From NCBI RefSeq assembly GCF_014269395.1, contig NZ_JACOGK010000026.1, positions 1 through 40,832 on the forward strand: a stretch of 40,832 nucleotides of DNA. The letters run 5' to 3'. Numbering within the stretch: the first letter of the stretch is position 1; every line of letters starts with the position of its first letter. Source of the DNA: Megasphaera hominis. Its GTDB lineage: Bacteria > Bacillota > Negativicutes > Veillonellales > Megasphaeraceae. A model generated the notes under the pieces. That model worked only from the letters and a program-made list of their open reading frames with translations, was not told the DNA's origin and searched no databases. A program made the position numbers and the translations under genes. Positions 1 to 40,832 of this stretch are shown here, piece by piece.

Positions 1-1
1 T

Positions 2-109
2 GCAATGATTGAAGATTACATTGGCTATTACAATACTAAGCGTTTACAGAGAAAACTGGGTGTAGTAACCCCGATGGAAAAGCACAATAACTATTACGTG
101 GCAGCATAA
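2..109 (+). CDS. IS3-family transposase OrfB, C-terminal end (partial)
   Basis: The 35 visible codons end at TAA 107-109. The peptide contains YIGYYNTKRLQRKLG followed by VTPMEKH. This matches the usual extreme C-terminus of IS3-family OrfB integrases (Y-I-x-x-Y-N-x-x-R-x-Q-x-K-L-G-x-x-[ST]-P-x-E), which lies just past the catalytic Glu of the DDE domain. The DDE residues themselves are upstream of the window. The product would carry out strand transfer for the element whose right end follows. Confidence 0.75.
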   Translation, partial: AMIEDYIGYYNTKRLQRKLGVVTPMEKHNNYYVAA

Positions 110-111
110 AA

Positions 112-136
112 ACTGCCACCGGATATCGGTGGCAGT
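112..136 (+). terminator. Hairpin after the transposase frame
   Basis: ACTGCCACCG at 112-121 pairs with CGGTGGCAGT at 127-136 around a 5-base loop, three bases after the OrfB stop codon. A T-rich tract (149-158) follows at a distance rather than directly. It is probably the transposase terminator, or a block to transcription running through the element. Confidence 0.55.
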
Positions 137-185
137 AATAAGTACATGTTTTATTTTTTGCTCTGTCTACTTGACGGGGAGCGGT

Positions 186-449
186 TCATTCCATGTGCTG
201 GGCCTGTTCCCAAAGGCGCTGCATCTCATTGGCAATGCTGAGGAAATTTTCTCCTGCCATAGTCAGGCGCAACGCTTTCATGCCCTGGCCCCGTTCGACC
301 AGCGTCAAATGGAGGCTTTCTTCCAGCTCCTTCAGGCGCTTGCTCACCGTCGACTGGGAAATATTCAGGCGCTGTGCCGCCTGGGAAATATTGAGCGTCC
401 TGGCGACCATAATAAAAATACCGATATCCGTACTGTTGTACACAAACAA
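186..449 (-). pseudogene. LysR-family regulator, 5' fragment truncated by IS insertion
   Basis: Only the N-terminal 87 residues remain. They contain a LysR winged helix-turn-helix (NISQAAQRLNISQSTVSKRLKELEE) and the following linker helix, ending after QAQHM. The final Glu codon is followed by a stop (186-188) that belongs to the IS end. LysR proteins are about 300 residues, so the whole effector-binding domain is missing and the product should not respond to ligand. The fragment aligns over its full length with the N-terminus of the intact LysR at 16803-17705 (same spacing, similar LTLVERxxGxK and IANxxxxLW stretches), which suggests paralogues. It is divergent from the AEC transporter gene at 631 and shares its control region. 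Confidence 0.8.
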
Positions 450-519
450 GACCTCCTCCTGTTATATGGCACGTATTATTCTCTAAATAAATAAATGTTT
501 TAATACAAGCCATTCTTTT

Positions 520-550
520 ACAAACCTATTCTATCATAGAATATGTTTGT
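520..550. promoter_or_regulatory. 31-bp near-perfect palindrome, probable LysR operator
   Basis: Outer arms ACAAAC (520-525) and GTTTGT (545-550) enclose inner arms TATTCTAT (527-534) and ATAGAATA (536-543) around C535. Only the pair 526/544 is mismatched. The site lies between the divergent truncated lysR and the AEC gene, where a LysR protein would bind to control both. The assignment to that regulator is inferred from position. Confidence 0.6.
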
Positions 551-630
551 GCAAAACTTGCTATTTTACAAGTCCCCCATAATCCCGTATGATACATGGT
601 AGGATATCTCTAAAGAATCGAGGTCATACT

Positions 631-1605
631 ATGGTTTTCCTATTTATTCTCGAACATACAATGCTGCCCCTTTTCACACTCGTTCTCATCGGGTACCTTG
701 TAGACAGACGCTTTCACATTACCGTCACGACATTATCTAAGTTCTTATTCTACCTCGTCGTCCCCAGCTTCATTTTCACCAACATTTACACGACCAGCTT
801 CCCATCCAACAGCATCAACATCATTGCCTGTATTGCCATTTTCATGATTATTTGTTTTACCATAGCCAATATCATCAGCAAATGGCGTCACTACGACGCA
901 GGCATGACGGAATCCTGTCGTAACGCCCTCATGTTCAACAACACGGGCAACCTGGGCGTAGCCCTCATCATCCTCGTCTTTTCCCATGAACCCTTCGTCG
1001 TCAACGGGCAAACGCCTTATTTGGCCGAAGCCATGGTCATCCAGATCATCATCTTCGTCATTCAGAGCGTTGGCCTCAACACGCTGGGCCTCTACCAGGC
1101 CGGCCGGGGCCGCCTCTCTGCCCGCGATACGATCAAGGTCATCTTCCAGATGCCCATCATCTACGTCTTCGTTGCCGCCGTCCTGTGCCGCACCTTTTCC
1201 CTCGATGCCAAAGCCTTTTACTTCTGGCCCATCATGGAAATGGCGGCCAAAGCCATTACGCCTGTCGCCATGTTTACCATTGGCGTCCAGCTCTCGCAAA
1301 CGAAGATCAACTGGTTTGATAAAGAAGTCTGGATCGTCAGCTTCCTCAAATTCTTCATTCTCCCCCTCGTCGGCCTGGCCATGATCTACGGCGCCAACGC
1401 CCTCGTCCCGGGCACCTTCACAGCCGTCGGCGCCATCGTCTTCCTCATTTACTGCTCCATCCCGACCGCCGTCAACACGGCCATGTACGCCTTGGAATTC
1501 GATAATAATCCGGACTACGCCACACAGGTCGTCATGAACACGACCGCCCTCAGTGCCATATCTATGACAATCGTCATCTTTGTCGGGCATTTGCTATTCG
1601 TATAA
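631..1605 (+). CDS. AEC-family (auxin efflux carrier type) organic acid transporter
   Basis: This is a 324-residue hydrophobic protein with about ten predicted membrane segments in the two-half arrangement of the AEC/malonate-transporter family (MdcF, MleP, YwkB relatives). Recognisable features are the N-terminal LPLFTLVLIGYLVDRR, the FNNTGNLGVALIILVF segment with the family's N-x-G-N-x-G helix break, and the conserved AITPVAMFTIGVQLS in the second half. Family members move malonate, malate or similar anions across the cytoplasmic membrane. I chose the ATG at 631 because GAGGT lies about eight bases upstream; an in-frame ATG at 589 has no ribosome site. The gene is divergent from the truncated lysR, which was probably its regulator, so its control may now be lost. 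A strong bidirectional terminator follows. The substrate is not known. Confidence 0.85.
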   Translation: MVFLFILEHTMLPLFTLVLIGYLVDRRFHITVTTLSKFLFYLVVPSFIFTNIYTTSFPSNSINIIACIAIFMIICFTIANIISKWRHYDAGMTESCRNALMFNNTGNLGVALIILVFSHEPFVVNGQTPYLAEAMVIQIIIFVIQSVGLNTLGLYQAGRGRLSARDTIKVIFQMPIIYVFVAAVLCRTFSLDAKAFYFWPIMEMAAKAITPVAMFTIGVQLSQTKINWFDKEVWIVSFLKFFILPLVGLAMIYGANALVPGTFTAVGAIVFLIYCSIPTAVNTAMYALEFDNNPDYATQVVMNTTALSAISMTIVIFVGHLLFV

Positions 1606-1622
1606 TCTGCACGCATTACGTC

Positions 1623-1667
1623 AACAGCGGTACAAAAATGAAGTTTCATTTTTGTACCGCTGTTTTT
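1623..1667. terminator. Bidirectional intrinsic terminator
   Basis: A perfect 20-bp stem (1623-1642 with 1645-1664) is followed by a T run on the plus strand and preceded by A residues in the stem. It separates the converging AEC gene and lysR gene. Confidence 0.85.
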
Positions 1668-1682
1668 ATGTTTTCCCAGCCC

Positions 1683-2645
1683 TTAGCGAAGCTGGTTGAT
1701 ATCCTTTTCAAAGACATACTCTGTCTGATTGTCCATATGATATTGCTTCAAGAGGCTGACAAAATCCCGTTCCTTTTTCCGAATATAGTGCAAAATCCGC
1801 CATTTAAAGAGAACGATTTCCCGCCGTTTCGTCCGTTCTGTTTGTTTATCCGTAACCATAAAAAGATTGCGCGCCGAGGTCTGTACGCCCAGGCCGGAAA
1901 TCCAGCAGTTTTCCTTTTTCCGCAGCTCCAAACAGATGCTGTACGGCGCAAAAAACCACGTTTCATCGTCGAGGAGGTCGAGGGCAATTTTTGCCGTGTC
2001 GACGGAAAATTTAGGCACTACGTAGGACGGGAAATACAGGCTATGCCAATATACATAGTCACTGCCCCAATTAATATAAATTTGCTTTTCTCCGTCCAAG
2101 TCCGACGGCATGAGTACCGTTTTATCATTGATTTTATGACGGCTCACGACCATGAGTGTTTCCGAGTGGATATTGCGAACACGCACGTTGGGTATATGCT
2201 GTTCCCGCAAGGGAAAGCCTATGTCCAGGACGTTGAGACGCACTTGTTCATAAATATCGGCCGAATGCAGGGTCCTAATGTGGAGACGCCAATCCAAAGG
2301 GTCATTCTTGAGGAGGTTGTAAAATTCGCTGAAAAGATAGTTATTGACGCTGTTGACCGTACCGATAGTCAATTCCAGCGTCTGTGGCCGGTGTTGGAAA
2401 TTTTCCACTTCCCTATCGATATCCAGCCAATTCTGGGCTAAAGGCAAGAACTGGCGTCCTGCTGCCGTCAGCTGCGTTTGCTTAGCGCCTTTACTGCGCA
2501 ATACTAATTCTGCACCAACCGATTCTTCCAATTTTTTCAGGCGGTGACTGACAGCGGCCTGTGATATATATAAGGCCTGCGCCGTTTTACTGATATTATT
2601 GACGCCTGCCAGCATAACAAACGTCTCTAACAGATCTTTTTCCAT
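1683..2645 (-). CDS. LysR-family transcriptional regulator
   Basis: The protein has 320 residues, a normal LysR length. An N-terminal helix-turn-helix occupies roughly residues 15-60 (NISKTAQALYISQAAVSHRLKKLEE), and an effector-binding domain runs from about residue 90. The ATG at 2645 has GGAGGA upstream. It is transcribed divergently from the aldolase/D-2-hydroxyacid dehydrogenase pair at 2848-4819, which is the usual arrangement for a LysR protein and its target. It probably senses a substrate or product of that pair. The effector cannot be read from the sequence. Confidence 0.88.
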   Translation of the reverse strand: MEKDLLETFVMLAGVNNISKTAQALYISQAAVSHRLKKLEESVGAELVLRSKGAKQTQLTAAGRQFLPLAQNWLDIDREVENFQHRPQTLELTIGTVNSVNNYLFSEFYNLLKNDPLDWRLHIRTLHSADIYEQVRLNVLDIGFPLREQHIPNVRVRNIHSETLMVVSRHKINDKTVLMPSDLDGEKQIYINWGSDYVYWHSLYFPSYVVPKFSVDTAKIALDLLDDETWFFAPYSICLELRKKENCWISGLGVQTSARNLFMVTDKQTERTKRREIVLFKWRILHYIRKKERDFVSLLKQYHMDNQTEYVFEKDINQLR

Positions 2646-2691
2646 AAGTCATTCCTCCGCACACTTTTTTACATATCTTTCTTGCGTAAAT

Positions 2692-2726
2692 TGAATTATT
2701 CATATATCAACTAATTTATCAAATTA
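2692..2726. promoter_or_regulatory. Two small inverted repeats in the divergent lysR/aldolase control region
   Basis: The AT-rich region 2646-2847 holds TGAAT-T-ATTCA (2692-2702) and TAATTT-ATC-AAATTA (2712-2726). Two dyads about two helical turns apart, on the lysR side of a divergent promoter, fit the usual pair of LysR binding sites. No clear -35/-10 pair could be fixed for either gene. Confidence 0.4.
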
Positions 2727-2847
2727 TTATTTGTTTTTATTCTAATTCAAATTGGGTTATGATGTCAACGTAAGATACGTATCGAAATAAAGCATCACAT
2801 AAACTCACTATTCACAACACACTTATTTATACCTGGGAGGAATTATC

Positions 2848-3837
2848 ATGAAAATTATGGATTGTACACTTCGCGATGGTGCTAATGTTGTCGGTGCCGG
2901 TTTTTCCGTTGACTTAACGAAATTGATGATAGAAGGCCTCATTGCCAGCCAGATTACAACGATTGAATTAGGACACTGTACCGGCCTGGGCAGTATGCAG
3001 CACGGTGGCAAAGTATCACCTGTTACTGATGAAGAATATTTAGAAGCCATTCAGCCTTATATAAAACAGGCTCACTTGGGCATGTTCCAGTCCGCCAAAA
3101 ACGCTGATGCTGACCTGATTCAATACGCTGCTAAGAAAGGCCTTTCCTTCCTGCGCGTCGGGGCCAATGCCGGCGACGGAAAAACGGCTATAGATGCCGT
3201 TAAAATGGTTCGTGCTGCCGGTCTCGAAGCAAAATACAGCCTCATGAAGGCCTATGTCCTGACACCGGATGAATTGGCTGCCGAAGCCGCCCTGCTCGAA
3301 GAAGCCGGCGTTCAGGCCATTACCATCATGGACTCCGCAGGCTACATGTTCCCGGAACAAGCTGCCGAATATACGCAAAAAGTAAAAGCTGCCGTTTCCA
3401 TTCCCGTCGGCTTCCACGGCCACAGCAATTTAGGCCTGGCCATGGCAAACGCCCAAGCTGCTGCGAAGGCCGGTGCTGATTTCATCGATTGTGGTCTCAT
3501 GGGCATGGCCCGTAGTGCCGGCAACATTACAACCGAAGGCGCGTTAGCCCTCTTCCGCCGTTTAGGCCAGTGCCAGGAATACGACTTCTACAAGCTCCTG
3601 CACTTCCTCGACGACCGGCTCATTCCGGCTATGGAAAAAGAAGGCTATCACACACCGGTCAAACCGCTCGACCTTATCCTGGGCTACTCCGGCTGTCACT
3701 CGAGCTTCGTCAATACCTTTAAAGAAGTAGCTGCAGAAAAGAATGTCGATCTCTATAAGCTGATCGTTGACGTATCAGATAAAAACCGTAAGAATCCGAG
3801 CCGTGAATTAATGGAAACGGTCGCTGCGACACTGTAA
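2848..3837 (+). CDS. DRE-TIM metallolyase, 4-hydroxy-2-oxovalerate-aldolase-like
   Basis: This is a 329-residue protein of the HMGL/DRE-TIM superfamily. CTLRDG at residues 6-11 supplies the metal-binding Asp10, and FHGHSNLGLA (189-198) supplies His190 and His192. Overall it resembles DmpG/MhpE-type aldolases, which split 4-hydroxy-2-oxo acids into pyruvate and an aldehyde. Two points argue against a simple DmpG call. The His seen shortly after the RDG motif in DmpG (thought to be the catalytic base) is absent here, where the sequence is DGANVVGAGF. No acylating aldehyde dehydrogenase (DmpF/MhpF), the normal partner, lies nearby. The next gene is a D-2-hydroxyacid dehydrogenase 37 bases downstream, probably in the same transcript. 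The start has GGGAGGA eight bases upstream. The substrate is unknown. Confidence 0.75.
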   Translation: MKIMDCTLRDGANVVGAGFSVDLTKLMIEGLIASQITTIELGHCTGLGSMQHGGKVSPVTDEEYLEAIQPYIKQAHLGMFQSAKNADADLIQYAAKKGLSFLRVGANAGDGKTAIDAVKMVRAAGLEAKYSLMKAYVLTPDELAAEAALLEEAGVQAITIMDSAGYMFPEQAAEYTQKVKAAVSIPVGFHGHSNLGLAMANAQAAAKAGADFIDCGLMGMARSAGNITTEGALALFRRLGQCQEYDFYKLLHFLDDRLIPAMEKEGYHTPVKPLDLILGYSGCHSSFVNTFKEVAAEKNVDLYKLIVDVSDKNRKNPSRELMETVAATL

Positions 3838-3874
3838 GAGACAGCTACTATTGAAATGGAAAGGATGACGCTTT

Positions 3875-4819
3875 GTGAAAACCTATATTTTTGACCCTAT
3901 TTCTGATGATGCGCTGGCGTATGCCCGGGAACGGCTGCAGGTTGTGACCTGGCAGGATGCTGCCATTACGCAGGTTGCCAATGCAGAAGCCTGTATCGTA
4001 CGTACGTATAAAATGGATAAGGCACAAATCGATGCCATGCCCAACTTAAAGATCATTGCCAAACACGGTGTCGGCACAGATAACATCGATATCCCCTATG
4101 CCAAGAGCAAAGGCATCTTGGTTACGAATACGCCGCGGGCCAATTCCAACTCCGTTGCCGAACAGGCCGTCGCCTTGATTCTCGATTGCTCCCGCAAGAT
4201 TACACAGGCCCATATAGACAATGAAAAAGGCCTGGAGCGGAACCAGCCTATGTACCTGAAGGGGTACGAAATTACCGGCAAAAAACTCGGTCTCGTCGGC
4301 ATCGGCCACATTGGTTACCTCGTTGGTTCCCACTTGAAACAGGGGTTTGATATGGATGTCTATGCTTATGACCCCTTCGTCACACAGAAGGCATGTGAAG
4401 ACATGGGCTTCCACTATGTAAAGAATTTAAAGGATATTTTGACAGAGTGCGACGTCATTTCCATTTCCGTGCCGCTAACCAAAGATACGCGCGATTTGAT
4501 CAATACAGAAGAATTCTCTCTCATGAAAGATACGGCCATCCTGATCAATACGTCCCGCGGCGGCATTGTAAACGAAGATGCCCTCTATCAGGCCTTACAG
4601 GAAAAGAAAATCTGGGGCGCCGGATTTGACGCCTTCGTCGCCGAACCCCTGCCAGCCCATGACCGTCTCTTCTCTTGCTTCAACTTTGTCGGCACGCCGC
4701 ACAACGGTGCCAACACACGTGAAGCGCTGACCCGTATGGGTACCGGCGCTGTCGACGAAATTCTCCGTCTGGAAAAAGGCGAACCGACTCTGACCGACCT
4801 AGGCGCCCGCATCAAATAA
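3875..4819 (+). CDS. D-2-hydroxyacid dehydrogenase (NAD type)
   Basis: The 314-residue protein has the SerA/D-2-hydroxyacid dehydrogenase fold. GVGTDNID is at 65-72, the dinucleotide loop GIGHIG at 142-147, and an Asp at 166 closes the second beta strand, which favours NAD. The catalytic set is Arg228 (TSRGG), Glu257 (AEPLP) and His276 (TPHNGAN). It interconverts a 2-oxo acid and a D-2-hydroxy acid in the cytosol. It lacks the C-terminal ACT domain of long-form phosphoglycerate dehydrogenases, so a role in serine synthesis is not implied. The start is GTG at 3875 with GGAAAGGA upstream; the paralogue at 4891-5799 begins the same way (GTG, then KTYI). Co-transcription with the aldolase suggests that it reduces or oxidises the aldolase's 2-oxo acid. 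Confidence 0.87.
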   Translation: MKTYIFDPISDDALAYARERLQVVTWQDAAITQVANAEACIVRTYKMDKAQIDAMPNLKIIAKHGVGTDNIDIPYAKSKGILVTNTPRANSNSVAEQAVALILDCSRKITQAHIDNEKGLERNQPMYLKGYEITGKKLGLVGIGHIGYLVGSHLKQGFDMDVYAYDPFVTQKACEDMGFHYVKNLKDILTECDVISISVPLTKDTRDLINTEEFSLMKDTAILINTSRGGIVNEDALYQALQEKKIWGAGFDAFVAEPLPAHDRLFSCFNFVGTPHNGANTREALTRMGTGAVDEILRLEKGEPTLTDLGARIK

Positions 4820-4851
4820 CGAACACTCCCAGCCACTATACACGCGCAAAA

Positions 4852-4887
4852 AAAGAGGTACTCATCCACTACGATGGGTACCTCTTT
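4852..4887. terminator. Bidirectional terminator between converging dehydrogenase genes
   Basis: AAAGAGGTAC (4852-4861) pairs with GTACCTCTTT (4878-4887), with further partial pairing (CATC/GATG) inside the loop. A residues precede and T residues follow, so it can stop both the 3875 transcript and operon A. Confidence 0.75.
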
Positions 4888-4890
4888 CTA

Positions 4891-5799
4891 TTACTCTTTC
4901 TCTACGTTTCTGATAATATCTACGGCCTGCGTGCCCATGCGGATCATGGCTTCCTTCGTATTGGCTGCATTGTGGGGCGTCGCTACGAAGTTGAAGCACG
5001 TGAAGAGGACGTGGTCGGCCGGCAAGGGTTCCTGCAAAAAGGTGTCAAAGCCGGCGCCGAAGAGTTCGTTTTCCTGCAGGGCCTGGCACAGGGCGTCTTC
5101 ATCGACGATGCCGCCGCGCGACGTGTTGATGAGGATGCTGCCCGGCTTGAAGAGGCGCAGCTCTTTGGCACCGATCATGTGGCGCGTCGCCTCGGTCAGG
5201 GGGACGGATACGGAAATGACGTCACAGGTTTGATAGATTTCTTCCGGCCCGGCGGCTCTGTGGAAGCCCAGTTCACGGCATGCGTCGTCGGTCAGATGAG
5301 GCGACCAGGCCGTAACGTCCATATTGAAGCCTGCCTGCAAGCGCCGGCCTACGCGGCTGCCAATGTGGCCTACGCCGATGAGGCCCAATTTCTTGCCTGT
5401 AATTTCACAGCCGCAGAGGAATTCCGGCATTTTCTGCTTCAGGCCGTGAATGCCTGCCAAATGGGATGCTGTAATCTTATGGGCACAGTCGAGGATCAGG
5501 CCGATGACCTGCTCGACGACAGATTCCACATTGGCTAAGGGTGTATTCTGCACTAAAATATGTTTTTCTTTGGCATAGGCCGTATCGATGGCATCGAGGC
5601 CTGTACCGTGTCTGGCAATGACCCGTAAGCGCGGCATGGCATCGATCATCTCCCGCGTGACCGGATGGGTCCGCACCATGAGCGCTTCCGCATCAGCCGG
5701 GTGGCGGCACGCGTCATCGTCCCACGTGACGACGTCCAAATAGCGCCGGGCATAGGCCAGTGCTTCCGGGGCGATGGGATCTAAAATATAGGTTTTCAC
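4891..5799 (-). CDS. D-2-hydroxyacid dehydrogenase, possibly NADP-preferring
   Basis: This 302-residue paralogue of the 3875 protein is collinear with it to about residue 290. It keeps GVGHIG (142-147), Arg228, Glu257 and His276, so it should be active. The residue ending the second beta strand is Ser166 (AWSP) where the paralogue has Asp166 (AYDP). Loss of this acidic residue commonly relaxes cofactor choice toward NADP; that is inference. The start is GTG with GAGGG seven bases upstream. It is the last gene of operon A, next to an aspartate-dehydrogenase-like gene and an aminotransferase gene, which suggests interconversion of 2-oxo, 2-hydroxy and 2-amino acids at the end of the pathway. 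Confidence 0.86.
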   Translation of the reverse strand: MKTYILDPIAPEALAYARRYLDVVTWDDDACRHPADAEALMVRTHPVTREMIDAMPRLRVIARHGTGLDAIDTAYAKEKHILVQNTPLANVESVVEQVIGLILDCAHKITASHLAGIHGLKQKMPEFLCGCEITGKKLGLIGVGHIGSRVGRRLQAGFNMDVTAWSPHLTDDACRELGFHRAAGPEEIYQTCDVISVSVPLTEATRHMIGAKELRLFKPGSILINTSRGGIVDEDALCQALQENELFGAGFDTFLQEPLPADHVLFTCFNFVATPHNAANTKEAMIRMGTQAVDIIRNVEKE

Positions 5800-5813
5800 T
5801 GCAGGTCCCTCGC

Positions 5814-6569
5814 TTAGACAAACAAGACATCCCGCGTATGCTGCAAAACGCGGTCCAGGCTGCCGCAGGCCGACTGGGGCGTATAAGCACCGCTGACGGC
5901 ACCCTTGGCGACGCTGGAAATGATCAGTTCCATGTGTGTCGAATCGCTGTCCAAATAGATATGATGGGCATTCGTTTCTACAGCCGGGTCGACGATGATG
6001 ACCGATTCGGTCCGGTCAAAGCCGATTCCTGCCAGGGCGACGGAGGCATGGACGTTGACGTTACGCGGAAAAAGCTCGCAGGCTTTACGCGTAGGCCCAT
6101 CATACAGGACGGTCCGTTCTGTATCGGTCCGGCCCAGGCTTTTCGGGCTCTTGGTGGTCACGATCTTTATGGCCGTCCACATAGCGCGGCCGTCGAAGAT
6201 GCCGTCCAGGCCCAGGATGGCGCCGTGGGGAATATACAGGTGATGGCCCGACGTTTGTTTGCACTGCACCATCGTGTCCCAGAAGGACGGATCACTAAAC
6301 GCCGTGACGGAAAAGGTCAGGACATCTGTCGCCTGCAGCATGGTCACGCCCCATTCCTTGAGGACGCTGGCGTTGGCACATTCGATGATCAGGTCGGCCG
6401 TGGCGTAGAGGTCCTTATCCCCCTTAGTGACGACAGGAAAGGTATCCCCTGCCGCTTTGGTATAGACCGGGTCTTGGACAAAGGCCACGTCGACACCGTC
6501 CAGTTCTTTTATATGTTTCAAGAGGGCCTGGCCGATTTTGCCACAGCCCAAAAAACCGATTCGTTTCAT
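5814..6569 (-). CDS. Aspartate dehydrogenase-like protein (NadX/DUF108 family)
   Basis: The 251-residue protein starts with a Rossmann motif GCGKIG (8-13) and contains the family signatures IPHGAILGLDG (113-123), TTKSPKSL, FPRNVNVHASVALAGIG (167-183) and ETNAHHI (198-204), whose His is in the expected active-site position. Aspartate dehydrogenases interconvert L-aspartate and oxaloacetate plus ammonia with NAD(P). In NAD synthesis they replace NadB, but there is no nadA or nadC here. Its place between an aminotransferase and a D-2-hydroxyacid dehydrogenase suggests a catabolic or redox role, for example regenerating the amino donor or acting on a different amino acid. The length is normal for the family. 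The ATG has AAAGGAGG upstream. Confidence 0.8.
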   Translation of the reverse strand: MKRIGFLGCGKIGQALLKHIKELDGVDVAFVQDPVYTKAAGDTFPVVTKGDKDLYATADLIIECANASVLKEWGVTMLQATDVLTFSVTAFSDPSFWDTMVQCKQTSGHHLYIPHGAILGLDGIFDGRAMWTAIKIVTTKSPKSLGRTDTERTVLYDGPTRKACELFPRNVNVHASVALAGIGFDRTESVIIVDPAVETNAHHIYLDSDSTHMELIISSVAKGAVSGAYTPQSACGSLDRVLQHTRDVLFV

Positions 6570-6581
6570 AGTCTGCCTCCT

Positions 6582-7793
6582 TTATTTTCTATAGCGGTTC
6601 ATGATGACCAGCAAGCGTTTCACCGCAGCAATGGCCGCTTCTTTATCCTGCGAGAAATTGAGGCGGATAGAATGGGTCCATTCCGGGCCAAATTCCGTGC
6701 CCGGCGTAACGATAACCTGGGCCAGCTCCTTGACGATAGATGTAAAGTCCGCAATGGGTACAGTCAGCTCCGGCAGGGTCGGGAACAGATAACTGCCCGC
6801 ATTGGTAGAGCGGACAGTGACCCCTTCTTCCTTACGGAATAAGTCTAATAAGGCATCGCGGATTTCCTGATGGGCTGCTACGCGCTGAGGAATAAAGTCA
6901 GGCCCTTCGTGGAACCAGACGCGGAACAGGGGCTGGCAATAGCCGGCTGCCCGGAGGGTCATAATGGCCTGTAGCTTTTCCATCCGTTCGATAATGGCCG
7001 GCGTACCGAAGGCACAGCCCAGGCGGAAGCCGCTCATGGATTCCGTCTTCGACGGCCCGATTATCGTCACCAGCGTGTCCGGCCGTTCTGCCTGGGCACA
7101 AAGATGGGTAAAGGTCCGGCCTTCATAGATTTGGCGCGAATACAATTCGTCTACAATGACGGCGACCTTGTATTTTTTTGCCAGTTTGCCAATAGCCTGT
7201 ACTTCTGCAGCACTATAGACAGCACCTGTCGGATTATTCGGATTGGAAAAGAGGAAGACCTGCACGCCCGCGGCAAAGACCTCTTCCAAGCGCTGCAGGT
7301 CCAGGCCGGCCCGGTTTTCATCGTCCATATACTGCAAGGGTACCGCGTGGATCGTCGCACCTAAGAAGGCGGCCAGCTTGTGGTTAGCAAAATAATCCGG
7401 CGTCACAATCGCTATATCCCCGCCGTAGGGCAAGAGGGAATTGACCGCCAGGAAGAGGGCGCCCTGCGTGCCTGCCGTCAGGATCAGGCCTTTATCGCCG
7501 TCAACGGGCGCACCCATAAAGGCGGCCAAATCGGCGGCCAGCTGTTCACGAATCGCCTTTTTCCCGCTATATTCCGTATACGCCTGCGCAGCGCCTTCAG
7601 CAAAGCCCTGCAAAAAGGCCTCCTTACTGGCCGGCGGTGGCGGAAACGCATCGACATCACCATGCGAAAAATCTACCTTGCGGCCGGCCAGTGCCGGGCC
7701 CTGCAAATCCAGAGCTTTGGCCTGCAAATTGACTTCCTGGCCCGGTGCATGTTCTACACCCAAAAGAGAAAACCGTTTTTCCAATTCGTCCAT
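6582..7793 (-). CDS. Class I/II PLP-dependent aminotransferase
   Basis: The protein has 403 residues, normal for fold-type I aminotransferases. The motifs are NPNNPTG (184-190), VDELYSR with Asp215 (pairs with the PLP pyridine nitrogen) and Tyr218, GPSKTESMSGFRLG with the Schiff-base Lys249, and Arg377 in SIRLNFS, the expected binder of the substrate alpha-carboxylate. It should transfer an amino group between an amino acid and a 2-oxo acid. The gene ends 12 bases before the aspartate-dehydrogenase-like gene. Together the two could act as a transdeamination pair, with aspartate/oxaloacetate as the amino carrier. The substrate is not predictable. Confidence 0.85.
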   Translation of the reverse strand: MDELEKRFSLLGVEHAPGQEVNLQAKALDLQGPALAGRKVDFSHGDVDAFPPPPASKEAFLQGFAEGAAQAYTEYSGKKAIREQLAADLAAFMGAPVDGDKGLILTAGTQGALFLAVNSLLPYGGDIAIVTPDYFANHKLAAFLGATIHAVPLQYMDDENRAGLDLQRLEEVFAAGVQVFLFSNPNNPTGAVYSAAEVQAIGKLAKKYKVAVIVDELYSRQIYEGRTFTHLCAQAERPDTLVTIIGPSKTESMSGFRLGCAFGTPAIIERMEKLQAIMTLRAAGYCQPLFRVWFHEGPDFIPQRVAAHQEIRDALLDLFRKEEGVTVRSTNAGSYLFPTLPELTVPIADFTSIVKELAQVIVTPGTEFGPEWTHSIRLNFSQDKEAAIAAVKRLLVIMNRYRK

Positions 7794-7822
7794 TCTGATC
7801 AGCTCATTTCCTACAAATTAAC

Positions 7823-9022
7823 TCATAACACCTTTTTTTCTTTCAACGCCTCGATTTCATCTTTCCGTAATCCCAACAATTCTTCATACACTTTTTCATT
7901 ATACTGGCCCAAAGACGGCGCAGGCGTCTTAAATTGAACCGGCGTATCCGAAAGCTTCAAGGGCGAACCCGTGACGGTAATCTTCCCTGCCTGAGGATGC
8001 TCCTGTTCGATAAACATCTGACGGTCTCCGGCAATGTGCGGATCGTGATACACCTGTTCAATATCGTAGATGGGTGCCGCCGGTACACCGCCATCGAGGC
8101 ATTGCTGTACGACTTCAGCTACTGTATACCGGGCAGACCATGCTTCAATAATGTTCTTGATGGCTACGTGATTTTCAATGCGCTTCTGCGTATCTGCATA
8201 TTCCGGGTCGTCTGCCAGTTCGGGATGCTTCATAATGCCGCAAAACAGCTTCCACAGCTTATTGTTACCGGCACCAATGACGCATTCCCCATCGGCACAG
8301 ACAAAAGAATCGTAAGGATACATAGATTCATAGCGGTTGCCAATGCGCTGGGGCAGGCGGTGTTCGCCAAAGTAGATCATGTTGATGTTGCCCATGGCAG
8401 AAACGGCAGCATCGACCAAGGCAATATCTACCTTCTGGCCGCGGCCCGTGTGATTTCGGGCCTGCAAAGCGCCTAAGACGCCGATGGTCAGCCACAATCC
8501 CGAAAGGACATCACCCAGGGGTGTACCCGTACGGGTCGGGCCCGAATCCGGCCAGCCTGTCGTACTCATGAGGCCGCTCATGGCCTGGGCGATAATATCG
8601 TAGCCCGGCCGTTGTTCATAGCGGCCGCTGTGGCCAAAACCGGAAATGGAACCATAAATAATGCGGGGATTTACTTCCTTTAGTATATCATATCCGAGGC
8701 CTAATTTTTCCATCGTCCCCGGCCGGTAGTTTTCTATGACCAAATCGGATTTTTTCACCAGTTCCTTAAAGATTTCTTTTCCTTCCGGGGCCTTCAAATT
8801 CAGGGTGACGCCATACTTATTGCGGTTATTCGTCATATAGTATAAGCTTTCACCGTGAACGAAGGGTCCCAAATGACGCGTATCGTCGCCTTTTTCCGGT
8901 TGTTCAATTTTTATTACTTCAGCGCCCATATCCGATAAGATCATCGTACTATACGGACCGGCCAGCACGCGGGTCAAATCGAGGACCCGGATGCCTGCTA
9001 AAGCTCCCTTTTGTGCATCCAT
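7823..9022 (-). CDS. CaiB/BaiF family III CoA-transferase (subgroup 1)
   Basis: The 399-residue protein has the family N-terminus LAGIRVLDLTRVLAGPY and the acceptor Asp171 in TGTPLGDVLSGL, equivalent to the Asp that forms the acyl-anhydride intermediate in formyl-CoA transferase. Family III enzymes pass CoA between two carboxylates without ATP; common pairs involve succinyl-CoA with a hydroxy or dicarboxylic acid. It is closest in this window to the 36007-37203 enzyme (shared LDLTRVLAGPY, GDDTRxxGP, VENYRPGxM, RPGYDIIAQA). It lies downstream of the operon A ferredoxin oxidoreductase, whose acyl-CoA product it could use as CoA donor. The ATG has GGAAGGAG upstream. Confidence 0.9.
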   Translation of the reverse strand: MDAQKGALAGIRVLDLTRVLAGPYSTMILSDMGAEVIKIEQPEKGDDTRHLGPFVHGESLYYMTNNRNKYGVTLNLKAPEGKEIFKELVKKSDLVIENYRPGTMEKLGLGYDILKEVNPRIIYGSISGFGHSGRYEQRPGYDIIAQAMSGLMSTTGWPDSGPTRTGTPLGDVLSGLWLTIGVLGALQARNHTGRGQKVDIALVDAAVSAMGNINMIYFGEHRLPQRIGNRYESMYPYDSFVCADGECVIGAGNNKLWKLFCGIMKHPELADDPEYADTQKRIENHVAIKNIIEAWSARYTVAEVVQQCLDGGVPAAPIYDIEQVYHDPHIAGDRQMFIEQEHPQAGKITVTGSPLKLSDTPVQFKTPAPSLGQYNEKVYEELLGLRKDEIEALKEKKVL

Positions 9023-9047
9023 GTTACTTCTCCTTCCCTATGAAAAG

Positions 9048-9081
9048 AATAAGCTGCAGGCGTATGGCACTGCAGCTTATT
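9048..9081 (-). terminator. Intercistronic hairpin within operon A
   Basis: AATAAGCTGCAG (9048-9059) pairs perfectly with CTGCAGCTTATT (9070-9081). On the minus strand it lies between the oxidoreductase gamma gene and the CoA-transferase gene and is followed by a T-rich but broken tract. It may be a partial terminator or an mRNA-stabilising element that sets unequal expression within the operon. Confidence 0.55.
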
Positions 9082-9100
9082 GTATCCATCTATGACACGT

Positions 9101-9661
9101 TTAGTTCTGTTCTTTTAATACCTTCAGCCCTGTTTCATAACCAAGCTCTACGGCCTTCCGGTTCTGCTCAACAGCCTTATTGCCAATGGATTCAAGCAGT
9201 GCTTCTATTAAATGTTCCTGGCTTACATTCTTGACGATACCATTGATAAAGCCCATGGCCAGCGCATTGGCAAACAATTCCTTGCCCAGCTGCGTAATGG
9301 CAATTTCCGTAAGGGGAGCCTTATATACCTTGACATCCGTCCGTTTAGGGAACTGGTCAATGTAGAAGGAATCGCAAAGGACGATGCCGCCGGGTTTTAC
9401 CGTATCGATAAACTTATCCAGCGCTTTCTGCGACATAGCCAGCAAGATATCCGGCTGCGTTACATGAAGATGATGAATCGGTTTATCACTGTACATGGCT
9501 TCCCCGCTGGAAGCACCACCGCGGGCTTCAATGCCGTATACCTGTGACTGGACGACATTGTACCCTTCTTTCGCTAATGCTGTCGCATAAATGACACTGC
9601 CTAATACGACGCCTTGACCGCCGAAGCCGCAAAAGCGCATTTCAATCCGATCTTGTTCCAT
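9101..9661 (-). CDS. 2-oxoacid:ferredoxin oxidoreductase, gamma subunit (KorC-like), operon A
   Basis: The 186-residue protein matches the gamma domain of pyruvate/2-oxoacid ferredoxin oxidoreductases. It has the N-terminal FCGFGGQGVVLGSVIYATAL, SQVYGIEARGGASSGEAMYSD, and a C-terminal LGYETGLKVL. This domain lies next to the alpha subunit and contacts the bound CoA in the assembled enzyme. It is the last of four subunit genes in the order delta-alpha-beta-gamma and starts 13 bases after the beta stop, with GGGGGAAA upstream. Confidence 0.9.
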   Translation of the reverse strand: MEQDRIEMRFCGFGGQGVVLGSVIYATALAKEGYNVVQSQVYGIEARGGASSGEAMYSDKPIHHLHVTQPDILLAMSQKALDKFIDTVKPGGIVLCDSFYIDQFPKRTDVKVYKAPLTEIAITQLGKELFANALAMGFINGIVKNVSQEHLIEALLESIGNKAVEQNRKAVELGYETGLKVLKEQN

Positions 9662-9674
9662 CTGCTTTTCCCCC

Positions 9675-10487
9675 TTATGCCTGTTCCTGAACGCGGGCCA
9701 GCAGTTCTTCGTACCGCGTATTCAAATCGATGCCTTCTTTATCAAGGAATACGCCAGTCGGGAATTTGCCTGCCAATTCATCTTCGCTCATGGTCTTCGC
9801 CTTTTCAATCGGTACGGTCATGTCTTTGATGCGGTTGATCATCTTGACAGGATCGGCCATCTTATTGCGGCGGCCAAATTGGGTCGGGCACGTCGTGAGG
9901 ACTTCTACGAAAGAAAAGCCCTTGTGTTCCATGGCACCTTTAATGACTTTTTCCAGGTTATTGACGTTGTACACATCACCGCGGGCAACATACGTTGCAC
10001 CGGAGCCGATGGCCAGCTTGCAGCCATCAAAGCTCGGTTCGATCATGCCGTACGGCGACGTCGTAGCAATACCGCCGGCCGGTGTCGTCGGTGCGTACTG
10101 GCCGCCGGTCATGCCATAAATTTCATTGCGGAAGGTAATGGCCGTAATATCGAGGTTGCGGCGGCAGGCATGGATGAAATGGTTACCGCCAATGGCCAGG
10201 GAGTCGCCATCGCCCATGAAGACGATGACCTTCGTGTCCGGTTTGGCCAGCTTGACGCCCGTTGCAAAGGCAATAGCCCGGCCATGCGTAACACGCAATA
10301 CGTTGAAGTCGAGCAGCGTCGGCGTACGGCCGGCACAGCCAATGGCACAGCAGAGAACCGTGTTGCTTCTATCATAGCCCAGTTTTTCATAGGCCCGTAA
10401 GAAGGCATTTAAGACAACGCCATCGGTACAGCCCGGGCACGTAAACAGTGGGAACGCACTTTCTTTGATATAATCATGTACACTCAT
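9675..10487 (-). CDS. 2-oxoacid:ferredoxin oxidoreductase, beta (TPP-binding) subunit (KorB-like), operon A
   Basis: The 270-residue protein carries the thiamine diphosphate motif from GDGDSLAIGGNH (92-103) to RNEIYGMTGGQ (120-130). Cysteines at 17, 20 and 51 (FTCPGC, CAIGC) fit the proximal [4Fe-4S] cluster ligands of KorB-type subunits. Two positions differ from the second copy at 24054: CPGCTDG replaces CPGCGNG, and VLRVTHGRA replaces ALHTNHGRA. This hints at a different 2-oxo acid. The start codon overlaps the alpha stop by four bases (ATGA), showing translational coupling. Confidence 0.9.
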   Translation of the reverse strand: MSVHDYIKESAFPLFTCPGCTDGVVLNAFLRAYEKLGYDRSNTVLCCAIGCAGRTPTLLDFNVLRVTHGRAIAFATGVKLAKPDTKVIVFMGDGDSLAIGGNHFIHACRRNLDITAITFRNEIYGMTGGQYAPTTPAGGIATTSPYGMIEPSFDGCKLAIGSGATYVARGDVYNVNNLEKVIKGAMEHKGFSFVEVLTTCPTQFGRRNKMADPVKMINRIKDMTVPIEKAKTMSEDELAGKFPTGVFLDKEGIDLNTRYEELLARVQEQA

Positions 10488-11629
10488 TTTTCACTGACCT
10501 CCTTAATCACCTTTTCAATCTGTTCTGGCATAATAACCGTCCCATCATAGACATTAAGGGGAATGACCTGTGTACAATCCCGGGTATATTCTTTGACTTT
10601 ATGTACGAGCTGCCCCATATTCATTTCCGGTACGATAACGGCCTTCGCATGTTCCGTCGCTTTCATGAGCGGTTCATCCGGGAAGGGCCATAAGGTAATG
10701 GGCCGGAACAGGCCTGCTTTGATGCCCTGTTTGCGCATGGCATGAACGGCTTCCGTAGCCGAACGCGATACACAGCCGACAGCTACGACTACGATGTCTG
10801 CGTCATCGAGATCGACAGCTTCCCATTCCCAAATATCTTCCTTATGGCGATCCAATTTGCCATTAATACGGTCTAAAGAGCACTGCAGCGTTGCCGGCGA
10901 CAGGTTAGGCATGCCATCGGCACCGTGATGCATGCCTTGGATAACGTAGCGATAGCCTTCTTTATTACCAAAGGGCATGAGGTGGACAATGCCTTCTGCG
11001 TCCGGTTCATAGGGCTTATATTCTTCCGGCGGTACGTCCGGCAGCTTACGGTTGATGATTTCTACGTTTTCATATTCGCTGAGATCAATATTTTCCCGCA
11101 TATGGCCAATGGTTTCATCCATCAGGAGGATGACCGGGGACATATATTTTTCTGCGAGATTAAAAGCACGGATGGTCGTTTTGTAAATTTCTTTTACGGA
11201 ATTCGGATAGAGAACGATCATGGGGCAATCGCCGGAACGGCCATATTTTACTTGCATCAGGTCGCCTTGGGCACAAACCGTAGCACCGCCGGTGCTCGGG
11301 CCGCTGCGCTGTACGTCGACGATGACGACAGGAATTTCTGTCATGGCTGCATAGGCGATGTTTTCCTGCTTTAAGTCGAAGCCGGCGCCACTCGTTGCCG
11401 TAATGGCCTTCACGCCCATGACGGAGGCACCAATAACGGCGCCCATGCTGGCGATTTCATCTTCCATCTGAATGAACTTGCCGCCGACCTTAGGTAAATC
11501 CTCGGACAGATATTCACCGATTTCAGAAGCCGGTGTAATCGGATAGCTGGCACAAAAACGTGCGCCTGCTTTAATGGCCCCCATGGTGCAGGCCTTGTTC
11601 CCTTGAATCAGTTTTCTCGTATTTGCCAT
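10484..11629 (-). CDS. 2-oxoacid:ferredoxin oxidoreductase, alpha subunit (KorA/VorB-like), operon A
   Basis: The 381-residue subunit starts with GNKACTMGAIKAGARFCASYPITPASEI, followed by QMEDEIASMGAVIGASVMGVKAITATSGAGFDL, the standard pyrimidine-domain signature of archaeal-type 2-oxoacid ferredoxin oxidoreductases. A transketolase C-like domain fills the last third. With the TPP subunit it decarboxylates a 2-oxo acid and makes an acyl-CoA, CO2 and reduced ferredoxin. The size and four-gene delta-alpha-beta-gamma order fit 2-oxoglutarate or branched-chain 2-oxoacid enzymes rather than single-chain PFOR. The substrate is uncertain. AGGGGAA precedes the ATG. Confidence 0.9.
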   Translation of the reverse strand: MANTRKLIQGNKACTMGAIKAGARFCASYPITPASEIGEYLSEDLPKVGGKFIQMEDEIASMGAVIGASVMGVKAITATSGAGFDLKQENIAYAAMTEIPVVIVDVQRSGPSTGGATVCAQGDLMQVKYGRSGDCPMIVLYPNSVKEIYKTTIRAFNLAEKYMSPVILLMDETIGHMRENIDLSEYENVEIINRKLPDVPPEEYKPYEPDAEGIVHLMPFGNKEGYRYVIQGMHHGADGMPNLSPATLQCSLDRINGKLDRHKEDIWEWEAVDLDDADIVVVAVGCVSRSATEAVHAMRKQGIKAGLFRPITLWPFPDEPLMKATEHAKAVIVPEMNMGQLVHKVKEYTRDCTQVIPLNVYDGTVIMPEQIEKVIKEVSEK

Positions 11630-11631
11630 GA

Positions 11632-11832
11632 TTATTCCCCTTTCTCCGTCACCGTTACTGCGAAATCAGGGCAGCGCAGGGTACACATCCGGCAGCCGAT
11701 ACATTCATGTTCCGGTTTGACGAAAATTTCTTTTTTTATGGTAATTCCAAATACATCCTTCGGGCAAAATCCCTTGCAAATACCACAGTTTTTACACCAT
11801 GCTTTATTGATCGCTACTGCAAATTTTGACAC
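11632..11832 (-). CDS. 2-oxoacid:ferredoxin oxidoreductase, delta (2x[4Fe-4S] ferredoxin) subunit, operon A
   Basis: A 66-residue ferredoxin with two CxxCxxCxxxCP-type clusters (Cys13, 16, 19, 23 and Cys44, 47, 50, 54). It carries electrons from the TPP subunit to free ferredoxin. It starts at GTG with GGGAGGT upstream and is the first of the four subunit genes, 23 bases after ilvD. Confidence 0.9.
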   Translation of the reverse strand: MSKFAVAINKAWCKNCGICKGFCPKDVFGITIKKEIFVKPEHECIGCRMCTLRCPDFAVTVTEKGE

Positions 11833-11855
11833 GATAGATACCTCCCATACACTAC

Positions 11856-13526
11856 TCAGTCTTCAAAATCCTTGCGATACAACCATACGGCACCTTTTTC
11901 GGCACCGGATACACCATGGCGGTACGCGTTGAGCATACCCGTCGCTTTATGGTCCGGTCTCTTTACGTCTTTCTTGCGAGCTTCCAGTTCTTCGTCCGTC
12001 AGTTTGACGTTGATCGTATTGGCATCGAGATCGATTTCGATAATGTCGCCGGTCTTTACGAGAGCCAGGGGACCGCCATCCCAGGCTTCCGGTGTAATAT
12101 GGCCTACACAGGGTCCCCGTGTAGCACCGGAGAAGCGACCGTCGGTGATCATGGCTACAGACGTATGGAGTCCCATGCCGACCAGCATGGCTGCCGGAAT
12201 AGAGAGCTCACGCATACCCGGGCCGCCCTTAGGGCCTTCGTAGCGGATGACCAGGACCGAACCCGGTTCGACCTTCTGCGTCAGCAGGTAATCCCGTACT
12301 TCTTCTTCCGAATCAAAGACTACGGCCGGACCGGTATGGTGGTACATCTTGGGATCGACGCCGCTCTTCTTGACGACGGCACCGAGCGGTGCCAGGTTTC
12401 CTTTCAGGACACCGAAGCAGCCATGGGGATAAAGCGGATCCGTTACGTCGTGAATGATGGAGCGGTCAATCTGAATATCAGCATGTTCCAGGAATTCACC
12501 TAAGGTACCGCCAAAGGAAAGGGGTACGGACAAATCGAGATAATTGCGAATCGTAGAAAGGACAGCCGGAACGCCGCCAGCCTGATGATACGTGTTGATA
12601 TTTGGCTGGGCAGAGGGCTTAAATTTCCCTACTACCGGTACTTTGGCCTGTAAGGCTGCAAAGTCTTCCAGTGTGAAATCGAGGCCCATGACAGTGGCAA
12701 TGGCCAGGCTGTGCAAAATGGCATTGGTCGAGCCGCCCGTTGCGGAAATGTATTTGATACCGTTTGCCATGGATTTACGATTGAAGAAATCAGAGAAGTG
12801 TTTGCCTTCGTTGACCAGTTCTACAATGCGTTCGCCTGTATCACGGGACTGACGGATCTTTTCGCTGTCGCAGAAGAGCATCGTCGTCGAGCCAAAGGGT
12901 GCTACGCCGACGGCTTCGAGGAAGCAGCCCATCGTATTGGCTGTGCCGTACATGGAGCACGTACCGGCAGAAGCACACATCTTTGTCCGCCAGCGGTCAA
13001 AGGTTTCTTCTGTAATATCGCCCTTACGCCGTTTGCCAATGGCTTCCTTCAAATCACTCGTGCAATAGGTCGTGCCGCATTCATGATAAGGAAGCATCGC
13101 TCCGGCTGTCAGGAAGAGAGCCGGCAGGTCAAGGTGGGCCGCTGCCATGAGCATGCCCGGAATAATCTTGTCACACGAGCCCAGGAACACCAGGCCGTCA
13201 AAGCCATGCGCCGAGGCCATAGCTTCTGTCGAAGCGGCGATCAAATCACGGGACGGCAAAATGTGGTGCATGCCTTCGCCCTGGGCCATACCATCGCACG
13301 GTCCGATGACACCGAATTCAACAGGCGTACCACCGGCTGCCCAGATACCTTCTTTGACGTACTGGGCAATTTCCCGGAAGGGCTTATGACCCGGATTGGC
13401 ATCGTTGTAGGAATTGACAATACCGATCACCGGTTTAGCCATGTCCTTTTTGCGATACCCTGACGCACTCATGAGACCAATGTAATAGGCTTCTGTCATA
13501 TCTTGCGGATTTCCTCGTTTTCCCAT
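11856..13526 (-). CDS. IlvD/Edd-family dehydratase (dihydroxy-acid or sugar-acid dehydratase)
   Basis: The 556-residue protein has the family motifs [13 protein letters not shown] (38-50), GPCDGMAQG (76-84), [15 protein letters not shown] (114-128, cluster Cys118) and [12 protein letters not shown] (188-199, Cys190). It has no third Cys after NSxxxxxP, as in E. coli-type IlvD where PGH replaces PCN. The family removes water from 2,3-dihydroxy acids to give 2-oxo-3-deoxy acids. In an isolated valine pathway I would call it IlvD. Here it lies in a catabolic operon with a UxaA-type dehydratase, a GntP permease and a 2-oxoacid oxidoreductase and no other ilv genes, so a sugar-acid or hydroxydicarboxylate substrate is more likely. 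An atypical 206-bp upstream gap holds its own control region. Confidence 0.82.
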
Positions 13527-13604
13527 CTTCTATTCCTCCTCATAGGTAGTATTGACTTTGTTTCTATGTCTATACTGTACTACCATTTTCATAAGTCGTA
13601 AAAC

Positions 13605-13735
13605 GAATATTTTCTATATTTTTAATCGTATTTCGGAATATTTACTTTGCCGTTACCGATAACCATGGTATGGTTACGCGGAAATATTCCAGTAAAATAT
13701 TTTCTGTTATATTCATTCCAGATTAGAATATTTTA
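13605..13735. promoter_or_regulatory. Internal control region of operon A: five AATATT-centred motifs and a 17-bp dyad
   Basis: AATATT cores lie at 13606-13611, 13637-13642, 13683-13688, 13696-13701 and 13727-13732, mostly as GAATATTT or GGAATATT; 13680-13690 is the near-palindrome GGAAATATTCC. Core spacings are 31, 46, 13 and 31 bp. A separate dyad TAACCAT-GGT-ATGGTTA occupies 13660-13676. The region precedes ilvD and its last motif overlaps the end of the upstream dehydratase gene. The same motif is clustered at the operon's main promoter. A clear -35/-10 pair for ilvD was not found. Confidence 0.5.
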
Positions 13736-14911
13736 CCGTCGTGCAATGACGAAAAGCTCGTTGCCGCCAATCGTTTCAGCAGCGGTCATTTCGCCACTGG
13801 CTACGCGGATAATCATATCCAGCAAGCGTTCTCCTTCCGAATCGATCGTACCTTCGCCGCGGATAACGCCGCCGGCGTTGAAATCGAAGTTTTCCTTCAT
13901 ATGTTCATACGTATGATCATTGCCGGTGATCTTAATGACCGGCACGAAGGGAAAACCTGTGGGATTGCCGCGGCCCGTCGTAAAGGCGACGATCTGGGCA
14001 CCGCAGCCGATCATGCCCGTGACGACTTCTCCGTCCTGGCTTTCGTATTCCATGAGGAACAAGCCCTTCTTCCCGTCTTCCGGCGGCGTAGCATATGACA
14101 GCACGTCCACAATAGGCGAGGTTCCCGATTTATGGACACCACCCATGGCCTTTTCGACAATAGTCGAAACACCACCGACAAAGTTCCCCGGCGAAATCAA
14201 CGCGTTCCGTGTGGGGAAACGGGGGTCAATACGGGACTGCAGGTGATTTTCGATGTGCGTAATGGCATCGTATACCTTGTCAGCTACAGCCGGTGTGACC
14301 GCCCGTGCAGCCAACTGATCTTCCGTGCCAATGAGCTCGTTCAATTCGGACAAAATGGCACTGCCGCCTTGGGCCGTAATGAGGTCGCATGCTTTACCGA
14401 CAACAGGGTTGGCCGCTAAGCCGCTCGTAGCATCCGTACCGCCACATTTCGTAGCCACCATGAGTTCAGACAAGGGGCAGTCCTGCCGTTTCAATTGGGA
14501 TGCCCATTGGACAAACTTCCGGGCCGCTTCTACGCCCTTGGCAATGGTGGTCGTCGTACCGCCTTCTTCCTGTATGATGAAGTGCGCCACAGGCTTACCG
14601 CTTTCTTTGATGCCTTCATAGAGTTCGTGCGAGCTGAAGCGTTCACAGCCCAGGCCGATGACGACGACAGCGGCAATATTGGGATGACAGCCCATGGCCT
14701 TCAGCGTACGGGCCGTCAACTCAAAATCATAGCCAATCTGCGTGCAGCCTACAGGGTGGCGCAAGGCAATGGCGCCATTCACCTGGCGGGCAATCGCTTC
14801 GGCTGTAGAATTGGCACAAAAGACAGACGGAATAATCGCCACATAATTGCGGGTACCTACACGTCCATCCGGACGCACATAGCCCTTAAAGGTCTTAGTC
14901 TCTATGTTCAT
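13733..14911 (-). CDS. UxaA-family dehydratase, large subunit (altronate/galactarate dehydratase or SuyB type)
   Basis: The 392-residue protein has the UxaA C-domain signatures GYVRPDGRVGTRNYVAIIPSVFCAN, VGCTQIGYDF, GLGCERF, QEEGGTTTTI, KCGGTDATSG (a metal-site Cys region), MIGCGAQIVAFTTGRGNPTGFPFVPVIKITGN and the FDFNAGG tail. Split two-gene versions of this family include (2R)-sulfolactate sulfo-lyase SuyB (about 390 residues) and many altronate-dehydratase-like enzymes; all eliminate water or sulfite from a 2-hydroxy acid using iron. The ATG at 14911 has AAGGAGA upstream, and the longer in-frame extension has no ribosome site. The start overlaps the end of the small-subunit gene by 17 bases. 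The substrate is not resolved. Confidence 0.85.
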   Translation of the reverse strand: MNIETKTFKGYVRPDGRVGTRNYVAIIPSVFCANSTAEAIARQVNGAIALRHPVGCTQIGYDFELTARTLKAMGCHPNIAAVVVIGLGCERFSSHELYEGIKESGKPVAHFIIQEEGGTTTTIAKGVEAARKFVQWASQLKRQDCPLSELMVATKCGGTDATSGLAANPVVGKACDLITAQGGSAILSELNELIGTEDQLAARAVTPAVADKVYDAITHIENHLQSRIDPRFPTRNALISPGNFVGGVSTIVEKAMGGVHKSGTSPIVDVLSYATPPEDGKKGLFLMEYESQDGEVVTGMIGCGAQIVAFTTGRGNPTGFPFVPVIKITGNDHTYEHMKENFDFNAGGVIRGEGTIDSEGERLLDMIIRVASGEMTAAETIGGNELFVIARR

Positions 14912-15188
14912 GTTCAGGTCTCCTTTTCGTCCCCCGTTCGCAATAAATATTGCCATGTACCCAGGCCCCTTTTTTGATGGGTTCCTTCGCGTTGCCAATG
15001 GGTACACCATATTTATAGACCGGTTCGTCCTTTGCAAAGTCTTTTAAGGCCACCTTGTGAGCAAATTCGATATCTTCTAAGAGCGTAACCTGCTCTCCTC
15101 TCTGCTCAATGTAGTCACCCTTGTGGGCGTCTTCCAGGACGACAGCCACGTTGTCTGCCGGATGAATGATCAAGCTTTTAATAAACAT
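14895..15188 (-). CDS. UxaA-family dehydratase, small SAF-domain subunit (SuyA-like)
   Basis: The 97-residue protein is a SAF domain as found at the N-terminus of altronate dehydratase UxaA and in SuyA: HPADNVAVVLEDAHKGD near the start, HKVALKDFAKDEPVYKYGVPIGNAKEPIKKGAWVHGNI in the second half. It should pair with the following gene's product to form the active dehydratase. The 17-base overlap with the large-subunit gene implies coupled translation. AGGAGG lies upstream of the ATG. Confidence 0.85.
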   Translation of the reverse strand: MFIKSLIIHPADNVAVVLEDAHKGDYIEQRGEQVTLLEDIEFAHKVALKDFAKDEPVYKYGVPIGNAKEPIKKGAWVHGNIYCERGTKRRPEHEHRD

Positions 15189-15200
15189 GAGTAAGCCTCC

Positions 15201-16526
15201 TTAGAATCCCAGGGCATTTAACAGCATACAGCCACCTAAGCCCATGAGCCCTAAAATCGTCGTATACACGGAACGGGTCTTGATGGCATCGATAACTGTC
15301 AGGTTGTAATATTCTTTGTAAAGCCAGAAGCCTGCATCATTGACATGGGATGTCCAGGCACTGCCGCAGGCCGTTGCCAAAACCATCAATTCTACGCTGA
15401 CGCCGCAATCGGGAATGATCGGCGCAATTAAACCGGATGCCGTCATAACCGAAACCGTTGCCGAGCCTACGGACAAGCGCAAGGCTGCTGCAATAGACCA
15501 AGCCATAACCAGCGGGGAAACGTTCAGGCCCTGCATGGTATCTTTTACTACCATAGCTACGCCGGAATCGACGATAACCTGTTTGAACGCACCACCGGCG
15601 GCGATGATCAGGATAATCATAGCGACGCTCTTTACAGAATCCTTTAAGGACTTAACCACAGCTTCTGTCGTATGTCCTCTCCGGATCCCCAAGAGATACG
15701 AGCCCAGTAATACAGAACAGAGCAAGGCGATCGGTGCTCCGCCAAAGAAATTGATGACCTTCATGAAAGGCAGATTCTTCGGGAACATCAGGTCAAACAC
15801 AGTAGCAATAGCCATCAAAAAGATCGGCAATAAAGCACAGAGAATGCTGACACCAAAGCTTGGCATTTCATCATCCTTAAAAATCTTCGGCGTTGTCATC
15901 CCTTCAGGAATGGTACAGTTAATACGTTCAATATACGGCAAACGCTTAAAAAGCCATGTAATAAAGGTTGCAATCGGCAAAGCAAGCACCAAGCCATATA
16001 ACAGGGTTTTGCCCATCAGCGCACCATAGGCATCGCAAACGGCTGCCGGACCGGGATGCGGTGGCAAAAAGCCATGGGTAATGGACAAGGCAATGACCGC
16101 CGGCAAGCCGACATACATCAGTGATTTCTTCGTATCGATAACAACCGTGTAGATGATTGGAATCATGACGATCAATGCCGCTTCAAAGAACATGGTCACA
16201 CCGATGATAAAAGCCGTCAGCATCATAGCCCATTGCAGGTTATTCATGCCAAAGGTCTTAATCATGGTCGTCGAAATTCGTTGTGCCGCACCGGAATCAC
16301 TCAGCAAGCGCCCCAGCATAGCCCCAAAGGCGATGACCAGAATCAGGCTCTTTAACTGGCCGCCAATACCGTTGTAGATGGATACCGTAACCTTGGAAAT
16401 ATCCATCCCTTCCAGTAAGCCTACGCCTAAAGACACCAGAATCAGTGAAATAAACGCATCGAACTTCAAGTACACCAACATCACCAGTAAAGCCACAACA
16501 CCTAGCGCAACAATAGCTAAACTCAT
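15201..16526 (-). CDS. GntP-family permease (gluconate/hydroxy-acid:H+ symporter)
   Basis: A 441-residue membrane protein with 12-14 predicted helices and GntP signatures: ILVIAFGAMLGRLLSDSGAAQRI, HGFLPPHPGPAAVCDAYG, and the C-terminal SVGSATVSVMTASGLIAPI. Known members import gluconate, idonate, fructuronate, glycerate or related hydroxy acids. As first gene of operon A it probably brings in the substrate of the two dehydratases. The ATG at 16526 is preferred because GAGAGGAC lies at proper spacing; a GTG nine bases further upstream touches that ribosome site. Confidence 0.88.
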   Translation of the reverse strand: MSLAIVALGVVALLVMLVYLKFDAFISLILVSLGVGLLEGMDISKVTVSIYNGIGGQLKSLILVIAFGAMLGRLLSDSGAAQRISTTMIKTFGMNNLQWAMMLTAFIIGVTMFFEAALIVMIPIIYTVVIDTKKSLMYVGLPAVIALSITHGFLPPHPGPAAVCDAYGALMGKTLLYGLVLALPIATFITWLFKRLPYIERINCTIPEGMTTPKIFKDDEMPSFGVSILCALLPIFLMAIATVFDLMFPKNLPFMKVINFFGGAPIALLCSVLLGSYLLGIRRGHTTEAVVKSLKDSVKSVAMIILIIAAGGAFKQVIVDSGVAMVVKDTMQGLNVSPLVMAWSIAAALRLSVGSATVSVMTASGLIAPIIPDCGVSVELMVLATACGSAWTSHVNDAGFWLYKEYYNLTVIDAIKTRSVYTTILGLMGLGGCMLLNALGF

Positions 16527-16608
16527 AAAGTTCACGTCCTCTCTTCTCTTTTATTTTTTTGTACTGCGCCTACTGCACCAAAAATACTAAGATGCAGCTC
16601 TTACCTAT

Positions 16609-16758
16609 AATCTAAGCGAAATTTAAGGTTGTGTAAAATGAATATTAGTATATAATAATATTATGTTTTGGAATATTTTTAGTAAACGAGCTGTGTCAAT
16701 GTTCATTACAACAATATTTTTACATCAATAATCGTTATTGTTTCCATAGCAGAATATT
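16609..16758 (-). promoter_or_regulatory. Operon A promoter and AATATT motif cluster
   Basis: On the minus strand TTTACA (16632-16637) and TAGATT (16609-16614) form a 17-bp-spaced sigma-A-like promoter. A second minus-strand -35-like TTGACA lies at 16694-16699. AATATT cores at 16641-16646, 16657-16662, 16672-16677, 16713-16718 and 16753-16758 begin just upstream of the first -35, at spacings of 16, 15, 41 and 40 bp. The region is shared with the divergent lysR at 16803, whose product is the best candidate for binding. Confidence 0.5.
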
Positions 16759-16802
16759 AATTATCTGTTTTTTTCATATATAACAGTGAGGTGAAGCACA
16801 AA

Positions 16803-17705
16803 ATGTACGACATTTCCGACCTTGAAATATTTTTAATGCTTTCAAAAACGCAGAGCATATCTAAAACGGCAGAACAGCTGAACATGGCCCAATCGACGAT
16901 CAGCAAAAAGCTGAAAAATTTGGAAGAAGAGCTGGGCACGACCTTGGTCGAACGCAGCAAGGGCACGAAAACCTTTTCCATGACGCCGGCAGGCACGCAC
17001 CTCTTGGAAATCGCCAACCAAATTACGGTTCTCTGGTCCAAGGCCCATGGCCTGAACAGTCACAACTTCAAGCCCATGCTGACTCTGGCTTCCCTGAGCA
17101 GTCTCAACCAATCCATTTTCCCGTCTATCCTGTCCCACATGCACCAGAAAATTCCTGATCTCAAGATGAACATCCTGACGGTCCATTCACCGGAAGTGTA
17201 CGATCTCGTCGAAAGCCGTCAGGCTGACATTGGCTTTACGCTGATTGAAAAGATTACGCCGACGACGATCGTACGCAAGTGGTTTTCTGAGCCTATGGTC
17301 GTCGTCCGCAGCCCTGATTACAAATGCCCGAAAAACAAGATCTTTTCGCCGCAGGAGCTGAATCCGGAAGACGAAATCTTTTACTCTGCCGGGACAACCT
17401 TTACACTCTGGCATGACCAATGGTTCCCGCCGGCTGACCAGTGCAACATTCAGATCGATGCTATCTCCCTCGTGCCATACCTCTTGGATGATGTCGATCA
17501 CTGGAGCATTTTGCCTCTTACGGTGGCCCGCTTCATCCAGCAGTACAAGCCGTACAAAATATTCTCCCTCTCTGTCCGTCCGCCTGACCGCGTCTGCTAC
17601 ACCGTGACACACAAATTCCCTACGGCCAATACCTTAAAAGTACTGGAATATTTGACACCCTATTTGGACAAGTTTTCTGAAAGCGACTACCACATCCATT
17701 TCTGA
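16803..17705 (+). CDS. LysR-family regulator, likely controls operon A
   Basis: The protein has 300 residues, with a helix-turn-helix at about 14-60 (SISKTAEQLNMAQSTISKKLKNLEEELG) and a ligand-binding domain from about residue 87. The ATG at 16803 has GAGGTG nine bases upstream; an in-frame GTG at 16791 overlaps that site. It is divergent from the GntP-led operon with the AATATT motif array between them, so it is the likely activator. Its N-terminus is clearly related to the IS-truncated LysR at 186-449. The next LysR gene begins 16 bases downstream in the same direction. Confidence 0.88.
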   Translation: MYDISDLEIFLMLSKTQSISKTAEQLNMAQSTISKKLKNLEEELGTTLVERSKGTKTFSMTPAGTHLLEIANQITVLWSKAHGLNSHNFKPMLTLASLSSLNQSIFPSILSHMHQKIPDLKMNILTVHSPEVYDLVESRQADIGFTLIEKITPTTIVRKWFSEPMVVVRSPDYKCPKNKIFSPQELNPEDEIFYSAGTTFTLWHDQWFPPADQCNIQIDAISLVPYLLDDVDHWSILPLTVARFIQQYKPYKIFSLSVRPPDRVCYTVTHKFPTANTLKVLEYLTPYLDKFSESDYHIHF

Positions 17706-17721
17706 CGCTCAGGAGGCACTT

Positions 17722-18597
17722 ATGAAGCTGAATCAACTCGTATATTTTTGCCAGGCCTGCGCCAGTGGCAGTATCAGCCGGGCTGCAGAGGAGCTGCATA
17801 TTTCCCAGCCTACGATTTCCATGTCGATTCACGAGCTGGAAGACGAATTTGGCGTACAGCTCATGCAGCGCAACAACAAAGGCTTTGTCCTGACTGAGGC
17901 CGGGCGCGTCTTCAACAAGCAAGGCCTGCACATCCTGAAGCAGACCCAGTATCTGCAGGATTCTATGCAGGACTTCAATGTGCACCACACGCCCATCCAC
18001 TTGGGCATCCCGCCTATGATCGGCACGATTCTCTTTCCCCCGTTGTATGAAGGCTTTCACCGGGCCTATCCCCAGATCAAGCTGGAATCCCGCGAAGGAG
18101 GCTCGCAGGAGCTCTTGTCCTTAGTGGACAAGGGAGACCTGGATTTTGCCATCGTCACGAGCAACCTGGTCGAACACAACGCCTACAAGGTACTGCCCCT
18201 CAGGGAAACAGAAACGGTCTTTTGTGTCTCTGCGTCCCATCCGCTGGCAACAAAGGAAAGCCTGACCATCGAAGAAATCAAGGACCTGCCCCTGGTCATG
18301 TTCCACAAAGGGGCTTCCCAAAACGCCCTGATCCAAAGCCGCTTTGCCCAGGCCGGCTACGAGCCCCGCATCATCTTCCAAACGGGCCAGCTCTACACGA
18401 TCAGAGAATTCGTGCGCCGCAACATTGCCGCAGCCTTCCTCTTCCGCGAGCTGAGCCAGTCCATGCCCGGCATTTGCGGCATTCCCTTGAATGATCCCAT
18501 TCACGTACAAATCGCCATCGTCTGGAAAGACGACCATTATCTGTCCAAGGCTGCGCGCCAGTTCATCCAATTCGCCCAAACCTGCCTGGTGCCATAA
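17722..18597 (+). CDS. LysR-family transcriptional regulator
   Basis: The 291-residue protein has a helix-turn-helix at roughly residues 16-50 (SISRAAEELHISQPTISMSIHELEDEFG) and a C-terminal substrate-binding-protein-like domain with the HTPIHLGIPPMIG start typical of CysB/CbbR-type LysR proteins. AGGAGG precedes the ATG. It forms a tandem pair with the LysR at 16803 but is only distantly related to it. The gene downstream encodes a D-malate/tartrate dehydrogenase, whose E. coli counterpart dmlA is controlled by a LysR protein (DmlR). This makes dmlA a plausible target, by analogy only. Confidence 0.87.
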   Translation: MKLNQLVYFCQACASGSISRAAEELHISQPTISMSIHELEDEFGVQLMQRNNKGFVLTEAGRVFNKQGLHILKQTQYLQDSMQDFNVHHTPIHLGIPPMIGTILFPPLYEGFHRAYPQIKLESREGGSQELLSLVDKGDLDFAIVTSNLVEHNAYKVLPLRETETVFCVSASHPLATKESLTIEEIKDLPLVMFHKGASQNALIQSRFAQAGYEPRIIFQTGQLYTIREFVRRNIAAAFLFRELSQSMPGICGIPLNDPIHVQIAIVWKDDHYLSKAARQFIQFAQTCLVP

Positions 18598-18601
18598 AAA
18601 T

Positions 18602-18645
18602 AAGCCGTCCTGAACCATTACCTAAAAATAATGGCACGACGGCTT
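18602..18645 (+). terminator. Terminator after the tandem lysR genes
   Basis: AAGCCGTC (18602-18609) pairs with GACGGCTT (18638-18645) and CCATTA (18615-18620) with TAATGG (18629-18634), giving a long stem with an internal bulge. The following T run is broken (CTTTCGTTT), so termination may be partial. Confidence 0.6.
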
Positions 18646-18648
18646 TCG

Positions 18649-18693
18649 TTTGCTATATAAATCCTTTATAGCAAAATCAAAAAGCTATATTAT
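18649..18693 (+). promoter_or_regulatory. dmlA-type gene promoter with overlapping operator
   Basis: The perfect dyad TTTGCTATA-N9-TATAGCAAA (18649-18675) overlaps a -35-like TTTATA (18665-18670), with TATTAT (18688-18693) 17 bp away. GCTATA recurs at 18684-18689. A further CGTATG/CATACG pair lies in the leader at about 18711-18740. This fits control by a LysR-type protein binding at -35. Confidence 0.5.
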
Positions 18694-18762
18694 ACAAGCT
18701 TTTGCAAAAGGCGTATGATAGTTTTAAAGATAAGCATACGTTTTTGGTTAGGAGGTTTTTAT

Positions 18763-19833
18763 ATGCATACGTACAACATCGCTGTCATCGCCGGCGACGG
18801 CATCGGCCCGGAAGTGCTGGCCGAAGGAGTCAAAGTATTGAAAGAGGTCGCCGCCTTGGACGGTACCTTCCAGTTTTCCTTTACGCACTTTCCCTGGAGC
18901 AGTGCCTATTATTTGAAAACAGGGAAAATGATGCCTGACGACGGTATCGATCAGCTCCGTCCCTTCGACGCCATCTTCCTCGGCGCCGTCGGCTCACCGG
19001 ACGTACCCAACAGCGTGACCTCGCGGGATCTGCTCATCCGCATCCGTCACGACTTTGACCAGTACATCAACCTGCGTCCCGTCAAATTGCTGAAGGGCGC
19101 ACCGTGCCCCTTGGCCGATGTAAAGCGCGAAGACATTGACATGACCTTCGTCCGCGAAAACAGTGAAGGCGAATACGCCGGCTCCGGTGCCTGGCTCTAC
19201 AAGGACCAGCCTAACGAAGTAGTCATCCAAAACGGCGTCTTCTCCCGCAAGGGCTGCGAACGGGTCATCCGCTATGCCTACGAACTGGCCCGCAAGGAAC
19301 ACAAGACACTGACCAACATCAGCAAGGGCAATGCCCTGAACTACTCCATGGTCTTCTGGGACCAGATTTTCGCCGAAGTGGGCAAGGAATACCCTGACGT
19401 CAAGACCTATTCCCTCCTCGTCGACGCTGCCAGCATGTTCATGGTCAAAAACCCGAAACGCTTCCAGATTATCGTCACGAGCAACCTCTTTGGCGACATC
19501 CTCACCGACCTGGGCGCCGCCATTGCCGGCGGCATGGGCCTCGCTGCCGGTGCCAACCTGAACCCGGAAAAGAAATTCCCGTCCATGTTTGAACCCATCC
19601 ACGGCTCGGCGCCGGACATTGCCGGCCAGGGCAAGGCCAACCCCTTGGCCACTGTCTGGTCTGCCAGCCAGATGCTCGACTTCCTGGGCTATCCCCAGTG
19701 GGGCAAAAAACTCATCGCCATCATCGAAGACCTGCTCGTAGAAAAGAAAGTCCTCACACCGGACCTGGGCGGCACAGCCACAACCAGCCAGGTCGGCGAC
19801 GAAGTCGTCCGGAAGCTGGAAGAAACAAAATAA
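18763..19833 (+). CDS. dmlA: D-malate/tartrate dehydrogenase (DmlA/TtuC-type, beta-decarboxylating)
   Basis: The 356-residue protein belongs to the isocitrate/isopropylmalate dehydrogenase family. It has GDGIGPE (11-17), substrate arginines at 95, 105 and 131, Tyr138 in RENSEGEYAG, Lys188, metal ligands Asp221, Asp245 and Asp249, and HGSAPDI (280-286) in the NAD site. Details match E. coli DmlA and TtuC rather than LeuB: FGAVG-type FLGAVGSPD, FDQYINLRPVKLL, CPLAD, NLNPEKKFPSMFEPIHGSAPDI, and a TPDLGGTATTSQV tail. Such enzymes oxidise D-malate to pyruvate and CO2 and also act on tartrates. The ATG at 18763 has AGGAGG upstream. It stands alone between two terminators, flanked by LysR genes. Confidence 0.82.
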   Translation: MHTYNIAVIAGDGIGPEVLAEGVKVLKEVAALDGTFQFSFTHFPWSSAYYLKTGKMMPDDGIDQLRPFDAIFLGAVGSPDVPNSVTSRDLLIRIRHDFDQYINLRPVKLLKGAPCPLADVKREDIDMTFVRENSEGEYAGSGAWLYKDQPNEVVIQNGVFSRKGCERVIRYAYELARKEHKTLTNISKGNALNYSMVFWDQIFAEVGKEYPDVKTYSLLVDAASMFMVKNPKRFQIIVTSNLFGDILTDLGAAIAGGMGLAAGANLNPEKKFPSMFEPIHGSAPDIAGQGKANPLATVWSASQMLDFLGYPQWGKKLIAIIEDLLVEKKVLTPDLGGTATTSQVGDEVVRKLEETK

Positions 19834-19869
19834 ACAGGATGTGCTAACAGCCACGCCACTAGCCTATAC

Positions 19870-19909
19870 AAAAAGGTGTCATCCTTTAGCCACAGGATGA
19901 CACCTTTTT
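19870..19909. terminator. Bidirectional terminator
   Basis: A 15-bp perfect stem (19870-19884 with 19895-19909) has A residues at its start and a T run at its end. It serves the dmlA-type gene and the converging lysR at 19917. Confidence 0.88.
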
Positions 19910-19916
19910 TTGTGCA

Positions 19917-20834
19917 TTATTTGTAAATGGTATTGGCGTTGATCTGATTTCTCGATCGGAGGAACTCGCTAAAATTCGATTTTTTCGCGTATTCATAAAA
20001 AAGATCGGAGATTTTGTTATCCAGCGTTTGTTTCTTAAACACGAGCCACGTATTCCGTGTAAACGGCGTCTTGTCCTTGTTGTACATTTTCTTCGTCACC
20101 AAGGGATAGGGACATTCGGGTACCAGAATATCCGGCAAAAAGCCATAGCCCAGGCCGCTAAATACCATTTCCTTGCACAAATCCAAGTTCGTTACACGGC
20201 TGCCGATTTGCGGCTGCTGCTCGAAATGATCGCGCCACCAGCGCTGCAGGGCTTCATAGTAATAGGTTTCATAGGGGTAAGAAACTAATTTCATATTCGG
20301 CAAATCCGCCAATTCAAAGGGTTCCTTATTGACGACTAATACAGGGTACGTGAGCAACAGGTGTTTTTCTTCTTCCACGTAATTGTCACAGTGCTTCGTA
20401 AAGCCAAAATCAATCAGCCCGGAATTGACTAATTTCAATATTTCCGTACTCGATTTGATGTAGATTTCAAACTTCACCTTCGGGTAATAGCTTTGAAATT
20501 TTTCCAAAAAGGCCGGCAAATAATAGCGGCCAATAATGCTTGGCGACGCGATTTTCAGCGTCCCTACGACGCCCTTGCCTACGTCGGCCAGGTTGTTTTT
20601 GAAATCATTGACTTCTGCCAATATTTTATTGGCAAACTGGGCTGCATACTCACCGTGCGCCGTAAAGGTAATGCCTTTATTCGAGCGGTGGATCAGTTTA
20701 TAGCCCAGATTTTCTTCTATATTTTTGATCCGCGTCGTAACGGCCGGCTGGGAAATATAAAAAATATCCGCTACTTTCGTGATATTTTTATATTTGTAGA
20801 GTGCACTGATAATTGACCAATCTCTTTCGTCCAT
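19917..20834 (-). CDS. LysR-family transcriptional regulator
   Basis: The 305-residue protein has an N-terminal helix-turn-helix (NITKVADIFYISQPAVTTRIKNIEENLG, about residues 16-43) and a LysR substrate-binding domain (GTLKIASPSIIGRYYLPAFLEKF onward). The ATG has AGGAGG. It is AT-richer and more Lys/Asn-rich than its neighbours. Upstream lies a 420-bp intergenic region with a terminator-like hairpin and a GC-rich structured island, so its transcript may have an unusual leader. The target is unknown; converging dmlA and divergent or downstream operons are candidates. Confidence 0.87.
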   Translation of the reverse strand: MDERDWSIISALYKYKNITKVADIFYISQPAVTTRIKNIEENLGYKLIHRSNKGITFTAHGEYAAQFANKILAEVNDFKNNLADVGKGVVGTLKIASPSIIGRYYLPAFLEKFQSYYPKVKFEIYIKSSTEILKLVNSGLIDFGFTKHCDNYVEEEKHLLLTYPVLVVNKEPFELADLPNMKLVSYPYETYYYEALQRWWRDHFEQQPQIGSRVTNLDLCKEMVFSGLGYGFLPDILVPECPYPLVTKKMYNKDKTPFTRNTWLVFKKQTLDNKISDLFYEYAKKSNFSEFLRSRNQINANTIYK

Positions 20835-20935
20835 ATTAAACCTCCTTGCACAACAGCTTCCCTATAGCCAGCAAGATAGTCCCTTGAAGTGCCATCCCGC
20901 TGGGCAGTAAATAGTCTCTTACTATTCTAAATGAA

Positions 20936-20964
20936 AAAAATAAGCCTGCAGACCGCTTATTTTT
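20936..20964. terminator. Terminator hairpin in the 20.8-21.25 kb intergenic region
   Basis: AAAAATAAGC (20936-20945) pairs with GCTTATTTTT (20955-20964). Read on the minus strand it is followed by a run of seven T residues, so it can end a minus-strand transcript coming from the structured island at 21005-21141 before it reaches lysR 20834. It could also act in the plus direction. Confidence 0.6.
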
Positions 20965-21004
20965 CACAACAAAAAATAAAAGAGATCTATTTTATCCCTA
21001 ATAT

Positions 21005-21141
21005 GTTAGCGTTCCCCCACTCGTTTGCCGCGGCACACCGGGTATCCCCCTGCCCGTTAGCCAGGCACTCGCCAATCACCGGGCCATTCTATGCCTATGC
21101 AGCTTGTTCCCGTAAGAGCAATAGGCGATCCCCCGGTTTTT
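21005..21141. ncRNA. GC-rich structured island, candidate non-coding RNA or long leader of unknown class
   Basis: About 137 bases of clearly GC-rich sequence stand between AT-rich flanks, the usual mark of structured RNA in such genomes. Visible helices are GCCTAT/ATAGGC (21092-21097 with 21121-21126), an enclosing ACCGGG/CCCGGT (21078-21083 with 21132-21137), and, read on the minus strand, GCCTG-GCTAA-CGGGC. On the minus strand a terminator lies downstream (20936-20964). On the plus strand the island itself ends in CCCCCGG followed by TTTTT. The direction is therefore unsettled. No open reading frame with a ribosome site is convincing. I compared it from memory with cobalamin, TPP, SAM, FMN, glycine, lysine, THF and guanidine riboswitches, SRP RNA, RNase P, tmRNA and E. 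coli 6S RNA and saw no match. Confidence 0.4.
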
Positions 21142-21205
21142 AATAATCTTATCCTATCGTACCACAGGAACAGGCATTTTGCATTATTATTTTAGATACA
21201 GCAAG

Positions 21206-21235
21206 AGGTGAAAAGCCACAAGGGACTTTTCACCT
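21206..21235 (-). terminator. Probable operon B terminator
   Basis: AGGTGAAAAG (21206-21215) pairs with CTTTTCACCT (21226-21235), about 20 bases past the HMG-CoA-lyase-like stop codon. There is no strong T run on the minus strand, so efficiency is uncertain. Confidence 0.5.
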
Positions 21236-21255
21236 TTCACCGTTCGCGTGTTGTC

Positions 21256-22206
21256 TTATGCTAGTTTTTGTTTCTTTGCTTTTTCTTTTGTCAGGTCTTC
21301 ACAGCGGCCGGCTCTTAATACGGCGCTGTCTGTTTCATGACCGACCAGTCTCTGTGTCAGTCTGGCTGTATCCATGGCTTTCAACAGATCAATGCCTGTG
21401 TCAATGCCCATTTCGTGTAACATATGAATGACATCTTCCGTCGCTACGTTGCCGGAAGCCCCAGGAGCGAAGGGGCAGCCGCCGAGACCGGCGAAAGCGC
21501 CATCAAACACGGTAATGCCCGCCTGCATGGCTGCTACAATGTTGGCCAAGGCCATATCCCGCGTGTTATGGAAATGCATGACCCAACGCACTTGCGGATA
21601 CCGTTTTACCATATACGAACCCAATTCGTATACCTGACGGGGATTTGCCATACCCGTCGTATCGGATAAGGATAATTCTGTAATGCCCAGATTCAAGAAA
21701 CGGTCTACGACGCGTTCCACCTGTTCCACAGGCACTTTACCCTGGAAGGGGCAGCCGAAGGAAGTCGAAATAGCGCCGGAAACTTCCATACCGTTTTTAC
21801 GGACAAAGTCAACGCACTTAGTAAAGCCTTCCATCATTTCCAACGGTGTCTTGTTAAAGTTATTGATGCAATGGGCTTCGCTGGCAGATACTGTCAATTT
21901 TACCTTTTTGATGCCGCACTGGAAGGCTCTTTCTACACCTTTCAGGTTCGGAACCAAGGCGCGGTATTCTACGCCCGGTACCTTTTGCATGGCTGCTACT
22001 AATTTATCCGTTTCAGCCATAGCCGGTACAGCCTTAGGATGTACAAAGGAACCAATTTCAATAACCTTTACGCCCGATGCAACGACCGAGTTTAATAAGC
22101 GCAATTTGTCATCGACGCTAAGCAATGTCTTTTCATTCTGTAAACCATCACGTAAACCAACTTCACAAATCGTAACTTGCTTAGGCCACGTTACTGAATT
22201 TTCCAT
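21256..22206 (-). CDS. HMG-CoA lyase family enzyme (operon B)
   Basis: The 316-residue protein has the HMG-CoA lyase motifs EVGLRDGLQNE (15-25) with Arg19 and Asp20, SxSEAH (107-112), SFGCPFQG (149-156), the metal-binding HFHNTR with His211 and His213, and GGLGGCPFAPGASGN with the catalytic Cys244 and Asn253. All residues needed for retro-Claisen cleavage of a 3-hydroxyacyl-CoA are present. Human and bacterial relatives split HMG-CoA into acetyl-CoA and acetoacetate, but the family also covers other tertiary hydroxyacyl-CoAs. EVGLRDG replaces the usual EVGPRDG. It is the last gene of operon B, 26 bases after the CoA-transferase that probably makes its CoA-ester substrate. GAGGAG precedes the ATG. 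Confidence 0.85.
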   Translation of the reverse strand: MENSVTWPKQVTICEVGLRDGLQNEKTLLSVDDKLRLLNSVVASGVKVIEIGSFVHPKAVPAMAETDKLVAAMQKVPGVEYRALVPNLKGVERAFQCGIKKVKLTVSASEAHCINNFNKTPLEMMEGFTKCVDFVRKNGMEVSGAISTSFGCPFQGKVPVEQVERVVDRFLNLGITELSLSDTTGMANPRQVYELGSYMVKRYPQVRWVMHFHNTRDMALANIVAAMQAGITVFDGAFAGLGGCPFAPGASGNVATEDVIHMLHEMGIDTGIDLLKAMDTARLTQRLVGHETDSAVLRAGRCEDLTKEKAKKQKLA

Positions 22207-22232
22207 TTCTATCGACTCCTCGTGTAATGAAA

Positions 22233-23423
22233 TCAGATAATGCCCTTTTCTTTCAATGCTTCCAGGTCTTTATCGTTTAAGCCAACTAATTCTTCATATA
22301 CTTCTTTATTGTGCTGTCCTAATTTCGGGCCAGCCCATTTAATTTCACCGGGAGTAGCACTCAGTTTAGGTACAACGCCGGGCATTTTAATCTTGCCAAA
22401 TTCAGAGTAGGGAACTTCTACGATATCTTCCCGTGCTGCATAGTGGGGATCTTCAAAGATATCTTCCATGCTGTATACGAGGCTGACAGGAGCACCGGCT
22501 TCATCCAGCGTGGCCTTAATATCTTTATAATCGTGTTTACCCATCCAATCGATGACAATTTCTTCGACTAAGGAATTGTTCTTTACGCGGGCACCGTTTG
22601 TATTAAACCGGGCATCTGCCAGGAGGTCTTCCCGGCCAATGCCCTTGGCAAAATATTCAAAGGTCCTGTCGGTGCTGCAAACCAGAACGACCCATTTGCC
22701 ATCCCGTGTCTTGAAGGTACCGGACGGGCTGGCAGAACCGCTGATGCTCGGTCTGCGTTCCGTAATCTGGCCGGCAATATCATAATTGGCAACGGCCCCT
22801 TCAAGCATACGGAAGATGCCTTCATATAAGCTCAGGTCTACTTCCTGGCCTTCACCTGTCTGGTCGCGGTGGTGAATACAAACCATAGCTGCATAGGCTG
22901 TATATAACCCGGCCACGTAATCACACAGGGAAATAGGCGGATTGACCGGCGGCCGGTCCGGATAACCGGTCATATAGGTCAGGCCCGAGAAAGCCGTTGC
23001 CGGCGTACCGAAGCCGGCGAGCTTCTTGTTCGGACCGGTCTGGCCATAGCCCGTAATGCGGATGACGATAATCTTAGGGTTGGCTTTCTTTAACGTTCCA
23101 TACGTCAGGCCCCATTTATCGAACGTCCCCGTCCGGAAATTTTCAATGATAATATCACTCTGCGCTACAAGCTTGAGAAAAATATCCTTGCCTTCTTCTT
23201 TTCTCAGGTCCAGCGTAATGCTGCGCTTGTTTCTGGCGAAGGAAGCCCAACGCAAGGACTTCTTTTCGTACAAGGGGCCCATATTACGGCCGGAATCCCC
23301 TTTTCCCGGCATTTCGACTTTTAATACGTCGGCACCAAAATCACCTAATAAGGCGGCGCCAAAGGGGCCTGCAATAACCGTCGACGTATCAAGTACGCGA
23401 ATACCTTCTAATGCTGCTGCCAT
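22233..23423 (-). CDS. CaiB/BaiF family III CoA-transferase (subgroup 2, operon B)
   Basis: The 396-residue protein has the family N-terminus LEGIRVLDTSTVIAGPF and the catalytic Asp168 in PPISLCDYVAGL. It closely resembles the 32321-33514 enzyme (TVIAxP, LRW/IRW near residue 58, SxTLD, KWG, TGYGQTGP, GYPDRPPVxPP) and differs from the 7823 and 36007 pair. It should activate a carboxylic acid by CoA exchange, and the neighbouring lyase suggests a 3-hydroxy di- or tricarboxylic acid. The ATG at 23423 is chosen because GGAGAG lies eight bases upstream; the in-frame GTG at 23432 overlaps that site. Confidence 0.9.
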   Translation of the reverse strand: MAAALEGIRVLDTSTVIAGPFGAALLGDFGADVLKVEMPGKGDSGRNMGPLYEKKSLRWASFARNKRSITLDLRKEEGKDIFLKLVAQSDIIIENFRTGTFDKWGLTYGTLKKANPKIIVIRITGYGQTGPNKKLAGFGTPATAFSGLTYMTGYPDRPPVNPPISLCDYVAGLYTAYAAMVCIHHRDQTGEGQEVDLSLYEGIFRMLEGAVANYDIAGQITERRPSISGSASPSGTFKTRDGKWVVLVCSTDRTFEYFAKGIGREDLLADARFNTNGARVKNNSLVEEIVIDWMGKHDYKDIKATLDEAGAPVSLVYSMEDIFEDPHYAAREDIVEVPYSEFGKIKMPGVVPKLSATPGEIKWAGPKLGQHNKEVYEELVGLNDKDLEALKEKGII

Positions 23424-23469
23424 GCCACTCACTCTCCATTATCCGATATAGAACTTCTCTTCCTCTAGC

Positions 23470-24051
23470 TTATGCAGACTTGGATTCCTGCTGATCCAGC
23501 TGTTCCATTTCTTCCCGTGCTGCCCGTACGCCGGCATCAAAGGCCTTGTCGTTGGCTTTTCTCAGTGCCGGTTTGAAGTGTTCCTGAACGGCTTTGCGTA
23601 CGAGTTCTACATCGACGAAGCCGGACAAGGCGGCAATAGCACCGATAGCAACAACGTTAGCGGCTACTTTTTTACCTGTTTCGTCGATTGCCAGCTGCGT
23701 CATCGGAATAGAGTATACGTTTTTAATATGAGCCGGTACGCGGTGTACGAATTTCGGTTCGATCAAGAGGATGCCGTTAGGATCCATGTCCTTGCAATAT
23801 TTGTCGCAGGCCAGCTGGGACATAGCGAGGACGAAATTCGGTTTACGTACAGACGGATAATTGATCGGTTCTGTATCAGAGATCAATTCGGAACGGCAGG
23901 CACCGCCGCGGGCTTCCGGACCATACGAGCGGGTCAAAACGACTTCACGTTCAGCCAATTCACCGGCTGCTTTAGCGAAAATATCGCCCAATAACATCAT
24001 GCCCTGACCACCGGAACCACCGAATCTGATTTCATAATGATTGTTTTTCAT
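23470..24051 (-). CDS. 2-oxoacid:ferredoxin oxidoreductase, gamma subunit (KorC-like), operon B
   Basis: A 193-residue gamma subunit: IRFGGSGGQGMMLLGDIFAKA near the N-terminus, TRSYGPEARGGACRSELISD in the middle, and a C-terminal helix rich in Lys and Glu. The family role is the gamma domain of the ferredoxin oxidoreductase. It begins two bases after the beta stop, with AAGGTGG inside the end of the beta gene. Confidence 0.9.
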   Translation of the reverse strand: MKNNHYEIRFGGSGGQGMMLLGDIFAKAAGELAEREVVLTRSYGPEARGGACRSELISDTEPINYPSVRKPNFVLAMSQLACDKYCKDMDPNGILLIEPKFVHRVPAHIKNVYSIPMTQLAIDETGKKVAANVVAIGAIAALSGFVDVELVRKAVQEHFKPALRKANDKAFDAGVRAAREEMEQLDQQESKSA

Positions 24052-24053
24052 AA

Positions 24054-24884
24054 TTAATGACCACCTTTCGCGCTTTCAATAATAGAATCGTACTGTGCTG
24101 TATATTCTTTCCGGTCAACCCGTTTTGCGAAGTTACCGATAACAATCTTGCCTTTCAATTCTTCTTCTGTCATCGTGTCAGCCTTGGCTTTCATGACAGC
24201 GTTTTCTTTGAAGCCCAGCAGCATATCCGGTGCTGCGCCTTTTTTGTTGAGACGGCCATACAAGGTCGGGCAATCACAAACAGCTTCGACAACGGAGAAA
24301 CCTTGGTGATTAATGCCTTCAGCGATCTGATTGATCAGCATATTTACGTGATATACGGTCGAACGGGCTACATAGGTCGCACCGGCAGCAGCCGCGAGGG
24401 AGCAAATATCGAAAGGCGTATCAATGCTGCCATAGACGCTGGTCTTGGTCTTGCTGCCCAGCGGCGTCGTCGGCGAGAACTGGCCGCCGGTCATGCCGTA
24501 GTTATTGTTGTTGAAGACAACCGTCGTAATATCGATGTTTCTGCGGCACGCGTGAATGAAGTGATTGCCGCCGATGGATGTGCAGTCGCCATCACCGGTT
24601 ACGACGATGACTTTCAGCTTCGGATTGAACATCTTGACGCCCGTTGCATACGGTAAGGCACGGCCGTGATTCGTATGCAGTGCGCAGAAGTTCATGTAGC
24701 CGTTGGCACGGCTGGAACAGCCGATACCGGATACGATAACGACGTTATCCGGATCAATTTCCGTCTTTTCAATAGCCCGGATCAACGCGTTGATGACGAT
24801 CCCGTTGCCACAGCCGGGGCACCAGATATGAGGCAGTTTATCTTGCCGTAAAAATGTATCGAACACATGCTGCTTTTCAGACAT
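24054..24884 (-). CDS. 2-oxoacid:ferredoxin oxidoreductase, beta (TPP-binding) subunit (KorB-like), operon B
   Basis: The 276-residue protein has CPGCGNG (22-28), GIGCSSR (53-59), HTNHGRALPYATG (70-82) and the TPP motif TGDGDCTSIGGNH (96-108) to NNNNYGMTGGQ. These are the canonical residues of KorB-type enzymes, closer to characterised 2-oxoglutarate/2-oxoacid enzymes than the operon A copy. AGGAGG overlaps the end of the alpha gene and drives a closely coupled start. Confidence 0.9.
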   Translation of the reverse strand: MSEKQHVFDTFLRQDKLPHIWCPGCGNGIVINALIRAIEKTEIDPDNVVIVSGIGCSSRANGYMNFCALHTNHGRALPYATGVKMFNPKLKVIVVTGDGDCTSIGGNHFIHACRRNIDITTVVFNNNNYGMTGGQFSPTTPLGSKTKTSVYGSIDTPFDICSLAAAAGATYVARSTVYHVNMLINQIAEGINHQGFSVVEAVCDCPTLYGRLNKKGAAPDMLLGFKENAVMKAKADTMTEEELKGKIVIGNFAKRVDRKEYTAQYDSIIESAKGGH

Positions 24885-26018
24885 TTAGATTTCCTCCTTA
24901 AGAGCTTTCAGAATCGTTTCTGCTGCAATCATTTTGCCGTTATTCTGTGTGATCTGGACAACCGGCGTTACCCCTGCCGATTCGCGTACTACGTGATACA
25001 GCTGGCCTTCGTTCATTTCACATACAAACAGCTTACGTTTATTCTGGCTCAGTTCGGCCAAGCGCTGTTCCGGGAAAGGCCAAACCGTAATGGGGCGGAA
25101 CACGCCAACCTTGATGCCTTCCTGACGGGCCTGATCGACAGCATCTTTTACCGATCTGGATAAAAGTCCGATAGATACGATGAGATATTCTGCATCTTCC
25201 GTCTTGTATTCTTCATACGATTCAATATCTTTGAGATTGTTTTCTACTTTGCCAACCAGGCGTTTGATCGAATCCGATGTCAGCTGGGGATTGTCCGATA
25301 CAGGGAAGCCTGTTTCATCATGAATGAGGCCGCTGCAGTACCAGCGATAGCCATCGCCGAAGGAAGCCATGGGAGGAATGCCCGTTCCGTCATCGGCAAA
25401 GGGTTTGAATTCTTCCGGCGGGCACGTCGGCCGTTTCCGGTCTACGCATTCATATTCCGAGCTGTCGGGAATGCGGATACGTTCACTCATGTGAGCCAGC
25501 ATGGCGTCGGTCATGATAACAACGGGCACGCGGTAGGTTTCGGCCAGGTTGAAGGCCCGGATGGTTTCCGTATACACTTCGCCAACCGAAGCCGGTGCGA
25601 CGGCGATGATCGGATGATCACCGTGAACACCCCAGCGTACCTGCATGATATCGCCCTGTGCCGGCAGTGTAGCGACGCCCTGGCAGGGACCCTGGCGCAT
25701 AGCGTAGGCAACGACGATAGGTACTTCAGCCATGGCTGCGTAGCCTAAATTTTCCTGCATCAGGGAGTACCCCGGGCCGCTCGTAGCCGTCATGGCTTTG
25801 GCGCCGGCGCTGGAAGCACCGATGATAGCGGCCATGGAAGCCAGTTCGTCTTCCATCTGCATGTATTTGCCGCCCACTTTCGGCAGCCATTCCGAAGATA
25901 ATTCTGCAATTTCCGTTGCCGGTGTGATGGGATACCCTGCAAAGAATCTCATTCCTGCTGCAATGGCAGCATGTGTACAGGCTTCATTCCCTGTCATGAT
26001 TTCATACGTGTTTTCCAT
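24885..26018 (-). CDS. 2-oxoacid:ferredoxin oxidoreductase, alpha subunit (KorA/VorB-like), operon B
   Basis: The 377-residue subunit starts with TGNEACTHAAIAAGMRFFAGYPITPATEI and continues QMEDELASMAAIIGASSAGAKAMTATSGPGYSL. It carries VFRPITVWPFPEQRL and a transketolase-C-like end. It shares gene order and most motifs with the operon A alpha subunit but is clearly diverged, so the two complexes probably act on different 2-oxo acids. The ATG overlaps the ferredoxin stop by one base (TAATG). Confidence 0.9.
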   Translation of the reverse strand: MENTYEIMTGNEACTHAAIAAGMRFFAGYPITPATEIAELSSEWLPKVGGKYMQMEDELASMAAIIGASSAGAKAMTATSGPGYSLMQENLGYAAMAEVPIVVAYAMRQGPCQGVATLPAQGDIMQVRWGVHGDHPIIAVAPASVGEVYTETIRAFNLAETYRVPVVIMTDAMLAHMSERIRIPDSSEYECVDRKRPTCPPEEFKPFADDGTGIPPMASFGDGYRWYCSGLIHDETGFPVSDNPQLTSDSIKRLVGKVENNLKDIESYEEYKTEDAEYLIVSIGLLSRSVKDAVDQARQEGIKVGVFRPITVWPFPEQRLAELSQNKRKLFVCEMNEGQLYHVVRESAGVTPVVQITQNNGKMIAAETILKALKEEI

Positions 26019-26209
26019 TATTCATTCTCCCCCATCCGAATAGCGAAGTCCGGGCATCGTAATTCACAAAGCTTACAGTCGATGCAATCCTCCGGTCTTG
26101 CAAATATTGGTTTGCCTTCTTCATCTCTGTCGTACACTTGCTTGGGACACAAGACGGCACAGATGCCACAGGCCTTACATAATTTTTCATTGAATTCAAA
26201 TTTGCCCAT
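26018..26209 (-). CDS. 2-oxoacid:ferredoxin oxidoreductase, delta (2x[4Fe-4S] ferredoxin) subunit, operon B
   Basis: A 63-residue ferredoxin with Cys11, 14, 17, 21 and Cys42, 45, 48, 52. I start it at ATG 26209; a TTG four codons further upstream lies directly against the GAGAGG ribosome site. It is separated from the upstream antiporter gene by about 230 bases containing a small leader ORF. Confidence 0.87.
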   Translation of the reverse strand: MGKFEFNEKLCKACGICAVLCPKQVYDRDEEGKPIFARPEDCIDCKLCELRCPDFAIRMGENE

Positions 26210-26265
26210 CTTTTCTTTCAACCTCTCTTTTCAGCTCAATGCACTCCGATTTCTCTCATTCCTTA

Positions 26266-26334
26266 TCAGGAAGCCTGCCTGACTCTTACTTCGGTAGTGA
26301 ACCGAAAGTCATAAGCAGGTTTCCTTCCTTTCAT
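26266..26334 (-). CDS. Possible 22-residue leader peptide overlapping a stem-loop
   Basis: An ATG at 26334 preceded by GAGGAG (10-base spacing) opens 22 codons ending at TGA 26266-26268. The peptide starts MKGRKPAYDF and is Arg-rich, with AGG or AGA codons at three of four Arg positions. The same DNA folds into a hairpin: outer GGAA and CCTGC arms (26316-26324 and 26269-26279, with a bulge) and an inner ACTTTCGGT/ACCGAAGT stem. It lies in the leader of the ferredoxin-oxidoreductase genes of operon B, so it could be a translated regulatory leader or simply a hairpin by chance in frame. No relative is known to me. Confidence 0.35.
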   Translation of the reverse strand: MKGRKPAYDFRFTTEVRVRQAS

Positions 26335-26441
26335 AACCAATGTACTCCTCGGATAAGGTGTTGTAAAATACTTTACTTTTATGCGGAATATTAAGAAATT
26401 TTATGATGTCTCATTCTAAATAACGTTATATTTGCTTGAAA

Positions 26442-27839
26442 TCACCATAAACCGATGATTTTCCAGAAGCCCATGCCCACCGTCATATAGACGACTACGT
26501 TGAAGGCAGCGATGATGGCACCAATGGTCCACCAGTCCTTTTGTGCTACGTAACCGGTACCAAACATGACCGGGCCGACGGCACCGCCGTAATGGGTCGT
26601 CAGGCAGCCATAGGCACTCGAAGCGGCCAAGAGGAGGAACAACGGTACAGGCGGCACCTGTGCCAGCATGCCTACCGTAAAGAGGACCGGCATGAAAGCG
26701 GCTACATATGCGCCCATCGAGGCAAATAAATAGCGGACCAGGACGGAAATGACCAGCAAGGCAAACAGGATGATAACCGGATTGATCCCGTCAAAGCTGA
26801 CCGTATTGCCAAAGACACCGGCCAACCAATCAAAGAACTTCGCTTTAGCCAAAACACCGCTGAAGCCCATGATGGCACCATACCACATGAAGGTATTCCA
26901 GGCGCCCTTATTGGCCAATACATGCTGCCAATCCAGGAGCTTCAGGATAGACGCGCCGGCAAAAAACAGTAAGGCTACGTGCGTGGCTGCAAGCTTGGTG
27001 TACGAGCCTGTAGACCAACCGATAATGGCCAGGAGGAAGAGCACGAGCAGCGCTTTTTCTTTGCCCGTCATGGGGCCCAGTTCAGCCAGACCCTGCTGTG
27101 CCAATTCCTTGTAATTGGGGATGGATTTGATTTCCGGCGGATAGAGCTTGTACACAATGAACGGAACGGCTACGCAAACCAGCAGGGCCGGTACGGACAT
27201 ATAGACAAACCACTGCATCCAGCCGACGTTAATCTTCAAAATATCCGCAGCAATACCGGCAGTCAGGATATTCGGCGCGCAGGCAGTCAGGAAGACAGCC
27301 GACGTAGACATACTGATGGCATACCCGGCCAGCGTAATGTACGAGCCGATCTTCCGGCCTGTCGGGCCGGCATCCGAACCGAGGGCCATAGCAACGTTTT
27401 TAAAGATAGGGTAAATGATGCCGCCGGAACGGGCCGTATTAGACGGCGTTGCCGGGCTGAGCAATAAGTCCGTAATCATCTGGCCGTATACAAGGCCCAA
27501 GGAAGATTTGCCAAAGAGCTTGATCATCCAGTAAGCGACGCGCTTGCCAAGGCCCGTATCGATAAAGGCCTGGGTAATCAGGAAGGCAGAAAATACAAGC
27601 CATACCGTCGAGTTCCCATAGCCGCTCAAAAGGCTGGACATAGGGACGACGAAGGAACCAAAGGCAATGACGACCAGCATGACGACCGATACGCCGGCAG
27701 GCTGTAAAATCAAGCCTAAGATAGCCGCACTATACACGGCAAACATGCGCCACGCTTCGGGAGAAAGGCCCGCCGGAACGGGTGACAGGATGATTCCCAA
27801 GGGAACCAGAAAAAGGACGATCCATTTTAACCATCGCAT
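26442..27839 (-). CDS. DASS/SLC13-family carrier, CitT-type di-/tricarboxylate antiporter
   Basis: The 465-residue membrane protein has about 12 helices and the family signature SPATPSNTARSGGIIYPIF, the substrate- and cation-binding SNT hairpin as found in E. coli CitT and TtdT and in plant 2-oxoglutarate/malate translocators. A second re-entrant segment near CLTTHYGGAVGPVMFG matches the C-terminal half. CitT and TtdT exchange citrate or tartrate for succinate. In operon B this would fit import of a hydroxy acid and export of the acid released by the CoA-transferase. The ATG at 27839 has GAGGTG six bases upstream; the in-frame ATG at 27854 is part of that site's leader. Confidence 0.87.
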   Translation of the reverse strand: MRWLKWIVLFLVPLGIILSPVPAGLSPEAWRMFAVYSAAILGLILQPAGVSVVMLVVIAFGSFVVPMSSLLSGYGNSTVWLVFSAFLITQAFIDTGLGKRVAYWMIKLFGKSSLGLVYGQMITDLLLSPATPSNTARSGGIIYPIFKNVAMALGSDAGPTGRKIGSYITLAGYAISMSTSAVFLTACAPNILTAGIAADILKINVGWMQWFVYMSVPALLVCVAVPFIVYKLYPPEIKSIPNYKELAQQGLAELGPMTGKEKALLVLFLLAIIGWSTGSYTKLAATHVALLFFAGASILKLLDWQHVLANKGAWNTFMWYGAIMGFSGVLAKAKFFDWLAGVFGNTVSFDGINPVIILFALLVISVLVRYLFASMGAYVAAFMPVLFTVGMLAQVPPVPLFLLLAASSAYGCLTTHYGGAVGPVMFGTGYVAQKDWWTIGAIIAAFNVVVYMTVGMGFWKIIGLW

Positions 27840-27878
27840 GATTCGACACCTCATTTATGTAGTAAGTAGTAAGTTCAA

Positions 27879-29012
27879 TTAAAAGGTAATGTTCCGATAC
27901 ACAGCTTCACCCTTGCAAATCGTCATGAGCGGTTCCAGTACCTGCTGGCCCGTCCGTTTTTCCTTCAGCGTATCGCTGAACACGATCTGCGCCGGAACCA
28001 AATCGAAAACGGCTACGTCGGCCTGGGCACCAATGCTCAGCGTCCCTAACCGTTCTTTGCCGTGCATGAGCTTAGCCGGCGTTGCCGTGCAGGCTGCAAT
28101 GACATCGTAGAGGGAAAGGCCCAGGAGCAGATATTTGGACATGATATAAGGCAGGCTGAAAACAGGATCCTTAAAGAGTGTCTTGCCCGTAATATCCGTC
28201 GAAATGATATCCGGCTTAAAGCCATCGGCCAGGGCTTGTCCGGCTACGGCAAAGGACCAATGGTTGCCGCCGTTAGCCGCATCCATGACAACGCCCCGGG
28301 CCTTTGCGTCCTGTACCCCTGGCAGAACCTTGCCGTCTTCACCGATGATCGTGTTCCCTGTACCGTGGAAGCAATGGGCCAGCACGTCACCGACATCCAG
28401 GACTGAGGCCACTTGTCCCATATCTACCGGCGGTTTGGTCACATGGACACACAGGCGCGTTCCCAGCTGCCGGGCTGTGGCAGCGGCCTGTTTAAAGATT
28501 TCGAAACCGTTTTCCTTAATGATCGGCTTGCTGATCCGGATTTTTAAGCCCTGAATGATATCAGGATATGTTGCCAGGTATTCCGCCATTCTGTCCAAAT
28601 CCCAATAGGCCGGGTCATAGCTTTCATGGTATTTCATCGTTGCCAGGCCGGCCGGACAGAGGTTGAGGTAGCACTGTACGTTCATAAAAGAACGTTCTAC
28701 GACATCAGAAATGAAAGTCTTCATCGTACTCACGCCGGCACTCCCGGCATCTACGACAGCCGTCACACCCTGAGGGAAATAGTTTCGATCCGTATCAATG
28801 CCAATATCCGTACTATCTTTAAACACGTGTGCATGGTAATCAATCAGGCCCGGAAATACATATTTGCCAGTAGCATCGATGACGATTTCCGGGTTAGGGC
28901 AATCCTGCGGAGCTACGATGCGTCCGTTGTGAATATAGAGATCACACAATGCGTCGCGCCCGTTTGCCGGGTCGATAATATGCCCGTTTTTGATAAGCAT
29001 GTCCTTTTTCAT
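27879..29012 (-). CDS. Amidohydrolase/deacetylase family metallohydrolase (COG3964 type)
   Basis: The protein has about 377 residues and a complete binuclear metal site: His60 and His62 in DYHAHVF, Lys157 (probably carbamylated) in GLKIRISK, His190, His213 in AHCFHGTG, and Asp273 in STDITG. This layout and the GLIDYHAHVF and GKTLFKDPVFSLP stretches match the COG3964 deacetylase group, whose studied members cleave acetyl groups from D-hydroxy or D-amino acids such as O-acetyl-(R)-mandelate. It may release a hydroxy or amino acid for operon B, of which it is the first gene. The start at ATG 29012 is less certain than others because the GAGGAG is 14 bases upstream; an ATG four codons later is an alternative. 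Confidence 0.82.
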   Translation of the reverse strand: MKKDMLIKNGHIIDPANGRDALCDLYIHNGRIVAPQDCPNPEIVIDATGKYVFPGLIDYHAHVFKDSTDIGIDTDRNYFPQGVTAVVDAGSAGVSTMKTFISDVVERSFMNVQCYLNLCPAGLATMKYHESYDPAYWDLDRMAEYLATYPDIIQGLKIRISKPIIKENGFEIFKQAAATARQLGTRLCVHVTKPPVDMGQVASVLDVGDVLAHCFHGTGNTIIGEDGKVLPGVQDAKARGVVMDAANGGNHWSFAVAGQALADGFKPDIISTDITGKTLFKDPVFSLPYIMSKYLLLGLSLYDVIAACTATPAKLMHGKERLGTLSIGAQADVAVFDLVPAQIVFSDTLKEKRTGQQVLEPLMTICKGEAVYRNITF

Positions 29013-29068
29013 ATTCTTCTCACAAACTCCTCTCTCTTCTTCCATGACTTTATGACATTCAAACTATG

Positions 29069-29143
29069 AGCTTATTATAAGCTAGGTTGCTCCCATAAGA
29101 AAAATAGTACTTGTTTATGCCCTTCATAAAAAAATACTATTTT
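29069..29143. promoter_or_regulatory. Operon B promoter with two overlapping dyads
   Basis: AGCTTA-TTA-TAAGCT (29069-29083) contains, on the minus strand, a consensus -10 TATAAT (29073-29078). A second dyad, AAAATAGTA (29101-29109) with TACTATTTT (29135-29143) and inner TTTATG/CATAAA, lies just upstream. The first could be a repressor site for the divergent MarR protein, the second an activator or LysR site. The -35 is weak, which suits activator dependence. Confidence 0.5.
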
Positions 29144-29236
29144 CCAGGTCTTTACACTTTCTGCTATTCTTTAAGTATAAAATTCGTCAGTCTTATTTTT
29201 TTATAAAATATATCCCTATTATTTATTGTTTAACCT

Positions 29237-29271
29237 CGTGCCAGTCACGGCCCGCGCGGGCCTGGCTCGCG
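29237..29271. repeat. GC-rich extended palindrome in an AT-rich divergent region
   Basis: GGCCCGCGCGGGCC (29249-29262) is a perfect 14-bp palindrome. Flanking GCCAG and CTGGC arms can also pair around it. It stands between operon B and the marR gene in otherwise AT-rich sequence. It could be a hairpin shielding the two promoters from each other or a protein site; it has no proper T run. Confidence 0.5.
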
Positions 29272-29304
29272 TTTTGGGTCGTCCGCTATATAGCTTTTGT
29301 TTTT

Positions 29305-29325
29305 TATAATAAAATGTAATATTAC
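29305..29325 (+). promoter_or_regulatory. marR promoter -10 and GTAATATTAC palindrome
   Basis: TATAAT at 29305-29310 is followed by the perfect palindrome GTAATATTAC (29316-29325), about 40 bases before the MarR start codon. A palindrome at the transcription start of a MarR gene fits autoregulation. No good -35 was seen. Confidence 0.45.
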
Positions 29326-29365
29326 TGTTTCGTTGTTACGCCATACCTGCTGAGGAAGTGTTTGT

Positions 29366-29779
29366 ATGAACCCACCGTTCCAAGAATTATCCTACGCCAC
29401 GCGGCGCATGATCGTCGCCGACAAGGAAGCGCTGAAAGAATTCGGCTTCACCTATTCCCAATGGACGTTTATGGTCTACGTCGCCCATAACCAGCCGACG
29501 ACACTGGTCGCCATTGCCCGCTATTACATGATCAATAACTCAGCCATTACGACCATCAAAAAGAAATTTCTCGACAAAGGCTATATCGAAGAAGTCACCG
29601 GGACAGACCAGCGCGAAAAAAAAGTATCCCTCACGCCGAGCGGCGAAAGGGAGTATTACCGGATAAACCAGAAGATACGGGAAATGGAAAAGAAATTCTT
29701 TCACGCCTTGAGCACGAAGGAATTGGCACAATTACAGGAAATGTTGTACCGGATCAATACAGAAGGCTTTACGCCTTAA
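29366..29779 (+). CDS. MarR-family transcriptional regulator
   Basis: The 137-residue protein has the MarR winged-helix layout: N-terminal dimer helix, recognition region (TTLVAIARYYMINNSAITTIKKKFLDKGYIEEV, about 51-83), the wing with TGTDQREKKVSLTPSGERE, and a C-terminal dimerisation helix. The D-x-R-x-K-x-V-x-L-T-x-x-G pattern is the standard MarR wing. MarR proteins usually repress neighbouring operons and are relieved by small acids or phenolics. It is divergent from operon B and is followed at 34 bases by a LysR gene in the same direction. GAGGAAG precedes the ATG. Confidence 0.88.
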   Translation: MNPPFQELSYATRRMIVADKEALKEFGFTYSQWTFMVYVAHNQPTTLVAIARYYMINNSAITTIKKKFLDKGYIEEVTGTDQREKKVSLTPSGEREYYRINQKIREMEKKFFHALSTKELAQLQEMLYRINTEGFTP

Positions 29780-29813
29780 GGGCGCCTGCTGTCGATCCAG
29801 ACGGGAGCTGCCT

Positions 29814-30776
29814 ATGTTCGAAAAATACCGTTATTTCATCGCCCTGGCCAAGGAAAAAAATATTACCAAAGCGGCCGAAACCTTATATATTACCCATCAG
29901 GCCCTGAGCCATTATTTAACCAACCTGGAACAGGAATGCGGCGTCATGCTATTTTATCGGAAGCCCAAATTCCAATTGACCGAAGAAGGGGAACTCTTTT
30001 TAGAAAACATCCGTCAAGTAGAAGCCCTGGAAAGCAGCCTCTATCAGCACTTTGAAGAAGTGAAGGAAGGCAACTCCGGCGTCATCCGCCTGGGCACGAC
30101 AGAAGGCCGTTTCCCGATCTTTATGCCCCACCTCATTGGCACGTACAGCCAGCTGTTCCCCCATGTGCAATTAGAGGTAACGAGTGCCAATTCACCAGCC
30201 TTGGAAGAAATGCTGTTAAACAATCAGCTCGACCTGATCATCTTAGGGGCGCCCAAAAAGCCGTCCCGTTTTATCCAGAGCCGCTTAATCCTGGAAGAAC
30301 GGCTATACGTCGTCATCAGCGAAGAAATGCTGCAGCAATATTTCCCCCAAACCTATCCGGCGTGCATCCAGGAGTTCCGCCACGGTGCCGATTTACGGAA
30401 ATTCACGCACATTCCCTTTGCCTTCAATATGCCTACGTATAATTCGTCCCAGATTATCGCCCGCTTGCTGCAACAGCAGCAGATCGAACTGCATTGTATC
30501 CATACCTCCAGCCATCCGGACCTGCATCACCGCCTGACGACCTTAAACTACGCCGCCAGCTTTTGCCTGACCATGTATCTTCCCAACCTGAAGCTGATCA
30601 ACCAGCATACGCAAAACAAGCTCTATGCCTTTCCTATCCGCTTTTTGGAAGAGACCAACCAATTACACCTTGCCTACCGGAAAGACCGCGTCTTTCCCTC
30701 ATACGGCCAGGCCCTGATCAAGCTCATACGGGAACAATGCAAGCCCTATACCGACTACGATCCGGAAACGATATGA
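29814..30776 (+). CDS. LysR-family transcriptional regulator
   Basis: The 320-residue protein starts with a helix-turn-helix (NITKAAETLYITHQALSHYLTNLEQECG, about residues 15-42) and continues with GVIRLGTTEGRFPIFMPHLIGTY, the start of the effector-binding domain. The recognition helix has HQALSHYL where most LysR proteins have QPAVSRQI, placing it in the CitR/YtlI-like group. It probably forms an operon with marR and helps control the divergent operon B. GGGAG precedes the ATG. Confidence 0.87.
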   Translation: MFEKYRYFIALAKEKNITKAAETLYITHQALSHYLTNLEQECGVMLFYRKPKFQLTEEGELFLENIRQVEALESSLYQHFEEVKEGNSGVIRLGTTEGRFPIFMPHLIGTYSQLFPHVQLEVTSANSPALEEMLLNNQLDLIILGAPKKPSRFIQSRLILEERLYVVISEEMLQQYFPQTYPACIQEFRHGADLRKFTHIPFAFNMPTYNSSQIIARLLQQQQIELHCIHTSSHPDLHHRLTTLNYAASFCLTMYLPNLKLINQHTQNKLYAFPIRFLEETNQLHLAYRKDRVFPSYGQALIKLIREQCKPYTDYDPETI

Positions 30777-30783
30777 CACGACA

Positions 30784-30827
30784 AAGCCCCCGGGAGCGGC
30801 GCCATATGGCGTCATTCCCGGGGGCTT
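30784..30827. terminator. GC-rich terminator hairpin
   Basis: AAGCCCCCGGGA (30784-30795) pairs with TCCCGGGGGCTT (30816-30827), with an inner GCGCCATATGGCG dyad. It separates the plus-strand lysR from the converging YfcC gene. The T runs are short. Confidence 0.7.
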
Positions 30828-30890
30828 CGTATATAAAAAGGAAGCAGGCTGCGGCTCTCATAGGCCGGCACATATCTTTGCTTTACGTAC

Positions 30891-32297
30891 TTATTCATAA
30901 CCGACGACAACGGCGAGCATCATGAACAGGCTGGCAAAGACGAACCAAAGGCCAAACAGTTTGCCCATGAACTTCATCCACGTACCGTAGCCGACGCCAC
31001 AAGCCGTCAAAAAGGCCATGAGAGACGACGAATGAGGATAAATATAGTTACTCAGGCCATCGCCATAATTCAGTGCCAAAATAGCCGTTTCCGGCGTCAT
31101 GCCAATCAATTGGGCTACCGGCAGGAATACAGGCATCGTTACATTGGCCTGGCCGCTGCCACTGGTCACGAAGAAATTGATAATCGTATGGGCCCAAAAC
31201 ATCATAGGTGCCTGAATGAGAGGATGGAAGGAATCCAGCCCCTGGGCAATATAATAAACGACCGTATCGAGAATATGGCCATCCGTCATGGCAATCGCCA
31301 CCGAGCGGGCAATGCCGATCATAATACAGGCGCCCATGATCGTCTTGCAGCCGGCAACAAAGCTATTGCACATTTGGTTTGCGTTCATTTTCCCGGCTAT
31401 GGCTGCCAAAATCCCTGTGAACAGGAAGCATACGCCCGTTTCTTCGTAGCTCCACTTGTAGTACGAACAGCCAATGATGAGTGCTACGACACCGCCGACT
31501 AAGACCAGCAACGCCAGGACATGACGCCGTTCCATGACGGTCAGCGATTCGGGGTCGCCAGGCTGTACCAAATTGGGAATCCCATAGGCCACACTTTGTT
31601 CCGGGTGGAGCCGGACCCGTTCGGCATAGCGGCAAATAAACCACGTCGTCAGCAGCCACAAGCCGGCAAAGCCGACCCAGCGAAAGCCCATGCCATGGTA
31701 CAAAGGCAGGCCGGCCATTTCATTGGCAATCGCCGTCGTGCTGATATTCAGCATGCCGCACGTAGAGCCAAAGGAAGACGCCGTAATAATGACTGCCGCT
31801 GCCGTAACGGCATCATAGCCCATCATCAGGCAAAGCATCAATACGACCGTGCTGAAAGGAATAAAATAGTTCATCTGAATGGGCACGCTCATAGCCCCAA
31901 AGGCCAGCATCATGACGATAATCGTCATACGCGGCGTCTTGCTGTACTTGGTTGCCAAAATACGCATTAAGGCGTGAATAGACTGGGTATCAATAATCAT
32001 CTGCACGCCGCCGGCAATAAAGAACATCGTAAAAATCAGTTTTGCCTGTTTGACAAAGCCCTCATAAATCATATTTAGCATATAGAGCGGACTGACCGGC
32101 GTATTGGCAATAAAGTGAAAACCGTTGGGATCTACTACTTGTTTACCTACTTCGTTCGTCATTTTGGAATATTCGCCGGACGGAATGACATACGTAAAAA
32201 CACAGGCGAGCAACAACATAGCAATGACGACAAGATATTCGTGAATATGAGGAAAAGACCTTTTCTTCTTTTCCAATGTAGGTGTTTCTTGAGCCAT
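30891..32297 (-). CDS. YfcC-family (C4-dicarboxylate/basic amino acid type) anaerobic carrier
   Basis: The 468-residue membrane protein has 12 or more predicted helices. It starts with a cytosolic basic stretch (KKKRSFPHIHEYLVV) and carries YfcC/DcuC-superfamily motifs: VFTYVIPSGEY, FFIAGGVQMIIDTQSI, ITASSFGSTCGMLNISTTAIANEMAG and FFVTSGSGQANVTMPVFLPVAQLIGM (a conserved substrate segment). The superfamily exchanges or takes up dicarboxylates and some amino acids under anaerobic conditions. It is the second gene of a two-gene operon with a CoA-transferase, which suggests that it imports that enzyme's acid substrate. GGGAGG precedes the ATG. Confidence 0.85.
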   Translation of the reverse strand: MAQETPTLEKKKRSFPHIHEYLVVIAMLLLACVFTYVIPSGEYSKMTNEVGKQVVDPNGFHFIANTPVSPLYMLNMIYEGFVKQAKLIFTMFFIAGGVQMIIDTQSIHALMRILATKYSKTPRMTIIVMMLAFGAMSVPIQMNYFIPFSTVVLMLCLMMGYDAVTAAAVIITASSFGSTCGMLNISTTAIANEMAGLPLYHGMGFRWVGFAGLWLLTTWFICRYAERVRLHPEQSVAYGIPNLVQPGDPESLTVMERRHVLALLVLVGGVVALIIGCSYYKWSYEETGVCFLFTGILAAIAGKMNANQMCNSFVAGCKTIMGACIMIGIARSVAIAMTDGHILDTVVYYIAQGLDSFHPLIQAPMMFWAHTIINFFVTSGSGQANVTMPVFLPVAQLIGMTPETAILALNYGDGLSNYIYPHSSSLMAFLTACGVGYGTWMKFMGKLFGLWFVFASLFMMLAVVVGYE

Positions 32298-32320
32298 TTT
32301 TTCAACCTCCCTGCCGCCTG

Positions 32321-33514
32321 TTAAATAATCTTCTGCTGCTTCAGATCGGCCAGTTCCGCATCAGAAAGGCCCAGCAGGTCACCGTATACCTCTTCATTCG
32401 CAGCGCCCAGCTTCTGTCCGGCCCATTTGATTTCCCCGGGCGTTTCCGAAAAGACAGGCACGATGCCCGGCATTTTGACAGAGCCGAATTCCTCGCAGGG
32501 CACATCGACAATGTCATGACGCGCCTGGTATTGAGGATCTTCAAAACAGTCCTTGATATTGTAAATCGTAGAAATGGGCACACCGGCAGCATCGCATTTT
32601 TCCTTCAATTCCGCAAAGGTATGCTGTTTTACCCATTCGCTGACAGCCGTCATGATGGGCTTGGGATCCTTGAGCCGGTCGCCGGCTACTGCGTATTTGG
32701 GCAGCCATTCGTCCCGTTTCCCCATGGCATCACACAAGTGCTCAAAGACCGGATTGGTACTGCACACGATGATGACATACTTGTCGTCAGCCGTTTCAAA
32801 GGTACCGATAGGGCACGAAGCGCCACTAGGCATGGGGCTTCTTTCCCTGATCGTCCCCATCAAATCATACTGGGCGATCATGGCCTCTTCCATGCGGAAA
32901 ATGCCTTCATACAAGCTGACATCGATTTCCTGAGCCTTCCCCTTCAAGGCATCCCGGTGATAGAGAGCAACCATAGTGCCCATGGCCGCATACAGGCCGG
33001 CTACATAATCGGCTAAGGCAAAAGGCGGGCTCACAGGCGGCCGGTCAGGATAGCCCTGCATATACGTCATACCGGAAAACGCCTGCAAAGGCGTACCCAA
33101 TCCGGCCAGCTTGCGATACGGCCCGGTCTGGCCATAGCCCGTGACATGGGTCACGATAATATCCGGATTGACCTGGCGCATGACATCGATGCCAATCCCC
33201 CATTTGTCCAGCGTATCGGTCTTAAAATTCTCAATAACGACATCGCTCTTTTCCACCAGCTTGAGGAACAGCTTCTTTCCCTCTTCATAATGAAAATCTA
33301 AGGTAACACTCTTTTTGTTGCGCCCCATAGAAGGCCAGCGAATACTCTTGCCATCCTTCAACGGCCCCATAGCCCGGAAGGCATCACCCCGTCCGGTCAT
33401 TTCCACCTTAATCACTTCAGCACCCAAATCTGCCAGCAGCCCAGCTGCCCACGGTGCGGCAATAACCGTCGCGATGTCCAAAATCCGGACACCCTCTAAT
33501 GCTTGCTTTCCCAT
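32321..33514 (-). CDS. CaiB/BaiF family III CoA-transferase (subgroup 2)
   Basis: The 397-residue protein has LEGVRILDIATVIAAPW at the N-terminus and the catalytic Asp169 in PPFALADYVAGL. It is the closest relative in this window of the operon B CoA-transferase (22233-23423) and may share its acyl donor. Here it is partnered only by a YfcC-family carrier, with no lyase or oxidoreductase next to it, so the CoA ester it makes must be used by enzymes encoded elsewhere, perhaps those of operon B or the 33.7-37.2 kb operon. GAGAGGTG precedes the ATG. Confidence 0.9.
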   Translation of the reverse strand: MGKQALEGVRILDIATVIAAPWAAGLLADLGAEVIKVEMTGRGDAFRAMGPLKDGKSIRWPSMGRNKKSVTLDFHYEEGKKLFLKLVEKSDVVIENFKTDTLDKWGIGIDVMRQVNPDIIVTHVTGYGQTGPYRKLAGLGTPLQAFSGMTYMQGYPDRPPVSPPFALADYVAGLYAAMGTMVALYHRDALKGKAQEIDVSLYEGIFRMEEAMIAQYDLMGTIRERSPMPSGASCPIGTFETADDKYVIIVCSTNPVFEHLCDAMGKRDEWLPKYAVAGDRLKDPKPIMTAVSEWVKQHTFAELKEKCDAAGVPISTIYNIKDCFEDPQYQARHDIVDVPCEEFGSVKMPGIVPVFSETPGEIKWAGQKLGAANEEVYGDLLGLSDAELADLKQQKII

Positions 33515-33585
33515 TTCATTACACCTCTCTCATTCTTTCGAAGTCCCTGTAAGATTACGAACAGTAAACTCTTTTATCTAAATTA

Positions 33586-33591
33586 ATTATA
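33586..33591 (-). promoter_or_regulatory. Candidate -10 box of the CoA-transferase/YfcC operon
   Basis: A consensus TATAAT reads on the minus strand about 72 bases before the CoA-transferase start. The sequence 17 bp upstream (TTTTTA) is a poor -35, so an activator may be needed. Confidence 0.4.
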
Positions 33592-33660
33592 ATGATAGGT
33601 GAGCAAAATAAAAAGCAAGCATTTTTTAAGCGTTGTAAATTAAATTTGCAGAAAAAAGCA

Positions 33661-33704
33661 ACAAAAAAGAAGCCGGTCGCACTAGGCAATCAGCTTCTTT
33701 TTTG
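33661..33704 (-). terminator. Terminator of the CoA-transferase/HMGL/MatC operon
   Basis: ACAAAAAAGAAGC (33661-33673) pairs with GCTTCTTTTTTGT (33692-33704), 22 bases after the MatC-type stop codon. A/T tracts lie on both sides, so it may work in both directions. Confidence 0.8.
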
Positions 33705-33725
33705 TTGTTATATTGAGCTTTCATC

Positions 33726-34997
33726 TTACGGGTGGAAGGTAAGATCTGTAATGGCATCGAAGGTTAAGCCGGAAACAACGGCGATTACAAATAATGCACC
33801 TGCAGCCAAGATCAACAATTGAACAAATACTTTTGTCTGTTTTGTAGAGTTGAAGTTTTCAATATTGGTACCCATAGCTGCCAGGATTAAAGCGCCGCCT
33901 GTGGACATTGGCGAAAGGCCAGCCATAGAGCCACCGGAACCAACAGCTGCCATCAGGGCAACCGGGCTGACACCGCCAACCTGGTTTGCAATATCGGCAC
34001 ACATTGGCATCATCGTCGGATAAACAACGCCAAGAGCCGAGCTTACCAGGCTGAGGAGGCCTGCAGAAATGCCCATCAGCGGTGTTGCCGTCGAGCTGGT
34101 CATTATGGAGGAAATGGCAGAACTCATGAGCTTAATGCCACCAACTTTATCGACAACACCGAGCAAGGCACCAACACCTAAAACCATGAGGATTGTGCCC
34201 CAAGGCAGATGTTTCAAGCATTCACCATCTTTGGCTACGCCACAGAGAACCAGAATAGCTGCAGAAGCAAAAGCAGCCAGACCGATATTGATCTTTAATG
34301 CGATCATGAATACCAGCATCATGATAATACCGCTCAAGGAAAACAGCTGATTCTTTGTAAAAGCCGGCAAATCCGCTTCCCGTTCATGTAACGGGGCCTT
34401 CAATTTATAGCCTTTATAGGCTACAAAGACGATGACACCGTACACGAGCGTAATAAGTGTTTGGCAAATCAAGACAGTCATCATGACGCCGCTAAAGCCT
34501 GCTTTAGAAGCTGCGTCCGTAATAATGGCTGCTTCAGGCGTGAGAATTGTCATACGGCCAGCCATCAGGCCTAATTCACCGATGATGGCCAACATTAACG
34601 GATTATAGCCTACCTGAATAGCTGTCGTTACAGCCAGGGCCGGGATAATAGCCAGGGCCGGAATAGCGCCAGGGCCAACGCCGGCTACAACAAAGCCGGC
34701 AATATACATAGCAATTGGCAGTAACCATACACGGTTACCTGTAGCAGCGACGATTTTTTTCGCTAACAGGTCTAGTGCACCTGTATCCTTAATAACAGCA
34801 AACAGTAAGGTAATACCAACTAGGGTACAAAACATAGAACTACTAATGCCACCAATAAGAGTCTTATCGGTCATACCAAAAAGACGAACGCAGATAACAC
34901 CTACAGCCAATGCGACGATACCAACATTTACATGCCGTACAAAGGCTATGATGATGGCTGCGATAAAGAGCAGAAGAGCCAACACATCCATTCCCAT
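33726..34997 (-). CDS. MatC-like dicarboxylate carrier (malonate/C4-dicarboxylate type)
   Basis: The 423-residue membrane protein has about 11-12 helices. The N-terminal half (FVRHVNVGIVALAVGV, GISSSMFCTLVGITLLFAVIKDTGALDLLAKKI) matches the MatC N-terminal domain of malonate and dicarboxylate carriers, and GVGPGAIPALAIIPALA and SGGSMAGLSPMSTGGALILA resemble the paired re-entrant loops of the ion transporter superfamily. It is the last gene of the 37.2-33.7 kb operon, after a CoA-transferase and a lyase whose substrate it presumably imports. AAAGGAGG precedes the ATG. Confidence 0.8.
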   Translation of the reverse strand: MGMDVLALLLFIAAIIIAFVRHVNVGIVALAVGVICVRLFGMTDKTLIGGISSSMFCTLVGITLLFAVIKDTGALDLLAKKIVAATGNRVWLLPIAMYIAGFVVAGVGPGAIPALAIIPALAVTTAIQVGYNPLMLAIIGELGLMAGRMTILTPEAAIITDAASKAGFSGVMMTVLICQTLITLVYGVIVFVAYKGYKLKAPLHEREADLPAFTKNQLFSLSGIIMMLVFMIALKINIGLAAFASAAILVLCGVAKDGECLKHLPWGTILMVLGVGALLGVVDKVGGIKLMSSAISSIMTSSTATPLMGISAGLLSLVSSALGVVYPTMMPMCADIANQVGGVSPVALMAAVGSGGSMAGLSPMSTGGALILAAMGTNIENFNSTKQTKVFVQLLILAAGALFVIAVVSGLTFDAITDLTFHP

Positions 34998-35070
34998 AAT
35001 ACGTTCCTCCTTTAATGATTTTTCGTTAGATCAGCGGGGGAGACAAGCAAGCTTGCATTCACACATTGGC

Positions 35071-35973
35071 TCATTTACCGCAGGGTTCTCCAATATGAAT
35101 CTGGTGGCTGCTAAAATTCCCATCAATAATCGTCGTTTCATACTTTGCTGCTTTGAGCATCTTGTCAAAATCAATGCCCGTTTCCATGCCCATAGACTGG
35201 AACATGTAAATGAGGTCTTCAGAGGCTACGTTGCCCGAGGCACCCGGTGCAAAGGGGCAGCCGCCTAAACCACCTAAGGCAGCCTGTACGTTCGGTACGC
35301 CGGCTTCGATAGAGGCCAGCGTGCAGGCAACGCCCATATCGCGTGTATCATGGAAATGAACTTCCAAATATTCGTCCGGGAATACGCGTTTTACAATAGC
35401 AATAGTGTCACGAACCATCTTAGGATCGGCCTGGCCGATCGTATCAGCGAGGCAGAATTTATGAATACCTGCTTTTACGCCACGACGCATAACGCGCAGT
35501 ACATTTTCTACCGGGGTAATGTCTTCAAAGGGGCACGTAAAGGAAGTAGCCATAGATAAGATGATATCTACATCAGGCAAGGTCTGGCGGATTTCTTCCA
35601 AGCCTTGGAGCGATTCTTCTACAGTCCGGTTAATGTTGGCTTTGTTGTGGGATTCGCTTACGGAAATAACCGTATCAATCTTTTTCAGGCCTGCTTTTAC
35701 GGCTGCTTTGGCGCCATAGAGATTCGGTACGAGGGCAAAGAAATCAATGCCTTTATCACCATGTTTTTCCAGTGTCCGGGAAACGACTTCCTGAATATCT
35801 TTCATCTGCGGAATCGCCTTCGGATGGACGAAGGAACCAATTTCCATGGATTTTACACCGGCATCGACGAGCATATCGATAACCTTAAGCTTTTCTTCTG
35901 TAGGAATAAATTCTTTTACATTCTGAAACCCATCGCGCGGGCCAACTTCTACGAAATTTATTTTCTGTGCCAT
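35071..35973 (-). CDS. HMG-CoA lyase family enzyme
   Basis: The 300-residue protein has FVEVGPRDGFQN (7-18) with Arg13 and Asp14, SVSESHN, the metal-binding HFHDTRD with His206 and His208, and GGLGGCPFAPGASGN with Cys239 and Asn248. The active-site set for cleaving a 3-hydroxyacyl-CoA is complete. It differs from the operon B copy in the substrate-side stretch (GFQNVKEF for GLQNEKTL) and in TSFTCPFEDIT, so a different substrate is likely. It lies between a subgroup 1 CoA-transferase gene and a MatC-type carrier gene. AAGGAGG precedes the ATG. The exact reaction is not determined. Confidence 0.85.
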   Translation of the reverse strand: MAQKINFVEVGPRDGFQNVKEFIPTEEKLKVIDMLVDAGVKSMEIGSFVHPKAIPQMKDIQEVVSRTLEKHGDKGIDFFALVPNLYGAKAAVKAGLKKIDTVISVSESHNKANINRTVEESLQGLEEIRQTLPDVDIILSMATSFTCPFEDITPVENVLRVMRRGVKAGIHKFCLADTIGQADPKMVRDTIAIVKRVFPDEYLEVHFHDTRDMGVACTLASIEAGVPNVQAALGGLGGCPFAPGASGNVASEDLIYMFQSMGMETGIDFDKMLKAAKYETTIIDGNFSSHQIHIGEPCGK

Positions 35974-36006
35974 AACAACGGCCTCCTTATCGCAAGTATC
36001 ACGTAA

Positions 36007-37203
36007 TTAAATAACCTTTTCTTCCTGTAATTTCTTCAAAGCGGCTTCATCCAAGCCAAGCAGGTCACCATAGACAGCTGCATTATCCTGGCCCAATTCC
36101 GGTGCAGGAACGGAAATATCCAGTTTTGTATCCATCAATTTGATCGGATTGCCATTTACCTTCATATCGCCAATTACAGGGTGATGTAACGGTACAAACA
36201 TTTCACGGGCACCGGCAATATGAGGATCCGTTGTAACATGGGGCAAATCGTTAATCGGAGCGGCCGGTACGCCAGCTGCCAAGATCATGTCTACAGCTTC
36301 TTTAATCGTGTACTGAGAGCTCCAAGCTTCGACGATCGGTTTCAAGGCCGCATGGTTTTCGCAACGTTTCAGGTTTGTTTCAAAACGCGGATCCGTTAAC
36401 AGTTCTGGCTGTTTGAATACTTTATTGCAAAGCAGGGTAAATAGCTTATCGTTGCCGCAGCCAATAACGAACAGTCCATCTTTCGCTTTGAAGGAATCGT
36501 ACGGATAAGCAGAAGCATAGCGGTTGCCCATCAATTCAGGCTGTTTGCCCGAAGCGAAGAAACGCTGAATGCCAATTTCCAAGCTGGATACGACGGAATC
36601 TACGAGAGCTACGTCGACACGCTGGCCTCTACCAGTAAGTTCCCGTGCATGCAGTGCCATAAGGATACCAATGGTCAGGTTCATGCCGCCAAGAACATCG
36701 CCCATAGCATTCCCTACACGTAAGGGATGACCGCCCGGTTCACCGGTAATACTCATCAGACCGCCAGTTGCCTGAGCGATAATATCATAACCAGGGCGCT
36801 TAGAATCCGGGCCATAGCAGCCAAATCCGGATACAGCACCGTAGATGATTCTCGGATTTACTTCTTTCAATACGTCGTAACCAACGCCCATTTTATCCAT
36901 AACACCGGGACGGTAATTTTCGACGACTACATCGGCTTTCTTAACCATCTGCTTGAACATTTCCTTGCCTTTATCGCTCTTTAAGTTCAAGGTAACGCCT
37001 TTTTTACCACGGTTTACGTTGGCATAATACATGCTGGCACCATTTTTCAATGGGCCGAAAGCACGTGTATCATCACCGCGGCCAGGGATTTCAATTTTAA
37101 TGACCTTGGCACCATAGTCGGCCAGCATCATCGTGCAGTACGGACCTGCCAGTACACGTGTCAAATCGAGAACTACGATATCCTGTAAAGCTTTTGTTGC
37201 CAT
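36007..37203 (-). CDS. CaiB/BaiF family III CoA-transferase (subgroup 1)
   Basis: The 398-residue protein has LQDIVVLDLTRVLAGPY and the catalytic Asp169 in VGNAMGDVLGGM. It is closest to the operon A CoA-transferase (7823-9022) yet is paired with an HMG-CoA-lyase-like gene, as the subgroup 2 enzyme is in operon B. It probably loads CoA onto the substrate of that lyase. The ATG at 37203 has AGGAGA upstream; the longer frame to 37236 would start before the ribosome site. First gene of its operon, with a well-formed promoter about 100 bases upstream. Confidence 0.9.
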   Translation of the reverse strand: MATKALQDIVVLDLTRVLAGPYCTMMLADYGAKVIKIEIPGRGDDTRAFGPLKNGASMYYANVNRGKKGVTLNLKSDKGKEMFKQMVKKADVVVENYRPGVMDKMGVGYDVLKEVNPRIIYGAVSGFGCYGPDSKRPGYDIIAQATGGLMSITGEPGGHPLRVGNAMGDVLGGMNLTIGILMALHARELTGRGQRVDVALVDSVVSSLEIGIQRFFASGKQPELMGNRYASAYPYDSFKAKDGLFVIGCGNDKLFTLLCNKVFKQPELLTDPRFETNLKRCENHAALKPIVEAWSSQYTIKEAVDMILAAGVPAAPINDLPHVTTDPHIAGAREMFVPLHHPVIGDMKVNGNPIKLMDTKLDISVPAPELGQDNAAVYGDLLGLDEAALKKLQEEKVI

Positions 37204-37301
37204 AAAAGAACACTCTCCTCTTCTAAAAAAATACATACAGTAAGCATACGTTTAGACCACACGTTACAATGGGAAGTTGCATCGTTCTTCCCTACGCCTG
37301 C

Positions 37302-37331
37302 ATTATACAAGATACCGCTTATGTATATCAA
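37302..37331 (-). promoter_or_regulatory. Sigma-A-type promoter of the CoA-transferase/HMGL/MatC operon
   Basis: On the minus strand TTGATA (37326-37331) and TATAAT (37302-37307) are 18 bp apart. No sigma-54 (GG-N10-GC) element was found nearby, although PrpR-like genes adjoin. Confidence 0.6.
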
Positions 37332-37338
37332 ATTGCAT

Positions 37339-37403
37339 GTTTATTTGTAATTGTATGATTGTGCATTTTTATGTTTATATGTGTTTTACGTTTTATTTGT
37401 TAT
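37339..37403. repeat. Direct repeats upstream of the promoter, possible activator sites
   Basis: GTTTATTTGTAAT (37339-37351) and GTTTTATTTGTTAT (37390-37403) lie about five helical turns apart, just upstream of the -35. Between them are further TTTATNTG-like and TGCA elements. The whole stretch 37237-37620 is AT-rich and otherwise holds no gene. Position and phasing fit binding by an activator such as the PrpR-like protein. Confidence 0.4.
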
Positions 37404-37621
37404 TTCATTTAAACCGGAGTTATATTCCACCTTAATCGACTGTATTTTAATAAAATGTGTTTAATATTATATATTTCTGTCCAATTTGATCAATACAGTT
37501 CGTGCACACTTTTCAGTTTTCAAAAATTTAATTAAAGCAATAGACAATTAAGTCGTTAGAAATGGCTTATTTTCAGATTATGCATAGCAAACCGACTAGT
37601 ATATCTGTCTGTTTTTTAAAA

Positions 37622-37660
37622 AAAGAAAGAGCAACCGGATCATCCGGTTGCTCTTTCTTT
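37622..37660. terminator. Strong intrinsic terminator after the PrpR-like gene
   Basis: An 18-bp perfect stem (37622-37639 with 37643-37660) with a TCA loop has A and T tracts at its ends. It stops minus-strand transcription from the PrpR-like gene before the downstream operon promoter. Confidence 0.9.
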
Positions 37661-37677
37661 ATACAGATCAATGACAA

Positions 37678-39591
37678 TTAATTGTTCATATTATTTATTT
37701 TAATATCATATTTTTTCATTTTATTATATAAAGTACTACGACTGCAATTTAACATTCGTGCAGCTTTTGAAATATTAAATTGGCATGAGCTCAATGCTTC
37801 TATGACGGCAGCCTTATTCCATTTATCGAAAGTAACTTTTTCATTTATTAGCTGTGATGAAGAATCAATAGGCAATGCCGGTATAATTTCTTCCACAGCC
37901 ATGCCATTTTTTAGCAACACACAGACACGCTCTACTACATTAGATACTTCATGCGCATTCCCTTTCCAGGTATACCCTTGCAAGTATTTTTCTATGGTCT
38001 GAACCTCCTTTGCATACTGACGATATTCGGATCCCAAAAAGAAATGGAAACGATTTTCGCAAAGCATACGCCAATCATCGCCTCTATCGCGCAATGGTGG
38101 AATTTTTAAAGTCAAAACGCTCAGCTCATACATTAGCTCTCCCAAAAATTCCCCTTCACGCACGCGTTCATTCAAATCATACCGCGTCGCCGCAATAATG
38201 CGAACATCAATAGGAATGACATGATCACTGCCTAAGCGTCGTACTTCCCGGGATTCAATTACGCGTACGAGCAGGCTTTGAATCATCTTTGGTGCTGAAG
38301 CCACCTTATCCAAAAATAACGTTCCTCCATGCGCCCTTTCAAAAGCACTCTCCTGATATCCTTTATTGCCAAACGGAGAAGCACCGTCTTCATAGCCTAC
38401 CAATTCTGCCTGCAAGGCTCTGGCAGAATAATTATCACAATCGACCGTAACAAAAGGGCCTTTACTCCGTTTGCTCGCATGATGAATAGAATGGGCAAAC
38501 ATTTCCTTCCCTGAACCTAATTCTCCTTGAAGAAGAATGGATGAGTTTGTCTTAGCATAGCTTTTAGCCATGCGTATAGTACGCTGAAATGCTCTCGATT
38601 CGCCTATCATATCCGTGAAGCGATACCGTGAGGCAAGGCCCTTACGGTGTAAACGACTGCGGATCTTCTGTTCGCTCGTATGGACCGATTCAATGTCCCG
38701 GAAGGTAGCTACTACGCCTTCTACTTTATCATCAATAATGATCGGCACGCGATTCGTATTGATAATCGTGTTGCCTACTTTCATGAGCTCGTCAATTTCC
38801 TTTTCGCCCGACCGCAAAACCGACGGAAGCTTCGTTTCCGGTAATATTTCTTCAATCTTCTTCCCTTCGTAAGGCTTATTTTTCAAGGGGAGCATTTCAT
38901 CAGCCTGACGGTTTACAACTTCTACGTAGCCTTGCCGGTCAATGGCAATGATGCCATCGTGCGTGTAGTTAAAGATCGTTTCATAGCGCTCAAGGCGCAA
39001 TTTTAGCGCTCGTCTGCGCCGCTCTCCGTCGGTGATCGATTTTAATAATTGTTTTGCAGCGCTTAATGCTAGTTCTATATCTTCTCTATTATTTTCTAAG
39101 GTAACATATTTCAAATTATGCTTTTCTGCATATATTTTTGTCAGTACCCCGCCAATGCCATACACGCAACCATCGCGCAGAGCTGCCTTAACGGCCTCTT
39201 CCGCACTTTCTTCATCAGAGAAGCGATAATAACGTGCATCTACATTCATTAGATAACAAAGTGACCGAACATTTTCCTGAATTTCCGGTACAGAAAAGAA
39301 AGCTATCGGTTCTTGAATGCCCCGGATTTTTTCAAAGGCATTGATATAGCAGCCACTAGTCAGTTTTGTCGCAATAATGGGGACGTTAGTGAAGTACTGC
39401 CTAAGTAAATAAACGCTGCCGCCTCGGCTAATAACTACTTTCGTACCATTGCGTAACCCTTCTTCTACATATTTCTTTGCCGCTTCCAAATAGGACACTT
39501 TAATGCTGACATCCATATTCCGTTCTAAAACAATTTCTTGTGCCCGTTCTGCCAGTTGCTCAGATGGGGCTATAAATAAAATTGCCGCCAA
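37678..39591 (-). CDS. PrpR-type regulator with degenerate sigma-54 AAA+ domain
   Basis: The ~637-residue protein has a PrpR N-terminal sensor domain (about 8-190), a PAS domain (about 205-305), an AAA+ domain (about 327-555) and a Fis-type helix-turn-helix (NISKAARMLNCSRSTLYNKMKKYDI, about 609-633; numbering from a GTG at 39600). Walker A (GELGSGKE) is intact. The sigma-54 contact loop GAFTGA is replaced by GASPFG, the Walker B acidic pair is Asp-Lys (LFLDKV) instead of Asp-Glu, and the sensor II stretch reads GNAHEVSN instead of GNVRELxN. It should therefore not open sigma-54 promoters and probably acts as a sigma-A regulator, as TyrR does. I prefer a TTG start at 39591, seven bases after GAGGTGA; the GTG at 39600 is inside that site. 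It probably controls the adjoining CoA-transferase/HMGL/MatC operon. Confidence 0.85.
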   Translation of the reverse strand: MAAILFIAPSEQLAERAQEIVLERNMDVSIKVSYLEAAKKYVEEGLRNGTKVVISRGGSVYLLRQYFTNVPIIATKLTSGCYINAFEKIRGIQEPIAFFSVPEIQENVRSLCYLMNVDARYYRFSDEESAEEAVKAALRDGCVYGIGGVLTKIYAEKHNLKYVTLENNREDIELALSAAKQLLKSITDGERRRRALKLRLERYETIFNYTHDGIIAIDRQGYVEVVNRQADEMLPLKNKPYEGKKIEEILPETKLPSVLRSGEKEIDELMKVGNTIINTNRVPIIIDDKVEGVVATFRDIESVHTSEQKIRSRLHRKGLASRYRFTDMIGESRAFQRTIRMAKSYAKTNSSILLQGELGSGKEMFAHSIHHASKRSKGPFVTVDCDNYSARALQAELVGYEDGASPFGNKGYQESAFERAHGGTLFLDKVASAPKMIQSLLVRVIESREVRRLGSDHVIPIDVRIIAATRYDLNERVREGEFLGELMYELSVLTLKIPPLRDRGDDWRMLCENRFHFFLGSEYRQYAKEVQTIEKYLQGYTWKGNAHEVSNVVERVCVLLKNGMAVEEIIPALPIDSSSQLINEKVTFDKWNKAAVIEALSSCQFNISKAARMLNCSRSTLYNKMKKYDIKINNMNN

Positions 39592-39764
39592 AATACTCAC
39601 CTCATATAGATACTCGTTTTCCTCATTATATCACTTGGTCGGGAGACCCCTAAAATTCCCGCATCACGTCAGCCCCTGCAAAAGTCTAAGGACACGCGAT
39701 CTGTCACAGTCCGTCCTCACCAAGTACGTAACAGCGAATAACCAGGCCATCTGCCTGCTGCAAT

Positions 39765-40673
39765 TTATTTCATATTCGTAATCCTTATATTGAACTCTTC
39801 CATCTTTTTATAAAGAGTGCTGCGGCTGCACTTTAATAACCGGGCTGTACGGGAAACGTTCAGTTGATTGACAGAGAGTGCTTTTATGATGGCTTCGCGG
39901 CTCCACCGTTCCAAGGTGACATCTGTTTCCTTCGGTTCCGTTTCTTTGGGTTTCAGGCGCGGCAACGTAGAGAGGATATCTTCTACGGCAACACCATTAG
40001 TCAAGAGAACACCTACGCGTTCGACAAAATTTGACAGTTGCCGCACATTTCCTTTCCAGTTATAGCCCTCCATGTGCTGTTCAATGGCTAGTATTTTATC
40101 TTCGTACTTACGGTAGTCGGCACCAAAGAAATGATGAAACCATTCATTGCATAGTAATAGTGAATCTCCTGCGCGTTCCCGCAAAGGTGGAATTTCCAGC
40201 GTTAGAACGCCTAGCATATAGTATAGTTCTTCAAGAAAATTTTCATCTTCAATTTCTTCAAAAATAGCCGGATTCGTCGAGGCAATGATCCGCACGTCTA
40301 CGGGGATCACATGATCGCCGCCCATGCGGCGGACTTCTTTATCCTCCAGGATGCGCAATAAAACAGCCTGCACTTCTAATGGAGCTGCTTCCACTTTATC
40401 AAGGAACAAAGTACCGCCATGTGCTAATTCAAAGGCTCCTTCTTTACGGCCTTTATTGCCAAAGGGACCATAGCCGTTTTCATACCCCTGTAATTCGGCC
40501 AGCAGAGCAGCAGACGAAATATTGGCGCAGTTTAAGGTAACTAAGGGATGATTACGCCGTTGGCTTTCCCGATGGATGGAATGGGCAAACATTTCTTTTC
40601 CCGTACCGATTTCTCCAATGAGCATAATATTGGACGTGTACTTTGCATAGCTCTTAGCAATCCGGATGTGCAC
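39765..40673 (-). pseudogene. Second PrpR-like regulator, 5' part removed by IS insertion
   Basis: About 302 codons remain, from just before Walker A (GEIGTGKE) to the Fis-type helix-turn-helix (NVSRTARLLKCSRSTLYKKMEEFNI). It aligns collinearly with the 37678-39591 protein from IRxAKSYAK onward. It shares the loss of GAFTGA (GYGPFG) and the Asp-Lys Walker B (LFLDKV) but keeps a normal sensor II stretch (GNVRQLSN). The frame runs on upstream into the IS terminal sequence. The sensor and PAS domains are missing from the window, so any product from the internal GTG at 40673 would lack signal input. If the 5' part survives it lies beyond the IS. Confidence 0.8.
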
Positions 40674-40674
40674 G

Positions 40675-40832
40675 TGGTATGCTAAAGTTGGACATGGAGG
40701 GGGTAGAAATTGGATACTAAATGTAGTAATCTTGGATAAAAGATTTTCTAATTAGTATCCGATGCCCTCAATTGTTAGATGGGAGGTTGCCACGTGAAAT
40801 TAACGAAAGAACAACGATTAGAAATAGGTCGC
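40675..40832 (+). mobile_element. Left end of an IS3-family insertion sequence
   Basis: The PrpR-like homology stops at about 40671, and IS-like sequence with GTTGGACA near the tip (40687-40694) begins; the exact junction lies between about 40668 and 40680. A nested hairpin follows (GGATACTAA 40712-40720 with TTAGTATCC 40752-40760, plus AATCTT/AAGATT inside), then the OrfA start. Such hairpins commonly protect IS elements from outside transcription. Confidence 0.65.
40794..40832 (+). CDS. IS3-family transposase OrfA, N-terminus (partial)
   Basis: GTG at 40794 with GGGAGG upstream opens a frame that runs off the window after 13 codons. The start, [M/V]KLTKEQRLEIGR, is typical of OrfA helix-turn-helix proteins of IS3-family (IS150-like) elements. 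Confidence 0.65.
   Translation, partial: MKLTKEQRLEIGR

Follow-up and report, generated by a model that had tools for sequence, protein, structure and literature searches.

In the 40,832-nucleotide stretch of Megasphaera hominis DNA analysed here (the window), the genes of interest all lie on the minus strand, at positions 21256-29012. In the order of that strand they encode a cog3964/PRK12394-type metallo-amidohydrolase (AMH, 27879..29012), a DASS-family di/tricarboxylate transporter (26442..27854), the subunits of a 2-oxoacid:ferredoxin oxidoreductase (KorD, a 63-aa 2x[4Fe-4S] ferredoxin, 26018..26209; KorA, alpha, 24885..26018; KorB, beta (TPP), 24054..24884; KorC, gamma, 23470..24051), a family III CoA-transferase (CaiB, 22233..23432) and an HMG-CoA-lyase-family enzyme (HMGL, 21256..22206). 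The family matches are far above chance (PF00682 2.6e-55, PF02515 4.3e-119, POR_N 2.6e-66, PF00939 6.7e-137), and all families named in a preliminary description of this gene set (operon B) were found on that strand. Its terms “CitT-type antiporter” and “deacetylase” hold for family membership (DASS and cog3964-type, respectively), both being family names only.

By sequence, HMGL belongs to the HMG-CoA lyase family (NF004283/PRK05692; DRE-TIM), scoring 348.4 with NF004283 against a cut-off of 246, and it carries R19, D20, H211, H213, C244 and N253, which we take to be the catalytic Arg and Asp, the HxH motif, the Cys loop and the Asn of HMG-CoA lyases. It stays under the cut-offs of the homocitrate, citramalate and isopropylmalate synthase models (nifV_homocitr 96 against 463, LEU1_arch 86 against 485). 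Despite this likeness to the family in residues and score, the window's lyase falls in a clade of its own (98 rows), which most of the loci inspected link to Kor, CaiB or hydroaromatic-type genes. The members are 49-82% identical to it, are spread over Bacillota, Synergistota and Rhodocyclaceae, and have invariant residues of their own, among them R82 and W208 (98/98). Quinate-linked and transferase-linked members are intermixed, with 9 label changes between contexts on the tree, at least 7 of them forced by starred branches. A second lyase in the window (35071-35973) is about 39% identical to that of operon B.

The PF02515 match of CaiB is full length (398 bits over 8-375) and includes D171, presumably the catalytic Asp of family III CoA-transferases. 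Its best NCBIfam model is succinate-glutarate CoA-transferase (NF052585), at 257 bits far under the cut-off of 750. Among its solved relatives, the first that carries a functional name ranks third and is succinate-hydroxymethylglutarate CoA-transferase (9br6_A, 1.2e-60); by their names, both use succinyl-CoA with glutarate or hydroxymethylglutarate. Of the 380 genomes searched, 21 encode a close relative of CaiB (50-84% identity at E<=1e-130), and in all 21 a member of the lyase clade adjoins it or lies at most a few genes off; 7 of these relatives are nearer to a second transferase in the window (32321-33514) than to CaiB itself. Judged by this linkage, the transferase and the lyase form a conserved pair.

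The preliminary description was right in calling the ferredoxin oxidoreductase complete: all KorDABC subunits are present, with the YPITP motif at residue 29 of KorA and two Cys-rich [4Fe-4S] cluster motifs in KorD (Fer4 3.7e-10). KorA reaches 523.6 bits with the general 2-oxoacid model NF006412 (cut-off 411), its nearest solved structure being 1yd7_A and the next 8ys5_A (2-oxoglutarate synthase alpha). For KorB, the nearest is 8ys5_C (2.8e-77), and KorC matches PF01558 (2.9e-33) and, at 151 bits, NF006323 (cut-off 235). The four subunits and the rank of 8ys5 (best solved match of KorB, second of KorA) liken the enzyme to the KorDABC/OorDABC 2-oxoglutarate oxidoreductases, whereas it misses the 2-oxoglutarate-specific equivalog cut-offs (OorA 398 against 579; beta, NF007207, 302 against 364; OGOR_delta 49 against 125), and the host has a second KorABC (9101-11629; KorA and KorB 47-49% identical, KorC 34%). 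On these matches, KorA appears nearer to the 2-oxoglutarate than to the pyruvate types. The pocket has Arg at the position of StOFOR1 Lys49 and Met at that of Leu123; a K49R mutant of StOFOR1 preferred pyruvate (PMC5020499), yet 8ys5, a Helicobacter-type 2-oxoglutarate enzyme, also has Arg, so these residues leave the specificity unsettled.

The longest ORF of AMH starts at 29045. The protein falls marginally short of the NF009060 (PRK12394 metallo-dependent hydrolase) cut-off (429.8 bits against 442) and matches Amidohydro_3 (5.5e-17) as well as the solved structures 8je0_A (4.3e-81) and 2ogj_A (7.5e-48), with which its HxH, K, H, H and D positions, presumably the metal ligands, align. It is present in 9 of 25 CaiB-linked loci, and we propose that it may open an alpha-carboxy-gamma-lactone (e.g. 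homocitrate lactone) or remove an acyl group ahead of CoA activation. The transporter scores 390 bits with TIGR00785 (cut-off 198.6), its solved relatives at E<=1e-5 being plant dicarboxylate transporters 1 and 2.1 and two bacterial DASS sequences.

The neighbourhoods of the best 80 of 437 lyase relatives (79 loci kept) were scanned for five markers of an apparent hydroaromatic module, seemingly for the breakdown of the plant acids quinate and shikimate: acylating aldehyde dehydrogenase, TPP enzyme, AP_endonuc_2 barrel, AroD and AroE. At least one marker occurs in 59 loci and at least three in 36, while CaiB occurs in 7, in none of which (0/7) any marker was found. Neither context was seen in 13 loci, 9 of which have less than 6 kb on one side; L007, L015, L019 and L053 show neither despite flanks of at least 6 kb. 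Within the window, the five marker genes gave no tblastn match. Two lyases from a single Sporomusaceae metagenome bin are 97.8% identical, one following an aldehyde dehydrogenase (L022) and the other sitting with transferase, DASS and AMH (L023), although their origin from a bin makes two strains possible. The CoA-generating partner of the lyase is swapped among relatives.

The chemistry expected of the marker genes points to a substrate. In inositol catabolism, dehydration by IolE is followed by ring opening by IolD or cyclohexane-1,2-dione hydrolase. Similar steps in the relatives would take 3-dehydroquinate via 1-hydroxy-3,4-dioxocyclohexanecarboxylate to homocitrate semialdehyde, and the acylating dehydrogenase would turn the latter into homocitryl-CoA, which is thereby predicted as the lyase's substrate. 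Both the inositol set (IolG/IolE/IolD/IolA) and the quinate-linked one combine a dehydrogenase, a sugar-isomerase-like barrel, a TPP enzyme and an acylating aldehyde dehydrogenase in one operon; in the relatives, however, the last step would be the HMGL lyase, and the TPP enzyme is closer to the acetolactate synthase type (acetolactate synthases, BbmA and glyoxylate carboligase at 261-284 bits, against 172 bits for cyclohexane-1,2-dione hydrolase). Together with the weakness of the barrel's best solved match (isomerase IolI, 2.2e-10), this counts against the scheme, in which the ring-opening chemistry is a prediction.

In L001, L002, L037/L133, L108 and L109, HMGL and KorDABC are adjacent or separated by one or two genes. 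In Lucifera butyrica a single strand carries HMGL-KorDABC-MFS-AroD-Zn-ADH-TPP-barrel-aldehyde dehydrogenase, so that forming the lyase's substrate does not require Kor in that organism. In Sporomusa acidovorans (L001) the order is CaiB-HMGL-ScpC-KorDABC, where ScpC is a succinyl-CoA:acetate CoA-transferase (747 against a cut-off of 500); its position between lyase and KorDABC makes succinyl-CoA the expected Kor product. L109 contains the window's whole set (CaiB, HMGL, AMH, DASS, KorDABC). In the genomes of L001, L002 and L109, nothing comes closer to the TPP enzyme than about 35% identity and nothing matches the aldehyde dehydrogenase at E<=1e-100, so the module appears to be standalone there and to need the free acid. 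The L108 genome has both enzymes elsewhere, away from the module, which counts against homocitrate, and an FMN reductase in L002 is left unaccounted for by that substrate. It also counts against the homocitrate cycle that Kor is optional: of 25 transferase-linked loci, no more than 4 carry KorA, and another 2 have KorD where the contig ends.

We propose that the window's HMGL is a homocitryl-CoA lyase giving acetyl-CoA and 2-oxoglutarate, and CaiB a succinyl-CoA:homocitrate CoA-transferase. DASS would bring the acid in, plausibly by antiport with succinate, and the cog3964 hydrolase would open a lactone or take off an acyl group. CaiB would then move CoA from succinyl-CoA to the acid, HMGL would cleave the homocitryl-CoA, and KorDABC would convert 2-oxoglutarate to succinyl-CoA, CO2 and reduced ferredoxin, the succinyl-CoA priming the next turn. 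The net reaction would be homocitrate + CoA + oxidised ferredoxin -> acetyl-CoA + succinate + CO2 + reduced ferredoxin, which balances in carbon (7 in, 2+4+1 out) and spends no ATP. The substrates and directions of all these steps we infer. That operon B ferments homocitrate, possibly supplied as the gamma-lactone, has in our estimate only slightly less than an even chance. The cycle had been offered as one example in the preliminary description; comparison with relatives (KorDABC, hydroaromatic-type neighbours, ScpC) strengthened it, with the activities and substrate at the level of prediction, and it is the best-supported reading, with about even odds of being right and citramalate as its main rival.

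The scheme resembles two known systems. The succinyl-CoA:citramalate CoA-transferase and (R)-citramalyl-CoA lyase of Chloroflexus also combine a family III transferase with an HMGL-family lyase that yields acetyl-CoA and a 2-oxo acid; no Kor, DASS or cog3964 hydrolase is known to belong there, and the substrate is C5, against probably C7 in operon B. Citrate lyase/CitT fermentation likewise takes a tertiary hydroxy acid through a DASS transporter to an acetyl unit and a 2-oxo acid by self-priming acyl transfer, but on an ACP complex, whereas in operon B the intermediate would be a CoA thioester, and transferase and lyase would be separate enzymes; CitE and CitF gave no tblastn match in the window at E<=1e-5.

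With citramalate as substrate, the transferase would form citramalyl-CoA, the lyase acetyl-CoA and pyruvate, and Kor acetyl-CoA from pyruvate, with acetyl-CoA (or succinyl-CoA) as primer. This cycle is likewise carbon-balanced and self-priming, and citramalate transferase-lyase pairs are known. Citrate-lyase-like genes (L111, L114, L121, L125; CitF in 4/25 loci) and CitMHS-like symporters (four loci, two only 31-33% similar) in relatives mean that citrate or citramalate also fit. We nevertheless regard it as unlikely: Kor is nearer to the 2-oxoglutarate enzymes, hosts of this kind normally oxidise pyruvate with another enzyme, ScpC lies between lyase and Kor in L001, citramalyl-CoA is not easily made by the enzymes encoded next to the quinate-linked sister lyases, and the hydrolase would find no gamma-lactone to open, since citramalate does not form one. 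Another tertiary hydroxy acid (citrate, hydroxycitrate, 2-isopropylmalate, 4-carboxy-4-hydroxy-2-oxoadipate) or a promiscuous module is more doubtful still. CitMHS above cut-off beside the module (L127, the same place as L023; L111; L117), CitF, a lactonase-like protein in L121, and the CaiB paralogues and second lyase, which suggest that the host handles several acids, speak for it; the oxaloacetate from citrate would need no ferredoxin oxidoreductase, and a single substrate class is suggested by the two lyases of 97.8% identity in one bin. We give little credence to a true HMG-CoA lyase working with a succinyl-CoA:HMG CoA-transferase to yield acetoacetate, Kor being unrelated: the subfamily cut-off is passed and 9br6_A is among CaiB's nearest solved relatives, but acetoacetate is no known Kor substrate, HMGL and KorDABC recur together, hydroaromatic-type genes occur in most of the clade loci scanned (59 of the best 79), and residues such as R82 and W208 are invariant within the clade. 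Kor acting before the lyase (e.g. 4-carboxy-4-hydroxy-2-oxoadipate to citryl-CoA), with the transferase only recycling CoA, is chemically sound, and a sulfomuconolactonase-like protein and CitDEF lie near AMH/DASS in L121. It is very improbable, as the Lucifera gene run that holds HMGL-KorDABC includes the acylating aldehyde dehydrogenase that would make the acyl-CoA, and ScpC in L001 points to succinyl-CoA.

Homocitrate is known from the biosynthesis of lysine, coenzyme B and the nitrogenase cofactor, and we know of no established niche for it as a free acid. In the literature searched, no description was found of a catabolic route for homocitrate, of homocitryl-CoA, or of an anaerobic quinate/shikimate route via homocitryl-CoA. 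The earlier statement that no such pathway is described can hold for the substrate and the gene set, but not for the principle: CoA recycling is common in fermenters, and re-use of a product's CoA by a CoA-transferase to activate fresh substrate is known for oxalate, carnitine and glutaconate. What looks new, against the literature searched, is the substrate and the lyase's role. We tentatively suggest, at rather less than an even chance, that the clade is a homocitryl-CoA lyase hub, finishing an anaerobic quinate/shikimate route and, in the window and its relatives, fed by CoA-transferase, hydrolase and transporter so as to ferment free homocitrate or its lactone, ATP-free and self-priming through succinyl-CoA. 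If so, “hydroxymethylglutaryl-CoA lyase” would be a misannotation across a wide clade. It has long been asked how fermenters open the ring of quinate or shikimate without passing through aromatic intermediates (Brune and Schink). The clusters described here break this question down into named, singly assayable steps and give a reason for the lyase's recurrence across the groups listed above.

The genes form two blocks (AMH-DASS and KorD to HMGL), within which they overlap or are 0-37 bp apart. DASS and KorD are separated by 232 bp with a strong hairpin (about 26265..26330, minus strand; 26215-26445 folds at -53.1 kcal/mol, z = -2.11) that lacks a U-tract and is perhaps a processing or attenuation element. 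The gap also holds a weak promoter-like match; the region as a whole has 8 such matches, where shuffled sequence averages 11.1. The single transcription unit described earlier is thus left unproven, while the 22-bp DASS-KorD junction in L109 favours functional linkage. A LysR regulator (19917..20834, minus strand; LysR_substrate 2.7e-27), with relatives of 47-54% identity in five CaiB+HMGL loci (L114, L115, L116, L121, L125), likely regulates operon B.

Operon B lies on the minus strand of the window and reads, from 29012 to 21256, as AMH (a metal hydrolase of the cog3964/PRK12394 type), the transporter DASS, the ferredoxin oxidoreductase subunits KorD, KorA, KorB and KorC, the family III CoA-transferase CaiB and the HMGL-family lyase HMGL. 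KorD (26018–26209, minus strand, 63 aa) is too short for the size limit of the ORF list and was identified directly from the sequence; all four subunits are encoded, in agreement with the complete oxidoreductase of the preliminary description. The catalytic motifs, whose residues presumably have the roles generally attributed to them, are intact on inspection of the sequences. The same description placed the genes in one transcription unit, and they do lie in order on one strand, in blocks within which they overlap or are 0–37 bp apart, but a 232-bp gap containing a stable hairpin without a U-tract separates DASS from KorD, so that one transcript or two are both possible. The single Rfam match at E ≤ 0.5, below the gathering score and on the opposite strand within korB, was taken as chance. 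A LysR gene is located 3' of the operon (19917–20834, minus strand), and since relatives of it (47–54% identity) recur together with CaiB and HMGL at five further loci, it may regulate operon B. Between LysR genes, at 18715–19833 on the plus strand, is a gene of the tartrate dehydrogenase/isopropylmalate dehydrogenase family (TIGR02089, 476.9 against a cut-off of 470.4).

Close CaiB relatives (E ≤ 1e-130, 50–84% identical) were found in 21 of 380 genomes from the class of Sporomusa acidovorans, and in all 21 a lyase of the operon B clade adjoins the transferase or lies a few genes off. Seven of the 21 relatives are nearer to the second transferase of the window (32321–33514), which shares 87–89% identity with its counterparts in three genomes of that class and has a lyase of another kind nearby (35071–35973, 39% identical to that of operon B). 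A search of six genomes gave a CaiB relative at 62–83% in three, the remaining matches being at 39% or less. The named nearest relatives of the operon B lyase include Sporomusa and other Sporomusaceae; together with the close copies of the second transferase, this makes the Negativicutes the most likely class of the host. The transferase-linked loci number 25, 24 of them distinct (L113 coincides in place with L028, and L127 with L023), L126 having been dropped for want of a lyase of the operon B clade; the linkage is by construction in the 18 that come from the transferase search. AMH is present in nine of the 25, a close DASS in five, and a YfcC-type transporter, a CitMHS-like symporter and CitF in four each. 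KorA occurs in four, always with KorB, KorC and KorD, and KorD stands at the contig end in two more. The full operon B set is carried by locus L109 (DASS, CaiB, HMGL, AMH, DASS, KorD, KorA, KorB, KorC). The order in Sporomusa acidovorans is CaiB-HMGL-ScpC-KorDABC, with ScpC scoring 747 bits against the succinyl-CoA:acetate CoA-transferase cut-off of 500; from its position between HMGL and KorDABC, Kor is expected to convert 2-oxoglutarate to succinyl-CoA. Locus L002 has an old-yellow-enzyme-type FMN/FAD oxidoreductase between lyase and KorD (10968–12998).

When the species-genome collection was scanned with a lyase alignment, 437 relatives were found; the best 80 of these were kept, in 79 loci. 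Clustering and profile searches of representatives show that the neighbours of the lyase include a SauS-like acylating aldehyde dehydrogenase, an acetolactate-synthase-like TPP enzyme, an AP_endonuc_2 barrel, type I 3-dehydroquinate dehydratase (AroD) and shikimate dehydrogenase (AroE), as well as MocA or zinc dehydrogenases and tripartite transporters. The first five served as markers, named from profile scans of a few representatives, and each gene up to about 10.5 kb from the lyase was labelled by its best BLAST match (E ≤ 1e-10), some AroE matches being weak (26–29% identity in Pseudomonadota loci). Among the 79 loci of the best 80 of 437 relatives, at least one marker is found in 59 and at least three in 36, while CaiB is found in seven, none of which has a marker. 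Neither context is seen in 13 of these 79 (15 on the tree, L052 and L079 each carrying one marker), which speaks against a reading by context; nine of the 13 have less than 6 kb on one side, and L007, L015, L019 and L053 have more. L007 belongs to the hydroaromatic specialist Propionivibrio limicola, whose TPP enzyme and aldehyde dehydrogenase genes adjoin each other elsewhere, the lyase having none of the five markers nearby. In Lucifera butyrica (L133, G006:C18, 992–12842), a single strand carries HMGL-KorD-KorA-KorB-KorC-MFS-AroD-Zn-ADH-TPP-barrel-aldehyde dehydrogenase. Comparable runs in L011, L014, L034, L040 and L131 combine HMGL with several of AroD/AroE, a Zn- or MocA-type dehydrogenase, the IolI-like barrel, the TPP enzyme and the acylating aldehyde dehydrogenase; all six probably encode an anaerobic quinate/shikimate route via homocitryl-CoA. 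A tblastn search of the window found none of the five genes in it. Ten residues conserved in the clade (98 rows, window numbering) and absent from four other HMGL proteins are possible specificity determinants: R82 and W208 (98/98), T66 (97/98), A64, K103, S181 and L297 (96/98), E80 and P121 (94/98) and C14 (92/98).

The two contexts are mixed on the lyase tree, with nine label changes, at least seven of them forced by starred branches, though this is fewer than on shuffling (mean 23 for the transferase label); the tree was built quickly, its outgroup branches are long and 32 of its 97 inner branches are open. One Sporomusaceae metagenome bin encodes two lyases 97.8% identical over 317 residues, one following the aldehyde dehydrogenase (L022) and the other following CaiB, ahead of DASS and AMH (L023), with a TPP enzyme elsewhere in the genome. 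The lyases of L012 and L013, from a Propionivibrio bin, are 99% identical over 304 residues, and both start at a contig end; one adjoins AMH, the other is near an aldehyde dehydrogenase. On the simplest reading, the lyase would have a single acyl-CoA substrate, which could be made either from an aldehyde or from a free acid. The genomes of L001, L002 and L109 lack close matches to both the TPP enzyme and the aldehyde dehydrogenase, so the module there does not seem to be accessory to quinate breakdown; the genome of L108, by contrast, has both.

In 3-dehydroquinate, C1 bears a tertiary hydroxy acid, C3 is a ketone, and C4 and C5 carry hydroxyls. An IolE-like dehydration would give 1-hydroxy-3,4-dioxocyclohexane-1-carboxylate, which a TPP enzyme resembling IolD or cyclohexane-1,2-dione hydrolase could cleave hydrolytically between C3 and C4 to homocitrate semialdehyde, OHC-CH2-C(OH)(COOH)-CH2-CH2-COOH. 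On chemical grounds the acylating dehydrogenase would convert this to homocitryl-CoA, and HMGL-type cleavage would yield acetyl-CoA and 2-oxoglutarate. Candidate genes for these steps form one run in Lucifera butyrica. The weak points are the TPP enzyme, which in the relatives resembles acetolactate synthases and glyoxylate carboligase more closely than it does cyclohexane-1,2-dione hydrolase, and the barrel, which has IolI as its best solved match and could be an isomerase. The comparison of loci favours a 2-oxo acid as the most likely lyase product, where another kind of product would have told against the self-priming CoA cycle proposed earlier. The homocitrate example given for that cycle is coherent: with succinyl-CoA as donor it is carbon-balanced, and homocitrate, CoA and oxidised ferredoxin would give acetyl-CoA, succinate, CO2 and reduced ferredoxin. 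Enzymes of the cog3964 type are known to hydrolyse esters of alpha-hydroxy acids, a class that includes homocitrate gamma-lactone, so AMH may act as a lactonase; this is the weakest link of the cycle.

Against the cycle, most of the 25 transferase-linked loci have no Kor, the Kor pocket residues are ambiguous as to substrate in comparison with PMC5020499, and free homocitrate has no established niche. Citrate or citramalate is suggested as well by the citrate-lyase-like genes and CitMHS-like symporters of several loci; among the 79 loci from the best 80 of 437 relatives, CitF also occurs in four, all lacking CaiB. AMH, DASS and citrate-lyase-like genes occur in CaiB and HMGL loci at L121 (4425–10684), L114 and L125, with CitE and CitF assigned by BLAST alone in the latter two; in L121, which also encodes a sulfomuconolactone-hydrolase-like protein, CitE falls short of its curated cut-off (356 against 443) and CitF exceeds its own (616 against 501). 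A homocitrate synthase-type function of the lyase was rejected on scores far under the cut-off, and action of Kor ahead of the lyase on the Lucifera gene run.

Fermentations often involve product-to-substrate CoA transfer, and pairs of a transferase and an HMGL lyase are known for citramalate. The earlier claim that no pathway with this gene set has been described does not extend to these two features, but it may hold for the substrate and for the addition of KorDABC, AMH and DASS, which appear new; apparently new, above all, is a lyase common to operon B and the hydroaromatic-type module. The titles and abstract openings listed from the open-licensed literature described no hydroaromatic, quinate or homocitrate breakdown by this pathway, which is weak evidence of absence, and gave nothing useful on the cog3964 hydrolase; those on citramalyl-CoA lyase mainly concern itaconate, mesaconate and the 3-hydroxypropionate cycle.

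The window appears to hold another organic-acid module at 7823–16535, with a second KorABC (47–49% identical to that of operon B in KorA/KorB), another CoA-transferase and, named by eye without a profile, IlvD/Edd-type and UxaA/altronate-type dehydratases and a gluconate-type permease. A third (30891–37236) comprises a YfcC-type transporter, a second transporter named by eye, two CoA-transferases and an HMGL-family lyase. Its first transferase and its lyase are 55% and 39% identical to their operon B counterparts, the lyase scoring above the HMG-CoA lyase cut-off, and relatives of that transferase sit with AMH, YfcC and lyases of the operon B clade in L118, L119, L120 and L122. Two neighbouring ORFs follow at 37678–39600 and 39765–40673, assigned by eye to activators of the sigma-54 type; the second (302 aa from a GTG start) resembles the C-terminal part of the first and is a tandem duplicate, perhaps a partial one.
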